A stretch of 45,509 nucleotides of DNA from an uncultured Myxococcales bacterium (GTDB lineage: Bacteria; Myxococcota_A; UBA9042; DTJE01). Under the pieces are notes generated by a model. That model did not search any database and was not told the DNA's origin. It worked only from the letters and a program-made list of their open reading frames with translations. Positions within the stretch are counted from its first letter, which is position 1. Every line of letters starts with the position of its first letter. The position numbers and the translations under genes are program-made. Of the stretch, positions 1 to 45,509 are shown in pieces. The stretch covers positions 1 to 45,509 of the forward strand of contig CAIZWN010000077.1 of assembly GCA_903936705.1 (NCBI GenBank), read 5' to 3'.

Positions 1-128
1 CGCCCATCCCACGTGCCGACCACTCGTACCCCCTCCGCCATCCAACGTCAACAGCAGACGCTGCCGCTTGGCCTACAGGTCGTGAACGACGAACCTCGGC
101 CTGCGGGGACAGATTTACGCAGTTTCTG

Positions 129-863
129 GTGGGCGTTTACACGTTGATCGGTTGGTGGCGTTTGCTGACCGTCATCCTCCGCGATCTCGCGGCGGATATC
201 GGCGGTTCCGATCCGACAACCCGAGTTCGTTCTCCGGAGTCGGCCGAGGCCGCGCGGCGAGAGTCGCGTGTGCTGACGGAACCCGACCTCCTCCGTTTCC
301 TGGAATCCGTGCGCCTGTGTGCCCCGCATCGGTATGTCGAGTTCCTCACGATGGCGCTGAATGGCGCAAGGGCTGGCGAGGTTTACGCGTTAAAGTGGGA
401 CTCCGTCGACTTCGAGCGGGGCGAGATCATCATCCAGCGCGGGATCTCGGGTGGCATCCTCTCGGACAGCACGTAGACCAGGGCGCCGCGGACGGTCCCG
501 CTTCACGAAGTGCTGGCCGATGCGCTGAAGGAACATAGGGTGGCCATGATGGCTGCCTGCCATCCTGGCATGAAGAACAACTGGGTGTTTCCCACGGAGG
601 CTGGCGGGATGCGTTTGCCGCAGTCTGCTGGCAAGGTGTTCGATCTCGCCAGGGAACATTCGAAGATCGACCAGAGGATCACGCCGCAGGTGCTTCGGCG
701 GACCTTCAACTCCTTGTTGGTGAAGGGCGGTGTCGACAGGATCATCATCAGGTCCATCGTCGGCCACAATGACGACAGGATGACTGCCCTGTATACGGGC
801 GTCGATCTGGCGGACAAGCAGGCCGCGGTGGTGTCCATCTTCAGCGGGAAGAAGGGCGGGTGA
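129..863 (+). pseudogene. Tyrosine recombinase (phage integrase), broken copy 1
   Basis: The reading frame gives the C-terminal half of a tyrosine recombinase. It begins with core-binding-like sequence (GWWRLLTVILRDL), then the catalytic Arg I motif (GARAGEVYALKWD), Arg II in PQVLRRTF, IVGH and the tyrosine motif ALYTG. The usual His of HxLR is Gln here, as it also is in the second copy. A TAG stop at 474-476 interrupts the frame. The second copy reads Lys (AAG) at the same place, so this is a nonsense mutation rather than a sequence gap. The 5' part may begin before the window or in another frame. The GTG at 129 is only the first usable start, so 129 is not a confident gene start. The gene is probably non-functional unless the stop is read through. 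Confidence 0.8.
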
Positions 864-947
864 CGCGGCGTGTTGGCCCTGCAAGGCGTCAGCAGCCTGT
901 TGCACGTGGAATCCTACAGAAGGTCTGCCAAACCACAGCACGGGGCC
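843..947 (+). repeat. Conserved integrase 3' flank, copy A (partner 2823-2929)
   Basis: The end of the recombinase frame (SIFSGKKG) and about 87 bases after its stop are repeated nearly base for base at 2823-2929. Shared blocks include gacgcggcgtgttggccct, aaggcgtcagcag and gcacgtggaatccta. Similarity stops near gcacggggc. Conservation of non-coding sequence after the stop suggests either recent duplication of the integrase end or a functional site such as an attachment or terminator sequence. No clear stem-loop is visible. Confidence 0.7.
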
Positions 948-1103
948 CAGGACGAGTCCGTCCATCGGACTGGAACCTCGTCCTGTCCGACTCGTGCCCT
1001 CCTTTCCCACCCGGTTTTCGTGGTAGGCTTCGCCCGATTCCAACCTGTCCGTTGGGGGGCGTTGTCCCCGTTGACTTCCGAGGGTTGAACCTGGGGGGCG
1101 TCC

Positions 1104-2132
1104 ATGAGGATCTCTGCTACGCTGTTCGTTGTGGGCGTCCTGGGCATGGGGTGTGGGGGATCGTCCAGTCCCGGGGTGGACTTTGCGGACCTTGGGGAGG
1201 ACTCGCAGGATGTTGAAGGCATCAAGGACGGCGTTCTCCTTGAGCAGGCTTGCCACGATCGGGCCGCGGCCTATTGCAGGTTGCAGGACGTCTGCTATGG
1301 GACCATTGGCGGCACCAACCGTCACTATGGCGACTTCGCGACCTGCGTGGCCCGTGGTCAGGCGTACTGCCTCACGAGACTGAGCGCCCCGGGTTCGGCC
1401 AGTGACGCCGCGATTGAGTCCGCATGCGCCAAGGCATGCGTCGGTGCGACGTGCGGGGAATACTTCGGAGTAATAGCCGGATGCATGACACCTCGCGGGG
1501 ACCTGACGACCGGGGCAACCTGCACAGTCAGTGCTCAATGCCAATCGACATTCTGCAGGATACCGAAGGGCGCCATGTGCGGCACCTGCCAGCCAACATC
1601 GAAAAAGGGGGACGACTGTTCGACGGCATTTTGCAGCCAAGGTTTTGTTTGCAACGGTGTTACCTTTACCTGCACTCCATCCGTTGATGTCGGTAGCCCG
1701 TGTTCTCCTCTGGGGGGCTCTACCTGCCGAATCGACGCCGTATGCGTGGAAGGCACTTGCCAGCCTGCTGTAACCCGCGCTGGTGATGCTTGTGACTCCG
1801 CCCCGGCGGGTTGTGCCAACAACCTGAACCTCACGTGCGAAGGATCGAAGTGCGTCGAGAATGTGCTCGCGACGACAGGCCTGCCCTGCGGGAAAATTGA
1901 TAATCTCGCACGAACGTACTGCACTGGTGCGGCGGACTGCTTTGAGAAAGAAGGGGCCGGGATCTGTATGGCTAAAGCCACTGACGGCGGGGCATGCTCG
2001 TTTGACGTGGGACCGGCTTGCATGGCGCCTGCGATTTGCGCGCTTCTGGCTGGCGGTGGGACGGTCGGCGTCTGTACCCTTCCAAACCCTTCACTTTGCA
2101 TTAGCGTCGCCGGAGATGACGCCATCCCCTAG
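1104..2132 (+). CDS. Cys-rich lipoprotein, Dickkopf-like repeat type
   Basis: The 342-aa product starts with a lipoprotein signal peptide (MRISATLFVVGVLGMGC). The lipobox LGMGC puts the lipidated cysteine at residue 17, followed by a Gly/Ser linker. The rest is very rich in paired cysteines spaced as in the Dickkopf N-terminal-like repeats that many Myxococcota surface lipoproteins carry (for example GATCTVSAQCQSTFC, GSPCSPL and ADCFEKEGAGIC). It is expected to sit in the outer membrane facing outward; its ligand is unknown. The gene lies between the two integrase fragments and has no operon partners. It is the main clue to the host phylum. The lipoprotein call is strong; the function is unknown. 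Confidence 0.85.
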   Translation: MRISATLFVVGVLGMGCGGSSSPGVDFADLGEDSQDVEGIKDGVLLEQACHDRAAAYCRLQDVCYGTIGGTNRHYGDFATCVARGQAYCLTRLSAPGSASDAAIESACAKACVGATCGEYFGVIAGCMTPRGDLTTGATCTVSAQCQSTFCRIPKGAMCGTCQPTSKKGDDCSTAFCSQGFVCNGVTFTCTPSVDVGSPCSPLGGSTCRIDAVCVEGTCQPAVTRAGDACDSAPAGCANNLNLTCEGSKCVENVLATTGLPCGKIDNLARTYCTGAADCFEKEGAGICMAKATDGGACSFDVGPACMAPAICALLAGGGTVGVCTLPNPSLCISVAGDDAIP

Positions 2133-2347
2133 AAATGGTGCGGTTCCGGCAGACGCCAAGCCCGACTAATGCTGGTACCAAGGCGTCATGAACTCGGCTA
2201 CTGCCATCCTTTGCGACCTGACCTGCGCAAGAACGGCGACGAGACCTGTAGTGCCAAGTCGGCGGACCTTCCCGGTGACGCTGCCTCGATGGGCCTTGTG
2301 TTCCCCACTGCCCAAGCCTCGGTTGGTGGCATGCTGCCCTGACCGGC

Positions 2348-2845
2348 ATGCGGCCCGGCGAGGTCTACGCATTGAAGTGGGACTGCGTTGACCTCGCCGG
2401 GGAGCGGATCATCGTGAAGCGTGGCATCTCGGACGGGGTGCTGACCGAGTCCACCAAGACCAAGTCGCAACGGATCGTCCCGATCCATCCCGACTTGGCC
2501 TACGCCCTCCGGGAACACCGGAAACAGATGATGAAGGAGCAGCGGCCGGGGTTCGACCTGAGCCTCGTGTTCCCGTCGTCCCGTGGGACGGTCCGGTTGC
2601 CGCAGTCCCTGAGCAAGGTCCACACGCTGGCGTGCGAGGCCGCCCACATCGATGTCCGGGTCGGTCCGCAGGTTCTTCGCCGAACGTTCAACACCCTGCT
2701 GGTCCGGGCGGGCGTGGACCGGATCACGCTCCGGTCGATGATGGGGCACTCCAGCGAGCGCATGACCGAACGGTACGCTGGCATCAACCTCGCGGACAAG
2801 CAGGCTGCGGTCATCAGCATCTTCAGCGGGAAGAAGGGCAGTTGA
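2348..2845 (+). pseudogene. Tyrosine recombinase (phage integrase), 5'-truncated copy 2
   Basis: This 165-aa frame matches the catalytic domain of the copy at 129-863: GMRPGEVYALKWD (Arg I), PQVLRRTF (Gln in place of the usual His, then Arg II), MMGHSSERM, and the tyrosine in TERYAG. It is uninterrupted, but the N-terminal core-binding domain is missing. Just upstream, ggttggtggc (about 2321-2330) matches the GWW segment of copy 1, and the frame then jumps directly to LTGMRPGEV. This suggests an internal deletion of roughly 70 codons. With no DNA-binding N-terminal domain it is unlikely to recombine DNA alone. It ends in the same conserved flank as copy 1. Confidence 0.75.
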
Positions 2846-2929
2846 CGCGGCGTGTTGGCCCTACAAGGCGTCAGCAGTAACCTGCACGTGGAATCCTACC
2901 GAAGGGCGGACAAACCCCAGCACGGGGCT
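2823..2929 (+). repeat. Conserved integrase 3' flank, copy B (partner 843-947)
   Basis: Second copy of the integrase-end sequence, about 1.98 kb from the first. It differs by scattered substitutions and one or two small indels near the position tcagcagtaacc. See the partner entry for the shared blocks. Confidence 0.7.
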
Positions 2930-3090
2930 CGGAAAGTGTTCTGGCGCTCCATACCGGCCGAAAACGGGCCGATGGACTTTTAAGGAGGCACACCCGGCAG
3001 CATGGTTTTGGGCAGTATCGCGGCTATTCGAAATACGATACGATTTCAGCGCGGACGAAATTTTTGCTATCGACAGAGGGTAAGTTAAGA

Positions 3091-3216
3091 ATGTTATTCA
3101 TTCTCTTTCTAATCCTGATAGTGGCCTACTTCATAACTAGCAACATGACCGTTGGGGTTATTGCCATTGGCTGTCTTGGTCTGTGGATGCTTCTCCTGCC
3201 GAAGAATAAGAATTGA
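3091..3216 (+). CDS. Small hydrophobic membrane protein (41 aa)
   Basis: A short ORF encodes MLFILFLILIVAYFITSN, then a second hydrophobic stretch (VGVIAIGCLGLWMLLL), ending in a basic PKNKN tail. That is two tightly packed membrane segments or one long hairpin. A GAGGG at 3076-3080, ten bases before the ATG, is a plausible ribosome-binding site. The surrounding DNA (about 2990-3216) is clearly richer in A/T than its neighbours, a sign of transfer. No family is recognised. Such peptides can be type I toxins or small membrane regulators, but nothing here proves either. Confidence 0.4.
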   Translation: MLFILFLILIVAYFITSNMTVGVIAIGCLGLWMLLLPKNKN

Positions 3217-3370
3217 GATGTCCCGCGCAATTCCAGGAGCGTGAGGTGTGGTTGCAGTGACTACAGAGGTTCATTGGTGTCGTCAGCGAAGTAGGCGGTT
3301 TCGGACGGCCAGCGTCTGATGCTCATTCTCATCCAGTTCCTTGGCCGGATTCGAACCCATCTAAAACCCC

Positions 3371-3554
3371 ACTGCTGCGACCTACTGCTGCGACCCGGGG
3401 GGGTGCTGCGACCCAGGGGTGGAAAGTGGGGGCGTCCGGATACGATCAACCGCCCGCTCCCGCATCCGATCGTCACTCGGCCTGGACGCGAAGAAGCCCG
3501 TCCCCCGACCCGTTGTTGTGTCCATCTGTTGTGTCCCAGGGTTTTGTTGTGTCC
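3371..3554. repeat. Two triplets of related 11-bp direct repeats beside the tRNA-Gly fragment
   Basis: Three copies of TGCTGCGACC(C) lie at about 3373, 3386 and 3404. Three copies of TGTTGTGTCC lie at 3514, 3527 and 3545. The two motifs agree at 8 of 11 positions (TGYTGYGWCCC) and both triplets use nearly the same spacing (13 then 18-20 bases). They sit within 250 bp of the tRNA-Gly fragment, on the side away from the element body. This arrangement fits arm-type integrase or excisionase binding sites, but they could also be a decayed coding repeat. Confidence 0.5.
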
Positions 3555-3585
3555 CGAAGGCGTTTTCGGTGGCGGCCGAATACAA

Positions 3586-3612
3586 GAAAGCCCCGGCATT
3601 ACCGGGGCTTTC
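3586..3612 (-). terminator. Rho-independent terminator of the tRNA-Gly remnant
   Basis: A perfect 11-bp stem (gaaagccccgg / ccggggctttc) with a 5-base loop (catta) lies 2-3 bases beyond the tRNA 3' end on the minus strand. The T run after it is weak (ttgtattc). Its position is that of a tRNA terminator, supporting the view that the tRNA 3' end and its downstream chromosome remain intact on this side. Confidence 0.7.
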
Positions 3613-3614
3613 GT

Positions 3615-3659
3615 TGGAGCGGGAGAAGGGATTCGAACCCTCGACGTCGACCTTGGCAA
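3615..3659 (-). other. 3' fragment of tRNA-Gly(GCC): probable attachment site (att)
   Basis: Read on the minus strand, the sequence runs from the anticodon loop TTGCCAA through the 3' anticodon stem (GGTCG), T arm (GAGGG TTCGAAT CCCTT) and 3' acceptor strand (CTCCCGC), ending TCCA. This corresponds to the 3' half of bacterial tRNA-Gly(GCC). Upstream of the loop, the 5' half of the tRNA is absent: no D arm and no matching acceptor strand. A tRNA 3' end that begins exactly at the anticodon loop is the classic product of tyrosine-integrase insertion. From the orientation, the inserted element should extend to higher coordinates, with the complete tRNA-Gly at its far end outside this window. Confidence 0.8.
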
Positions 3660-4261
3660 TTGTCCGTTTCACCCCCCGGAAACGGCGGGTGCTCCTGTGT
3701 CATCGCGTCCTACACCTACTTGGGCGTCTCCCAAGTGATGTCCTTCAGTTGCGACGTCGTAACCTACTGAAGATACACGGTACGCTAGCGTAACAGTCCG
3801 TCACCGGCCATAACTGGAAGTAACAGGAAGACGGGGGACTGAACGGGGGCCCGGAGGTCCTCAGCAGGGTCACCTTCCAGGCGTTCCTCCAGGCCGAGAC
3901 GTAGCCAGAACAGCCTCAAGGAATACCTGAAGTCCCGGGGGCGGGTCCGCGATTAGGTGGGCCCGTTCCCCGGGTGCCGGGACCGAACCCAGCGTGGCGT
4001 CTTCGGTGCGCTTTCATCGTCTCTGACGGTGGGCGTCCGGAGCCCGGGAATCATCGGTTCCTTGGTTTTACCTACGCCGGTCGGGACCGAGAAACGCTCC
4101 ACCACATGATCGCCAGCGACGTGAAGCCGCTGGACCGTTCCTTCCCCCTACATGGCACGAAAGGAGATTGAAATGGCAGATGCGACGAATGATCCGCTCG
4201 CGCGACCCCTTCGGTCGCATCGAGCACGCGGACCTCCCCCTTCCCACCGGATCAGGCGTCT
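3660..4261. other. Intergenic region just inside the att site; palindrome and short direct repeats, no secure gene
   Basis: No convincing gene is seen. At 3781-3792 lies a perfect 12-bp palindrome, tacgctagcgta. It is followed by TAACAG (3791), TAACTGGAAG (3811) and TAACAGGAAG (3821), the last two in direct tandem. At 3749-3764 is a near-palindrome around cgacgtcg. These are candidate recombinase or directionality-factor sites. A frame at 3974-4171 contains some protein-like sequence (GFTYAGRDRETLHHMI) but has no ribosome-binding site and may be a relic. A 30-codon frame from the ATG at 4173 (preceded by AGGAG) ends at 4265 across the start of the next gene. Confidence 0.4.
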
Positions 4262-4927
4262 TTGAACGATCCAGCGCACAGATTGTCTCAACGAGAGCGG
4301 ACCCGCCAGGCGGCGTTCTTGGCCGCCCTGGCGCAGCACGCAGATGGAGGAAAAGTGGAAGAAATGATTGCGGTCTACCCCGGGAAAATCACCGGGGTCG
4401 TGTTGTTCAAGGAGGAATTTCCCGTCCGAGCCTTGGAACTCGTGGCCGGGCCCTCAGGACTGTATCTCCCCCCTGATGAAGTGGCCTGCTGCAAGGCCAT
4501 CGAATGGCTGGCCGGCCAGGAGCGCATCTCCGTGTGGGATTTGGTGATCGAGACCTGGTCGACGGCCTGGAATGAGAAACAGGCCAGATTCATTGAACTT
4601 GCCACGAAAGCCTGGTTGGACGCGGCCCACAGGAAGGACGGCGACACGGTTACCTTCGTGAGCAAGCACCTGCGGCGGCGCAATGGAGACAAGAGAGGGG
4701 ATTCGTTTGCTCGGAACCTGCGACTGGGCGTTCAAGCTGCAGAAGCTCTGAACGTCGATCTCGCGCAGATCACGCGGCCCATCGCCGAAGCTCTCGACCT
4801 CGGGTTGTTCACGATGGCGCACCCCCGCGCTGGCGAGCAGAAGGACTTTGTAGGCTGCGTTTGGGAAAGTATCGAAAACGTTGTCTGGGCGGAACCTCGT
4901 GCCGATTCGAAGGGCAGTCGTGGGTGA
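4262..4927 (+). CDS. Hypothetical protein, 221 aa
   Basis: A soluble, mainly helical protein of no recognised family. Features include a charged N-terminal segment (RLSQRERTRQAAF), a middle region rich in Trp (EWLAGQERISVWDLVIETWSTAW) and a basic patch (SKHLRRRNGDKRG). The TTG at 4262 overlaps the stop of a short upstream frame, so translational coupling is possible. The ATG at 4364 (MIAVYPGK) is an alternative start that would drop 34 residues. It is the first gene inside the proposed att site and precedes the primase-helicase, so an early-element or replication-accessory role is conceivable but unproven. Confidence 0.5.
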   Translation: MNDPAHRLSQRERTRQAAFLAALAQHADGGKVEEMIAVYPGKITGVVLFKEEFPVRALELVAGPSGLYLPPDEVACCKAIEWLAGQERISVWDLVIETWSTAWNEKQARFIELATKAWLDAAHRKDGDTVTFVSKHLRRRNGDKRGDSFARNLRLGVQAAEALNVDLAQITRPIAEALDLGLFTMAHPRAGEQKDFVGCVWESIENVVWAEPRADSKGSRG

Positions 4928-5201
4928 GTCACCGGACAGCAGGTGCTGAGCGTCAATTCCAGAAACTGGCTTGAACGTCGGGGGCACGCGGCACGGTGAA
5001 GACGCCTTCTTAACCCTGCCGCGTGCCCTGGGGCCGAACGGTGCAGCCCATTTCACGGCCTTGCCGGACGGCATAATTCAGCAAGCGATTCAGCAACAAC
5101 AAACGGTAGTCCTTCCGTCAACGTCATGGCGGCAGGGTTCTGACAGATCCGTCCCCGGGGGCTGGAACCCCATATCGGGGAACGGATGACGAGGTGATCA
5201 T
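4928..5201 (+). promoter_or_regulatory. Leader of the primase-helicase gene with short repeats
   Basis: The 274-bp gap holds the 9-bp direct repeat attcagcaa at 5076-5084 and 5088-5096 (12-bp period) in a locally A-rich stretch, and a small hairpin-like ccccatatcgggg just before the gene. GAGGTG seven bases before the ATG at 5202 is the ribosome-binding site. The repeats might be origin iterons or operator sites for the replication gene. Two copies are too few to claim more. Confidence 0.3.
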
Positions 5202-8200
5202 ATGTTCAGAGAAGAGGATCCGGATGTCAAGCGCCAGTCCCTGGCGCCACGTCCCGAAATGGCGCCTGCTGCCGACGGTGCGGCGGGGCGTACCTCGGGT
5301 GATGAGCCCGGCCTGATCGAGAAGGCGTTCCTGACGGTCGGCTTCAAGGAGTGCGCCAAGGAGTACATCGGAGGGATGTTCTGTGGCGCGACCCAGGCCG
5401 GCTTCCGCCCTACGAACAGCTGCAACCTGGAGACGCTGAAGGCCTACGACCCGCAGGTGTTCAAATTCGTGCTGACCGGCGGTTTCCAGTCCCGCAAAGG
5501 CAAGCCCGGCGAGTTCGTGAACGGCCCCATGTACGACATCCCGAAGCTCCTGTTCGACAAGAACGGCCAGCCGCGGGCATTCGACCCGGCGCGATACGGT
5601 ACCGGGGTGACCCAGGACGCGGTGACCCTGGCCACGACCATCGGGTTCGAGGTGGACGACGGACCGGACGGACTCCCGGTTCCGACCCGCGAGCAGGCCC
5701 GGCAGATCGACATCCTCGTTCGCATCTGCGGCTTCCCGGTGCCCAACGCCGTCTGCATGTCGGGCGACGACCGGCCCTGGGTGGTGCGCGAGATCGAGCG
5801 GACGGGGCTCATCTGTCAGCCGGGGAAGTCGATTCACGCCATCCTCTCCCTCCGGCCCACGACGGACCTCGCGGCCCGGGAGGAAGCCGCCCACGCCGTG
5901 GCCGTGGTCACTGGGGGCGACATCGCGGTCTGCGACCTGGGCCATCGGTTCCGCCTCGGAGGGATCATCGCCAGGTTCGACGGCGACGAGGACGTCGGGT
6001 GCTGTCGGGTGCAGACCGCCCTGCACATCCACAACACGCCGACCACGATCGAGCAGGTCATGGGCGCCTGCGAGCGGTGGGCTTCCGACAACGGGATCAA
6101 CCTGGTGGGCGCGTTCGAAGCTCGGAAGGCGGCGAGTGCGTTGATGGGCGGGGTCACGCGCTTCAAGAACATGGCCAAGGAGGCGCGGCTCCGGAATGAC
6201 GAAGCCACGGCCATTCAGGCGCTCACGCTGGCCGAGGAGTGCGAGGCCCTTTCCGAGGCGCTGCGACGGTCCCTGAAGATCAACCCCCGGGTCCGGGAAC
6301 TCCAGGGCATGGCCGCTTCGGGTCTGCTGGCACCGCGGGTTGCAGCGCCTCCGCCGGAGGTCGACGCGGCGTCCGTCACGGTCAATAGCCGGCCGGCGAT
6401 CGCGTCCGACTTCGGTGAGATCTTCTTCGGCGTCAAGGTTTCCGGGTTCACGGCGGTGGCCACGGCGAACGGTGCCAGGACCGCTGGGGCGTGGGCGCTG
6501 GGTTCCCAGGTCTGGCAGGTGAAGAAGCGCGGGAAGGTGTACGAGAACACCTTCTCCAGGTTGTACCAGGAGCTCGCGGACAAGAAGACCGGGCTGTTGA
6601 AGGACGTGGCCTGCCGTTACCACGGCCAGGATCCGAACGTCCCCGGCTCGACGCCCGCCGGGTTCATGGGATTTAACCGGGACAAGACCGCCGCGTTCTT
6701 CCAGTGCCGTCGATGCGGTTGCAAGCACTGGTCGTACGACGACTCCCCGGATTCCGATAACAAGAACAGGACCTTCGAGTCCGGTGACGGCAGCGGCTAT
6801 ATCAACGGTAGGAAGGAACTGGTTTCCCGCTACCTGTACAAGCCGAAGTTGAAGGCCCTGCTGAAGGAACTGAGGGGCAATGCCCTGATCGAGGAGTTCA
6901 ATGGGAAGCGGATGCCCCCGCTGGTCCTCCGGCGAAAACTGGTGCTCGTGAAGGCCCCCTACGGTTCCGGGAAGACGGAGCAGGTAGCCCGCTTCGCGAA
7001 GAAGAACCCGGACGCCCCGATGCTGTTCATCGTCCCCACCCAGAGCCTTGCCCAAACCGCCTTCGGGCGCCTGAAGAAGTTCGGCTTCAAACTGTACATG
7101 GACGAGGATGGCGGCAACCTCGACTGCCCGCGGCTCGTCATCTGCATCGACTCCGTGCCCCGCATCTCGTGGAGCATGAACTACCGGCTGGTAGTGGTCG
7201 ATGAGGGCGAGAAGACGCTGGGCCGCTTCAATGACGCGAAGATGCGTCTCAGGGCCGAGGTATGGGGCCGCCTTGGAGAACTCGTCCAGAGCGCCGACCA
7301 TGCCGTGTTCATGGACGCCGACCTGTCCGTGGCCACGCTCCACATTGGCAGAATGCTGACCGGCAACGCGGACGTTCAGTTCATCTACGGCACGCAGGTG
7401 CGAGGCGGCACCATCTCGCTCTACCGGCGCATCGAGAACCTCGAGGTCGCCCGGCGAGCCACGGATGGACCCACGTTCGTGTATGCGAACACCCTGGCGG
7501 ACGCCGAGACGACCTTCAAGCTCCTGGGCCTGGAGCGCTCGGGCCCTGGGCTCCTCGTCGGCTCCCCCACGACCGGCGAGCAGGCCGTGCGCGACCTGAT
7601 GGCCGACCCGAACCAGCGGGTCCAGGGCTACGAGTTCGTGGTCGCATCGCCCAGCATGAACACCGGCATCTCCATCGACTGCGACCACTTCCTTCACCAG
7701 TTCGCCTTCGCCCGGGCCGGGAACTACACCACTGCGGAGGGCGTCGTGCAGGGCATCTACCGGCTTCGTGACTGCGACGACCGGCACCTGTGGATTGACG
7801 ACCGTGCCGTCGGCACCAGCGAGGACCCGGACTACTACCGGGCCCGGCTCACCCTGCAGGCCGAGAAGGAGATCCGCCGCGCCATCACGGAGGCGGTGTC
7901 CATGGACTTCCAGATGCTCCGGATCTTCGGCCCCCGGGCCATCGATACGAACCTGGTCGAGGCCCGCATCGAGCTCTACGTGGCTCAGGCGAGAAGTCAC
8001 AACCACCTGCTCGCCAACATCCTCGGCATCCTCAAGGAGGAGGGCGTCGTCATCGTGCGGGGCAAGGCCGCCTCTAGATCCACTCGTAGCAAGGCCAAGG
8101 CGTCGTTCAAGAGCACCAAGAAGGCGATGTACGCCGAGGAGTTCCGGGCCATCGCCGACGCCGACATCATCTCGATCGTCGAGGCCAGGCGCCTGGAACG

Positions 8201-8867
8201 GAAGCACAAGGCTACCCGGGTCGAGCGCCGCCAGGTTGCCCGCGCCCGCATCGCGCACGTTGTGGGCAACGACGTGACGATCACGCCTGCGATCGTGGAG
8301 GGGTTCGTGAGGGGGAAGCTCCGCGATCAGGTCTTCCGCTTCACGGGCGTCCAGGCAATCCTGGACGGCCAGGGATCGGCGCTGGCCAGCACGCGGCTCG
8401 ACGCCTACGACACCGACCCGACCCGTGCCGAGGACTCCTACCTGCGGATGTGCAATGCGCTTGCCCGGGTTCTCCGGGAGATCTACGGGGTGACTTCGCT
8501 GCTGGCCCTGAGACTGGTCGAGGCCCCCGACGACCAGGCCATCGAGAACCTTGCCGCGCTGGCCCTCGACCGGGACGTCGGCGGGGTCCTGCGCCTGCGA
8601 AAGGACGCCTGCCGGAGCCCGTTGCGTCTCCTGGGAGATCTCACCCGGCAGTGCGGTCTCCAGGGCAAGGCCATCCGCAAGAAGGTGGACGGCAAGGCGC
8701 GGTACGTGGGGTACGAGTTCGACAGGGGCACGTTCGAGCTCATGACGATGCTCACGGCGCACCAGCGCAAGAAGTTGACGCCGTGGGTGGACATCAACTG
8801 GGGCGACTGGCAAGGACGCACCGAGCCGCTCCCCCAGGAACTCGGCAGGCTCGAACCCGCTGAATGA
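5202..8867 (+). CDS. Replication protein: AEP-like primase fused to SF2-type helicase (CyRepA1 / herpes origin-binding type)
   Basis: This 1221-aa protein is the probable replication initiator of the element. Residues about 145-280 look like an archaeo-eukaryotic primase: an acidic motif (FEVDD, 149-153), a PGKSIHAI motif (207-214) matching the sxH motif, and GGIIARFDG afterwards. A Cys/His cluster at about 470-510 (CRYHG, then CRRCGCKH) should bind zinc. The helicase follows: Walker A APYGSGKT (about 584-592), Walker B VVVDEGEK (about 664-671), MDADLS, and ASPSMNTGISID with a downstream YRLRDCDD arginine-finger-like region. The helicase motifs resemble plasmid CyRepA1 and herpesvirus origin-binding proteins. 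The C-terminal 350 residues are basic and helical and are of unknown role. The ATG at 5202 has a good ribosome-binding site. The family call is moderately firm; primase activity is inferred from motifs. Confidence 0.7.
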   Translation: MFREEDPDVKRQSLAPRPEMAPAADGAAGRTSGDEPGLIEKAFLTVGFKECAKEYIGGMFCGATQAGFRPTNSCNLETLKAYDPQVFKFVLTGGFQSRKGKPGEFVNGPMYDIPKLLFDKNGQPRAFDPARYGTGVTQDAVTLATTIGFEVDDGPDGLPVPTREQARQIDILVRICGFPVPNAVCMSGDDRPWVVREIERTGLICQPGKSIHAILSLRPTTDLAAREEAAHAVAVVTGGDIAVCDLGHRFRLGGIIARFDGDEDVGCCRVQTALHIHNTPTTIEQVMGACERWASDNGINLVGAFEARKAASALMGGVTRFKNMAKEARLRNDEATAIQALTLAEECEALSEALRRSLKINPRVRELQGMAASGLLAPRVAAPPPEVDAASVTVNSRPAIASDFGEIFFGVKVSGFTAVATANGARTAGAWALGSQVWQVKKRGKVYENTFSRLYQELADKKTGLLKDVACRYHGQDPNVPGSTPAGFMGFNRDKTAAFFQCRRCGCKHWSYDDSPDSDNKNRTFESGDGSGYINGRKELVSRYLYKPKLKALLKELRGNALIEEFNGKRMPPLVLRRKLVLVKAPYGSGKTEQVARFAKKNPDAPMLFIVPTQSLAQTAFGRLKKFGFKLYMDEDGGNLDCPRLVICIDSVPRISWSMNYRLVVVDEGEKTLGRFNDAKMRLRAEVWGRLGELVQSADHAVFMDADLSVATLHIGRMLTGNADVQFIYGTQVRGGTISLYRRIENLEVARRATDGPTFVYANTLADAETTFKLLGLERSGPGLLVGSPTTGEQAVRDLMADPNQRVQGYEFVVASPSMNTGISIDCDHFLHQFAFARAGNYTTAEGVVQGIYRLRDCDDRHLWIDDRAVGTSEDPDYYRARLTLQAEKEIRRAITEAVSMDFQMLRIFGPRAIDTNLVEARIELYVAQARSHNHLLANILGILKEEGVVIVRGKAASRSTRSKAKASFKSTKKAMYAEEFRAIADADIISIVEARRLERKHKATRVERRQVARARIAHVVGNDVTITPAIVEGFVRGKLRDQVFRFTGVQAILDGQGSALASTRLDAYDTDPTRAEDSYLRMCNALARVLREIYGVTSLLALRLVEAPDDQAIENLAALALDRDVGGVLRLRKDACRSPLRLLGDLTRQCGLQGKAIRKKVDGKARYVGYEFDRGTFELMTMLTAHQRKKLTPWVDINWGDWQGRTEPLPQELGRLEPAE

Positions 8868-9317
8868 TGCCAAGAATCCATGGACCCCTGGAGTTCCATC
8901 GTCATCTTCGCGCCCTCACCCCGCGGCGTCCCGCCCACCAATTCGTGGACGGCAGCTTCGCTGCAGACACGGAAAACCCCCCGATTATCTGGCGGCAAGG
9001 TACGCAGTCAGGTCGCGTACTTCGGCGGTCCTGTACGACCCATCGGGGCACGAGCCCGTCCTGGCCAGGACGTGCCTGGAATTTCCGCGGATATTCGCGA
9101 TTATCCGGTGAGGCATTCCGGGCTCAGGGCAAGCCTCCGCTCGACCGATGCACCGCGCAACACCGGGCAAATTCAGGACTTTGCGCGCCACGCCCGTGGG
9201 CGGCGGGGACTTCTTTCCCCTACAACAATTCGGTCGGCCTTCCCAGGGCGTGGACGAACGTGCCACGCTGATGCCAGGTGCCGACGCACTCGGACTCGTC
9301 TCATTCGTGAGGTCGCC
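8868..9317. other. 450-bp non-coding region after the primase-helicase
   Basis: No gene is supported here. The 12-base sequence CGATTATCYGGY occurs twice (8982-8993 and 9098-9109). The second copy lies beside a near-palindrome cgcggatattcgcg, an A/T island in otherwise G/C-rich DNA. Position next to a replication gene makes a replication-origin role possible. No clear terminator follows the upstream gene, and no consensus DnaA box is seen. Confidence 0.35.
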
Positions 9318-9731
9318 ATGGCCGGCAGAACCAGGCGTTCGGAAGGTGAGCAGTCGTTCGACGACCTGTTCAACCAGGCGCTCAGCGCGGAAGGTTTGTC
9401 CTTGATCCTTAAGGCAGCTTCTTCCTGGGTGTACGAACGCTACTTCGGGGGCGATTCGAAGATGCACCCTGCGGTTCTTCGTTCTTTGAGGCTTCACGGC
9501 GCAACGATTCCCGAGGCGGCTATCATGGACGCCATCGCGCTGCTCCACAACCTCGCGTATGACCAGTCCAGCAAGTGCGACGAGATCCTGGGCGCGCGGC
9601 CGCGAAACGGCAGGTCGCGATCGAAGATGCGGAAGCCCGCGGGTGACACCCCTTCGTGCACGCCGGTCCGGCCTGTCATGTTGCGTGACTCGGACCACGC
9701 GCCGAACGAAACGATGGCTGAGGCGGTATAG
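9318..9731 (+). CDS. Hypothetical protein, 137 aa
   Basis: The frame is open further upstream, but the ATG at 9318 is chosen because a GAGG lies just before it and protein-like sequence starts there (MAGRTRRSEGEQSFDDLF). The N-terminal two thirds are helical with hydrophobic spacing (GLSLILKAASSWVYERYF). The C-terminal part is basic and low in hydrophobic residues. No family is recognised. It is the first gene of a tight four-gene run that ends with the SprT-like gene; the next gene begins three bases after its stop. Confidence 0.55.
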   Translation: MAGRTRRSEGEQSFDDLFNQALSAEGLSLILKAASSWVYERYFGGDSKMHPAVLRSLRLHGATIPEAAIMDAIALLHNLAYDQSSKCDEILGARPRNGRSRSKMRKPAGDTPSCTPVRPVMLRDSDHAPNETMAEAV

Positions 9732-9734
9732 CTG

Positions 9735-10571
9735 ATGGCGGCCAAGCGTCCAGAGGCGTTCGCTGCGAAGGCCTCCACCGCCCTCATGATGCTCCCCGAC
9801 CCCCGGGCGTTGAACCCGGTCCGGCACGGACTGTTCTCGCAGGCCCGGCTGCTGCCCTGGGAGGACGGCGGCGAGCGCCAACGGCATGCGGAAGCCCACA
9901 TTTCATACTTCAAGCCCCGCAACGCCGTCGAGCAGGCCTTGGTCGACGTGATCGACGACGCGAGCTGGAAGGTCAAGCGGTTCGCGTTCGTTGAGACGGT
10001 TCTCGCCAATCTCGAGTCCGGCAGGGCCCGGGTGCAGGCCCTTCCGCCCCAGGTCCAGGCGATGGCCGCGGAGGTGCAGCGCGCGGAGCTCGACGTTCGG
10101 ATCCTGGAGAAGCTGGCTGCGATGCTCGTGCACCGCCGGCGGACGCGCGACATGGCTCCCCTGGCCGGCATCTGGATTCCGCTGGACAGCCTGCTGCCGC
10201 TGAGGACGTCGGTGATCAGCCTCCCGGTCGGGAAGGTCGCCGACGCCATCCGCACCACGATTCGCGATCGCAAGGCGTTCATCGAGGAGCGCCGGCAGGA
10301 ACTGGCGCGCCACGTGGAGGTCGCTCGGCCGGATGCGGAGGCTGCTGCCCTTGAGGCATCGATGTTGCGTCCCGACCAGCACTCCCGGCTGCTCCGCCAC
10401 CTGATCGGGTTGCAGAATCGCCACCGAGCCGCGCTGGCGGATCTGGCGACGATCCGCAACCTGGGCACAGGGGAACCGAGGAATGTCGTCGGCTGCACCG
10501 GCACGGTCGGCCCCTGTGCCTGCCGAAACAAACCGGACGTCGGCGACGGGAAAACCTTGGAGGAACCTTGA
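9735..10571 (+). CDS. Hypothetical protein, 278 aa, mobile-element associated type
   Basis: Mostly helical and charged. The N-terminal motif NPVRHGLFSQARLLPWEDGGE, followed by an EQALVDVIDDASWKVKR helix, recalls uncharacterised proteins often found in phage-like and transposon regions of Myxococcota and Planctomycetes. The phrase pattern (H-G-L-F/Y-S, later E-x-A-L-V) is the only resemblance used here. A long middle segment could form a coiled coil (RKAFIEERRQELARHVEVA). The 3' end, with several Cys, is less conserved in style. It probably belongs to an operon with its neighbours (3-bp gap upstream, downstream gene begins two bases beyond its stop). Function unknown. Confidence 0.6.
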   Translation: MAAKRPEAFAAKASTALMMLPDPRALNPVRHGLFSQARLLPWEDGGERQRHAEAHISYFKPRNAVEQALVDVIDDASWKVKRFAFVETVLANLESGRARVQALPPQVQAMAAEVQRAELDVRILEKLAAMLVHRRRTRDMAPLAGIWIPLDSLLPLRTSVISLPVGKVADAIRTTIRDRKAFIEERRQELARHVEVARPDAEAAALEASMLRPDQHSRLLRHLIGLQNRHRAALADLATIRNLGTGEPRNVVGCTGTVGPCACRNKPDVGDGKTLEEP

Positions 10572-10573
10572 CG

Positions 10574-11326
10574 ATGCGGAGGGTTAGACCCGACGAAGTG
10601 TTCCTGGGGACGCTGGTCGTCGCGGGCCTGTCCGACGAGGAGATCGGGCGGATCGCGGAGATGGACGGCACCGTTTCGGTGCGGCCCGACGAGCTCACGC
10701 GTATCCGTGGGGGGCTTCTCGGCGCTCCTTCCCGGTTCCACGTCGGGTCCGCGCAGGCGATGGTCTGGCTTCGGGAGCATGGGCTGTACGACCTCTACGT
10801 CGGCACTCCGGCCGGCGTCCAAGCGGTGGAACTCGCCCGCGACCCGGTCCGCCGCCGTGTCGTAGAAGCACTGATCCTCGGGGGCCACGACGATTGGGCC
10901 GTGACGGGGTCCCTGGGCAGGTCGAAGCTGGAAGCGACCGCCCCTGTCGTTGCCGCGTTCCGGAACGGCTTCTGGAACCTCGATTGGATGGCCCAGCAGG
11001 ACCTCTTGGCATTCGTCGGACGCCACCCCCTTCGTGCCTGGTACGTCACCGCCACGGACGGCCCCGATCAGGCTCTCGTGGTCGCGGAGGAACTGTCGCC
11101 CCGTCGGCCGAAGCCGACTCGCCGCGTGTCCGATTCCGACCCCGGTGACATGGTCCGGAAGCAGTCGTTCGACAAGCTCATGGAACGTGCGGCAAGGGAC
11201 CTCGGACTCGGGATGGCGCCCGGGCCGTCCGGGAACCTTGCGATGACAGGCGTGGCTGACCTCGGGAGCGTGAACCCGGGGATGGCAGGCGTCTTCGGTT
11301 CCGTTCCGGAGGGAGGAGCGAAGTGA
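10574..11326 (+). CDS. Hypothetical protein, 250 aa
   Basis: The ATG at 10574 is preferred over the TTG at 10568 because GGAGGA at 10559-10564 sits nine bases before it. The protein has a small N-terminal helical domain (DEVFLGTLVVAGLSDEEIG) that may be an HTH fold. A mixed alpha/beta middle follows, with several Trp (HDDWAVTG, FWNLDWMAQQDLL, RAWYVTATDG), and a Gly/Pro-rich tail. No family is recognised. Its stop overlaps the GTG start of the SprT-like gene (GTGA), so the two are translationally coupled. Confidence 0.6.
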   Translation: MRRVRPDEVFLGTLVVAGLSDEEIGRIAEMDGTVSVRPDELTRIRGGLLGAPSRFHVGSAQAMVWLREHGLYDLYVGTPAGVQAVELARDPVRRRVVEALILGGHDDWAVTGSLGRSKLEATAPVVAAFRNGFWNLDWMAQQDLLAFVGRHPLRAWYVTATDGPDQALVVAEELSPRRPKPTRRVSDSDPGDMVRKQSFDKLMERAARDLGLGMAPGPSGNLAMTGVADLGSVNPGMAGVFGSVPEGGAK

Positions 11327-12480
11327 AGGTCCGCATCGGAGGCATCGTCCGCTTTGCGGACTTCACGCTGAAGAGGGCAGCCGCCGGCCTGTCTGTAGAA
11401 GAGCGGCAGGACCTCAAGGAGTCGATGGCGCGCTTCCTCGGGTCCGTCGAGCGGATGCTCGAGACGCACGGGGGCACGGTGGACGACTTGCCGGCGCCGT
11501 CAAGGAATGCTTATCGCGCCCTGAAAAACTTGGACGTCGACACGCTGTCGGCCACGCGGCCGGACCGTGGACGACCTCCGGTGAACGTCGCCGTCCCGAG
11601 CGTGGTCCGGATGGAGCGGCGCTTCGCGGATCTTCTGCATCGCTATGCCGGCAGCGGACCGGTGGCCGACCTCCTCGCAGACATCCGTTCCGCCACCGTT
11701 GCCATCGAGGCGCAGTGCCACCGGTGGGGTGCAGCCGTCTCGGCGCTGGACCCGCGGTCCCGCCGGCTGTTTGGCTGGCTCCGGTTCCTGTCCGACGAGG
11801 AGCACCTCCGGACCCACCTCCGTGCGCTGGAGCGGGCCGGGACGTTCGTGACGTCGTCCGGTGACAGGGCGCGGGTCGACTTCCTGAACCAGGCGGCGCT
11901 CTGGTCCTTGAGGGGAGAGGGCCCGGACGTGCGTGTGTCGATCTCCGAGGGCTTCATCAGCGCCGATGGCGCGACCTGGCAGGCGCTGGCGGCCTCGGTG
12001 GCCGGGGACAAGAGCCCCGTGACCGGGATGGCCCTCCAGCGCTGGGCCAGTGGGCCGTCGTGTCGTTCGGTCGTCCAGTCGATGCAGGACGATCTGTACG
12101 ACACTCGTGAAGCCGGCCGGGGTGTCGTCCACGACCTTGACGAGCGGTTCGACGTCGTGAACCGCGAGTACTTCGGCGGCGTGATGCCGAAGCCCCTGCT
12201 TACATGGAGCCGGACGCAGACCGGGTTCCGGTTCGGGACCTACCATATCGCGCGCGACAAGGTCATGGTCTCGCGGACCCTCGATTCGCCCGACGTGCCG
12301 GTGTTTGTCGTGGACTTCGTGACGTACCACGAATTGCTGCACAAGAGGCTCGGCGTCGAGGACCGGGGCACGAGCACGGGAATCCACACGCCGGAGTTCC
12401 GCAGGGAGGAGGCGAAGTTCGCCCGGTTCGCCGAGGCTTACCGTTTCCTCAAGGAACTTGCGCGCAGGCAGGCTCGCTGA
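11323..12480 (+). CDS. SprT-like zinc metallopeptidase-domain protein
   Basis: The C-terminal third is a SprT-like domain. It has FDVVNREYFGG and LTWSRTQTGFRFGTYH, then the zinc motif HELLH (336-340) and a third ligand His355 in GIHTPEF, followed by a helix with EEAKF. SprT/Spartan proteins cut DNA-protein crosslinks; in mobile elements such domains are also found alone, with unknown targets. The 240-residue N-terminal region is helical and unrecognised. The GTG start is coupled to the upstream gene, with GGAGG six bases before it. It closes the operon that follows the primase-helicase, so a role in replication or DNA repair of the element is plausible. Confidence 0.75.
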   Translation: MKVRIGGIVRFADFTLKRAAAGLSVEERQDLKESMARFLGSVERMLETHGGTVDDLPAPSRNAYRALKNLDVDTLSATRPDRGRPPVNVAVPSVVRMERRFADLLHRYAGSGPVADLLADIRSATVAIEAQCHRWGAAVSALDPRSRRLFGWLRFLSDEEHLRTHLRALERAGTFVTSSGDRARVDFLNQAALWSLRGEGPDVRVSISEGFISADGATWQALAASVAGDKSPVTGMALQRWASGPSCRSVVQSMQDDLYDTREAGRGVVHDLDERFDVVNREYFGGVMPKPLLTWSRTQTGFRFGTYHIARDKVMVSRTLDSPDVPVFVVDFVTYHELLHKRLGVEDRGTSTGIHTPEFRREEAKFARFAEAYRFLKELARRQAR

Positions 12481-12737
12481 GCCGCGTGGGAACACTCTTC
12501 GCTGACACCAGCCGCGCATGACTGACGGCCGACGAAGACATCCATCGCCTCGTCGACACCTCTGTTGTCGAACTCGAGTCCATGTGGATGCGGGCGAGGC
12601 GCTGCCGAGGAATCTGGCTGCCGTCGAACCCTTGGACGCTACCAGAACCGTCGCAAGATGAATCTAAAAGCCAATGGCACGATCAGGAGGGCCACCCATC
12701 CTTCGGCATCCAAGAGCCCGCCTCCCGGGCCGACGTC
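12481..12737. other. Convergent intergenic region with a possible gene relic
   Basis: No intact gene is seen between the SprT-like gene and the end of the defence-like operon. From about 12522 the plus strand reads LTADEDIHRLVDTSVVELES without a stop and then loses protein character, ending near 12767. This could be the start of a gene cut off when the minus-strand operon was inserted. No good terminator hairpin is visible for either neighbour. Confidence 0.3.
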
Positions 12738-14738
12738 CTACCGGCCCTCGTTGCGCACGCCTACTGATTCGGGCAAGTAGCGTCGCCGGAACCGGTCGAG
12801 CCAGTCGCGTTCTTCCCGCGTCGCAACGGCGCCCGCCCAGCGACCCACGAGGTCGTCCAGGGGAACGGTCCGGAAGGTGGTGTCGCCCCCGCGCAGGAGT
12901 TTCTGGTACCCAACTGCGGCACCGGCGCACTCGAGATCCCCGGGGTGATGCACCAGCAGCAGCACCCCCTCGGCGTACCCGCTGCCCCCGCGGTCCCGGA
13001 GGGCAATGGCCAGCAGGTGATCGCGCCAGAGTTGATTGTGGATGACGTCGGCAACGTGTTCCCTGGCATCCGTCCGCCATGGGGCGCGGGACGATTCCAT
13101 CCATCGCCGATACTCGGGCCGGTCATACCGCTTCGCCGAGAACGGCTCTGTCAGCTTGGTCTCGATGCCCACGAACCCGCGGGCACCATCGGGGCGCAGG
13201 TATTCGACGAACGCGTCAAACGAGGTGTTGTCCGCCAGGTATTCCGAGGCGGGCTCTGGAGCCTCCTCGATCTGCACCCGGGTCACGCGCTCGATGCGGT
13301 CGGGCAGAAGCGTCCGGAAGAGCCGCGTGGCGAGATCGGGAGCGTCGATAAGCGGCCCGAACAGGTTGAAGGCCATGGGCTGGCTGGAGAGCAGGTTGTT
13401 GAAGAGGCGGAACGGCTTCACGTTCCTGGGGTTCTCGCGGGCCCTGCGCCGGGCGAGTTCGAAGATCGCCGGCGTCAGGAAGTTGAGGCCGGACGCACCG
13501 TCCTCGGGGCGTAACATGTTCCCGAGAGGGCGTCGGTCGCCCTCGTTCGGTCCGGTACCACAGGGGACGCGCAGCACTTCCGCCCGGTATCGACTCTGGG
13601 CAAGCCGCATTCGCGCGCGGAACGCTGGATCGCCCTGGTACTGCGGACCAATGTCTACCACCGCCGATGCCCGGGCTGCATTGGCAGGCGCCCTCTCCGG
13701 CGAAAGGGCCTCCCCGTCGCCGGGTCGGGGGGCCTCTCCATCCAGAGCCTCGAGCCCGACCACGATCACCCCGTCCCCCGTTCCTTCCGGCCACGCGGCC
13801 ACCCCGGCGACCGGTGTTTCCAGTGCGGCAAGGGAAGCGAGTTCCGGACACGCGTAGAGTCCGCCAACGACCGCGGCGAGCCGGAGGAAGAAGGGGTTCA
13901 GAGCCACTGCGTTCTCGATGAACCACCGAACGTAGGATCTTGCCTGCACGATCGCCGATGCATCCGGGGCAGCCTTCAGTTCGATGACCACCAGGCGACC
14001 GGTCTGAAGGTCCACGGCGAGAAGATCGGTGACGCGGGTATCACCGGACGCAATGGGGTCGATCCGCCACTGGCTGTGGAGGAACCGCAAGCGATCCGGG
14101 AACCCAGGCAGACGCAGTTGGTGGGCCTGGGCGTCGCGGATCAGCCTCGCCTCGAAGCGAACCTCCCGAGACTCGCCCACCTGCCGGGCACGAACCTCCC
14201 GGAGCCAGGCGATCCGGTCCGCCATCGTGTGCTCCAAGGTACTGGCGCGCGTTCCCACGGGGATGAGAGGGTCCCGCCCCACCCCGATCCGGGGCTTCGG
14301 CGACCCGGGATGCAGGTCGACCACCGTTACCCCGCCATAGGTGGGCCGGAAGTACACGCCGCCAATCTCCGGGAACCTCTCGAAGAGCGCCTTCACCTCG
14401 ACAAATCCGGGGGATGCCATGTAGTCCAGCGCCCGGTAGTGCTCGGGTCGCACGACCAGGTTGTCCGGCGTCCTGGCCACTGGCGACGCACCCTTCTGCC
14501 ACTGCGCCGGGCTCTGGCCGGGGTTCGTCTGGTGGATTGAGGCGGCGACCTCCCGGCTGAACCGCCCCAGCCGGGCGCCGCAGGCCCCGCGGCGCTCTCG
14601 GGCCACGACCTCGCAGGACTTCGCGGTGTCAGACCCTCCCGATCGGGGGCAGACCCGAATGAACTCCAGAGTGTCGAAGCGATCGGGAAGGCCCTCAACG
14701 ATCGTGCGGACCTGGGCGTCAGTCAGCTCGCAGGACAT
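12738..14738 (-). CDS. Protein with two PD-(D/E)XK nuclease domains (C-terminal half PGN_0703-like)
   Basis: The 666-aa product carries two nuclease cores. The first is at about 215-275: TDLLAVD (D238), VVIELKA (E253, K255), then a QARSYVRW helix, as in NucS/DUF91-type enzymes. The second is at about 445-535: SSQPMAFNLFGPL, the signature of PGN_0703-type putative restriction endonucleases, then SFDAFVEY (D508) and FVGIETKLTE (E526, K528). An N-terminal helical region contains several Cys. GGAGG precedes the ATG, and the start overlaps the end of the upstream P-loop gene by 16 bases, so the two are co-translated. The likely role is DNA cleavage as the effector of a defence operon; target and trigger are unknown. 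Confidence 0.8.
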   Translation of the reverse strand: MSCELTDAQVRTIVEGLPDRFDTLEFIRVCPRSGGSDTAKSCEVVARERRGACGARLGRFSREVAASIHQTNPGQSPAQWQKGASPVARTPDNLVVRPEHYRALDYMASPGFVEVKALFERFPEIGGVYFRPTYGGVTVVDLHPGSPKPRIGVGRDPLIPVGTRASTLEHTMADRIAWLREVRARQVGESREVRFEARLIRDAQAHQLRLPGFPDRLRFLHSQWRIDPIASGDTRVTDLLAVDLQTGRLVVIELKAAPDASAIVQARSYVRWFIENAVALNPFFLRLAAVVGGLYACPELASLAALETPVAGVAAWPEGTGDGVIVVGLEALDGEAPRPGDGEALSPERAPANAARASAVVDIGPQYQGDPAFRARMRLAQSRYRAEVLRVPCGTGPNEGDRRPLGNMLRPEDGASGLNFLTPAIFELARRRARENPRNVKPFRLFNNLLSSQPMAFNLFGPLIDAPDLATRLFRTLLPDRIERVTRVQIEEAPEPASEYLADNTSFDAFVEYLRPDGARGFVGIETKLTEPFSAKRYDRPEYRRWMESSRAPWRTDAREHVADVIHNQLWRDHLLAIALRDRGGSGYAEGVLLLVHHPGDLECAGAAVGYQKLLRGGDTTFRTVPLDDLVGRWAGAVATREERDWLDRFRRRYLPESVGVRNEGR

Positions 14739-17700
14739 TTCGCACCTCCATCCAGCGGTGCGTACAGAGGGGGCGCCTCGCGCAGGATGCGGCGGAACGC
14801 CTCGTGCCCGCGTGAGCGCCAGTCCGGGTACCAGTTGACCTTGTAGTTCGAGTCGAGCCCCGCCAGGAGTTCGAACCGGCGCTCCGGGAAGCGTCGCAGG
14901 AGCACCTCGAGGACACGGACCAGATCACCCGGGGACCAATCGAGCATCCGGTAAAGGATCATGCGGTCGAAGGCGTCCCACGAGGTGCTCTCGGCCTGCC
15001 GGACGAGGTAGTCGGTCGCTCTCGGGTCGCCGTGCTCCACGAGGATCTCCAGGGCCCGCTTCGTCCGCCCATCCCCGGCGCGCAGGACGCCATCGATTTC
15101 CGCGGCAGACGCCCGGCGCACCCACCACGCGAGGGCCTGTCCGCGGGGGGACAGGTCTTTCCACGAAGTGGAACCACCGGACGTGCTAGCGTCGACGATC
15201 AAGTCGGACAGGCCAAGGCGTTCCAGCCAATAGACCAGCGTCACGTTCACGTCATACTGCGAGAGGGAATCCAGGTGGGCCGGCATGGGAAGAGGCAGCC
15301 CGGCCGGCGCAGACGAGGGTTTCGCGTCCTGGTGCTGGGCGAGGCGGATGCGCCACAGCCGGGCCGCAGCATCGCGGAGCCAGGGCCATTCCTGGGGGTC
15401 CGCGGCGGACAGCAGGGTCAGGAGGGGTCCGTGGCCTCCCGTGGTCTGCCCGGGGTTGGCCGACTCCTCGTCGGAATGCGCGAACCCACAAGGTCCGGTA
15501 AAGGGGTCGGGGTCTTCCAGGGCCCAGGAACGAAGGGTGTCCCGGACCTGCACGCTGGTCGGTCGGTGGGCATGAAGCAAAGCCGCCCAGTAGGCCTGCC
15601 CCCGGGAACCCGATGCGGCCTCTGTCCACAGGTCCCTCAGCAGGTGCACGATTCGTGGATCGGCATGGAACTGTCGAGCTACGTTGTGCCGGAAGCCCGC
15701 TGAGGCCGTTCGGGCTCCGACGAAGACCCAGTCGCAGGGGAAGCCCGGGGCATTTCCGTGGCCCAGTCCAAGTTGCAGGATCTCCTCCCGCCGGGGTCCA
15801 TCAGCGCCGGCTTCCCATGCCGCGTCCAGGATCTCGAACTCCGAGGCCAGGCGGTCCTTCAACCACTTGGGAAGCGTGACACCCGGGTCGGTCGCCCAGT
15901 CGATGATCGGGGCGTAGTCACCCAGCGCCAGCAGAACCATGGCGGCATTTTCCCGGAGTTCCGCGTTCGCCCCTTCGCGCCACAGTCGCCTCAAGGCCTC
16001 GGGGTGCCCCAGGCTGTGGAACACGCTCGCGGCGTCGAGTCGATCGGCCAATTCCTTCCGGAACTCCACGAACCCAAGCCGTTCCGCGGCGAGGAGCGCG
16101 GCGCGGAGGGGAAGCGTCGGAGTATCGCCGAAGGCGGATGCACCGTGTTCGGCTCCGACCGACGCCCGGATCCAGTTCTTGACCGGGGAGCGGTGGCGCT
16201 TCTCCTGGACGCTGGCCTGGTGCAGGCGCACGAGGACCTCGGCAACCGCGTCTGGTTCCGGCCCCTGGTCGGGATGAATTGCTGCGGAGCGCAAGATCTC
16301 GGCAAGCGCGAGCACACCGCTGCCGGCCTTTCCGGCCCGACCGATCCAATCCATCCGGATTCGCATCGGGACTTCCCGCCAGGTCCGGAGCAGGTCCGAA
16401 TCCGGCGTTCGGCCCTTCGAGAAGACACCCTCCCCCGCGACAAAGGCCCGGGCGCCCAGGTGTCCGGCTTCCGCCGCCGCCCCGACGACCTCCGCCTCGT
16501 TCACCTTCTCGTCCCACTGCTCGAACCGTTGAAGGCGAGCGAATCGGGCATCTATGGGGAGGCACTGAGCCGGAGCCAAATGCTGGACCCAGGCCTCCTG
16601 GAATCTCCGCGCCCCAATCGCCCATTCCACGGATTCGCCCATGAACACTGCCGAACTCCAGGGACTGTCGGGCGACATCTCGACATCCTGTGGAAACCCG
16701 GCTTCCGGGATTCGCCAGCGACGGGCCGCCTCTCGGACCTCCACGGGAACGAAGGCTTCGACAGCCGCTACAAGGTCCGGACCGCCCAGTTCCGGCAGGA
16801 TGCCGATGTGGCGGATGGAGAGACGACGGAGCGTCCGGACCAGACCTTCGAAGTGTCCCGACCCCTCGATCCCATAGTACGTGGACGCAACCATGGCCGA
16901 GTAGGTTCCGAAGAGAGTCGTCCAGATCGCGGACGCCCAGGCCGGCAACAGCCATCTGCGGGCGATAGCCGGATCAAGATCTTCTTCGCAAGAGGCCAGG
17001 AACACCGCCAGCCACCGGTCGCGATCGACCCGCAGCCAGTCCGGCGCTTCCGCCAGGGCATCGGTGATCCTCCGAAGATCGTTCCCTGCGATTGCCATCT
17101 CCCGCGCCGAGTGGATCCAGTCGGATTCCAGAAGGCGTTCCCACCGGTCGATGCGGAAGCCGGTCCGCGCCAGCCCCCGGGCCGCCCATAGCAGGGATGT
17201 GGCCTGGTCCGGGGCCTCGACGGCATCCTCGTCCTGTACCAGGAGACCCCCGGCCAGCATCGCGTACAGCAGTGCCTCGCCTGTCGGTCGCTCCAGGTGG
17301 TGCCTCACCTCTTCGACCAACTTCCGGTCGGGCCGTGCCGACTCCTCTAGACGATCGAGGAGACGAACTACGCCTTCCCGCCCGACGTCGGGCCTGGCGA
17401 TGCCGCGCGTCGCCAGTTCCAATCGGGTCGCGGCTTCCGCGGGCGATACCCGGGTCCACGGTGCCATCGGCCCGTCCGCGAACAACCCGGCGAAGAAGTT
17501 CTCGAGCGCCTCCTCTCCCACCTTCTCCAGGCATTCCGAGGCGTCGCGGATTCGACAGGCGCGCGTCCAGGCGGCCCGGGTCTTCCATGCACGAATTTCG
17601 CCGCGCTGCGGGACCTTCCGGAGCCTGGCCGTCTCGGCCACGATCTCGATGACCTGGGTCGGCCAGGCGCTCTCCCCCAGCAGGTCCGGATCTTCGCCAA

Positions 17701-18772
17701 GGCGGTCAGCGAGTTCCCGGCATGCGAGGGCGCCCAAGGCATCGACCATCCCCCGTTCCTGGAGGAGGGCGACAAGGGCTTGAATATGAACGGGTCTCCA
17801 AGGCGTCAGTTCCAGCCCCAGGTCGCTGGTGCGGTCTCCGCGAAGGCGCTCGACCAGCGCGACGACGATCCCGCGATTCAGGGCTCGTGCGCGGGCCCAG
17901 CCTTCCGGCGGTTCCTGGTCCCGGAAGGTCCAACTCGGGACTGCGCCAGTGAAGGCCTCGATTTCCCGGTAGAGACGTTCTACCAAGGTGTGGCGACCCG
18001 AACCCGGGGGCCCCACGATCCATACCCAAGTCGGGGTTCCTTCGCGGAGGGCGTCGGCAATGATTTCGGTATATCGATTCAGGGCGCCCGGAAGGACGCG
18101 CTGGGCTCCGGCCGGCACTTCATCGTTCCGCGTCACCCGCACGATCGCTGGACCGGTTCCCGCCTCCGGGTCATTGAGGACAGGAAACTCTGGGTCATCC
18201 TTCTCCCCAATCCGGGCAAGTTCGCGCTGCAGACGGGAAATCAGAACCCGACTGCCCCCGTCGTACGAGTCGAGCACGAAGAGCCGGGGTGCGTCTCCGG
18301 TTGCTCCGGAGTTCTTCCACTCCCGGGATCGCTGCATGAGGCCTCCCGCCAGTGCGACGACATCGGGTTCGTCACCGTACAGGGCGGGATCCACCTCGAT
18401 CTCACCGCGCTCGATGGTCGGGAACGCGGGGTGCCAGGGGGCCTGTTCCTCTCCGGCCGCAGACCGCTCGTACAGGTCCAGCAGAGCAGTCGGGCTGACC
18501 CGGAGTTCCTGGGCAACCGCTTCCAGCCTTGGGTTAAAGGGAGGCCCGAACCACCTTCGAAGCGTCGGACGGTCCCCGTTCAGGAACCGGCTCAGTTCAG
18601 GCCGGTACAAGGCCTGGGCTCGTTCCAGGTCACGCCCCCTTCCCCGGGCCTGGGCAATGGCATCTGCCAGCGCCTTCTGTTCTTTGCCCTGCTGCCAGAA
18701 AAGCCGCAGAAGAGCCTTCTTCCAGCGTGCACGGCCAACTTCGTCCAGTTCGGGAATGCCAGAATCGGTCAT
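14723..18772 (-). CDS. Large HTH/P-loop (STAND-like) protein, 1349 aa
   Basis: Residues about 28-102 form a helix-turn-helix of XRE type (RPELSRFLNGDRPTLRRW, then LEAVAQELRVSPTALLDLY). A P-loop-like motif VGPPGSGRHT spans 253-262 after TPTWVW. The invariant Walker A lysine is replaced by Arg260. The remaining 1000 residues are helical, rich in Trp and Leu, and resemble the repeat sensor arms of STAND NTPases in general layout, but no named repeat family is certain. It lies between a DUF4258 gene and a double nuclease and overlaps the latter, which suggests a sensor-plus-effector defence system. The changed Walker lysine raises doubt about ATP hydrolysis. It could instead be a DNA-binding scaffold. 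Confidence 0.65.
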   Translation of the reverse strand: MTDSGIPELDEVGRARWKKALLRLFWQQGKEQKALADAIAQARGRGRDLERAQALYRPELSRFLNGDRPTLRRWFGPPFNPRLEAVAQELRVSPTALLDLYERSAAGEEQAPWHPAFPTIERGEIEVDPALYGDEPDVVALAGGLMQRSREWKNSGATGDAPRLFVLDSYDGGSRVLISRLQRELARIGEKDDPEFPVLNDPEAGTGPAIVRVTRNDEVPAGAQRVLPGALNRYTEIIADALREGTPTWVWIVGPPGSGRHTLVERLYREIEAFTGAVPSWTFRDQEPPEGWARARALNRGIVVALVERLRGDRTSDLGLELTPWRPVHIQALVALLQERGMVDALGALACRELADRLGEDPDLLGESAWPTQVIEIVAETARLRKVPQRGEIRAWKTRAAWTRACRIRDASECLEKVGEEALENFFAGLFADGPMAPWTRVSPAEAATRLELATRGIARPDVGREGVVRLLDRLEESARPDRKLVEEVRHHLERPTGEALLYAMLAGGLLVQDEDAVEAPDQATSLLWAARGLARTGFRIDRWERLLESDWIHSAREMAIAGNDLRRITDALAEAPDWLRVDRDRWLAVFLASCEEDLDPAIARRWLLPAWASAIWTTLFGTYSAMVASTYYGIEGSGHFEGLVRTLRRLSIRHIGILPELGGPDLVAAVEAFVPVEVREAARRWRIPEAGFPQDVEMSPDSPWSSAVFMGESVEWAIGARRFQEAWVQHLAPAQCLPIDARFARLQRFEQWDEKVNEAEVVGAAAEAGHLGARAFVAGEGVFSKGRTPDSDLLRTWREVPMRIRMDWIGRAGKAGSGVLALAEILRSAAIHPDQGPEPDAVAEVLVRLHQASVQEKRHRSPVKNWIRASVGAEHGASAFGDTPTLPLRAALLAAERLGFVEFRKELADRLDAASVFHSLGHPEALRRLWREGANAELRENAAMVLLALGDYAPIIDWATDPGVTLPKWLKDRLASEFEILDAAWEAGADGPRREEILQLGLGHGNAPGFPCDWVFVGARTASAGFRHNVARQFHADPRIVHLLRDLWTEAASGSRGQAYWAALLHAHRPTSVQVRDTLRSWALEDPDPFTGPCGFAHSDEESANPGQTTGGHGPLLTLLSAADPQEWPWLRDAAARLWRIRLAQHQDAKPSSAPAGLPLPMPAHLDSLSQYDVNVTLVYWLERLGLSDLIVDASTSGGSTSWKDLSPRGQALAWWVRRASAAEIDGVLRAGDGRTKRALEILVEHGDPRATDYLVRQAESTSWDAFDRMILYRMLDWSPGDLVRVLEVLLRRFPERRFELLAGLDSNYKVNWYPDWRSRGHEAFRRILREAPPLYAPLDGGAKCPAS

Positions 18773-18797
18773 GTTCGTCTCCTGTTCGTTCGTCTGG

Positions 18798-19085
18798 TCA
18801 GCGCTGTAGCCGCCGGCCCGTCCGGTCGCGGTACACGGTCAGAATGTTCCCCATCGAATCCTGGATGACCGTGATGCCTTCGTATGGCCGCAAGTCCTTC
18901 CCCTGCCGTCCCGCACGTTCCACCGTGCGACGGTCCAGCCTCAGGCCCTCGCAGGACCGCTTGCCTCGCCAGGCACGGCCCCAGTCGAGTGCCGCCTCAA
19001 CCCCTTCCATCGGGATCCGTCTCGCGTCCATCCGGCGCCGTCCATGCTGAGTCAACAGATCCGGGAGCGACAACAGGGCCTGCAT
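18798..19085 (-). CDS. DUF4258-family small protein
   Basis: The 95-aa product has the DUF4258 layout: an early HGRRRMDARRIPMEGVEAAL helix, then basic strands, ending in ITVIQDSMGNILTVYR. DUF4258 proteins resemble RelE/HigB-like or ParE-like folds and are often found in toxin-antitoxin or polymorphic-toxin settings, though function is not settled. GAGGTG lies seven bases before the ATG. It is the first gene of the minus-strand operon, 25 bases upstream of the HTH/P-loop gene. The HTH protein could serve as its repressor or antitoxin, but no test is possible from sequence. Confidence 0.7.
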   Translation of the reverse strand: MQALLSLPDLLTQHGRRRMDARRIPMEGVEAALDWGRAWRGKRSCEGLRLDRRTVERAGRQGKDLRPYEGITVIQDSMGNILTVYRDRTGRRLQR

Positions 19086-19190
19086 GCGGGCACCTCGCTT
19101 GACCTGGGCCCATCGTAGACACCCCCTTGTCTAGTCTCCATACAAAGATCTTGTCAGGATTTGTACAATACAGGCAAGTCAGCAGTGGTG
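19086..19190 (-). promoter_or_regulatory. Promoter region of the DUF4258 / P-loop / nuclease operon
   Basis: On the minus strand CTGACA and, 18 bases later, TAGACA make an acceptable -35/-10 pair upstream of the DUF4258 start. The palindrome ttgtacaa overlaps the upstream side and a near-palindrome acaaagatcttgt overlaps the spacer. These are possible binding sites for the HTH domain of the second operon gene. The stretch is notably A/T-rich. From here to 19369 no gene is seen. Confidence 0.4.
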
Positions 19191-19369
19191 CTTGTTGCTC
19201 TGCATTCTTGATGCCGTTCACTCCGGAGACTGCGGGAGACCAGCGTCGTCGAGAAGGTGGATCCTGAAACAAGGCACGTGGGCTCGAAAGCACGTCAGTC
19301 GGGGAGACTGCTGCTGCCGGCCCCGGGGCTGCCACTATGGGCAACACCCCGAGACCGGGCAGGCTTGGC

Positions 19370-19609
19370 CTATTTCTTTGCACCTGGCTTGGGTAGCAGC
19401 GACTTCCTCGAACGTTCTCGCTCGAGATCCACGCGAACCTGACGCTCGACGCGCGCTGCCTGCCCGATGCCACCGCCCAAGCCGAAGAAGAAGCCGCTCA
19501 CGTGGTCGATGAGCGCCGGCCCCCCCTCGTCCTTCATTCGTTGTACCACCCGGTTCTCGACCTCCTTCTCAAACGCGCGCTTCTCCCGCCATCTGTCGAA
19601 GATGCTCAT
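19370..19609 (-). CDS. Small charged protein (79 aa) at the end of the dynamin operon
   Basis: The frame is longer, but the ATG at 19609 is chosen because GGGAGG lies just before it and it overlaps the stop of the upstream gene (ATGA). The product starts MSIFDRWREKRAFEKEVENR. It has a short Gly/Phe-rich apolar stretch in the middle (HVSGFFFGLGGGIGQAA), flanked by highly charged helices. The apolar part is too short for a sure membrane span but could insert peripherally. No family is recognised. It is translationally coupled to the PHA-granule-like gene, so it likely acts with it. Confidence 0.6.
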   Translation of the reverse strand: MSIFDRWREKRAFEKEVENRVVQRMKDEGGPALIDHVSGFFFGLGGGIGQAARVERQVRVDLERERSRKSLLPKPGAKK

Positions 19610-19923
19610 GCGCACCTCCCGTGCGTGCTCGACAGCGCCTCGCAGCAGCGCAGAAAGGCCGGGACCCGCTGCCCGAGCTCCCGGTCGACTCGGCTCCGGA
19701 TGATTTCCAGCAGCCAACCGAGGTCGACATCGACGTGCACGATCCCGGGCAGCACGATGACGTGGACCTCGACACCGGGCCGGCACAGGAGGGAACCGTC
19801 CGCCCCCTCCCTGGTGACGACCAGGCCATGCTCCCGTGCACGCTCACCCAGTTCCTGTTCAATCTTCGCCACCACACCCTTGACCTCGGCCCGATGGACG
19901 AAGCTGTACCTTTTTGCTCCCAA
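19606..19923 (-). CDS. PHA-granule-protein-like small protein (PF09650-like), 105 aa
   Basis: The TTG at 19923 is preferred because GGAGG sits five to six bases before it and the product then begins LGAKRYSF, parallel to MGSKQYRF in the gene at 26132-26425. The layout matches the putative polyhydroxyalkanoic acid system family: a long helix (VKGVVAKIEQELGERA), a pair of strands, a G-V-E-V-H-V-I-V-L-P-G strand, then HVDVDLGWLLEIIRSRV. In that family the end helix follows a LGxLL motif. Proteins of this type are proposed to act at storage-granule surfaces; here no PHA synthase is nearby. It is downstream of two dynamin-like GTPase genes. Confidence 0.6.
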   Translation of the reverse strand: MGAKRYSFVHRAEVKGVVAKIEQELGERAREHGLVVTREGADGSLLCRPGVEVHVIVLPGIVHVDVDLGWLLEIIRSRVDRELGQRVPAFLRCCEALSSTHGRCA

Positions 19924-20095
19924 GCAAACCTCCAACGCTGCACCCGCCCGATGGGCGGGCATTGCTGATGCTCCGACTGCGGGCACTTCGCCAGAAGTCG
20001 GTTCCTTCTCTCTTATGGCGCTTTTGAGGCGGGTTTGCGCAAGGTGAGAACGCGAGGCAGGGTTCCAGTCCCTTCCCCGACCGGTGGGGGTCCGC

Positions 20096-21847
20096 CTAAC
20101 CCGCCGACGCGTGAATCTCCCGGATGAGCCGCTGGGTTTCCTCAAGCGCTTCGGACAGCGCGATCTGGAGTTTGGAAGCACGGTCCTCGGTTGCGTTCAA
20201 CTCCGTCACCTGCCGATCCACTTCCTGAATCTCCGGCGCAATCACGTCGCTGACGAACGAATCAGTGGCCTTGTCATAGTGGGTCTCGATCACATCGGCG
20301 GCCTCGCCGAAACTCGACCGAATCGCGTCGCGGGCTTGCGCAAGTTCCTTGCGTTGATTCTCGGCGTCAGAGTCCTCCTTGACCTGAAGCAGAACGCTGA
20401 TGACCGTGCCCGCAACTGAGAGGACGCGTCCGATGTTGGACACGGTCTTCGTCCACTTCACTGCTTGCCATGGCTTGAACGACTTGCCAAAGAGCTTCCC
20501 GGACGACTTGATGAAAGCGTGAACGTTCGTGCCGGAGTACTGCCTCAACCTGAAGATTCCGCCCAGCGTGGACTTTGCCCCGTTGAACGAGTGCGAGACG
20601 AGGAATTCGCCCAGTTTCGACGAAGCCTGGGCAGCTTTTCGGGCTTTGTCCCCGGTGGCAGGATCGATCTTGACCCTGGCTGCCGCAGCGTCAAGAGCGG
20701 CTGCAAGATGCGGTTTCAACAAATGGGCCAATTCGCTGTCGGCAATGTGTTCAAGATCCTTTTCGAGATCCTGGACCACGTCCCCGAAGGCCCGCGTCAA
20801 TCCCTTTTCGAGTTCTTCTGCGTAGTGATCGACCCGCTGTTGTGCGACCGCAATCGCTTGGTTCACTGCGGCCGAGTCGGCACCGCCATGCACGAGATCA
20901 GCGGTCTTGCGACCCTCGTCTCTAACCTTGCCCGTGCTCGACGTGATCTGCGTCCGGCCCGCCTGCCGAACTCGCAATCGGCCTTCATTGAGGGTACGTC
21001 TCTTCTGAATCAAGAGTTCCTTCAAGCCATCCTGTGCCTTGTCACCGGTTGAGGCCTTCGCGAGGGCTTCCTGAAGAACCTGCTCCAGTTCGTAAAGTGC
21101 TGTGGTGAAGCGACCAGCAAGGCCCTTCTCCCGAACGAACGTGTCGCAGGTATTGAGGAACGCACCCATTCCGCTGTCGGCCCAATCTTCTTCAGCTGTT
21201 TGCGGGTCCTGTTCCTTCCTGCTCTCAATAGCCATCTGGGCGTCAGTGAAGCAGAGCCTCATCCCCTCCGGAGTGAACGGCGCAAGCACCTTCCTGAGTG
21301 CCTCAGTGATGACGGCATGAGCAGCAAGGGTGTTGCCCTGCTGGGCACGGCTCATCTTGTTCACCACGAGCATCATCTCGTGGCCCTTGTCCCTTTCGAC
21401 AGCAAGCTTCCGGAAGTTCGCCGCGATGGTTTCGTCCATCAACTCGTTCGAAATGATGAAGACGAGCAGGTCAGCAGCCGCGATCGCCGCGTAGGAAGCC
21501 TCGTCATGGTCGGGCCGGAGACGTGTATGGATGCCGGGTGTGTCGAGGATCTCTACCCCATTCCAGGTATAGGTCTGCACTTCGTTCGTGGTGATGCCAG
21601 CACCGATCTGGATGTCGCTCCTTCCGGTCATCGCGGTGATCAAGCTTGACTTGCCCGCCGAGTACTGCCCGCAGAAGACGACGCGAGGCGTGTCGTTCTC
21701 GGCCAATGCAGAAGGAATCCTGGCGGCAAGTGCCCTGACATCCTCCGGAGTGGCGTCGGCGACAATGGTTCGGCCGCGAGCAAGGAGTTCCTGCCCGCGA
21801 CGACCAAATTCGGCCAACAGAAACGAATGGCTTCCTGTCGCGCTCAT
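20096..21847 (-). CDS. Dynamin-like GTPase B
   Basis: The ATG at 21847 overlaps the stop of the upstream GTPase gene (ATGA) with AGGAGG nearby, giving 583 aa. The GTPase domain shows G1 GQYSAGKSS (60-68), the switch Thr pair ITTNEV (85-90), G3 DTPG (102-105) and G4 NKMS (163-166). Long helices follow, as in the stalk of bacterial dynamin-like proteins, and an apolar stretch (VSNIGRVLSVAGTVISVLLQV) could touch or enter the membrane. Adjacent, coupled dynamin-like genes usually form a heteromeric pair that binds and reshapes membrane (known for Campylobacter DLP1/DLP2 and LeoA-type systems). In bacteria some act in phage tolerance. The family is sure; the role is inferred. Confidence 0.85.
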   Translation of the reverse strand: MSATGSHSFLLAEFGRRGQELLARGRTIVADATPEDVRALAARIPSALAENDTPRVVFCGQYSAGKSSLITAMTGRSDIQIGAGITTNEVQTYTWNGVEILDTPGIHTRLRPDHDEASYAAIAAADLLVFIISNELMDETIAANFRKLAVERDKGHEMMLVVNKMSRAQQGNTLAAHAVITEALRKVLAPFTPEGMRLCFTDAQMAIESRKEQDPQTAEEDWADSGMGAFLNTCDTFVREKGLAGRFTTALYELEQVLQEALAKASTGDKAQDGLKELLIQKRRTLNEGRLRVRQAGRTQITSSTGKVRDEGRKTADLVHGGADSAAVNQAIAVAQQRVDHYAEELEKGLTRAFGDVVQDLEKDLEHIADSELAHLLKPHLAAALDAAAARVKIDPATGDKARKAAQASSKLGEFLVSHSFNGAKSTLGGIFRLRQYSGTNVHAFIKSSGKLFGKSFKPWQAVKWTKTVSNIGRVLSVAGTVISVLLQVKEDSDAENQRKELAQARDAIRSSFGEAADVIETHYDKATDSFVSDVIAPEIQEVDRQVTELNATEDRASKLQIALSEALEETQRLIREIHASAG

Positions 21848-24015
21848 GCTTCTCCAACCTCCTGCCTTGAGTTCGACGTCTGCGACCATGGTTCTACCAA
21901 GACCTGAAGACCCGACAGTTGCTGCGCCATACGAATCCGCTCCGCGTTCAGTTCCTCGGGACGATCGCAACGGACATGAACTTGACCAACCTTGCTCTCG
22001 ATTCGGACGCCTCTGCGGGTGCATCCACGTCCAATCGCTTGCGCGATCATCGACTCTCGATCTCCGTTGTCGATGACAAACCAAACCGGTTCGTCCAACT
22101 GTTGCTCAAGGTCGGCTCTCAAGCCTCCAGGAAACTTCAACTCCGGGGGAATCAGAAGCATTGCTCCCATTCCGGGAACTCGAGCTACATCGCGAATGCC
22201 GGAAACGATCTCCTCCGCTCCAACATGCTTGGCCGCCTCCTCGACTAGTGAGCGACTCAGCTCTTTGGCACGGGAGTTCAGTTCGCCCGCCAGTCCCCTC
22301 TGGGCATCGGCGAGCGAGAACAGGGCATTGGTCACCAACCGGAGATCGGAGCGAACCTTCCGGATGCCGGATAGAAGCCCGGCATGGAACCACTGCTTCA
22401 ACGATCCTCGCAGTTCCTTTTCGATGCCCCACAGATGGTCGTTGAGCTTCCTTTCAAGGCGTGTCCGAGCCCGGCGTTCCTTTGCTTCGCGGTCGTCAAA
22501 GAGCCACGAGAAGAGCGCTCCGACCAAGCCGACTCCAGCGGCAGCCCAGCCCAATGGTCCGGAAGCCAGGATGAGAGCAGCGATGCCCAGACCGCCACTG
22601 ACGATCGTCACGCCCCAGTTCCAGATGCGTTTGGTATCTGTGATGCTTGCAGCCCGGACTCCGGGGACGCCAAGGTCCGCGGCGAGGTCCATTCCAACCT
22701 TGATCTCTCGGACCAGATCTCGTAGACGACCAGTCGCGAGTTCGTGAAGTGATTTCTGAAGGCCCTCGGCCTTTCGGTCGAGGCAAGCGTCACGAATCAC
22801 CTTCTCCCATTTGTCCTTCAACTGGGTGCTCTCAAGGTTGGCCTCGACAAAGCCAGGAACCCTCGCTCGGAGTCCGTCAACCCAGCTATGGACCCCAGTG
22901 TCGATCTGCTCCAAGGATTCCCGCACGAAACGGTCGGTCCATGAGTCGAATTCTCGGCCCTTGCCGATCAGCAACCGACCCGCACTGGAGTTCGCGGCGC
23001 TGAATTCGAACAATCGGTCAGCGAGACGCACTGCGGGCACGGCAGCGCAATCCAAGAACGTGCGGACCCGTAGCATCGCGCCCCTGCCCGCAACTTCCCG
23101 GCAGATTCTCTCTTCTACTTGGTCGAAGCGACTTGATCTTCGCAGGGCATCTCGATGTTCTGAGAATTCTGGGTGGTCGCTCAAGAAGCGGGACCGAAGG
23201 TGAACGGGTTGGAACCGAACCCGAACTTCGGGGGCTTCCGCGTAAATGAAATCCATGAATTGCCTTTCGATATCGCCGAGCCGCCGTGGGTCAAAGTGGC
23301 TTTCCGGGTCACGCAGAAACCTTTTGAGGCTTCGCGGATCGTCGATTCCAACCTTCACGTTGCATACCCCAAGCACCGGCTTACCGAGCCGCCTGACGTT
23401 GACCAGGTGCTCGGCCTCGACAGGTTGTGGGGCATCGTCGGTTATCAAGAAGAGTACCAGGTCCGCTTTCTCCGCCGAGGCGAATGCTACCTGGGCATCT
23501 CCTTGGCCTTCGAAGGCTGCGATTCCTGGGACATCCGTGATGTCCAGCCCTCGCCATCGGTAGGTCCGAACATCACGAGTGGTTCGCTGGGCACCCTTCC
23601 CGATTGACTCGCCATTGCCTCTGGTCAGGATCTCCATGAGCGTGGACTTCCCGGCCATGGTTCGCCCGAACAGCGTGATCGAGAACTGCGCCAAGTGGTT
23701 CGCGTGCTGCTGAAGTCGCTGCTCGGTCTCGCTTTGAACCCCACGAAGTCCACTCATGACTTCGGCAAGTTGTTCCCTGAGCCGAACGGTCGTTTCCTGC
23801 GACTCGAGGTCGGCTTGGTCGAAACTGTCGAGGCTCTCGCGCAGCGAACGTTCTGCGTCCTTGAGCGCACCAGATGACTTCTCCAGGCTCTTGAAAGCCA
23901 GTTGGTGCCCCTTCTTGGCCGCTCTATGGCACTGTTCCAGCGCTCCTTCGAGGTCCTTGGTCGCCTGCTGATCGGGTCGCATCCGCAAGTCCTCCAGCAG
24001 CGGGTCGAGATACAC
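21844..24015 (-). CDS. Dynamin-like GTPase A with membrane hairpin
   Basis: This 723-aa product starts with a 110-residue coiled-coil-like region, then the GTPase domain: G1 GRTMAGKST (117-125), RTTRDV with the switch Thr (144-149) and G3 DVPG (161-164). The N-V-K-V at 219-222 stands where G4 (N/TKxD) is expected and is degenerate. A hydrophobic stretch at about 465-506 (GLGIAALILASGPLGW, then VGLVGALFSWLF) looks like a paddle or two-pass membrane insert, followed by a basic region. The only reasonable start is the GTG at 24015. A stop precedes it by about 17 codons and its ribosome-binding site is weak. It is coupled to the second GTPase, so the two probably form a hetero-oligomer at the inner membrane. 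Confidence 0.85.
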   Translation of the reverse strand: MYLDPLLEDLRMRPDQQATKDLEGALEQCHRAAKKGHQLAFKSLEKSSGALKDAERSLRESLDSFDQADLESQETTVRLREQLAEVMSGLRGVQSETEQRLQQHANHLAQFSITLFGRTMAGKSTLMEILTRGNGESIGKGAQRTTRDVRTYRWRGLDITDVPGIAAFEGQGDAQVAFASAEKADLVLFLITDDAPQPVEAEHLVNVRRLGKPVLGVCNVKVGIDDPRSLKRFLRDPESHFDPRRLGDIERQFMDFIYAEAPEVRVRFQPVHLRSRFLSDHPEFSEHRDALRRSSRFDQVEERICREVAGRGAMLRVRTFLDCAAVPAVRLADRLFEFSAANSSAGRLLIGKGREFDSWTDRFVRESLEQIDTGVHSWVDGLRARVPGFVEANLESTQLKDKWEKVIRDACLDRKAEGLQKSLHELATGRLRDLVREIKVGMDLAADLGVPGVRAASITDTKRIWNWGVTIVSGGLGIAALILASGPLGWAAAGVGLVGALFSWLFDDREAKERRARTRLERKLNDHLWGIEKELRGSLKQWFHAGLLSGIRKVRSDLRLVTNALFSLADAQRGLAGELNSRAKELSRSLVEEAAKHVGAEEIVSGIRDVARVPGMGAMLLIPPELKFPGGLRADLEQQLDEPVWFVIDNGDRESMIAQAIGRGCTRRGVRIESKVGQVHVRCDRPEELNAERIRMAQQLSGLQVLVEPWSQTSNSRQEVGEA

Positions 24016-24229
24016 CCCGCCGGAAAGTTCCCGTTTGCCATACAGTGGCCGGAAAGATGGGCTGAATCATCTCACCCGCCTTTGCGCACGGCAACCCGTC
24101 CGATCGACCGATCGGTTCGAATTTCGTCCTTGCTAGGCCACTCTACCCCGTTGTCCTACCCGAAAACCCCGCAGCAGCTGAAAACGTTGGGTTTGAGGCC
24201 GACGACGAACCCAGGTATCGTGCCCAGCC

Positions 24230-24490
24230 ATGAAGGACTTCCTGCAACTCTTGGTGTCGTTTGCTGCCACGACCTTCCGCCACCGGGGGTCGCTGGAGGT
24301 TCAAGGTTCTCGCGCTGCGGCAACAACTGGCGGTGCACCAGCGGAAGGGAACCGCCCACGTACCCCGGCCAGCCGACCGCATTCTCTGGTCCTGGCTTTC
24401 TCGGGTTTAGCCACGCTGGCGGGACGCGCTGGTCATCGTGAAGCCCGCCACGGTCATCGCGTCGCAGGGGAAACGGTCTCGGGACGGCGT
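24230..24490 (+). pseudogene. Relic of an IS transposase (integrase-core type)
   Basis: From about 24288 the plus strand reads RWRFKVLALRQQLAVHQRK, then PRPADRILWSWLSRV, a TAG stop, and PRWRDALVIVKPATVIA. This is the N-terminal signature of a common integrase-core transposase, in which WSWLSRVWPRWRDALVIVKP and WHRKGF normally follow. The TAG replaces Trp, and the frame loses similarity after VIA. A start-like segment at 24230 (MKDFLQLLVSFAATTFRHRG) is in another frame, so a frameshift is also present. No catalytic DDE domain or inverted repeats remain. The relic fills the gap between the dynamin pair and the membrane-protein genes. Confidence 0.7.
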
Positions 24491-24492
24491 GG

Positions 24493-25167
24493 TCAGAGAA
24501 GCCAGATCCCAAGAGCCGCCGCGATGACCCCAACGAGCATCACCAGACAACCCGCCCCCCCTTCCCCGTCGGATGAGAGGATGGCCCCAAACACGAAGAC
24601 GACGATGGCGATAAGGTAGGCCGCGTACTTCGCGAGCCAGCCATACCAGTTTCCGACCCGCGACTGGTACAGGTTCTCCCACGTCCATCCCTCGCCGCCG
24701 CTCTCCTTGTGCGTTGAGGCCATTCCGTCCGCAGGGTGAACGGGGAGTTGCTTCTGGATTGGTTCTGGCGCCACGTTCTCGGTCTGGGGTGCCGTTCGCG
24801 GTGGCTCCGATGGTGGTGCGGCGGGAGTTGCCGCAGGCACGGGAGGTACTTCAGCTCCCATCGTGATCAGCATGTCCGCGTAGAGCCTCGATTCATCGCC
24901 TTTGCCTAGCTTCCGCAGGGCGACGACGAGGTTTCGAAGTATCTCGGGATGCTCCTTGGGTACGACAAGGATCAGGGCCCCCTTGTATAGGCGAACCGCA
25001 TCCTCGATCTGTCCATCGTCGAAAGCTGCGTTCGCCTGCTCGAACAGCCCGCGCGAATCCCGCTGATCAGTCGGTGTTGTCTGGCTCCAAACGTCTCCGC
25101 CGAACTGAAGGGTGGCCGCGACCACCACGGTGAGACCCAGAATCGACCGAACAGAACTCGAAGTCAT
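24493..25167 (-). CDS. TPR-like protein with signal peptide and C-terminal membrane segments
   Basis: The 224-aa product begins with a secretion signal (ILGLTVVVAATLQFGGDVWSQ). A helical pair resembling a TPR unit follows (FEQANAAFDDGQIEDAVRLY, then EILRNLVVALRKLGKGDES). A Pro-rich linker leads to a WTWENLYQSRVGNWYGW segment and two membrane helices (AAYLIAIVVFVFGAIL and CLVMLVGVIAAALGIWLL). It would be periplasmic with a membrane anchor. The ATG overlaps the stop of the upstream lipoprotein gene, so they are coupled. The role is unknown. TPR units usually bind partner proteins, perhaps the small proteins of the same cluster. Confidence 0.65.
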   Translation of the reverse strand: MTSSSVRSILGLTVVVAATLQFGGDVWSQTTPTDQRDSRGLFEQANAAFDDGQIEDAVRLYKGALILVVPKEHPEILRNLVVALRKLGKGDESRLYADMLITMGAEVPPVPAATPAAPPSEPPRTAPQTENVAPEPIQKQLPVHPADGMASTHKESGGEGWTWENLYQSRVGNWYGWLAKYAAYLIAIVVFVFGAILSSDGEGGAGCLVMLVGVIAAALGIWLL

Positions 25168-25748
25168 CTGGCCTTACCTCCTACTGTTGGCGCGGCTATA
25201 GGCGCCGTTGGCATCGACCAGGCCCTGTCGATCCCTGATTCCTTCCTTGTGGGCAGTGCCGGATCTGGCTCGTTGCCCCATCTTCTGGTTATCTCCGTGC
25301 CGCCGGTCGATGCGGGCGCTGGTGGCGTACCCAGCGCCTTTGCGGACATGCCCTCATCGTCAGCGCCTGAGTTCTCAATGGGAGCAGGTCCAGATACCCC
25401 GACGGGTACGGCCGTTGACTCCTTTGGAACCTGTCTGGTCGAGATCTGAATTATTTCCGAACCACATTCGGCGCCGTCCATTAGCCCAGCGATGTAAAGC
25501 GCGGGCTGCGTCAAGGGGAGGGATGACGACAACACCCAAGTCAGGAGCAGGATGTTTATGAAGACCCCGATGGCATTGGCGACGGCGACAAGCGCGACGG
25601 CAAGAAGCAGGTAGACGATGATGACAATCGTGTACCCGACTACCGTCGACATAGTTGAGCAAGAATGCTCGCATCCACAGAGGCATGATAGGAAGCCAAA
25701 CATCAGAAGGACTGGCGACCGCATCATCCGCGTCTTCAGCAAGCCCAT
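25164..25748 (-). CDS. Membrane protein with lipobox-like Cys, 194 aa
   Basis: The N-terminus MGLLKTRMMRSPVLLMFGFL leads into SCLCGC, where Cys26 could be lipidated (lipobox LCGC is acceptable but not ideal). Two strongly hydrophobic stretches follow (VGYTIVIIVYLLLAVALVAVA and GVFINILLLTWVLSS), then a Pro/Ser/Thr-rich tail of about 90 residues with no hydrophobic segment. The combination of lipobox and several membrane helices is odd; it may instead be a plain three-helix membrane protein. A G-rich ribosome-binding site (GGGGGGAC) precedes the ATG. It is coupled to the TPR-like gene (ATGA overlap). No family recognised. Confidence 0.6.
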   Translation of the reverse strand: MGLLKTRMMRSPVLLMFGFLSCLCGCEHSCSTMSTVVGYTIVIIVYLLLAVALVAVANAIGVFINILLLTWVLSSSLPLTQPALYIAGLMDGAECGSEIIQISTRQVPKESTAVPVGVSGPAPIENSGADDEGMSAKALGTPPAPASTGGTEITRRWGNEPDPALPTRKESGIDRAWSMPTAPIAAPTVGGKAR

Positions 25749-25766
25749 CGTGTCCCCCCTGACTGT

Positions 25767-26072
25767 TCAACGAGTGGTGACTGCCGCGCGCACCCCTTGC
25801 GCCCTCAAGCTCTCGGAGATTTCCCTGACGACGCGGCCCTCGAAGAACACGCCCTTGAACCCACCCACGTCGATTTCGATGCGGCCCGGGCCCGCGACAC
25901 GAACGGTCGCGCTCACGCTCTTGGCGGCCAGGCCATCCCGCAACCTGGAAGCGATGTCAGAATCAACTCTCCCTGCGACGTCCATTCCGAATTGCTCAGC
26001 CAGCCACGTCATGACACCGCCTTCGTGCCTGGATGCCAGGTCGTGCTGGTTGAGGATCATGACGACAATCAT
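25767..26072 (-). CDS. Small protein (101 aa), PHA-granule-like fold suspected
   Basis: AGGAGG five bases before the ATG at 26072 decides this start (MIVVMILNQHDLASRHEGG). The ATG at 26012 (MTWLAEQFGMD), also with a GGCGG nearby, would give 81 aa and better matches its homologues in length. The product has a helix (VDSDIASRLRDGL), strands (SVSATVRVAG, RIEIDVGGFKGVF) and an end helix (GRVVREISESLRAQG). This order resembles the small proteins at 19606-19923 and 26132-26425, but the sequence similarity is weak. It belongs to the same minus-strand operon. Confidence 0.5.
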   Translation of the reverse strand: MIVVMILNQHDLASRHEGGVMTWLAEQFGMDVAGRVDSDIASRLRDGLAAKSVSATVRVAGPGRIEIDVGGFKGVFFEGRVVREISESLRAQGVRAAVTTR

Positions 26073-26131
26073 CTGCCCTCCTGGCAGTTCATCTGGCGCC
26101 GCAGCCCCACGCACGGAAACGCCGGATCGAC

Positions 26132-26425
26132 CTACGCCCGTTCGCACTCCCGCAGCATCTTCGGCATGCCCAGGTTCAATCCCGCCTCAAGCTTGGCGCG
26201 GAACGGCTCCGCCACCCAGGCGAGGTCGCCGACGACAACCAGTTCCGATGTGCCGATCGTGAACGTCAACTCGGCGCCAGTCCTCTTGAGCCTGAACTCC
26301 CTGTCCGAGACCCGGGTCAGGGTCATCCCCTGGTCCGCTGCCTGGCTCTGAAGGTCACGAAGGAGCCGATCAGCTACCTTCATGGCGTCCGCGTTGTGCG
26401 AAAAGCGGTACTGCTTGCTGCCCAT
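26132..26425 (-). CDS. PHA-granule-protein-like small protein (PF09650-like), 97 aa
   Basis: The product MGSKQYRFSHNADAMKVADR is parallel to the protein at 19606-19923: similar N-terminus, a long helix, strand REFRLKRTGAELTFTIG, then ELVVVGDLAWVAEPFRAKLEAGL. The last part matches the strand, LGxLL-like turn and end-helix order of the putative polyhydroxyalkanoate-system family. AGGAGG four to five bases before the ATG supports the start. As a diverged paralogue within the dynamin/membrane cluster it suggests that several such subunits work together. A storage-granule role is not supported by any neighbour. Confidence 0.6.
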   Translation of the reverse strand: MGSKQYRFSHNADAMKVADRLLRDLQSQAADQGMTLTRVSDREFRLKRTGAELTFTIGTSELVVVGDLAWVAEPFRAKLEAGLNLGMPKMLRECERA

Positions 26426-26565
26426 GATGCCTCCTCATGGCCCTTGAACCTACGTGTGCTTCTCACGGTTGAGCCACCCGGAACCGATCTGATGATGGTC
26501 CAAGGTTCTTATCGCGGCTTTCCCCGGGCACTTGCGCTCAGCATGCGCAGGGTTTCGCATCCTCC

Positions 26566-26853
26566 CTACTTCGAGCACTTCTCGATGAGGTTCAGTACCG
26601 TTTCTTCGATGCCGTCCTCGATTCTTCCGGAGACCAGCGAGGCGGGGAAACTCAAGTCCCCCTTCACGATGATCTTCGTGGCCGTGACCTTCGCGGTCAC
26701 GTCCGCTCCTTTGCCTTCGACCTGGAACTCCACGTCCGACAGCTCGGTGAACTCGAGGCCGTATTCCCTTGCCTTCTTCTTGATCTCGGCCTTGCACTTT
26801 GGCGCCAAGACGAACACCTCCAGGCTGTGACCGAACCTGCGGTTGATTTTCAC
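26566..26853 (-). CDS. PHA-granule-protein-like small protein (PF09650-like), 95 aa
   Basis: The start is the second of two tandem GTG codons. AAGGAGG lies eight bases before it (five before the GTG at 26856), and an upstream ATG would need an unlikely basic leader. The product VKINRRFGHSLEVFVLAPKC leads into a long helix (KAEIKKKAREYGLEF). Strands follow (DVEFQVEGKGADVTAKVTATKI), then VKGDLSFPASLVSGRIEDGIEETV. The domain order and length agree with the putative polyhydroxyalkanoate-system family. It is the first gene of the minus-strand group that diverges from the XRE regulator, so it is probably controlled by that regulator. Confidence 0.6.
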   Translation of the reverse strand: MKINRRFGHSLEVFVLAPKCKAEIKKKAREYGLEFTELSDVEFQVEGKGADVTAKVTATKIIVKGDLSFPASLVSGRIEDGIEETVLNLIEKCSK

Positions 26854-26946
26854 CACGGATACCTCCTTGCTCCGCTTCCCCTCGGAAGCGGCAGACACTG
26901 GTCTCCACTCGCCGGATGCCCTGCGGCTTTGGTGGCTATGGTCCTT

Positions 26947-27021
26947 CTATCGCCGAACCTAGTCAAGCGATAGCAGGGTGTTGCCTGCCGAACCCTCCGA
27001 CTACCGTTCTTCCGGAGGGTT
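26947..27021. promoter_or_regulatory. Divergent control region with two inverted repeats
   Basis: An inverted repeat ctatcg...cgatag (26947-26952 and 26968-26973, 15-base spacer) lies midway between the divergent genes and is a likely operator. A second, aaccctccg / cggagggtt (26991-26999 and 27013-27021, 13-base loop), contains the ribosome-binding site of the XRE gene inside its 3' arm. The second could hide that site in mRNA or be a DNA operator. Both fit self-control by the XRE protein. Confidence 0.5.
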
Positions 27022-27026
27022 AGGGC

Positions 27027-27350
27027 ATGCAGAAGCAGTTCGGGAAGCGGCTCCGTGATCTTAGGTTGGCAAGGAATTTGACCCAGCCCAAACTCGCCGA
27101 GCGGAGCGGTGTCGCCGAGAAGTATCTGTCCGACATCGAACGCGGCAAGGTCAACGTCTCGTTGACGATCATGACCCGACTGGCCGTGGGCCTCGGCGTC
27201 CCGGTCAAGGAGTTGTTCGCGGTGGACGCGGAGCCGACCGGCGATGACGACCGGCAGGTCGCCCGGGACCTCGTGGCCGCGATCACCGTCACCGCCGACG
27301 ACGAGAAGGCCGCACGCCTCCGGCTGTTCCTGGAGCGGGTATTCCGCTGA
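27027..27350 (+). CDS. XRE-family HTH transcriptional regulator
   Basis: A 107-aa protein with a canonical XRE/Cro helix-turn-helix in residues 1-65: FGKRLRDLRLARNLTQPKLA, SGVAEKYLSDIERGKVNVSL, then LAVGLGVPVKELF. The C-terminal 35 residues are acidic and helical, perhaps for dimerisation. The ATG follows GGAGGG. It diverges from the small-protein/membrane/dynamin cluster and is probably its repressor or activator. No cleavage or ligand domain is visible. A 10-bp palindrome, tgaccggtca, overlaps its stop codon. Confidence 0.85.
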   Translation: MQKQFGKRLRDLRLARNLTQPKLAERSGVAEKYLSDIERGKVNVSLTIMTRLAVGLGVPVKELFAVDAEPTGDDDRQVARDLVAAITVTADDEKAARLRLFLERVFR

Positions 27351-27371
27351 CCGGTCACGTTCTCACTGCCG

Positions 27372-27608
27372 TCACCCGACCATCAGGACCATCCCGCCCA
27401 CCACACCCATCAGCAACACGATCGCCCAGACTGCGCACCCCATTCTCGTGCGGTTGTAGACCCGGTTGTAGGCTGCCTTCTTGGGGTTCGTGAGCCAACC
27501 CCATCCACGTGGCGCTTTCACGCCCAGGTTGTTCCGGACGTACCGCTTCCAGGAGGTCCGCGCGGCGGTGCGCTTCGTCAACGACGGCATCCGGATCCCG
27601 AACTTCAT
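27372..27608 (-). CDS. Small basic protein with C-terminal membrane helix (78 aa)
   Basis: The ATG at 27608 has GAGGG seven bases before it. The product MKFGIRMPSLTKRTAARTSW continues with GWGWLTNPKKAAYNRVYNRT and ends in a hydrophobic helix (CAVWAIVLLMGVVGGMVLMVG). The block G-W-L-x-N/D-P-K-K-A-x-Y-N-x-V-Y-N-x-T recurs in small, uncharacterised proteins of phages and mobile elements in other phyla. That resemblance is from memory of the pattern. It is convergent with the XRE gene and divergent from the alpha-CTD gene. Function unknown; membrane-anchored with a basic N-terminus inside. Confidence 0.6.
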   Translation of the reverse strand: MKFGIRMPSLTKRTAARTSWKRYVRNNLGVKAPRGWGWLTNPKKAAYNRVYNRTRMGCAVWAIVLLMGVVGGMVLMVG

Positions 27609-27752
27609 GGCGTGGCCCTCGGAGTCACCCGGAATCGTAGCGCCGCCGGGCGACATCGGAACGCACCCTTCAGAGGGCAACGCGCCTGGCTGACCGTTCC
27701 TTGCCATGGTGGTACGCTTCCGTCGGCACAGCGACGGGGAAGGTGCTCGAAC

Positions 27753-29087
27753 ATGACGACAAGGACCAGGCAGGTCAGCCAGGCGCATGACGAGTCGATG
27801 ATCGCCCTGGAGCCGCCGGACGACCAGGACTGGACCGCCACGCTCTTGCGGCTGGACACCCAGGCGAAGGAGCAGGACGGCAAGGGCCGCACGGCCCAGG
27901 TGGCCGCCAACAAGAGCCGCGTGGAACTTGGCATGGTGCTGCTGGCCCACCAGCCTCCCAAAGGCAAGCGCGGCGACCCGACCCGCACGAACTGGCAGAT
28001 GGAGCGCGCCAAGGACCTCAACTGCGACGAGCGCTTCGTCCGCCACCTGATCGCGACCGCCGACACGATGAGCAAGTCTGGATTGGAACGAAAAGTTCCA
28101 ATCGAGATCCTCGACCGGGACTTCAAGCGCGTCAGGCTCGCCGTGAGGCGCTATCAGGAGCACGGCGACCCGGACTGGAAGGCGCCGAAGGACGACACAT
28201 CCACCTCCGGGCCTGCGGGGGCCGATAGCCGGCAGGTGAAGTTCCTGAAACTCGCCGAGAATGCCCGGAAACTGGCCGCCGAGGCCCGCGAGGCTGACCC
28301 GGAGAACGAGTTCTGGGCCAAGGCGTCCGAGTGGCTGGACTGCGTGCCCGAGCCGGTGCTCTCGGAGGGTAATGTCCAGCCCGGCGAGGAGCAGAACTCT
28401 ATGGGAGGTCCGATCGCGGTGCTCGACCTGGACGAGCGCACCACGAAGGCTCTGGAGCGTGCGGGCATCTCGATGGTCGGGGACGCCGCGGCACGGTCCG
28501 ATACGGAACTCCTCAAGGTCCGCGACCTGGGCAGGAAGGGGCTCAAGCAGATCCGGGCGGCGCTGGCCCGCCTGGGGCTTCGCCCTGCCCAGAAGGGTGT
28601 CGAACCCGTGACCTGCGGGCCTGCGAGTCGGGATGCCGCCGCGTTGACTGCTGGCATGGTGGCCCCCGCGGACGTGGGGTCGACGAACGAATCCGAGAAG
28701 ACGACCGTCGTCGTCCGTGTCGTCAACCCCAACAAGGTACCCGAGAAGCCGACCACCATCAGTGTCGTCTATCCGGAAAACAAGGTGCCCGCGAAGCCGA
28801 CCGTCGTCCGGTTGGTACCCGAGGTCGTGGCGGATATCCTGCCGAAGGACACGCGCATCCGGCTGCTGGCCGGCATCTACAAGGGCTGCACGGGCGACAT
28901 CCAGCGGTTCGTCAAGAAGTACGGATACGAGGTTCGCTACATCGTGGACATGGTGGGCGGCAAACTGGACTTCAAGCGCGGCAAGGGCGGGAAGATGGCC
29001 AGGACCTACGTGAGCCCCGGTACGCGTGGCCAGACGTGGGAGGTCGTGCCGTTGAAGGGGAATCGTGATGGCGACCGGCACCTCTGA
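27753..29087 (+). CDS. RNA polymerase alpha-CTD-like / KOW-like fusion protein
   Basis: The ATG at 27753 has GGGGAAGG about ten bases before it (444 aa). Residues about 50-135 form a basic helical domain (WQMERAKDLNCDERFVRHL). Residues 219-277 match the C-terminal domain of the RNA polymerase alpha subunit: LDLDERTTKALERAGIS, then ARSDTELLKVRDLGRKGLKQ. The Arg that contacts UP-element DNA (E. coli R265) aligns with R229 and the GxK turn with G260/K262; E. coli N268 is Lys here. The C-terminal 75 residues (RIRLLAGIYKGCTGDIQRF through TYVSPGTRGQTWEVV) look like a KOW/SH3 barrel and are shared with the protein at 34726-35268. It may alter host or element transcription. Domain calls are good; role inferred. 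Confidence 0.75.
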   Translation: MTTRTRQVSQAHDESMIALEPPDDQDWTATLLRLDTQAKEQDGKGRTAQVAANKSRVELGMVLLAHQPPKGKRGDPTRTNWQMERAKDLNCDERFVRHLIATADTMSKSGLERKVPIEILDRDFKRVRLAVRRYQEHGDPDWKAPKDDTSTSGPAGADSRQVKFLKLAENARKLAAEAREADPENEFWAKASEWLDCVPEPVLSEGNVQPGEEQNSMGGPIAVLDLDERTTKALERAGISMVGDAAARSDTELLKVRDLGRKGLKQIRAALARLGLRPAQKGVEPVTCGPASRDAAALTAGMVAPADVGSTNESEKTTVVVRVVNPNKVPEKPTTISVVYPENKVPAKPTVVRLVPEVVADILPKDTRIRLLAGIYKGCTGDIQRFVKKYGYEVRYIVDMVGGKLDFKRGKGGKMARTYVSPGTRGQTWEVVPLKGNRDGDRHL

Positions 29088-29226
29088 CGGAACGGACACC
29101 GCGCCCGCCGTCAACGCCGGCGTGTACGTGCTGGTTCTCGAGTTCCCCGACGCCGTGCGGGTCCGTGTCGGCGCCCTCGTTTGCAGGTCACATGCCATGG
29201 CCGATTCGGCCGGAGAAGCAAAGTGA
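29068..29226 (+). pseudogene. 5' fragment of a DUF123 (GIY-YIG-like) gene, cut off by the defence cassette
   Basis: ATG at 29068 starts MATGTSDGTDTAPAVNAGVY, then VLVLEFPDAVRVRVGAL, which is the N-terminus of DUF123 proteins (normally followed by an FPAGxYxYVGSA motif). After codon 37 (about 29178) the similarity ends and 15 unrelated codons lead to a stop that overlaps the next gene. The remainder of the domain is not found in the window. The breakpoint marks the left edge of the HEPN/CBASS/WYL cassette. Confidence 0.65.
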
Positions 29227-30017
29227 GCAAGCTCAGGATTGCCCTCCTCGACAATTCCCAAGGCTTCTTCCAACATGCCCTCCGTAGCGCTATCGACGCA
29301 GAGATGGTGGACCGAGAATGGAAATACGCTATCCTGTTCATGGTTCAGGCGATTGAACTCGCCTTGAAAGAGGCGCTTGTCCGTGCCCATCCCCTCCTCG
29401 TCTTCGAAGATGTCGACAAGCGCGGCCGCACGGTGAGTTTGTTGAAGGCGGTTCCTCGTCTCCAGTCGACGCTGGGCGACAGAATCGATAAGAAGGACGT
29501 CGATGCAATTGCGTCTGCCGCCCGCTGGAGGAATGACCTGGTACATCACGAGTTCGAAGGCGACACCGACCACCTGAAGTCCGGTTTCGGCAGGCTCATG
29601 GGGTTCTACCTTGAGTTCTGCCGAGAACTCCTTGGTCACGATGTTGCAGGCGAAGTAGAAGAAGTGCTTCGCAAAGAGATCCTGGAAATTGAAGGGTACA
29701 GGAATCACTTGTCGGAGCGGGCGAGACTGAATCTTGACCGTGAAGGTATCACCGCCCCGAACGTCTGGGAGTGTCCTGGTTGCGGGATCGAAGCCTTCGT
29801 CGTGCAGGGTGGCAGGAACCAGTGCATCGTCTGCGGGTACTCTGAGCGCGTGCTTGCCTGCGACGAGTGCGGAACCATCACGTTCGAACGTGGCTTCGAG
29901 AAAGTCTACTGCGGTAATCACAAGGGACTTGATGCCTACCGCCTCGTTTGCCTTGACTGTCTATACCGGGGTCAAGAGGACTGGGAAGAGCGCAATGCCC
30001 GCGAGTGGTACGGCTGA
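29223..30017 (+). CDS. HEPN-like domain protein with zinc ribbons
   Basis: The 264-aa protein (GTG start, GGAG upstream) has an N-terminal helical domain with WKYAILFMVQAIELALKEAL and WRNDLVHHEFEG. R103-N-D-L-V-H108 fits the Rx4H signature of HEPN RNases. From residue 184 it carries successive zinc-knuckle pairs: CPGC, CIVC, CDEC, CGNH and CLDC (184-246). HEPN proteins with such tails occur as RNA-cutting toxins or abortive-infection effectors. It is convergent with the CBASS operon and lies at the cassette edge. HEPN assignment is moderate; a pure structural HEPN without RNase activity is the alternative. Confidence 0.6.
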   Translation: MSKLRIALLDNSQGFFQHALRSAIDAEMVDREWKYAILFMVQAIELALKEALVRAHPLLVFEDVDKRGRTVSLLKAVPRLQSTLGDRIDKKDVDAIASAARWRNDLVHHEFEGDTDHLKSGFGRLMGFYLEFCRELLGHDVAGEVEEVLRKEILEIEGYRNHLSERARLNLDREGITAPNVWECPGCGIEAFVVQGGRNQCIVCGYSERVLACDECGTITFERGFEKVYCGNHKGLDAYRLVCLDCLYRGQEDWEERNAREWYG

Positions 30018-30041
30018 TCCCGAAGCTGTCCGATCCAACTG

Positions 30042-31586
30042 CTACTCGATGTTGATGAAGAACTCGCCGCTGCGCGCCACGCAGACCGAGTCCTTCACAA
30101 CGAAGCACTCAATCCAGTGCTTGCCACGGTACCTAGTCGTCTCCTGCTGGACAGATTGCCCCTTGAAGATTGTGCCCCGCAGCCCCCGATCTGCTTCCGC
30201 CTCCCTCCCTGTGTTCACAACCTGCCAGAACAGGTCGAAAGGGTGCTCGACCTCTGCCCGGGCTTCGAACGCCAGATTGATTCCTTTCGGCAGCCTGGAC
30301 CGATTACTGTTGAACGTGAACGTTCGAAATCCCTTCCTGGAGCCCTGAGCCGCAAGTCGAACACGATGGCGAAGGTCAAGCGGCCATGGTGGCCGCACTC
30401 CATGACTGGCCTCGGGGCGGACTGCCTTCGCGGCCACAGTCGTCATCGTTCCACCGGGAAGACCACGCCGTTCGAGCACCTCCCGTGCTACCCGGGCTCC
30501 AAATGGGTTGGTAAGCGACTCCTCAAGCTCCGGCGAGCCAACAGCCTCACCAAGCACGCGCAGATCGTTCGACAGCCACTCAAGCCAGGTGAAGAACGCT
30601 TCCGCCTTCGCGCTCTCCGGCTCGTTCCACCGATCCGCCAGGTTCTCACCGGGATCGACCGGGTTCTTGAGCAGCCACTTGCCGTCCTGCTTCAAGATAA
30701 TCCCAGTTGTCGCGTACCTGCGGATGCGACCCACGACGCCTGTCAAAGCGCTTTGGACGTCAGGCTCTTGCCTGTAGGACAGCCCTGCCAGGGCAGTGAT
30801 GAGAATGGAGGCTGGCTTCTCGCTGTCATTCTGGAGCCCGCAGAACCGACTGTCCCGGTGTCTCTTGAGGAGTTGCACGGTTCGTTGCAACGGCGTACGG
30901 ACCAGTGCATCCGGAACCGCCTCGATGCTGGCGAATACCCGTCGATGTTGCTCAAAGAGCCGCTGCTTCTGGATCGCGGCCATCTCGACAAGCATTGGTC
31001 GGTTGATCGCGTTGAACCAAGTGGCGAATCCCTCGGGGTTCGAGTGCAGCCAACGGTACGCCCCATCCAACTTCTCCGTGATGGCGATCGCGCGATCGGC
31101 GAGGTCAACACCAACACCCGCCTCCCTGAGAATTCGGCGACGTTCGTCGTCTTCGGGGATCGCTGCCAGGACATCCATGTGGAACCCGATCCCGTCCTGT
31201 TCAGCGTACTCGAGGGTCCAGCAACGCCGACCCTCTTTATCCAGCATCTTAGAGTACGTTTCATGCTCTTTGAGGCGATCGCCCACGAGTTCCTTGACGG
31301 ATCGTGGTGTCGTGTCCGGTTTCCCAAGGGAGAGCTTGCAGACCACGTCAATGTCGTACTCGCCCTCGGAGTCCCCTCTGATTGGGCGAATAACCGTACC
31401 CATCCTGAAGGAACCTTGGGAGTGAAATACCGGCTTGAGCTTTCCAGTCGAAGATCCGGGGTCGCATAACCACTTCCCGACCGCCGTGTAGCGCTCAACT
31501 GCTTGCTGGTACTTGCTGGGCGGGATGTCGAGGCTCTCCGCCAGATCGTTGAGCAGTCCGGCAACCGAATCTTGAGAGTTCGCCAT
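30042..31586 (-). CDS. CBASS CD-NTase (cGAS/DncV-like nucleotidyltransferase)
   Basis: The 514-aa enzyme shows the CD-NTase core: GSFRMGT (58-64), EYDIDVV with metal-binding Asp78 and Asp80, and a third Asp in FHMDVLAA (D138). The C-terminal 110 residues (PLDLRHRVRLAAQGSRKGF through RSGEFFINIE) match the AGS-C sensor domain attached to SMODS nucleotidyltransferases. On phage infection such enzymes make a cyclic di- or trinucleotide that activates a SAVED effector, here the neighbouring HNH-SAVED protein 12 bases upstream. The nucleotide made cannot be read from sequence. No Cap2/Cap3 or HORMA/TRIP13 regulators are present. Confidence 0.9.
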   Translation of the reverse strand: MANSQDSVAGLLNDLAESLDIPPSKYQQAVERYTAVGKWLCDPGSSTGKLKPVFHSQGSFRMGTVIRPIRGDSEGEYDIDVVCKLSLGKPDTTPRSVKELVGDRLKEHETYSKMLDKEGRRCWTLEYAEQDGIGFHMDVLAAIPEDDERRRILREAGVGVDLADRAIAITEKLDGAYRWLHSNPEGFATWFNAINRPMLVEMAAIQKQRLFEQHRRVFASIEAVPDALVRTPLQRTVQLLKRHRDSRFCGLQNDSEKPASILITALAGLSYRQEPDVQSALTGVVGRIRRYATTGIILKQDGKWLLKNPVDPGENLADRWNEPESAKAEAFFTWLEWLSNDLRVLGEAVGSPELEESLTNPFGARVAREVLERRGLPGGTMTTVAAKAVRPEASHGVRPPWPLDLRHRVRLAAQGSRKGFRTFTFNSNRSRLPKGINLAFEARAEVEHPFDLFWQVVNTGREAEADRGLRGTIFKGQSVQQETTRYRGKHWIECFVVKDSVCVARSGEFFINIE

Positions 31587-31598
31587 CGAGTTCCTCCA

Positions 31599-32774
31599 CT
31601 ACGCCAGAACCAGAGCTTCCGAAAACCCACCGTTTTTGGTGTTCTGGTCGTACACCTTCAACGGCAGGTCGGCCTTCGGCATCCGCACCCGCCCAATCTC
31701 AACGGCCACTGCGACGGGAAGCGCCGGAAAGACGTGAAGTACGGAGCCGGGGTCATGTATCGCTTTCACGTGGTCCAGAAGATGCCGAAATGTCTGCCTG
31801 AACTCGGTCAGGTGAGCCCTTTTCCGCAGGAAATCGTTATCGGGGTTGTCGATCGATAGGGTCCAAATCGAGCAATCTGGCCCAAGGACGGCCTCGATCC
31901 GGTCGTTGGTGATCGTGGCACTGAGCGACAGGTTCAGCGCAGGGGTGCCGCCACTTCGCGTAGGCGGAATGATCCGGTACAGCTGTCCTTCCCCATCCTC
32001 TTGCCATCTCCAGGTATTCGGTTCCCGATGTCGCTGGTAGACATCAGACGCGTAGACGTCCGACAGCAGGCCTCCGAGAACCATCAACAACGGCTGGGGC
32101 GCGAATCCAAACACCGAGAAGTGCTTCACGTCGCCGAAGGTCAGACGAGGGCGGACTGAACTTTCGAAATGCGCCTGTAGGTGCTCGCGCTCGGCCGCCC
32201 AGAACGTGGGGTCCTTGTCCTCCAGGAACGAGTTCTTCAGCCCGAGTTCAATCGCCCTGCTCTCGGCCGGAAACCTGTCCGGCAGAATGGCTTCAACGGC
32301 TTCATGGAAAGAGACGCCCGCGTGCTGGGTTCCGATCCGGGCGTCGTACAGCACGATGTGAGTTCGCTTTTCGGGAGTCAGAGATCCCAACAGTTCAACG
32401 CGCTCTTCGTGCCGCTTCTTCATCCCGAGGAGAAGAGCCACGGGATGCCCTGCTACGTCCTCCTTGTCAATCAGGCGGTGGTGTACATCGCAAAGCAACA
32501 TCAGATTCGAGATCTCTGCCCTCAGGGCCGGCGAGAGCGTCGGGTGTCCGCGCGGTCCCGTCGGCTTGTCGGCGATGATGTGGGCGATGTACGCGGTGTT
32601 GAACTCCGCCTTCGTAACCGGGTCGAGCCACAGGGGAGAGTTGCATCCCGTGTATTCGCAGCGCCCTGCGGATTTCCCCCACAGACGGAGCTTCACGGTC
32701 TCGGGGATGTGCCGGGCGGCAGCAGCACGCTTCTGTTCATCGATGAACTGTTTGATACGACTCGACACAACCAT
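31599..32774 (-). CDS. CBASS effector: HNH-SAVED nuclease (Cap5-like)
   Basis: The ATG at 32774 gives 391 aa; upstream frame sequence is basic and unprotein-like. The HNH nuclease is N-terminal: CEYTGC (39-44), YIAHI (His65), NLMLLCDVHHRLID (Cys95, His98, His99). The C-terminal half contains the SAVED pattern (HFSVFGFAPQPLLMVLGGLL, then LSLSATITNDR, then FPALPVAVAVEIGRVRMP), which binds the cyclic nucleotide. Binding drives assembly and non-specific DNA cutting, killing the infected cell. Its partner is the downstream CD-NTase. The family call is firm; the exact start is less so (GGGG just before ATG is a weak site). Confidence 0.9.
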   Translation of the reverse strand: MVVSSRIKQFIDEQKRAAAARHIPETVKLRLWGKSAGRCEYTGCNSPLWLDPVTKAEFNTAYIAHIIADKPTGPRGHPTLSPALRAEISNLMLLCDVHHRLIDKEDVAGHPVALLLGMKKRHEERVELLGSLTPEKRTHIVLYDARIGTQHAGVSFHEAVEAILPDRFPAESRAIELGLKNSFLEDKDPTFWAAEREHLQAHFESSVRPRLTFGDVKHFSVFGFAPQPLLMVLGGLLSDVYASDVYQRHREPNTWRWQEDGEGQLYRIIPPTRSGGTPALNLSLSATITNDRIEAVLGPDCSIWTLSIDNPDNDFLRKRAHLTEFRQTFRHLLDHVKAIHDPGSVLHVFPALPVAVAVEIGRVRMPKADLPLKVYDQNTKNGGFSEALVLA

Positions 32775-32845
32775 CGCCCCGTGAAGTTCCACCCGAGGAA
32801 AGGCGGTAGTCCGAGATCCCTGACGAACGGACCGGCACCTTGCCT

Positions 32846-33046
32846 CTACCGCCCGAACCGACGAAACGTGTCCACGACCCCATCCAAGGCCTTCTGGACC
32901 TGCCTGAGGTCGTCCCCTGCCAAGGTGATTTCTTGTCCGCACCGGCATCGCACCCTCGTTCCAGGTCCGCTGCTGCGGGCCGGAAGCTCGATGTTCCTTC
33001 TGCAGGTCGGGCATCTGATCGGGATCTTCAGATCGAACTGTCCCAT
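32846..33046 (-). CDS. Small zinc-ribbon protein in the CBASS operon (66 aa)
   Basis: The product MGQFDLKIPIRCPTCRRNIE has CPTC and then CRCG about 18 residues later, a two-CxxC-like zinc ribbon, followed by a short helix (LRQVQKALDGVVDTFRRFG). TAGGAGACGG before the ATG is a good ribosome-binding site. It lies between the HNH-SAVED gene and the YdjM-like gene in the same direction. It is not a known CBASS component. It might be a regulator or substrate-capture subunit, or a passenger. Confidence 0.6.
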   Translation of the reverse strand: MGQFDLKIPIRCPTCRRNIELPARSSGPGTRVRCRCGQEITLAGDDLRQVQKALDGVVDTFRRFGR

Positions 33047-33057
33047 CTTCCCGTCTC

Positions 33058-33525
33058 CTATGCGTCAGCCAACCCGATGAGCGGCAATCCCTTCGGTGTG
33101 GTTCCGTCCATCACTAGGTGCGATGCGTATCCGACGCCCATTCCGGTGATTGAACCCGCGAGCACGAGAGCGAGAAGTCCAACCGCATCCAACAGGACCG
33201 CCCTCAGCTGATCATCCGGGCGCAACGCACCTGCCTGCGCGCGCAGTTTCTCGGCCATGGAGCGGAGGCGGTCAACCGTCGCTGAAGAATTGACCATGAA
33301 GAAGCCGACGCCCATCAGGGCGGCGCAGCCGTGGCCGATACCCCGATGGTGCGGATGGTTCGGGGGGTCCAAGGCATCAGGCAGCCAAGCCCCGATCATG
33401 CCTCCAACGGCGCCTCCGAGGGCTTCAGGCAGTACGTATTCGGTGGCCCCGATGTGGGCGCGAACCCCTGCTGCCGCAGCGCCAATCACTCCACCGACTG
33501 CCAGGTGAACCGTTCGATTTGGCAT
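33058..33525 (-). CDS. YdjM-like membrane-associated metal-dependent hydrolase
   Basis: ATG at 33525 is preceded by GGAGG with five-base spacing (155 aa). The product begins MPNRTVHLAVGG and carries the metal-site pattern of the YdjM/LexA-binding hydrolase family: PNHPHHRGIGHG and GYASHLVMDGTTPKGLPLIG. Hydrophobic segments (ALMGVGFFMV, AVGLLALVLAGSITGMGVG) place it in the inner membrane. In E. coli the family is part of the SOS response; its reaction is unknown. Its place at the head of the CBASS operon, 11 bases before the zinc-ribbon gene, is unusual. Confidence 0.75.
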   Translation of the reverse strand: MPNRTVHLAVGGVIGAAAAGVRAHIGATEYVLPEALGGAVGGMIGAWLPDALDPPNHPHHRGIGHGCAALMGVGFFMVNSSATVDRLRSMAEKLRAQAGALRPDDQLRAVLLDAVGLLALVLAGSITGMGVGYASHLVMDGTTPKGLPLIGLADA

Positions 33526-33554
33526 CAAGACCTCCATCGGGTTCCGGTCTTCTA

Positions 33555-33620
33555 TGGAAGGCATGCTCCTTCCACTCCCCTTGCATCATGGGGGGTATGG
33601 CGGCACGATTCCCGCCGATC
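33555..33620. promoter_or_regulatory. Divergent operator region between YdjM-like and WYL genes
   Basis: An inverted repeat TGGAAGG-catgct-CCTTCCA occupies 33555-33574. A second site at 33600-33620 (core CGGCACGATTCCCGCCG) resembles the palindromes at 43947-43967 and 45118-45138, agreeing at 14 of 21 positions with the first. It lies 28 bases before the WYL gene. WYL proteins (CapW type) repress CBASS genes by binding inverted repeats, so both are good operator candidates. Confidence 0.5.
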
Positions 33621-33647
33621 TCGATCATTTTTGCGCGGGGGTGCGAC

Positions 33648-34655
33648 ATGAACCAGGACGGCCGGGATGGACCCGACAAGACGAAGGCGTTGAACCTCGC
33701 ACGAATCGTCTTCCGGCTCATGACGAATCCGCACGGCTGGCGCGTGGATCTGCTGAAGAGCGAGTTGGGGATCGCTGACCGCACCTACCGTGACTACCGG
33801 CGAACACTGCAGAAGGAGTTCAAGGAACTGCAGGACAAGCAGGAGCGGTCCCTGATCCAGGAGGTGAAAGACGGCGAGACCCGGTACCTCCGGCTCCGGG
33901 ACTCGGAGGACTCGATCACCGACGAATCCGTCTTCGTATCGCGCATGACGGCACTTGAGATGGCACGCCAGGCGTTCGGGTTCCTGCAGGACACCGATGT
34001 GGGCCGAGACCTTCAAACGTTCAGCCAGGATGTTTTCAACCGCGTCGGAGACCGGACCTATGTTTATCGAAGCCTCCTGAAGAATCTGGACCGCAAGCTG
34101 TTCTATTTGCCACATGCCCCGAAGGCTTACAGCAAGCAAGGCGCAAAACTGCGGGTGATCCTCCGCGGGCTGATCGGCAGCAAGGCCCTCTCCATCACGT
34201 ACGATTCCGCAAAACCAGAGCCTCGCATCGTCGAGCCGCTGACCCTCGTGATGTGGCGCAGCGCGCTCTACTTGTTCGTGCGTACCCGGGGCAAGAAGAA
34301 CCCCTACACGCTGGCTGTAGACCGAGTGCTGGACGCGAAGGTGACCGGGCAGGGCTTTCATTACCCGCCATCGGAACTATACAACCCGATCAGGAACACC
34401 GAGGGCGGCTTTGGGATCTTCCTAGAGCGCGACGGCACGCCGATTCGGGTCGAACTGGTTTTCGCCAACAAGCGCTCATTGAAGCTCGATCTCACGGAGC
34501 GATGTTGGCATTCGACCCAACGTACAGAGGAACTTCCTGACGGTCGCCTTCGCATGACCTTCACTGTCCGTACGCTGGTCGAGGTCCGACCGTGGGTTCG
34601 GTCCTACGGGGCGGACGTCGAAGTACTGGATCCAAGGAACCTGCTAGACGAGTAG
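33648..34655 (+). CDS. WYL-domain transcriptional regulator (CapW-like), CBASS-linked
   Basis: The ATG at 33648 gives 335 aa. The N-terminal winged helix (NPHGWRVDLLKSELGIADRT, then YRDYRRTLQKEF) is followed by a WYL domain with PRIVEPLTLVMWRSALYLFV and a WCX-type C-terminal part (GRLRMTFTVRTLVEV RPWVRSYG). CapW proteins of this layout repress CBASS operons and are released during infection, probably by nucleic acid binding to WYL. It is divergent from the CBASS operon, as expected. It is a paralogue of the protein at 42915-43931. The family call is firm; CapW function is inferred from position. Confidence 0.85.
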   Translation: MNQDGRDGPDKTKALNLARIVFRLMTNPHGWRVDLLKSELGIADRTYRDYRRTLQKEFKELQDKQERSLIQEVKDGETRYLRLRDSEDSITDESVFVSRMTALEMARQAFGFLQDTDVGRDLQTFSQDVFNRVGDRTYVYRSLLKNLDRKLFYLPHAPKAYSKQGAKLRVILRGLIGSKALSITYDSAKPEPRIVEPLTLVMWRSALYLFVRTRGKKNPYTLAVDRVLDAKVTGQGFHYPPSELYNPIRNTEGGFGIFLERDGTPIRVELVFANKRSLKLDLTERCWHSTQRTEELPDGRLRMTFTVRTLVEVRPWVRSYGADVEVLDPRNLLDE

Positions 34656-34666
34656 CTCCGCCTGCC

Positions 34667-34729
34667 TCAGTCCGCGCACCTGTTGGTCAGCCGTTCGTAC
34701 ACGCTCTCGACGATGTCCGCCTTGGTCAC
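34667..34729 (-). pseudogene. 5' fragment of an IHF/HU-type DNA-binding protein gene
   Basis: After AGGAGG and a seven-base spacer, GTG at 34729 starts VTKADIVESVYERL, the N-terminus of integration host factor alpha (normally continued by GGFSKKEA). Similarity ends after about 14 codons and TNRCAD plus stop follow. The start overlaps the stop of the KOW-like gene (GTGA), so it was the second gene of that operon. The rest of the gene has been lost where the CBASS/WYL cassette begins, near 34687. Confidence 0.6.
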
Positions 34730-35268
34730 GCCTGGGCCTCCTTTCGTTTCTGCTTCGCCGCACGCGGTTGCGCGTTCTTGGACTCGACCTCCCAGGAAGT
34801 CCCGAGCCGGCTCGGGCTCAGTGTGGTCCTTGTCTTCTGGCCGTCGTGGCCGGTCAGCCTGACGTTGTAGACGCCCTTCGCCGGGGACCACTGCAGGGGA
34901 CCGGTCCAACCCGTGAAGGCGCCGGTCAGGATGCGCGCCCGGGTGCCGACCGGAACCGGATGCATCGCGGCATGCGTTGTGGCGACGGCAGGGGTGGCCT
35001 CCTTGATGATTGAAGTGGTCTGGGCCGGGGCAGGAACTGTTGTCGTCGCCATTTGGCCAAGTAGAGGAACCTCGGGCGGCCGGGAGTTGACCGAGCTCGG
35101 CTCGAACTTCACCGGCGTAGGCATCGTCTGCCCGATCATCGTGCGGATGACCTGGCCACCCGGAATGCGATAGAGGATGTCCTGGATGGCAGGCACGTCC
35201 ACCGCCTTCCGCGCCTCGGCCAGAGCCCTCCGCACCAGAACTTCGACCTGTTTGAGCGCAAACGACAT
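34726..35268 (-). CDS. KOW-like domain protein, 180 aa
   Basis: The ATG at 35268 has GAGG six to seven bases before it. An N-terminal helical segment (LKQVEVLVRRALAEARKAVD) leads to a Pro/Thr-rich linker. The C-terminal domain (GTRARILTGAFTGWTGPLQW, then VYNVRLTGHDGQKTRTTL and LGTSWEV) closely follows the KOW-like end of the alpha-CTD fusion at 27753-29087. KOW domains bind RNA, RNA polymerase or ribosomal parts. The gene diverges from the polymerase gene and was once followed by an IHF-like gene. Function unknown, perhaps transcription or nucleic-acid binding. Confidence 0.6.
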   Translation of the reverse strand: MSFALKQVEVLVRRALAEARKAVDVPAIQDILYRIPGGQVIRTMIGQTMPTPVKFEPSSVNSRPPEVPLLGQMATTTVPAPAQTTSIIKEATPAVATTHAAMHPVPVGTRARILTGAFTGWTGPLQWSPAKGVYNVRLTGHDGQKTRTTLSPSRLGTSWEVESKNAQPRAAKQKRKEAQA

Positions 35269-35446
35269 GGATTCCTCACAACCCGGGCTCGTGAAGGGTA
35301 GCACGGGCACGAGGGTGAAGAGTTGCGATGACGCCACGGGGGGCAGGCCCCTGAGGCGTGAGACAACTCCCCCGGTTCGACCAATGTGGTGCCCACCCCA
35401 TGTCGCAACCCCCGGTTACGCTGGAATCGCCAAGCAGGGGGTCGCC

Positions 35447-37792
35447 ATGTCCTTCGTTCACCTTCACGTCCACTCGTGCTTCTCGCTCCTGGACTCCACC
35501 ATCCGCATCGAGGAGCTCGCAGCGCGGGTGAGGGCGCTGGGCATGAACGCGGTCGCCCTGACGGATCACGGGAACCTGTTCGGCGCGGTCCGGTTCATGA
35601 GGGCCTGCCAAGCCGCCGGCATCAAGCCCATCTATGGGGCCGAACTGCGAATTCGGGACCCGAAGCGTCCCGACCGCGACCACCACCTCGTCGTCCTCGC
35701 CCGCGACGCCGAGGGCTTCGCCAACCTTCGAGCCCTGCTGTCCCGGGCCCACCTGGAGAGCCCGCGCGGCCTGGCTCCCAGCCTTCCCCGGGATGTTCTG
35801 GCGAGGCACGCCGCGGGACTGATCGGCCTCTCCGGATGTCTGGCCGGGGAGATTCCCCAGGCGGTCCTGTCGGGCGACGCCGCCGCTGCCCGGAAGGCCC
35901 TGGAGTTCCACATACGGGTGTTCGGCGAAGGCAACTTCATCCTGGAACTGGGGGGCAACGGATTTCCCGAGCAGCAGGACGTCAACGCCGCCCTGGTCGA
36001 CCTGTCGCGACGTACCGGCGTCCCCCTGGTCGCCACCGGGAACGCCCACTACCTCGACCGCGACGAAGCCCTCGCGCGCGCCGTGCTGGTGGCCATCGGC
36101 CGCAAGCAGAAACTGACCGCAGAGCAGCGCCACCGGCTGCCTCCGGGGGCCTTCCACCTGGCGACGCCCGAGGAGATGGCCACCCGTTTCGCGGACCTTC
36201 CCGAGGCCCTGGAGAACACCCAACGGATCGCCGATCGCATCGAGGACGATGCTTTCCGGCCTGCGGAAAGACATCACGTCCCGGTCTTCGTGACCCCGAC
36301 CGCCGAGCCGACGGCGGAGCACCTGGCCGATCGGGCCCTCCAGGGCCTGGAGCGGCGCATCGTCCATCTGCGTGGCCAGGGCCAGGCCATCGACGAGTCC
36401 ACCTACCGGGAGCGCTTGCAGCACGAACTGGGCATCATCGTGCGGCTGGGCTTCGACGGGTACTTCCTGGTCGTCGCGGAATACGTCCAGTGGGCCCGGG
36501 ACAATGGTATCCCCGTCGGGCCCGGCCGCGGGTCGGGTGCAGGCTCGCTGGTCGCATACGCGCTCGGCATCACCGACGTCGACCCCGTGCGCTTCGGGCT
36601 GCTGTTCGAACGCTTCCTGAACCCGGAGCGGGTGTCGCCCCCGGACTTCGACATCGACTTCTGCATGGAGAAGCGCGACCGGGTGATCCAGCACGTCGTC
36701 GAGAAATACGGCAAGAAGCACATCGCGAGCATCGTCACGTTCGGTTCGCTGCACGGCCGGCCCCTGGTCCGAACGGTTGCCAGCGTCATGGGGCTCTCCC
36801 CCTCGAAGGCGACCCGCGTCGCGGGGATGATCTCCCAGGCACTCTTCGCAGACCTGGAGGCGAGCCGTGCCCAGGAACCGGAACTGGCCCGCCTCGTATC
36901 CACGGACCCCGCGGTCGCGGAACTGTGGGCCATCGCCACGAAACTGGAACGCCTGCCCACCACGGCCGACCCGCACGCGGTGGGCGTGGTCATCGCCGAC
37001 AGCCCCGTCGCCGAATATGCCCCCCTGTGCCGCGCCCCGGACGGCCGCGTGATGACGCAGTTCAACATGAAGGACATCGATTCCGTCGGGCTGATCAAGT
37101 TCGACTTCCTGGGCCTGACGGCCCTGACCGTCACCCAGGCCGCGGTGGATGGCATCCGCGCCGGCGGGCAGCCCGACTTTCGCATCGAGGACGTGCCGCT
37201 CGACGATGCGGCGACCTTCGCGTTGATCGCCTCCGGGGAGACCGACGGGGTCTTCCAGCTGGAAGGTCGGGGAATGCGGAACCTCGCCCGCCGCATCCGG
37301 CCGGACTGCCTTGAGAACCTCGTCGCCCTGATCGCGCTTTTCCGGCCGGGACCGTTGGGAGCCGGCCTGGACAAAGACTTCGTGGCGGTCAGGGGCGGGC
37401 AGAAGCAGCCGGCCTACGCCATCCCTGCGCTGGAGCCCATCCTGCGGGAGACGTACGGGCTGATCCTCTACCAGGAACAGCTCATGATGATCGCCCGGGA
37501 CCTGGCAGGATACAGCCTGGGTGCCGCCGACCTGCTGCGTCGCGCCATGGGGAAGAAGGACGCCCAGGCGCTGAAGGCCCAGCGCAAGGTGTTCGTTCAG
37601 GGCGCCGTGGCTCGTGGCGTCGATTCGGGTGCCGCCGCCAAGTTGTTCCGGAAGATGGCTGCCGTCGCCGAGATGGGCTTCAACAAGAGCCACGCCGCGG
37701 GGTACGCGATGGTCACGTACCGGATGGCCTGGTTGAAGGCGCACTTCCCTGAAGATTTCGAGCACCTGGCCAGTCGTGAAGACCGACCCTGA
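35447..37792 (+). CDS. DnaE-type DNA polymerase III alpha subunit, C-terminally short
   Basis: Start at ATG 35447, 781 aa. The PHP domain (HLHVHSCFSLLDS, ALTDHGN) keeps its metal ligands. The polymerase palm has PDFDIDF (about 399-405, catalytic Asp pair) and KFDFLGL (about 552). The fingers end in GFNKSHAAGYAMVTYRMAWL. Bacterial DnaE is about 1100-1200 aa. This one stops after KAHFPEDFEHLASREDRP, so the OB fold, helix-hairpin-helix and tau-binding parts are missing. It may be a mobile-element polymerase or a truncated gene. It is followed by sbcD and sbcC, suggesting a repair or replication role in the element. The catalytic call is firm. Confidence 0.85.
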   Translation: MSFVHLHVHSCFSLLDSTIRIEELAARVRALGMNAVALTDHGNLFGAVRFMRACQAAGIKPIYGAELRIRDPKRPDRDHHLVVLARDAEGFANLRALLSRAHLESPRGLAPSLPRDVLARHAAGLIGLSGCLAGEIPQAVLSGDAAAARKALEFHIRVFGEGNFILELGGNGFPEQQDVNAALVDLSRRTGVPLVATGNAHYLDRDEALARAVLVAIGRKQKLTAEQRHRLPPGAFHLATPEEMATRFADLPEALENTQRIADRIEDDAFRPAERHHVPVFVTPTAEPTAEHLADRALQGLERRIVHLRGQGQAIDESTYRERLQHELGIIVRLGFDGYFLVVAEYVQWARDNGIPVGPGRGSGAGSLVAYALGITDVDPVRFGLLFERFLNPERVSPPDFDIDFCMEKRDRVIQHVVEKYGKKHIASIVTFGSLHGRPLVRTVASVMGLSPSKATRVAGMISQALFADLEASRAQEPELARLVSTDPAVAELWAIATKLERLPTTADPHAVGVVIADSPVAEYAPLCRAPDGRVMTQFNMKDIDSVGLIKFDFLGLTALTVTQAAVDGIRAGGQPDFRIEDVPLDDAATFALIASGETDGVFQLEGRGMRNLARRIRPDCLENLVALIALFRPGPLGAGLDKDFVAVRGGQKQPAYAIPALEPILRETYGLILYQEQLMMIARDLAGYSLGAADLLRRAMGKKDAQALKAQRKVFVQGAVARGVDSGAAAKLFRKMAAVAEMGFNKSHAAGYAMVTYRMAWLKAHFPEDFEHLASREDRP

Positions 37793-37919
37793 CATCCAGA
37801 GTTAAGCGCGCGGTGGCGGTAATACGTCCACGCGGTCGCCGTTCGCCAGGGAGATGAGCCCATCGGCCAAATGTCGCAAGCCCGGTGTAGGATCCCGCCA
37901 GACCTGCTGGAGTATCACG
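37793..37919. other. Gap between the polymerase and sbcD; possible antisense small ORF
   Basis: On the minus strand, ATG at 37930 starts MRTIVILQQVWRDPTPGLRH and ends DGLISLANGDRVDVLPPPRA at 37802, with GAGGTG six bases before the ATG. It overlaps the sbcD start. The peptide looks protein-like but its reality is unproven. Otherwise nothing but the ribosome-binding site GGAG of sbcD is seen. Confidence 0.25.
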
Positions 37920-39143
37920 ATGGTCCGCATCCTGCACACCTCGGACTGGCACCTGGGCGCAACGCTGGAGGGGTTCTCCAGAGATGAGGAGCACCGACGG
38001 TTCCTGGAATGGCTGGTCAATGAGATCCGGGCAGGCGGGGACGATATCCTGGTCGTTGCCGGGGACGTGTTCGACCAGGCGCAACCCTCAGCCGAGGCCC
38101 AGCGGGCGTACTACCGGTTCCTGACCAGCCTCCGAAGTACGGGCCTAAGGCAGGTGGTCATCGTGGGGGGCAACCACGATTCTCCATCACGCCTGGAGGC
38201 CCCGCGGGATCTGCTGGAGACCCTGCGTATCCACGTCGTAGGCGGACTGGCCGGTGACCCCGATGCGTGGGATCGCTGCCTGTGTCGGGTGCAGGGGGAC
38301 GACGGCCGCGCCTTGGCGGTGGTGGCCGCAGTGCCCTACGTCCACGAGTGCCACCTGGGGATCCAGACCGCCCTGGCGGACGAGGGCGTGATCCGCACGT
38401 CGTTCCAGGAACGCGTCGCGGCTCTGTACCGGGCGCTAGCGGATCGGGCGGAACAGATGGGCGACGGCGCGCCCCTGATGGCGACCGGACACTTGGCCTG
38501 CGTCGGCATCCGGCCCGGGGACGCGCCCGTCGAAATCCACCGGATCGGCAGTCTGGACGGGCTCCCACCGGAGGTGTTCGATGCGCGCTTCCGCCACGTC
38601 GCCCTGGGACACCTGCATCGCCTGTTCCGGGTGAAGGAAAGCCCTGCTTGGTACTCGGGAACACCGGTGCCGCTGGGCCTAGCCGAGGCGGCAAGCCCGC
38701 GCCAGGTGCTGCGGGTGGAAATTCCGGATGGGGCTGGCGAGGCGGTGGTGACGAAAGTGCCGGTACCGTTGTCTCGACAGGTGCTGGAGGTGGCCGGAAC
38801 GCTGGACGAGGTCGCGGGTCGACTGCGGCAGATGGAGTGGGATGGGGACCTACCACCCTACATCCTGGCGCGGGTTCGGGTGGACCACTACGCCCTGGGG
38901 ATCGAAACGGACGTGATGGCGGCGGCAGCAGCCCGGGGGCCAAGCGGACCGGTGCTGGTGCGCGTGACGCAAGACCGGGCCTTGTCGGCGATGCCTGGGG
39001 ATTCGGAGCCGGTCCAAAGATCCCTGCGGGACCTGGCTCCCGAAGAGGTGTTCGTGGACCTGTGCCGTGACCGAGGCGTTGGCGATGACCCCGATCTGAT
39101 GCAGGCATTCCGTTCGCTGCTGGCCCAGGAGGTGGAAGGATGA
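37920..39143 (+). CDS. sbcD: SbcD-type nuclease subunit (Mre11 homologue)
   Basis: The ATG at 37920 with GGAG upstream gives 407 aa. Calcineurin-like phosphoesterase motifs are present in order: DWHLG (D9, H11), GDVFD, GGNHDS, GHLAC and GHLHR. The C-terminal part fits the SbcC-binding region. SbcCD cuts hairpins and DNA ends during replication and recombination. The length is normal (E. coli SbcD is 400 aa). The stop overlaps the start of sbcC (ATGA), so the subunits are co-translated. The pair sits in an apparently mobile region, so it may serve replication or anti-phage defence rather than host housekeeping. Confidence 0.92.
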   Translation: MVRILHTSDWHLGATLEGFSRDEEHRRFLEWLVNEIRAGGDDILVVAGDVFDQAQPSAEAQRAYYRFLTSLRSTGLRQVVIVGGNHDSPSRLEAPRDLLETLRIHVVGGLAGDPDAWDRCLCRVQGDDGRALAVVAAVPYVHECHLGIQTALADEGVIRTSFQERVAALYRALADRAEQMGDGAPLMATGHLACVGIRPGDAPVEIHRIGSLDGLPPEVFDARFRHVALGHLHRLFRVKESPAWYSGTPVPLGLAEAASPRQVLRVEIPDGAGEAVVTKVPVPLSRQVLEVAGTLDEVAGRLRQMEWDGDLPPYILARVRVDHYALGIETDVMAAAAARGPSGPVLVRVTQDRALSAMPGDSEPVQRSLRDLAPEEVFVDLCRDRGVGDDPDLMQAFRSLLAQEVEG

Positions 39144-42100
39144 GGATCCGCCGAATCGCGTTGAAGAACCTGAACTCGCTTTACGGCGAGCACGCCGTCG
39201 ATCTTGATCAAGATCTGCACGGCGCGCCGCTGTTCCTTATCCGTGGGCCGACGGGGTCAGGGAAATCCACGCTGACCGACGCGGTGGCTCTGGCCCTGTT
39301 CGGGCAGACCCCGCGACTCGACCGGCGGGAGGGCGACGACACAGACCCGCGGCTGGTCCTGTCCCGGGGCACGGGGGACGGCTGGGCACAAGTCGAGTTC
39401 ACAAAGGTCGAGGACGGAACCCTGGTCCGGTACCGGGCTACCTGGAAATGCCACCGTGCTCGGGGGGCCGCGGACGGGAGCTTCCAGGACGTGCGCCGAG
39501 TCCTGGACCGCCACTTGCCTGACGGAACGTGGACCGCACTGGCGAGCGATCACCGAGCCAAGTTCTACCAGGGCGAGTTCGACCGGGTGCTGGAGGGCCT
39601 GACCGTCGAGGATTTCCGCCGGATGATCGTCCTGGCCCAGGGCGAGTTCGCGGCCTTCCTGGAGGCGAACGAGGCGGACCGAGCCCGGATCCTGGAGCGC
39701 CTGACGAACACGTCGCGATTCCGGGAGATCGGGCGGCGGGCCCACGTGCGCCGGCAAGAGGCGGATCGGGGACTGGAGGATGCCCGCATTGCGATGGAGG
39801 GCGTGGTCCTGCTGGGGGAAGCAGAGGAAGTGGCATTGCGGGCCGAGGTCGGGGAGATCGGGGCCAGGGAAGTTCTGTTGCGCGGGGACCTGGACCGCGT
39901 TCGTAGCTGGGCGGCCTGGCTGGAGCGTCTCCGGGAGGCGCTCGAGGTGACCGAACGCAGCCGGGGCCAGGAGGCGGCTACGGCGGCTGCCCGGGCGGAG
40001 CGTGCGGCGGAACTGGCAGAACTGCAGGAACACCAGCGCTGCCAACCGGCGGCGGAGGCCTTGGTGTTGCTGGACCGGGCCCGGGGTGACCAGGCGCAGG
40101 AGCAGGCGCGGTTGCCGGACCTTCAGCAGGCTGAGGCGGACGGGGCGGGCCGGCTAGCGGAGGCGGAGAAGGCTCGGGAGGAACGCGTCCGGACAAGGGA
40201 CACGGCGGCGGAGGCATCGGCCACCCGGGAACCAGAGATCCGGCAGGCCCGGGAAGTGCGGCTGGCTCTGACGGGGGCTCTGACCGAACGGAACAAGGCG
40301 GAGGGCGCGGCGGCCGAGGCGGACAAGAAAGTCAGAAAGGCACAGGGGGAGGAGCAGAAAGCCGTCGATGCGGCGACCGTAACGAAGTCGGCTTCCGACC
40401 AGGCGGCGGAGACCGTGCGGATGAACCAGACTGCCCGGCCCCTCACGGAGGCCCTGCCAGCACTGGAATCGCGGTGGGCCGTCGTGCAGCATGACCGCGG
40501 GGAGTGGTCGCGGCGGACGGACCTAGCCGGGCAGAACGGCCAGGAACTGAAGCGAATGGACGAGGTGGCGGCCGGGCTTCGCACGGCCCGGGAAGCCCTG
40601 GTCCCCCAGGTCGATGTGGCGCAGGCGCGGGTCGTCGAAACCGGGCTAGCCCTGACCGCGGCCCAGGGGGGCGAGCCCGACTCAGCGGCCCGACGGAAGC
40701 GCCTCCTGGCGGAGGACGCGGGGCTGACGACCCGGCTCCAGACGGTGGGTGAGGCTCGGCGCCTGACCGAGGAGGTCGCGACCACGGCGGCTGCAGTCGC
40801 TGCCCTGTCGGAACAGGCGGAACAGGCGCGGGAAGCCTCCGAGGCCTGCGAACGGGATATCGCCACACTGTCGGCGGCGCAGGCCTTGGCGGACGCAGGC
40901 CTACAGGAAGTGCAGGCGCGTCGGGAAGAGGCCGCGTTTATCGCCCACCTCGCCCGGCAACGGGGTTGGTTGCGCCCGGACCAGGCATGCCCGCTGTGCG
41001 GCAGCACTGACCACCCGTACGTTTCGGACCCGCGATGGGCCGACCTGGACCGAACCACCGCCGAGCGGCTCGCGGAATTGGATGACCAGGTCCGGAACGG
41101 CGAGAAGGCGCGGAACGAGGCGATCCGGCAAGGAACGGACCTTGCCCGGAGACTGGCGGCGCTGCAAACGAAACGGGATTCCGCAATCGACGCCCGGAAA
41201 CTGCGCGAGACCGAGCGGGCGACACTAGCAACGCGCCTGCAGGAAGCACTGCGGACCCTGGGCCTGAACGACCCCTCGGGACTCGATACGGTGGACGCCG
41301 AGGCACGGCAGGGGCGCGCACGGATTGCGCTGGAGCACGGGGCGCTGGATACGGCCGAAACGGCGTCCCGGACTGCCCAGGATGTCCTGCGGGAGGCCGC
41401 GGATCGGTTGCGGGAGACGGATCAGGCCTTGGCCATCCGGGCGAGCGAGCGCGCCACGAAAGGGGCGGCCCTGGACGCCGAGCGCTCCGACCTTGATGCG
41501 CGGGGGACCGCCCTGGAACAGGCCGAAGCCGCGCTGGCGAGGAATTTCGAAACCCTCGGCGTGCCTGCAGATCGCCCCGACGGGCCGCCGGATATCGCTG
41601 CAACCGTCGCGGCGGCCAGGTCGCGCGTGCAGGCCCTGAAGGACGCGGACGTTGCCCTGGAACGGGCGCAACGCCTTGCCGTGGAGGCAGGGGCCAAACT
41701 GGATACGGCCCGGGAACTGCGCGGGACCCTGGAGGCCGCGGCGGCTCAGGCCGCGACGGAACGGGCCACGCGGGTGGATCAGGTGATCGTCCTGGAGGCC
41801 CAGGCCGCCGTGGTCCTCGAGGGTCGGGACCCGGAGGCAGTGGAGCAGGCGCTACGCTCCGCCCTCAAGTCGGCGGAGGCCGAACTGGAGCGGGCGGTGA
41901 CTGCGACCTCGACGTGCCAGCAGGCGCTGGTGGCCGCGCAGACGGCACGGACGGGGTGCGAGGCGCGCATCGCGGAAAAGACCCGGGAGGCCGAGGAGCG
42001 CTGCGTGGCCCTGGACCAGGCGCTGCGGCTCCTGGGCGTGGCCGACGAAACCGCCCTCGTACAGCGCCGATTGGACGAGGCGACGGCGGCGGAGCGACTG

Positions 42101-42901
42101 CAACTGAGGGATCGCCTGGACCGGGAGACACAGGAGGCGGCTACCCGGCGGCAGACGAACGAGGAGCGACTGGCAGCCGTCCGGATCGAGCAACCGCCCG
42201 AATTCGACCCCGCGTCCCATACGGCGGAAGGGCTGCAGGTTCGTGTGACGGAACTGGCCGGGGAACACGAGGTGGCCGTCGGGCTCGTGGCGGCACTCAG
42301 AGAGAGGGTGCGCGTACAGGAGGAGGCCCAGACCCGGCACGGCGAGCGGGCCGCGGCCTTCGCGGTCGCGCAGCGCGAGGCGGACCTGTGGCGACGACTG
42401 GCCGGCCTGATCGGTTCCAACGAGGGCGAGGCGTTCCAGAAGTATGCACAGACCCTGAACCTGACCGAGTTGATCGCTAAGGCGAACCTGCATTTGGCGT
42501 CCCTGGAACCACGCTATTCCCTGGTCCCGGGACGGGGGCCCAACGGTGAGCCCCGGTTGGCATTTTCGATCCGCGATGCGTACCAAGCCGGGGAGACCCG
42601 TCCATTGAAAACCCTGTCGGGCGGCGAAACGTTCCTGGTATCCCTGGCGTTGGCCCTGGCGCTGGCGGACTATCGGACCCTCAGGATGCCGGTGGAAACG
42701 CTGCTCTTGGACGAGGGCTTCGGCACCTTGGATTCCGAAACCCTCCAGATCGCGATGCGGGCCTTGGAATCCTTGCACGCCCGCGGCACCCAGGTGGGCG
42801 TCATCAGTCACGTAGAGGCCCTGCGTGAAAGCATTCCTGCGTGCATCGTGGTCGAAAAGGGGGCAAACGGGCGATCCCAGTTGCGGTGCGAGCTCGGGTG
42901 A
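39140..42901 (+). CDS. sbcC: SbcC-type ATPase subunit (Rad50 homologue)
   Basis: The 1253-aa protein has an N-terminal Walker A (GPTGSGKST). Long coiled-coil arms rich in Ala, Glu and Arg follow, with the zinc hook CPLCGS (Cys617, Cys620) at the centre. The C-terminal part has the ABC signature LSGGETFLVSLALALAL and Walker B LLLDEGFGTLD. Its length is close to the family norm. It dimerises through the hook and drives SbcD nuclease activity using ATP. The start is fixed by the ATGA overlap with sbcD. No truncation or missing motif is seen. Confidence 0.93.
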   Translation: MRIRRIALKNLNSLYGEHAVDLDQDLHGAPLFLIRGPTGSGKSTLTDAVALALFGQTPRLDRREGDDTDPRLVLSRGTGDGWAQVEFTKVEDGTLVRYRATWKCHRARGAADGSFQDVRRVLDRHLPDGTWTALASDHRAKFYQGEFDRVLEGLTVEDFRRMIVLAQGEFAAFLEANEADRARILERLTNTSRFREIGRRAHVRRQEADRGLEDARIAMEGVVLLGEAEEVALRAEVGEIGAREVLLRGDLDRVRSWAAWLERLREALEVTERSRGQEAATAAARAERAAELAELQEHQRCQPAAEALVLLDRARGDQAQEQARLPDLQQAEADGAGRLAEAEKAREERVRTRDTAAEASATREPEIRQAREVRLALTGALTERNKAEGAAAEADKKVRKAQGEEQKAVDAATVTKSASDQAAETVRMNQTARPLTEALPALESRWAVVQHDRGEWSRRTDLAGQNGQELKRMDEVAAGLRTAREALVPQVDVAQARVVETGLALTAAQGGEPDSAARRKRLLAEDAGLTTRLQTVGEARRLTEEVATTAAAVAALSEQAEQAREASEACERDIATLSAAQALADAGLQEVQARREEAAFIAHLARQRGWLRPDQACPLCGSTDHPYVSDPRWADLDRTTAERLAELDDQVRNGEKARNEAIRQGTDLARRLAALQTKRDSAIDARKLRETERATLATRLQEALRTLGLNDPSGLDTVDAEARQGRARIALEHGALDTAETASRTAQDVLREAADRLRETDQALAIRASERATKGAALDAERSDLDARGTALEQAEAALARNFETLGVPADRPDGPPDIAATVAAARSRVQALKDADVALERAQRLAVEAGAKLDTARELRGTLEAAAAQAATERATRVDQVIVLEAQAAVVLEGRDPEAVEQALRSALKSAEAELERAVTATSTCQQALVAAQTARTGCEARIAEKTREAEERCVALDQALRLLGVADETALVQRRLDEATAAERLQLRDRLDRETQEAATRRQTNEERLAAVRIEQPPEFDPASHTAEGLQVRVTELAGEHEVAVGLVAALRERVRVQEEAQTRHGERAAAFAVAQREADLWRRLAGLIGSNEGEAFQKYAQTLNLTELIAKANLHLASLEPRYSLVPGRGPNGEPRLAFSIRDAYQAGETRPLKTLSGGETFLVSLALALALADYRTLRMPVETLLLDEGFGTLDSETLQIAMRALESLHARGTQVGVISHVEALRESIPACIVVEKGANGRSQLRCELG

Positions 42902-42914
42902 CCCGCTACGATGC

Positions 42915-43931
42915 TTACTCCGCGTCCTTCCCCAACACCGGCTTCACGACCTCAACAACATCGCCGAACCCTCGAATCCACGTCCAGACGTCGGACATCG
43001 ACAGTGCCGTGAACGTCATCCGGAGCCGGCCATCGGGCAGGTCCCTGAACTGCTGGGTCGGGTGCCAGCGTCGCTCGCGGACGTACATCTTCAACCAGCG
43101 CTCGTCTGCGAAGATCAGTTCGACCTTCCGAGGCCGCGCCCCGGGTTCGCGGTAGATGCCGAAGGACCCGTCCAGGAGTTCCGCCGGCGCATACTCGGCG
43201 AGCGGCGGATACCGGAAGACCTCGCCCGTCCGCTCCACGTCCTCCATCCGATCCACCGCGAGGTAGTAGATCTTCTTGTTCCCCTTGAACCGTACGACCA
43301 GGTACAGGGCGCTGCGCCAGACCATCAGCGTCAGCGGCTCGATCAGGCGCGGGCCCGAGGCCGCCCGGCCGCTTTCGTACCGGGCCTGCAGCCGCTTGCA
43401 GAACATCAGGCAATGGAGCACGGTCGCGATCTTCCTGTCCTGGCCCGTGTAGTCCTTGGGCGCGTCGGGGGCGACCAGCACCTTGCGGTCCAGATCCTTC
43501 AGCAACTGGCGGAAGACGAACGTCCGCTCCCCGACCCGGTCCAGGAACTCCTGCTGGAAGGCGTTCATGTCCTCGCCGATGCCCGTAGGAGCCAGGAACG
43601 CGAAGGCCTGCCGCGCCATCTCCAGGGCCGCGACGCGCGCCAGGAACCGCGGGTGGTCCTCGACAGGCTCCTCGCTGTCCCGTAGGCGAAGGTACCGCGC
43701 ATCACCCTCCCGGGCCTCGACCACCAGCGACCCCTTCGAATCAACCAGGTAGTCGAAGTGCTCCTGCAGAAGCGCCCGGTACTTGCGGTAGGTGCGGTCC
43801 TTGATCCCCAACTGGGACTGGAGTTCGTCGACGCGCCAGCCTCGCGGTTCGGTGATCAGTTTCAGCAGGATCTTGGCGAGGTTCAGGGCCAGCGGTGATT
43901 CGGGTCCGGATCCTTCGTCTAGCAAAGGCAT
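42915..43931 (-). CDS. WYL-domain transcriptional regulator, second paralogue
   Basis: ATG at 43931 with GAGGTG before it gives 338 aa. The winged helix (EPRGWRVDELQSQLGIKDRT, YRKYRALLQEHF), WYL region (PRLIEPLTLMVWRSALYLVV) and C-terminal part (ADERWLKMYVRERRWHPTQQ) align along their full length with the WYL protein at 33648-34655. It is convergent with sbcC and divergent from the gene at 44055. A perfect palindrome overlaps its promoter, so it probably represses itself and nearby genes, including perhaps the DHH gene. The inducer is unknown. Confidence 0.85.
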   Translation of the reverse strand: MPLLDEGSGPESPLALNLAKILLKLITEPRGWRVDELQSQLGIKDRTYRKYRALLQEHFDYLVDSKGSLVVEAREGDARYLRLRDSEEPVEDHPRFLARVAALEMARQAFAFLAPTGIGEDMNAFQQEFLDRVGERTFVFRQLLKDLDRKVLVAPDAPKDYTGQDRKIATVLHCLMFCKRLQARYESGRAASGPRLIEPLTLMVWRSALYLVVRFKGNKKIYYLAVDRMEDVERTGEVFRYPPLAEYAPAELLDGSFGIYREPGARPRKVELIFADERWLKMYVRERRWHPTQQFRDLPDGRLRMTFTALSMSDVWTWIRGFGDVVEVVKPVLGKDAE

Positions 43932-43946
43932 GTCGCACCTCACGGT

Positions 43947-43967
43947 CCGGCACGTATCGTGCCGCAC
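43947..43967. promoter_or_regulatory. Palindromic operator before WYL gene 2
   Basis: Contains the perfect palindrome CGGCACG-tat-CGTGCCG (43948-43964), ending 15-16 bases before the WYL ATG. A site agreeing at 18 of 21 positions lies at 45118-45138, and a weaker one at 33600-33620. Placement close to start codons fits repressor binding. Confidence 0.6.
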
Positions 43968-44054
43968 CTGCCGGTATGACACAAGGCCATGACCGAACCC
44001 ATTTAGGGCATATCGGCTGTGCTAGACTCCGGTCCTCTTCGAGGTGACAGAATC

Positions 44055-44480
44055 ATGGAAGGCCTGAACGAACGGGTGCAGGAGCTCGCGAAGCGCCTCG
44101 GCGCCCACGGCCCGATTCAGCCGGCCAAAATCTCTGGGCTCATCCAGGAATTCTTCGGAAGTGACGTGAACTGCTACCCCGGCGGCGTCCCGGCCGCATG
44201 TCGCTCGGTCGCGATCTTCGTTTCCCTTCGTGGGCGCGAATACGTCGAGGGCCGGCGGGGCCACCTCGACTTCCGCCGGGCGCTAGAACGACTGGTGCAG
44301 CACATGCAGGGTCACTGCCCGGTCGGCACGGGCCTCGCACTGCTGGTGGCGGATGAACTGGACCGAGACGCCCTCGACGAGTGGCTCCACAACCTCCAGG
44401 AGATCCGGAATTCGGGCCGGCAGGTCGTGGTGTACCTGTTGCAGGGCCGGGGCAATGACGCGATTCCCTTCACCTTCTAG
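44055..44480 (+). CDS. Hypothetical protein, 141 aa, paired with a possible nuclease
   Basis: ATG at 44055 with GAGG ten bases before it. The product starts MEGLNERVQELAKRLGAHGP, has a compact alpha/beta domain with RSVAIFVSLRGREYVEG and GLALLVADELDRDALDEWLH, and ends VVYLLQGRGNDAIPF. No family is recognised. It sits ten bases before the next gene, with AGGAGG overlapping its stop region. They are almost certainly co-expressed and may form a two-part unit. Confidence 0.6.
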   Translation: MEGLNERVQELAKRLGAHGPIQPAKISGLIQEFFGSDVNCYPGGVPAACRSVAIFVSLRGREYVEGRRGHLDFRRALERLVQHMQGHCPVGTGLALLVADELDRDALDEWLHNLQEIRNSGRQVVVYLLQGRGNDAIPFTF

Positions 44481-44490
44481 GAGGCATGCG

Positions 44491-45060
44491 ATGCCGACGC
44501 AAGGAATCGAAACGGCGGAGTTCGGGGCATGGCTGACCCGCCATCTCGCAGACAGCCCAGCCGGGCAAGGTCACCGGGTCTTCTACGACCACGGAGACCG
44601 GGTCGGAGACCCTCAGCACGTGTGCGCGATCAAGGCCTACTTCGGGGAGGGACTGTCGTCCAACCTCAACCGACTGGCCGACGTCGACGTATTGATCGAA
44701 GGACCGGGAGGCGAGGCCTGCTTCCTGATCGAGATCGAGGAGCGAGGGGTCTCGCCCAAGAAACTGCTTGGCGACGCGATGGCGCTGATCCTTGCCAATC
44801 GTTTGCGGGCGGGGAACAACCGTTCCCTCTCGGGCAGGGACGTCCGGCTGACCCCTGAAACACGCATGATCATCGCCGGAGTCCTACCCGAAGGCGGGCA
44901 CCGGCTTGGAAAGTTGGAGCAGACCATTCAACCGAGACTCGCCCAGTTGAAGGGGCTCCCGGGCGGCCTGGAACCGGCGAAGATCGAACTGCTCTTCGCA
45001 ACCAGCACCAAGAAGGCGATGGACCGGCTGCGACAACGAATCTGCCAGGAGTACCCGTAG
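44491..45060 (+). CDS. Possible PD-(D/E)XK-like nuclease, 189 aa
   Basis: AGGAGG six bases before the ATG at 44491 fixes the start. Residues 60-95 read NRLADVDVLIEGPGGEACFL, IEIEERGVSPKK. An Asp (D64/D66) followed after about 15 residues by E-I-E (E81, E83) on a strand, and a downstream Lys, is the order of a PD-(D/E)XK core, with E in the usual K place. The rest, including TRMIIAGVLPEGG, is alpha/beta. This may be a restriction-like nuclease or a catalytically altered relative. It is coupled to the preceding gene. Confidence 0.45.
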   Translation: MPTQGIETAEFGAWLTRHLADSPAGQGHRVFYDHGDRVGDPQHVCAIKAYFGEGLSSNLNRLADVDVLIEGPGGEACFLIEIEERGVSPKKLLGDAMALILANRLRAGNNRSLSGRDVRLTPETRMIIAGVLPEGGHRLGKLEQTIQPRLAQLKGLPGGLEPAKIELLFATSTKKAMDRLRQRICQEYP

Positions 45061-45117
45061 CGGGTTCAGCACCTCCTCCGCTGGATTGCCGCCCTGACCT
45101 CGCCGAACTCTCCTGGG

Positions 45118-45138
45118 CCGGCATGAAACGTGCCGCAC
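45118..45138. promoter_or_regulatory. Palindromic operator before the DHH gene
   Basis: The site GGCATGaaaCGTGCC with flanks matches the operator at 43947-43967 at 18 of 21 positions. It lies 19 bases before the ATG of the DHH gene, so the second WYL regulator probably controls that gene too. Confidence 0.5.
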
Positions 45139-45157
45139 AAAGGGGCATGCTTCTCCC

Positions 45158-45509
45158 ATGGAAAACAACCACTCGAACATCCTCCTGATCACCCACACCG
45201 ATCGCGACGGCATCTTTTCCGGTGCCGCACTCCTGCGCGCCCTCGGCGACCCCGACGGTCCTGACATCTGCATGACCCAGGGCAGCTACCTGGCCGACGA
45301 ACTGGAGGAACTGGCAGACATGGGACACCGGTACGACCGGATCTTTGTCTGCGACACCTATTGGCATGCACCGCACGCGGGGCGGCTCGTCGACGTCATC
45401 CCCCGCCTGCAGGCTCCGGGCGGGACGCTGGCCTGGATCGACCACCACCCGGAGACGGTGGAATACGAGCCGCACATGCGCGCCGCACTGGGGCTGGACC
45501 AGCGATCCC
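45158..45509 (+). CDS. DHH-family phosphoesterase (partial, runs off the window)
   Basis: The first 117 codons are visible. ITHTDRDGIFSGAAL (D15, D17) is DHH motif I, RIFVCDTYW carries a metal-binding Asp, and AWIDHHPET is the DHH motif itself. The family includes RecJ exonuclease and nanoRNase/pAp phosphatases; the missing C-terminal part is needed to choose between them. The ATG at 45158 has only a weak G-rich site upstream. The WYL-type operator before it and the neighbouring SbcCD genes suggest a nucleic-acid processing role. Confidence 0.75.
   Translation, partial: MENNHSNILLITHTDRDGIFSGAALLRALGDPDGPDICMTQGSYLADELEELADMGHRYDRIFVCDTYWHAPHAGRLVDVIPRLQAPGGTLAWIDHHPETVEYEPHMRAALGLDQRS

Follow-up and report, generated by a model that had tools for sequence, protein, structure and literature searches.

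Genomic islands seated in tRNA genes are known as the Islander class, in which a tyrosine integrase leaves a 3′ tDNA fragment that begins at the anticodon loop, the known “A” crossover subsite in tDNA, and for which tandem arrays are also described (PMC4383910). The locus considered here, on contig C77 of an uncultured member of the Myxococcota, is a further example of tRNA seating with subsite A crossover, and most likely of a tandem array, sharing with the class both the anticodon-loop fragment and the tyrosine integrase; at C77, however, the assembly contains just a single end of the younger island and lacks its integrase, and the integrases on the left are broken. Islands at tRNA-Arg, -Val, -Met, -Asp and -Gly(CCC) genes in uncultured Myxococcales MAGs (for example CAIMLR01, CAIYBN01 and CAIYWC01) resemble it in the integrase subfamily, the convergent layout, the two to three direct repeats between integrase and tRNA, and the anticodon-loop fragments, whereas the target at C77 is tRNA-Gly(GCC) and the repeat sequence varies from element to element. 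Another point of comparison is given by plasmids of the CyRepA1 type, exemplified by pSYSA of Synechocystis, a carrier of defence genes which integrated into the chromosome or into pSYSX upon deletion of its Rep gene (PMC9978351). The large primase-helicase-like Rep and the defence cargo are common to both, but the C77 protein is 20–28% identical to its plasmid counterparts over 30–47% of its length (20 best matches) and sits in a tRNA-integrated myxobacterial element. The window analysed is the entire contig C77 (45,509 b) from a genome of 4.85 Mb in 84 contigs. With a probability of roughly 0.78, the tRNA piece at 3615–3659 is the displaced 3′ half of tRNA-Gly(GCC) at the junction of two inserted elements, the younger one (B) on the right and older remains on the left. 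Thus it is most likely the scar of a large mobile element carrying defence genes and inserted into a tRNA-Gly gene, beside decayed older elements of the same site. C77 would then represent a tRNA site reused by successive elements. Their scars can still be read as pieces of tRNA, stubs of integrase genes and arm-like repeats, and the site would now hold a large defence-gene cargo together with a plasmid-type replication gene.

On the minus strand, positions 3659..3615 read TTGCCAAGGTCGACGTCGAGGGTTCGAATCCCTTCTCCCGCTCCA, 45 bases that run from the anticodon loop (TTGCCAA, 7 nt, with GCC as anticodon) to a terminal CCA. Identity to positions 31–75 of the intact tRNA-Gly(GCC) of the same genus amounts to 41/45 (91%; E 1e-11 against the window), the homology ends at the anticodon loop with none upstream of it, and according to ARAGORN the window contains no complete tRNA. 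The fragment is followed by a strong terminator hairpin at about 3586–3613 (minus strand; fold −23.3 kcal/mol, z −6.1), and relatives G001, G002 and G009 possess an intact tRNA-Gly(GCC) with a similar hairpin terminator behind it. The first-pass annotation had described 3615–3659 as the 3′ part of tRNA-Gly cut exactly at the anticodon loop with its terminator kept, and the sequence, the match and the hairpin bear this out. As in tDNA islands, the piece is the 3′ terminal one, it is correctly oriented, and the crossover falls at a known subsite; it represents a displaced copy of the attachment site. Debris of a pseudogene, left by duplication or deletion in the course of which no site-specific recombination took place, might be suspected from the decayed sequences nearby; since the break lies exactly at the anticodon loop, the known subsite “A” (PMC4383910), and recurs at this point in contig C31 of the same genome and in the arrays of relatives, this origin is rejected as extremely improbable. 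In the mechanism that we propose, a tyrosine integrase would act on two sites, the anticodon loop of the tRNA and the attP of the element, in which the 3′ part of that tRNA is present as a copy, and recombine them; the attP junction of element B would be formed by its right end joined to TTGCCAAGGTCGACG... The integrase-distal end of B would start from 3660, with its integrase and the rebuilt tRNA beyond the contig end; on the left, at least one and probably two older elements of the same tRNA would have left their integrase-proximal remains, namely the arm-type repeats and the two broken integrases, and native chromosome would begin only beyond them. The order of insertion, with B as the later arrival, and the continuity of B as a single element to 45.5 kb and further are what we infer from this arrangement.

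The comparison covered 34 loci of related integrases from uncultured Myxococcales MAGs. Wherever a tRNA, whole or in part, was detected just past the integrase, the two were convergent, with 85–690 bp from the integrase stop to the T-arm; among the targets are Met, Arg(TCT), Arg(CCG), Asp, Gly(CCC), Val and Thr. At L163, L167, L171, L177 and L181 the neighbour is a tRNA fragment which diverges just upstream of the anticodon loop, and the same break recurs in tRNA-Arg and tRNA-Val fragments of other Myxococcota. The stacked-array layout—intact tRNA, integrase, element, fragment, integrase—is complete in two contigs: in G017:C15, 36 kb separate an intact tRNA-Arg(TCT) and its integrase from a fragment having the next integrase behind it, and in G025:C128 a tRNA-Val array extends over 31 kb, each member with its own fragment and integrase. 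In the latter array a terminator follows the fragment and the integrase of the next element comes right behind; therefore a retained terminator is no proof of chromosome, and its presence at C77 lends no support to a chromosome on the left of the fragment. Contig C31 carries both an intact tRNA-Gly(CCC) (18,480–18,554), followed by two copies of GGGGACGGT, and 8.4 kb apart a distal fragment (10,072–10,120) which starts at the anticodon loop, has a terminator and, as read here, is directly followed by dnaJ/hflK-type genes. In this simpler case the rule of chromosome beyond the fragment holds, whereas at C77 it probably does not. In G002, a tRNA-Gly(CCC) 3′ fragment (L078:17906-18010) bears a T-loop insertion consisting of two copies of the hairpin GACGCTGCGGGCTTCGCCCTACGCG, and a second fragment (L080:6820-6860) starts from this point too, behind an almost identical hairpin.

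The left flank of C77 comprises two tyrosine integrase remnants beside the single tRNA fragment. Remnant 1 (141–863, plus strand), near the contig start, is interrupted by an in-frame TAG at 474–476 and is 60% identical to remnant 2 (2336–2845, plus strand; PF00589, E 9.9e-19; 55% to the integrase of L154), which retains residues 254–415 of 420 while the N-terminal ~250 residues are gone. Both are broken and both converge on the fragment, the nearest one being 770 bp away, slightly above the 85–690 bp of relatives. Their best relatives are intact integrases from uncultured Myxococcales MAGs (47–56% identical); phage and plasmid integrases are distant (31–35% among the matches listed). Between the remnants lie a cysteine-rich lipoprotein-like ORF (1104–2132, plus strand; 342 aa, no Pfam match) and no second tRNA fragment. 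An Rfam scan gave a single sub-threshold match at chance level.

Just left of the fragment, two groups of 10-bp direct repeats in perfect copies were detected on the minus strand, GGACACAACA ×3 at 3514–3554 (triplet 1) and GGTCGCAGCA ×3 at 3373–3413 (triplet 2), both with spacing of 18 + 13 bp. The scan of the 45.5-kb window for triplets with spacings of 15–21 and then 12–14 bp returned exactly these two, against ~0.1 expected at a looser threshold and none in ten shuffles at a stricter one. Loci of relatives likewise have two to three direct repeats of ~8–14 bp between the tRNA end and the integrase, conserved in spacing and element-specific in sequence; in 24 of the 25 loci measured, the longest repeat immediately behind the tRNA was longer than the mean obtained by shuffling (p < 0.05 in 23), and the period was usually 12–14 bp. 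The triplets may therefore be regarded as candidate integrase arm sites, and repeat similarity correlates more closely with the N-terminal and middle parts of the integrase (Spearman 0.50 and 0.60) than with its catalytic part (0.37) or with the targeted tRNA (0.27), which fits arm binding in a merely correlative way. A tentative and rather doubtful reading is that stacked elements of this integrase subfamily, having the tRNA core site in common, would be distinguished by element-specific arm repeats of fixed geometry (about 15–21 + 12–13 bp), which could serve as address tags allowing several elements to stack at one tRNA without mutual excision. Repeat geometry may also be used as a marker of an element end where the integrase or the tRNA piece is lost or off the contig. 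Triplet 2 has homologues in G001, both just downstream of the intact tRNA-Gly and again 1.5 kb further along, as well as on contig C45 of the own genome. Contig C45, which shares the triplet, was tried as continuation of the left flank and rejected, its matches being short and dispersed. A T-arm-like sequence, GGGTTCGAATCCGG, is located after triplet 2 at 3339–3361 and around 6523 on C45 (L117), and matches no tRNA of the own genome.

The first-pass annotation assumed chromosome directly to the left of the fragment, which would leave a single element on the right and make the integrase pieces unrelated chromosomal debris. The terminator and the GGTCGCAGCA triplet follow the intact G001 tRNA-Gly too, so that some of the DNA on the left could have been chromosomal for a long time, and the C31 fragment is followed by chromosomal genes without any interval. 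Yet stacked arrays also keep the terminator, the DUF4833 gene present in G001 and G002 is missing here, and the two arm-like triplets with two integrase remnants are ordered and oriented as on the integrase side of an element. We consider native chromosome at this position improbable: the flank is built like the integrase-proximal end of an element, and it is probably wrong to place the chromosome immediately beside the fragment. The other option raised earlier, that the recombinase pieces belong to an older decayed element of the same site, is better supported; probably, the flank represents the collapsed integrase-side ends of two older insertions.

In tDNA islands, a 3′ tRNA fragment devoid of the 5′ half always has the inserted DNA on its 5′ side. 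As the 3′ fragment at C77 is displaced and its 5′ half replaced, the inserted DNA lies on the 5′ side, that is, to the right. The segment 3660–45509 contains no second boundary mark in the form of a tRNA piece, an integrase of the remnants' family or an arm-repeat triplet, and the proposal that the insertion extends rightward from the fragment stands. The inserted part is thus at least 41.8 kb and, by the fragment geometry, corresponds to the integrase-distal portion of B with the right end beyond the contig. No integrase gene was found in 3660–45509 and none of the scanned ORFs gave a Pfam match to relaxase or conjugation genes, the element being incomplete on the contig. Alternatively, the fragment may be a true old insertion end with a patchwork of several elements, deletions or rearranged chromosome on its right side, which is compatible with the preferred explanation of the left flank. 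Close relatives of the CBASS block, of a WYL gene and of a DHH-like gene are spread over different G000 and G002 contigs, so that these parts move or recombine separately, and the G+C content of the right part ranges between 0.61 and 0.68, though it is a poor discriminator here. The lack of internal boundary marks speaks against such a composition, as does the absence from the window of the flank that G001, G002 and G009 conserve upstream of the tRNA; we regard a patchwork as possible but unlikely. Some cargo blocks (CBASS and WYL) recur elsewhere in the genus, so that the right side may be a mosaic; over 25510–45509, relatives have counterparts only of the CBASS block, the WYL block, the DnaE paralogues and some short stretches, all on other contigs.

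The other end of B is unseen because neither an intact tRNA-Gly(GCC) nor a full-length close integrase relative is assembled. ARAGORN assigned 44 tRNAs genome-wide, with expected isoacceptors present and no intact tRNA-Gly(GCC) among them. An AFOR gene and a 342-aa gene are conserved upstream of tRNA-Gly in G001, G002 and G009, and this neighbourhood has no DNA-level counterpart in the assembly; comparison of 40 kb of G001 with the own genome gave, upstream of the tRNA, no more than weak scattered matches and no syntenic flank. Neither AFOR (upstream) nor DUF4833 (downstream), both conserved beside tRNA-Gly in relatives, is present in the window. The missing tRNA and upstream flank fit, and do not prove, an unassembled stretch holding the intact tRNA and the integrase end of the element. 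The contig terminates in a repeat (45182–45509, plus strand) which shares 92% identity with the 328 b at the end of contig C81 and is nearly identical in its terminal part. This repeat is the start of an ORF, DHH-like by eye and without Pfam match, common to both contig ends, and the near-identity of this ORF start accounts for the break of C77. In G002 C76, the DHH-like ORF comes directly after a WYL gene.

The cargo begins with a CyRepA1-like plasmid replication protein of the primase-helicase type (5202–8867, plus strand; 1221 aa; NF042913, E 2.9e-53), related to CyRepA1 plasmids by tblastn. Its score of 181.7 bits is below the NCBIfam cut-off of 200, so it is homologous and not a formal member of CyRepA1; no relatives were found in the 51 other genomes searched or in the genome-contig scan. 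A PDDEXK_13 nuclease (12738–14738, minus strand; 666 aa; PF20796, E 1.1e-79) is followed by two dynamin-like GTPases, LeoA-like and LeoBC-like (20096–24015, minus strand; PADLOC E 6.7e-109 and 3.1e-87), and by a CBASS pair (30042–33014, minus strand; PADLOC) of CD-NTase with AGS-C and SAVED-HNH-type effector, in which the CD-NTase adjoins the SAVED effector as in CBASS of this kind and which recurs on G002 contig C210 as a block of 78% DNA identity. The start of the nuclease gene is overlapped by the gene of a 1349-aa protein (14723–18772) with weak AAA_16 and other Pfam matches; the two may possibly constitute a two-gene defence system, for which PADLOC gave no match. A short DnaE-like polymerase with subsequent SbcD-like and SbcC-like genes (35177–42901, plus strand; ORF domain matches) is possibly a repair or defence module. 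The polymerase (35177–37792, 871 aa) contains PHP, polymerase and finger domains. Two WYL-type regulator genes (33519–34655 and 42915–43982), ~50% identical, bracket the DnaE-SbcCD stretch, and the second has 86–90% identical copies on C31 and at G002 contig ends. Contig C20 of the own genome encodes a second short DnaE of 811 aa, 75% identical, near a metallo-beta-lactamase-fold gene.

What the first reader, a model, noticed from the sequence alone, without database searches (positions are those of the whole stretch)
19370..26853. Paired dynamin-like GTPases clustered with several PHA-granule-like small proteins: candidate undescribed system
Sequence shows two coupled dynamin-like GTPases (G1, switch Thr and G3 motifs clear in both). 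On both sides lie small proteins of about 95-105 aa with the helix-strand-LGxLL-helix order of the putative polyhydroxyalkanoate-system family, plus a signal-peptide TPR-like protein and a multi-helix membrane protein, all on one strand. A divergent XRE regulator faces them. Dynamin pairs reshape membranes; no PHA synthase or phasin is nearby. Inference: the small proteins may be membrane- or inclusion-binding adaptors of a membrane-remodelling system, perhaps for phage defence.
Basis: partly seen in the sequence, partly recalled or inferred. Interest (0 to 1): 0.85.

Follow-up and report, generated by a model that had tools for sequence, protein, structure and literature searches.

The report
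Known Eleos dynamin pair, unusual neighbours
The two membrane-shaping enzymes are a known two-gene bacterial anti-phage system (Eleos) inside a defence island, and the small "storage-granule-like" proteins beside them are real relatives of each other but do not accompany this system in any other genome examined.

Summary
The observation largely holds; the claim of an undescribed system does not. The GTPase pair at 20096-24015 matches PADLOC LeoA (E 6.7e-109) and LeoBC (E 3.1e-87), the two components of the known anti-phage system Eleos, in the usual order (leoBC then leoA, overlapping). PF09650 is found in 50 of 52 genomes of this class, yet no PHA synthase was found in this genome (96% complete), so the "PHA granule" label has no support here. 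Among 83 other LeoA loci, 81 keep the LeoA-LeoB pair and none has relatives of the small, TPR or membrane proteins nearby. A 477-base gap also separates leoB from the upstream genes. The region is a defence island with CBASS genes, a PD-(D/E)XK nuclease gene pair and integrase fragments. What remains is a local curiosity: three PF09650-like paralogues around an Eleos pair, seen in one genome only.

The parts
21844..24015 (-). leoB(C): dynamin-like GTPase, 723 aa from GTG (true start may be ATG 23982)
   Evidence: PADLOC LeoBC E 3.1e-87 over residues 44-600; MMR_HSR1 5.5e-12; 38% identical to the LeoB of L009
20096..21847 (-). leoA: dynamin-like GTPase, 583 aa; ATG overlaps the leoB stop (ATGA)
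   Evidence: PADLOC LeoA E 6.7e-109; PDB 4AUR LeoA E 7.3e-8; 45-49% identical to LeoA-like proteins in several other lineages
26566..26853 (-). sm1: PF09650-like small protein, 95 aa
   Evidence: PF09650 E 1.4e-5, 25.7 bits against a cut-off of 26.6; related to sm2 and sm4
26132..26425 (-). sm2: PF09650-like small protein, 97 aa, N-terminus MGSKQYRFSH
   Evidence: PF09650 E 0.044; 34% identical to the genome's own C67 copy, E 8e-11
19606..19923 (-). sm4: PF09650-like small protein, about 105 aa from a TTG start (118 aa from ATG 19962)
   Evidence: PF09650 E 1.3e-5, at the cut-off; 31% identical to the C67 copy
25767..26147 (-). sm3: small protein next to or overlapping sm2 (101 aa from ATG 26072, 126 aa from GTG 26147); not a PF09650 relative
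   Evidence: no Pfam hit; shuffle Z 1.8 or less against all others; single-sequence model pLDDT 56
25164..25748 (-). multi-helix membrane-like protein, 194 aa
   Evidence: weak MIP match, below cut-off; besides itself only one weak partial match in 361 genomes of the phylum
24493..25167 (-). TPR protein with an N-terminal signal-like stretch and C-terminal hydrophobic stretches, 224 aa
   Evidence: TPR_16 E 2.3e-5, below cut-off; no relative in the other 51 class genomes nor in plasmids
19370..19609 (-). sm5: 79-aa ORF whose start overlaps the sm4 stop
   Evidence: no family for 19370-19600
27027..27350 (+). XRE-type regulator, divergent

Best explanation
The GTPase pair is a LeoA/LeoBC (Eleos-type) anti-phage module. 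Two different dynamin-like GTPases, made from overlapping genes, probably pair through their GTPase domains and act on the inner membrane in a GTP-dependent way when phage infection perturbs it, limiting phage spread or lysis. It sits in a mobile defence island. The three PF09650-like proteins are divergent copies of a family this bacterial class carries as ordinary chromosomal genes. They and the TPR and membrane genes most likely form separate cargo of the island rather than parts of the GTPase system. Shown: family identity, gene order, conservation of the pair without the neighbours, defence-island context, paralogy of the small proteins. Inferred: membrane action, phage trigger, and independence of the neighbouring genes.
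For: LeoA E 6.7e-109 and LeoBC E 3.1e-87. Crystal-structure relative 4AUR LeoA. In ETEC, LeoC-LeoB lie upstream of LeoA and are proposed to form a heterotypic pair (PMC4159319). 81 of 83 related loci keep the A-B pair, and none has sm, mem or tpr relatives. No recurrent third gene across 36 LeoA clusters. Window neighbours include a CD-NTase and a SAVED endonuclease of CBASS and a PD-(D/E)XK nuclease, and integrase fragments. Relatives lie beside HsdR (L009), BrxC and a Tn7-like transposon (L052), and a conjugation gene (L044). Only 4 of 379 genomes of the phylum, this one included, have a LeoA match, and the best matches elsewhere (49%) are closer than the best other one in the phylum (37%), which suggests horizontal gain. 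PF09650 is in 50 of 52 class genomes.
Against: LeoA scores only 66 bits against the NCBIfam LeoA subfamily cut-off of 325, so it is a divergent member. No phage test exists for this locus. All neighbours are on one strand, and three PF09650 paralogues around one GTPase pair is unusual (the only contig with two PF09650 hits among 52 class genomes), so a local functional link cannot be excluded.
Confidence: 0.85

Rival explanations
1. An expanded Eleos variant: the PF09650-like proteins, TPR protein and membrane protein are lineage-specific accessory parts (membrane adaptors or sensors) of this particular leoBA locus.
For: All on one strand between the XRE gene and sm5; sm1, sm2 and sm4 are paralogues on both sides of leoBA; the only contig with two PF09650 hits among 52 class genomes.
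Against: None in 83 other LeoA loci; 477-nt gap before leoB and 133-172 nt after leoA; the other two copies in this genome lie beside unrelated genes.
Confidence: 0.12
2. The upstream block sm1-sm2-sm3-mem-tpr with the XRE gene is a separate, uncharacterised envelope or defence module that happens to sit beside Eleos in the island. (This is compatible with the best explanation and only says more about the neighbours.)
For: Tight spacing inside sm2-sm3-mem-tpr, a large gap to leoB, a divergent regulator at its head; several other defence genes share the island.
Against: No PADLOC family hits the block beyond general XRE models and weak Cas6 noise; no relatives found from which to test co-conservation.
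Confidence: 0.35
3. A PHA (storage granule) associated membrane system.
For: PF09650 carries that name; edge-level matches of the small proteins.
Against: No PhaC_N and no class III PHA synthase found in this 96% complete genome; in its family 12 of 13 genomes have PF09650, but none has PhaC_N and only one has a class III synthase match, below cut-off.
Confidence: 0.02

Closest known systems
Eleos (LeoA + LeoBC dynamin-like anti-phage system)
   Same: Both proteins match the PADLOC component profiles over nearly full length; gene order leoBC-leoA; overlapping tandem genes; defence-island setting
   Different: Flanked by PF09650-like, TPR and membrane genes not seen beside any of 83 relatives
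ETEC LeoABC (tia locus; PMC4159319; PDB 4AUR)
   Same: Same LeoA family and tandem arrangement
   Different: leoC and leoB are split there and are one gene here; proposed role there is vesicle release; different flanking genes
PF09650 / TIGR02610 'putative polyhydroxyalkanoic acid system protein'
   Same: sm1 and sm4 score close to the cut-off; similar length and a predicted helix-four strands-helix order (low-confidence model)
   Different: sm2 is well below the cut-off and the TIGR02610 cut-off is not met by any; no PHA synthase found in the genome; copies lie beside Eleos

Membership tests
Eleos (LeoA/LeoBC) | LeoA component present | tested here: met
   PADLOC LeoA 363.5 bits, E 6.7e-109, residues 97-659 of the long ORF
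Eleos (LeoA/LeoBC) | LeoBC component adjacent and upstream | tested here: met
   PADLOC LeoBC 292 bits, E 3.1e-87; ATGA overlap with leoA
Eleos (LeoA/LeoBC) | GTPase motifs G1, G2, G3 intact in both | tested here: met
   Read from the alignments; MMR_HSR1 over cut-off in both
Eleos (LeoA/LeoBC) | Phage protection | not testable with these tools
   needs an infection assay
NCBIfam LeoA/HP0731 subfamily (NF041922) | Curated cut-off of 325 bits | tested here: not met
   66 bits, E 3e-18: homologous but outside that narrower subfamily, so it is not filed there
PF09650 (PHA_gran_rgn) | Profile score at or above the gathering cut-off (26.6 bits) | tested here: inconclusive
   sm1 25.7, sm4 25.8 (26.6), sm2 14.5, sm3 none
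PF09650 (PHA_gran_rgn) | Homology to undisputed members | tested here: met
   sm1, sm2 and sm4 relate to the C5 and C67 copies, which pass the cut-off
TIGR02610 (PHA system protein) | Cut-off of 40.25 bits and association with PHA synthesis genes | tested here: not met
   best 20.7 bits; no PhaC_N or class III synthase found in the genome

The most novel reading that the evidence does not exclude
The PF09650-like paralogues and the TPR/membrane genes are a lineage-specific add-on that recruits or controls the LeoA/LeoB dynamins at the membrane, making an extended Eleos variant and giving PF09650 a membrane-adaptor role.
Probability: 0.1. Interest if true: 0.6.

Novelty: new member of a known kind. 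Interest (0 to 1): 0.27.

Why it matters
It places a rare Eleos pair (4 of 379 sampled genomes of its phylum have a LeoA match) in a defence island and shows that the pair is a portable two-gene unit. It also shows that the name 'polyhydroxyalkanoic acid system protein' misleads here: the family is near-universal in this class, while no PHA synthase was found in this genome. That family has no assigned function and may be worth study in its own right.

Tried and rejected
Single-protein scan of genome contigs for LeoA found nothing; the alignment-based scan solved that. Weak PADLOC hits of sm2 to Cas6 and sm4 to a cyclase were rejected as noise: single weak stretches. AlphaFold of sm1 with three rows gave pLDDT 55, and Foldseek found nothing at E 0.001 (best 0.32; kinetochore, KA1 and profilin-like hits), so no fold claim is made beyond a tentative helix-four strands-helix order. 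sm3 alone gave pLDDT 56. Rfam found no RNA family in the window; the promoter and terminator scan found no more than shuffled sequence. The tpr protein has no match in plasmids and sm2 none in phages.

Full report
What is there. On the minus strand from 26853 down to 19370 lie sm1, sm2, sm3, a membrane-like protein (mem), a TPR protein (tpr), leoB, leoA, sm4 and sm5, with an XRE gene facing away at 27027-27350. The tight junctions are sm2/sm3 (overlap if the early GTG start is used), sm3/mem (18 nt), mem/tpr (overlap), leoB/leoA (ATGA overlap) and sm4/sm5 (overlap). The loose ones are sm1-sm2 (140 nt), tpr-leoB (477 nt, no convincing ORF) and leoA-sm4 (133-172 nt, depending on the start).

The GTPases. 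Protein 20096-21847 matches PADLOC LeoA at E 6.7e-109 and protein 21844-24015 matches LeoBC at E 3.1e-87. LeoA also finds the LeoA crystal structure 4AUR. NCBIfam's narrower LeoA/HP0731 subfamily is hit below its cut-off, so this is a divergent member. In ETEC, leoC and leoB lie upstream of leoA and are proposed to form a second dynamin that works with LeoA (PMC4159319). Eleos is described as a dynamin-like defence system (PMC11811056). A single bacterial dynamin, DynA, has been reported to give phage resistance in Bacillus subtilis (PMC8844932, title and start of abstract only). That Eleos is a published anti-phage system made of LeoA and LeoBC also rests on my own knowledge of the defence-system literature.

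Do the neighbours belong? An alignment-based scan returned 80 LeoA loci from genome contigs of many lineages, and three more came from the window's phylum. Of these 83, 81 have LeoB next to LeoA on the same strand. None encodes a relative of sm1, sm2, sm3, sm4, sm5, mem or tpr by blastp (E 0.01), and a PF09650 profile built here finds nothing significant in them. Some of these loci are short contigs, so their flanks are incomplete. Clustering genes within 4 kb over 36 LeoA clusters (60% identity) gives no family present in more than 4 of them. One of the phylum genomes with LeoA (G049) has no PF09650 match at all. So Eleos is a two-gene unit with variable neighbours.

The small proteins. sm1, sm2 and sm4 are related to each other and to two other copies in the genome (C5 and C67), with shuffle Z-scores of 8 to 22. 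sm2 and sm4 are close to the C67 copy (34% and 31%), and share the N-terminal pattern M-G/A-x-K-x-Y-x-F-x-H with C67 and C5; sm4 probably starts at TTG 19923. sm3 and sm5 are unrelated. PF09650 occurs in 227 of 361 genomes of the phylum and 50 of 52 of the class. In the class list every other multi-copy genome has its copies on different contigs; the window is the only contig with two. No PhaC_N match and no class III PHA synthase was found in this genome, which is 96% complete. The other two copies lie beside a sugar transferase and a DUF302 gene (C5) and beside nadA (C67). The PHA label therefore carries no functional information here.

Setting. The island holds a CD-NTase with AGS_C sensor and a SAVED endonuclease (CBASS, 30042-32774), a PD-(D/E)XK nuclease gene overlapping a 1349-aa gene (12738-18772), a PDC-S64 candidate (29223-30017), a WYL-domain gene (33597-34655) and integrase fragments (570-863, 2348-2845). 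Related Eleos pairs lie beside HsdR (L009), beside BrxC and a TnsA/rve/TniB/TniQ set (L052), and near a TraH gene (L044).

Mechanism. Most likely LeoA and LeoB form a heterotypic dynamin pair acting on the inner membrane during infection; this is inferred from family knowledge, not tested. The role of the small proteins is open. Independence is more likely than a link to Leo, because the pair recurs elsewhere without them and the gaps are large, but a local add-on cannot be excluded.

Verdict.

Noticed in passing
30042-32774 (-): CBASS gene pair: CD-NTase with AGS_C sensor (PADLOC cyclase E 9.9e-152) and SAVED endonuclease effector (E 2.1e-151).
   Followed up: partly
12738-18772 (-): PDDEXK_13/REase-ARP nuclease (E 1.1e-79) overlapping a 1349-aa protein with only a weak AAA_16 match; possibly a separate two-gene defence system absent from PADLOC.
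   Followed up: partly
5202-12480 (+): A 1221-aa helicase-like protein (Herpes_ori_bp E 8.7e-12) followed by ORFs on the same strand; the three tested have no Pfam or PADLOC family.
   Followed up: no
35447-37792 (+): A short (781 aa) DnaE-like polymerase, 76% identical to another copy at G000:C20; the genome has four DnaE-like genes, two of them in much longer frames. Genes after it look like SbcD and SbcC by eye.
   Followed up: partly
570-863 and 2348-2845 (+): Phage-integrase fragments at the left end, probable remnants of island mobility.
   Followed up: no
27798-29087 and 29223-30017 (+): A 429-aa protein with an RNA polymerase alpha C-terminal-like domain, followed by a PDC-S64 candidate defence protein.
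   Followed up: no
L052:1198-11425: Neisseria elongata: Eleos pair behind a Tn7-like TnsA/rve/TniB/TniQ set, next to a BREX brxC; Eleos as possible transposon cargo.
   Followed up: partly
L012:9044-9322, L013:8458-8742 and the class list: PF09650 is near-universal in this class (50 of 52 genomes) while PhaC_N is missing from all 13 genomes of the window's family; the family likely has a non-PHA role there.
   Followed up: partly
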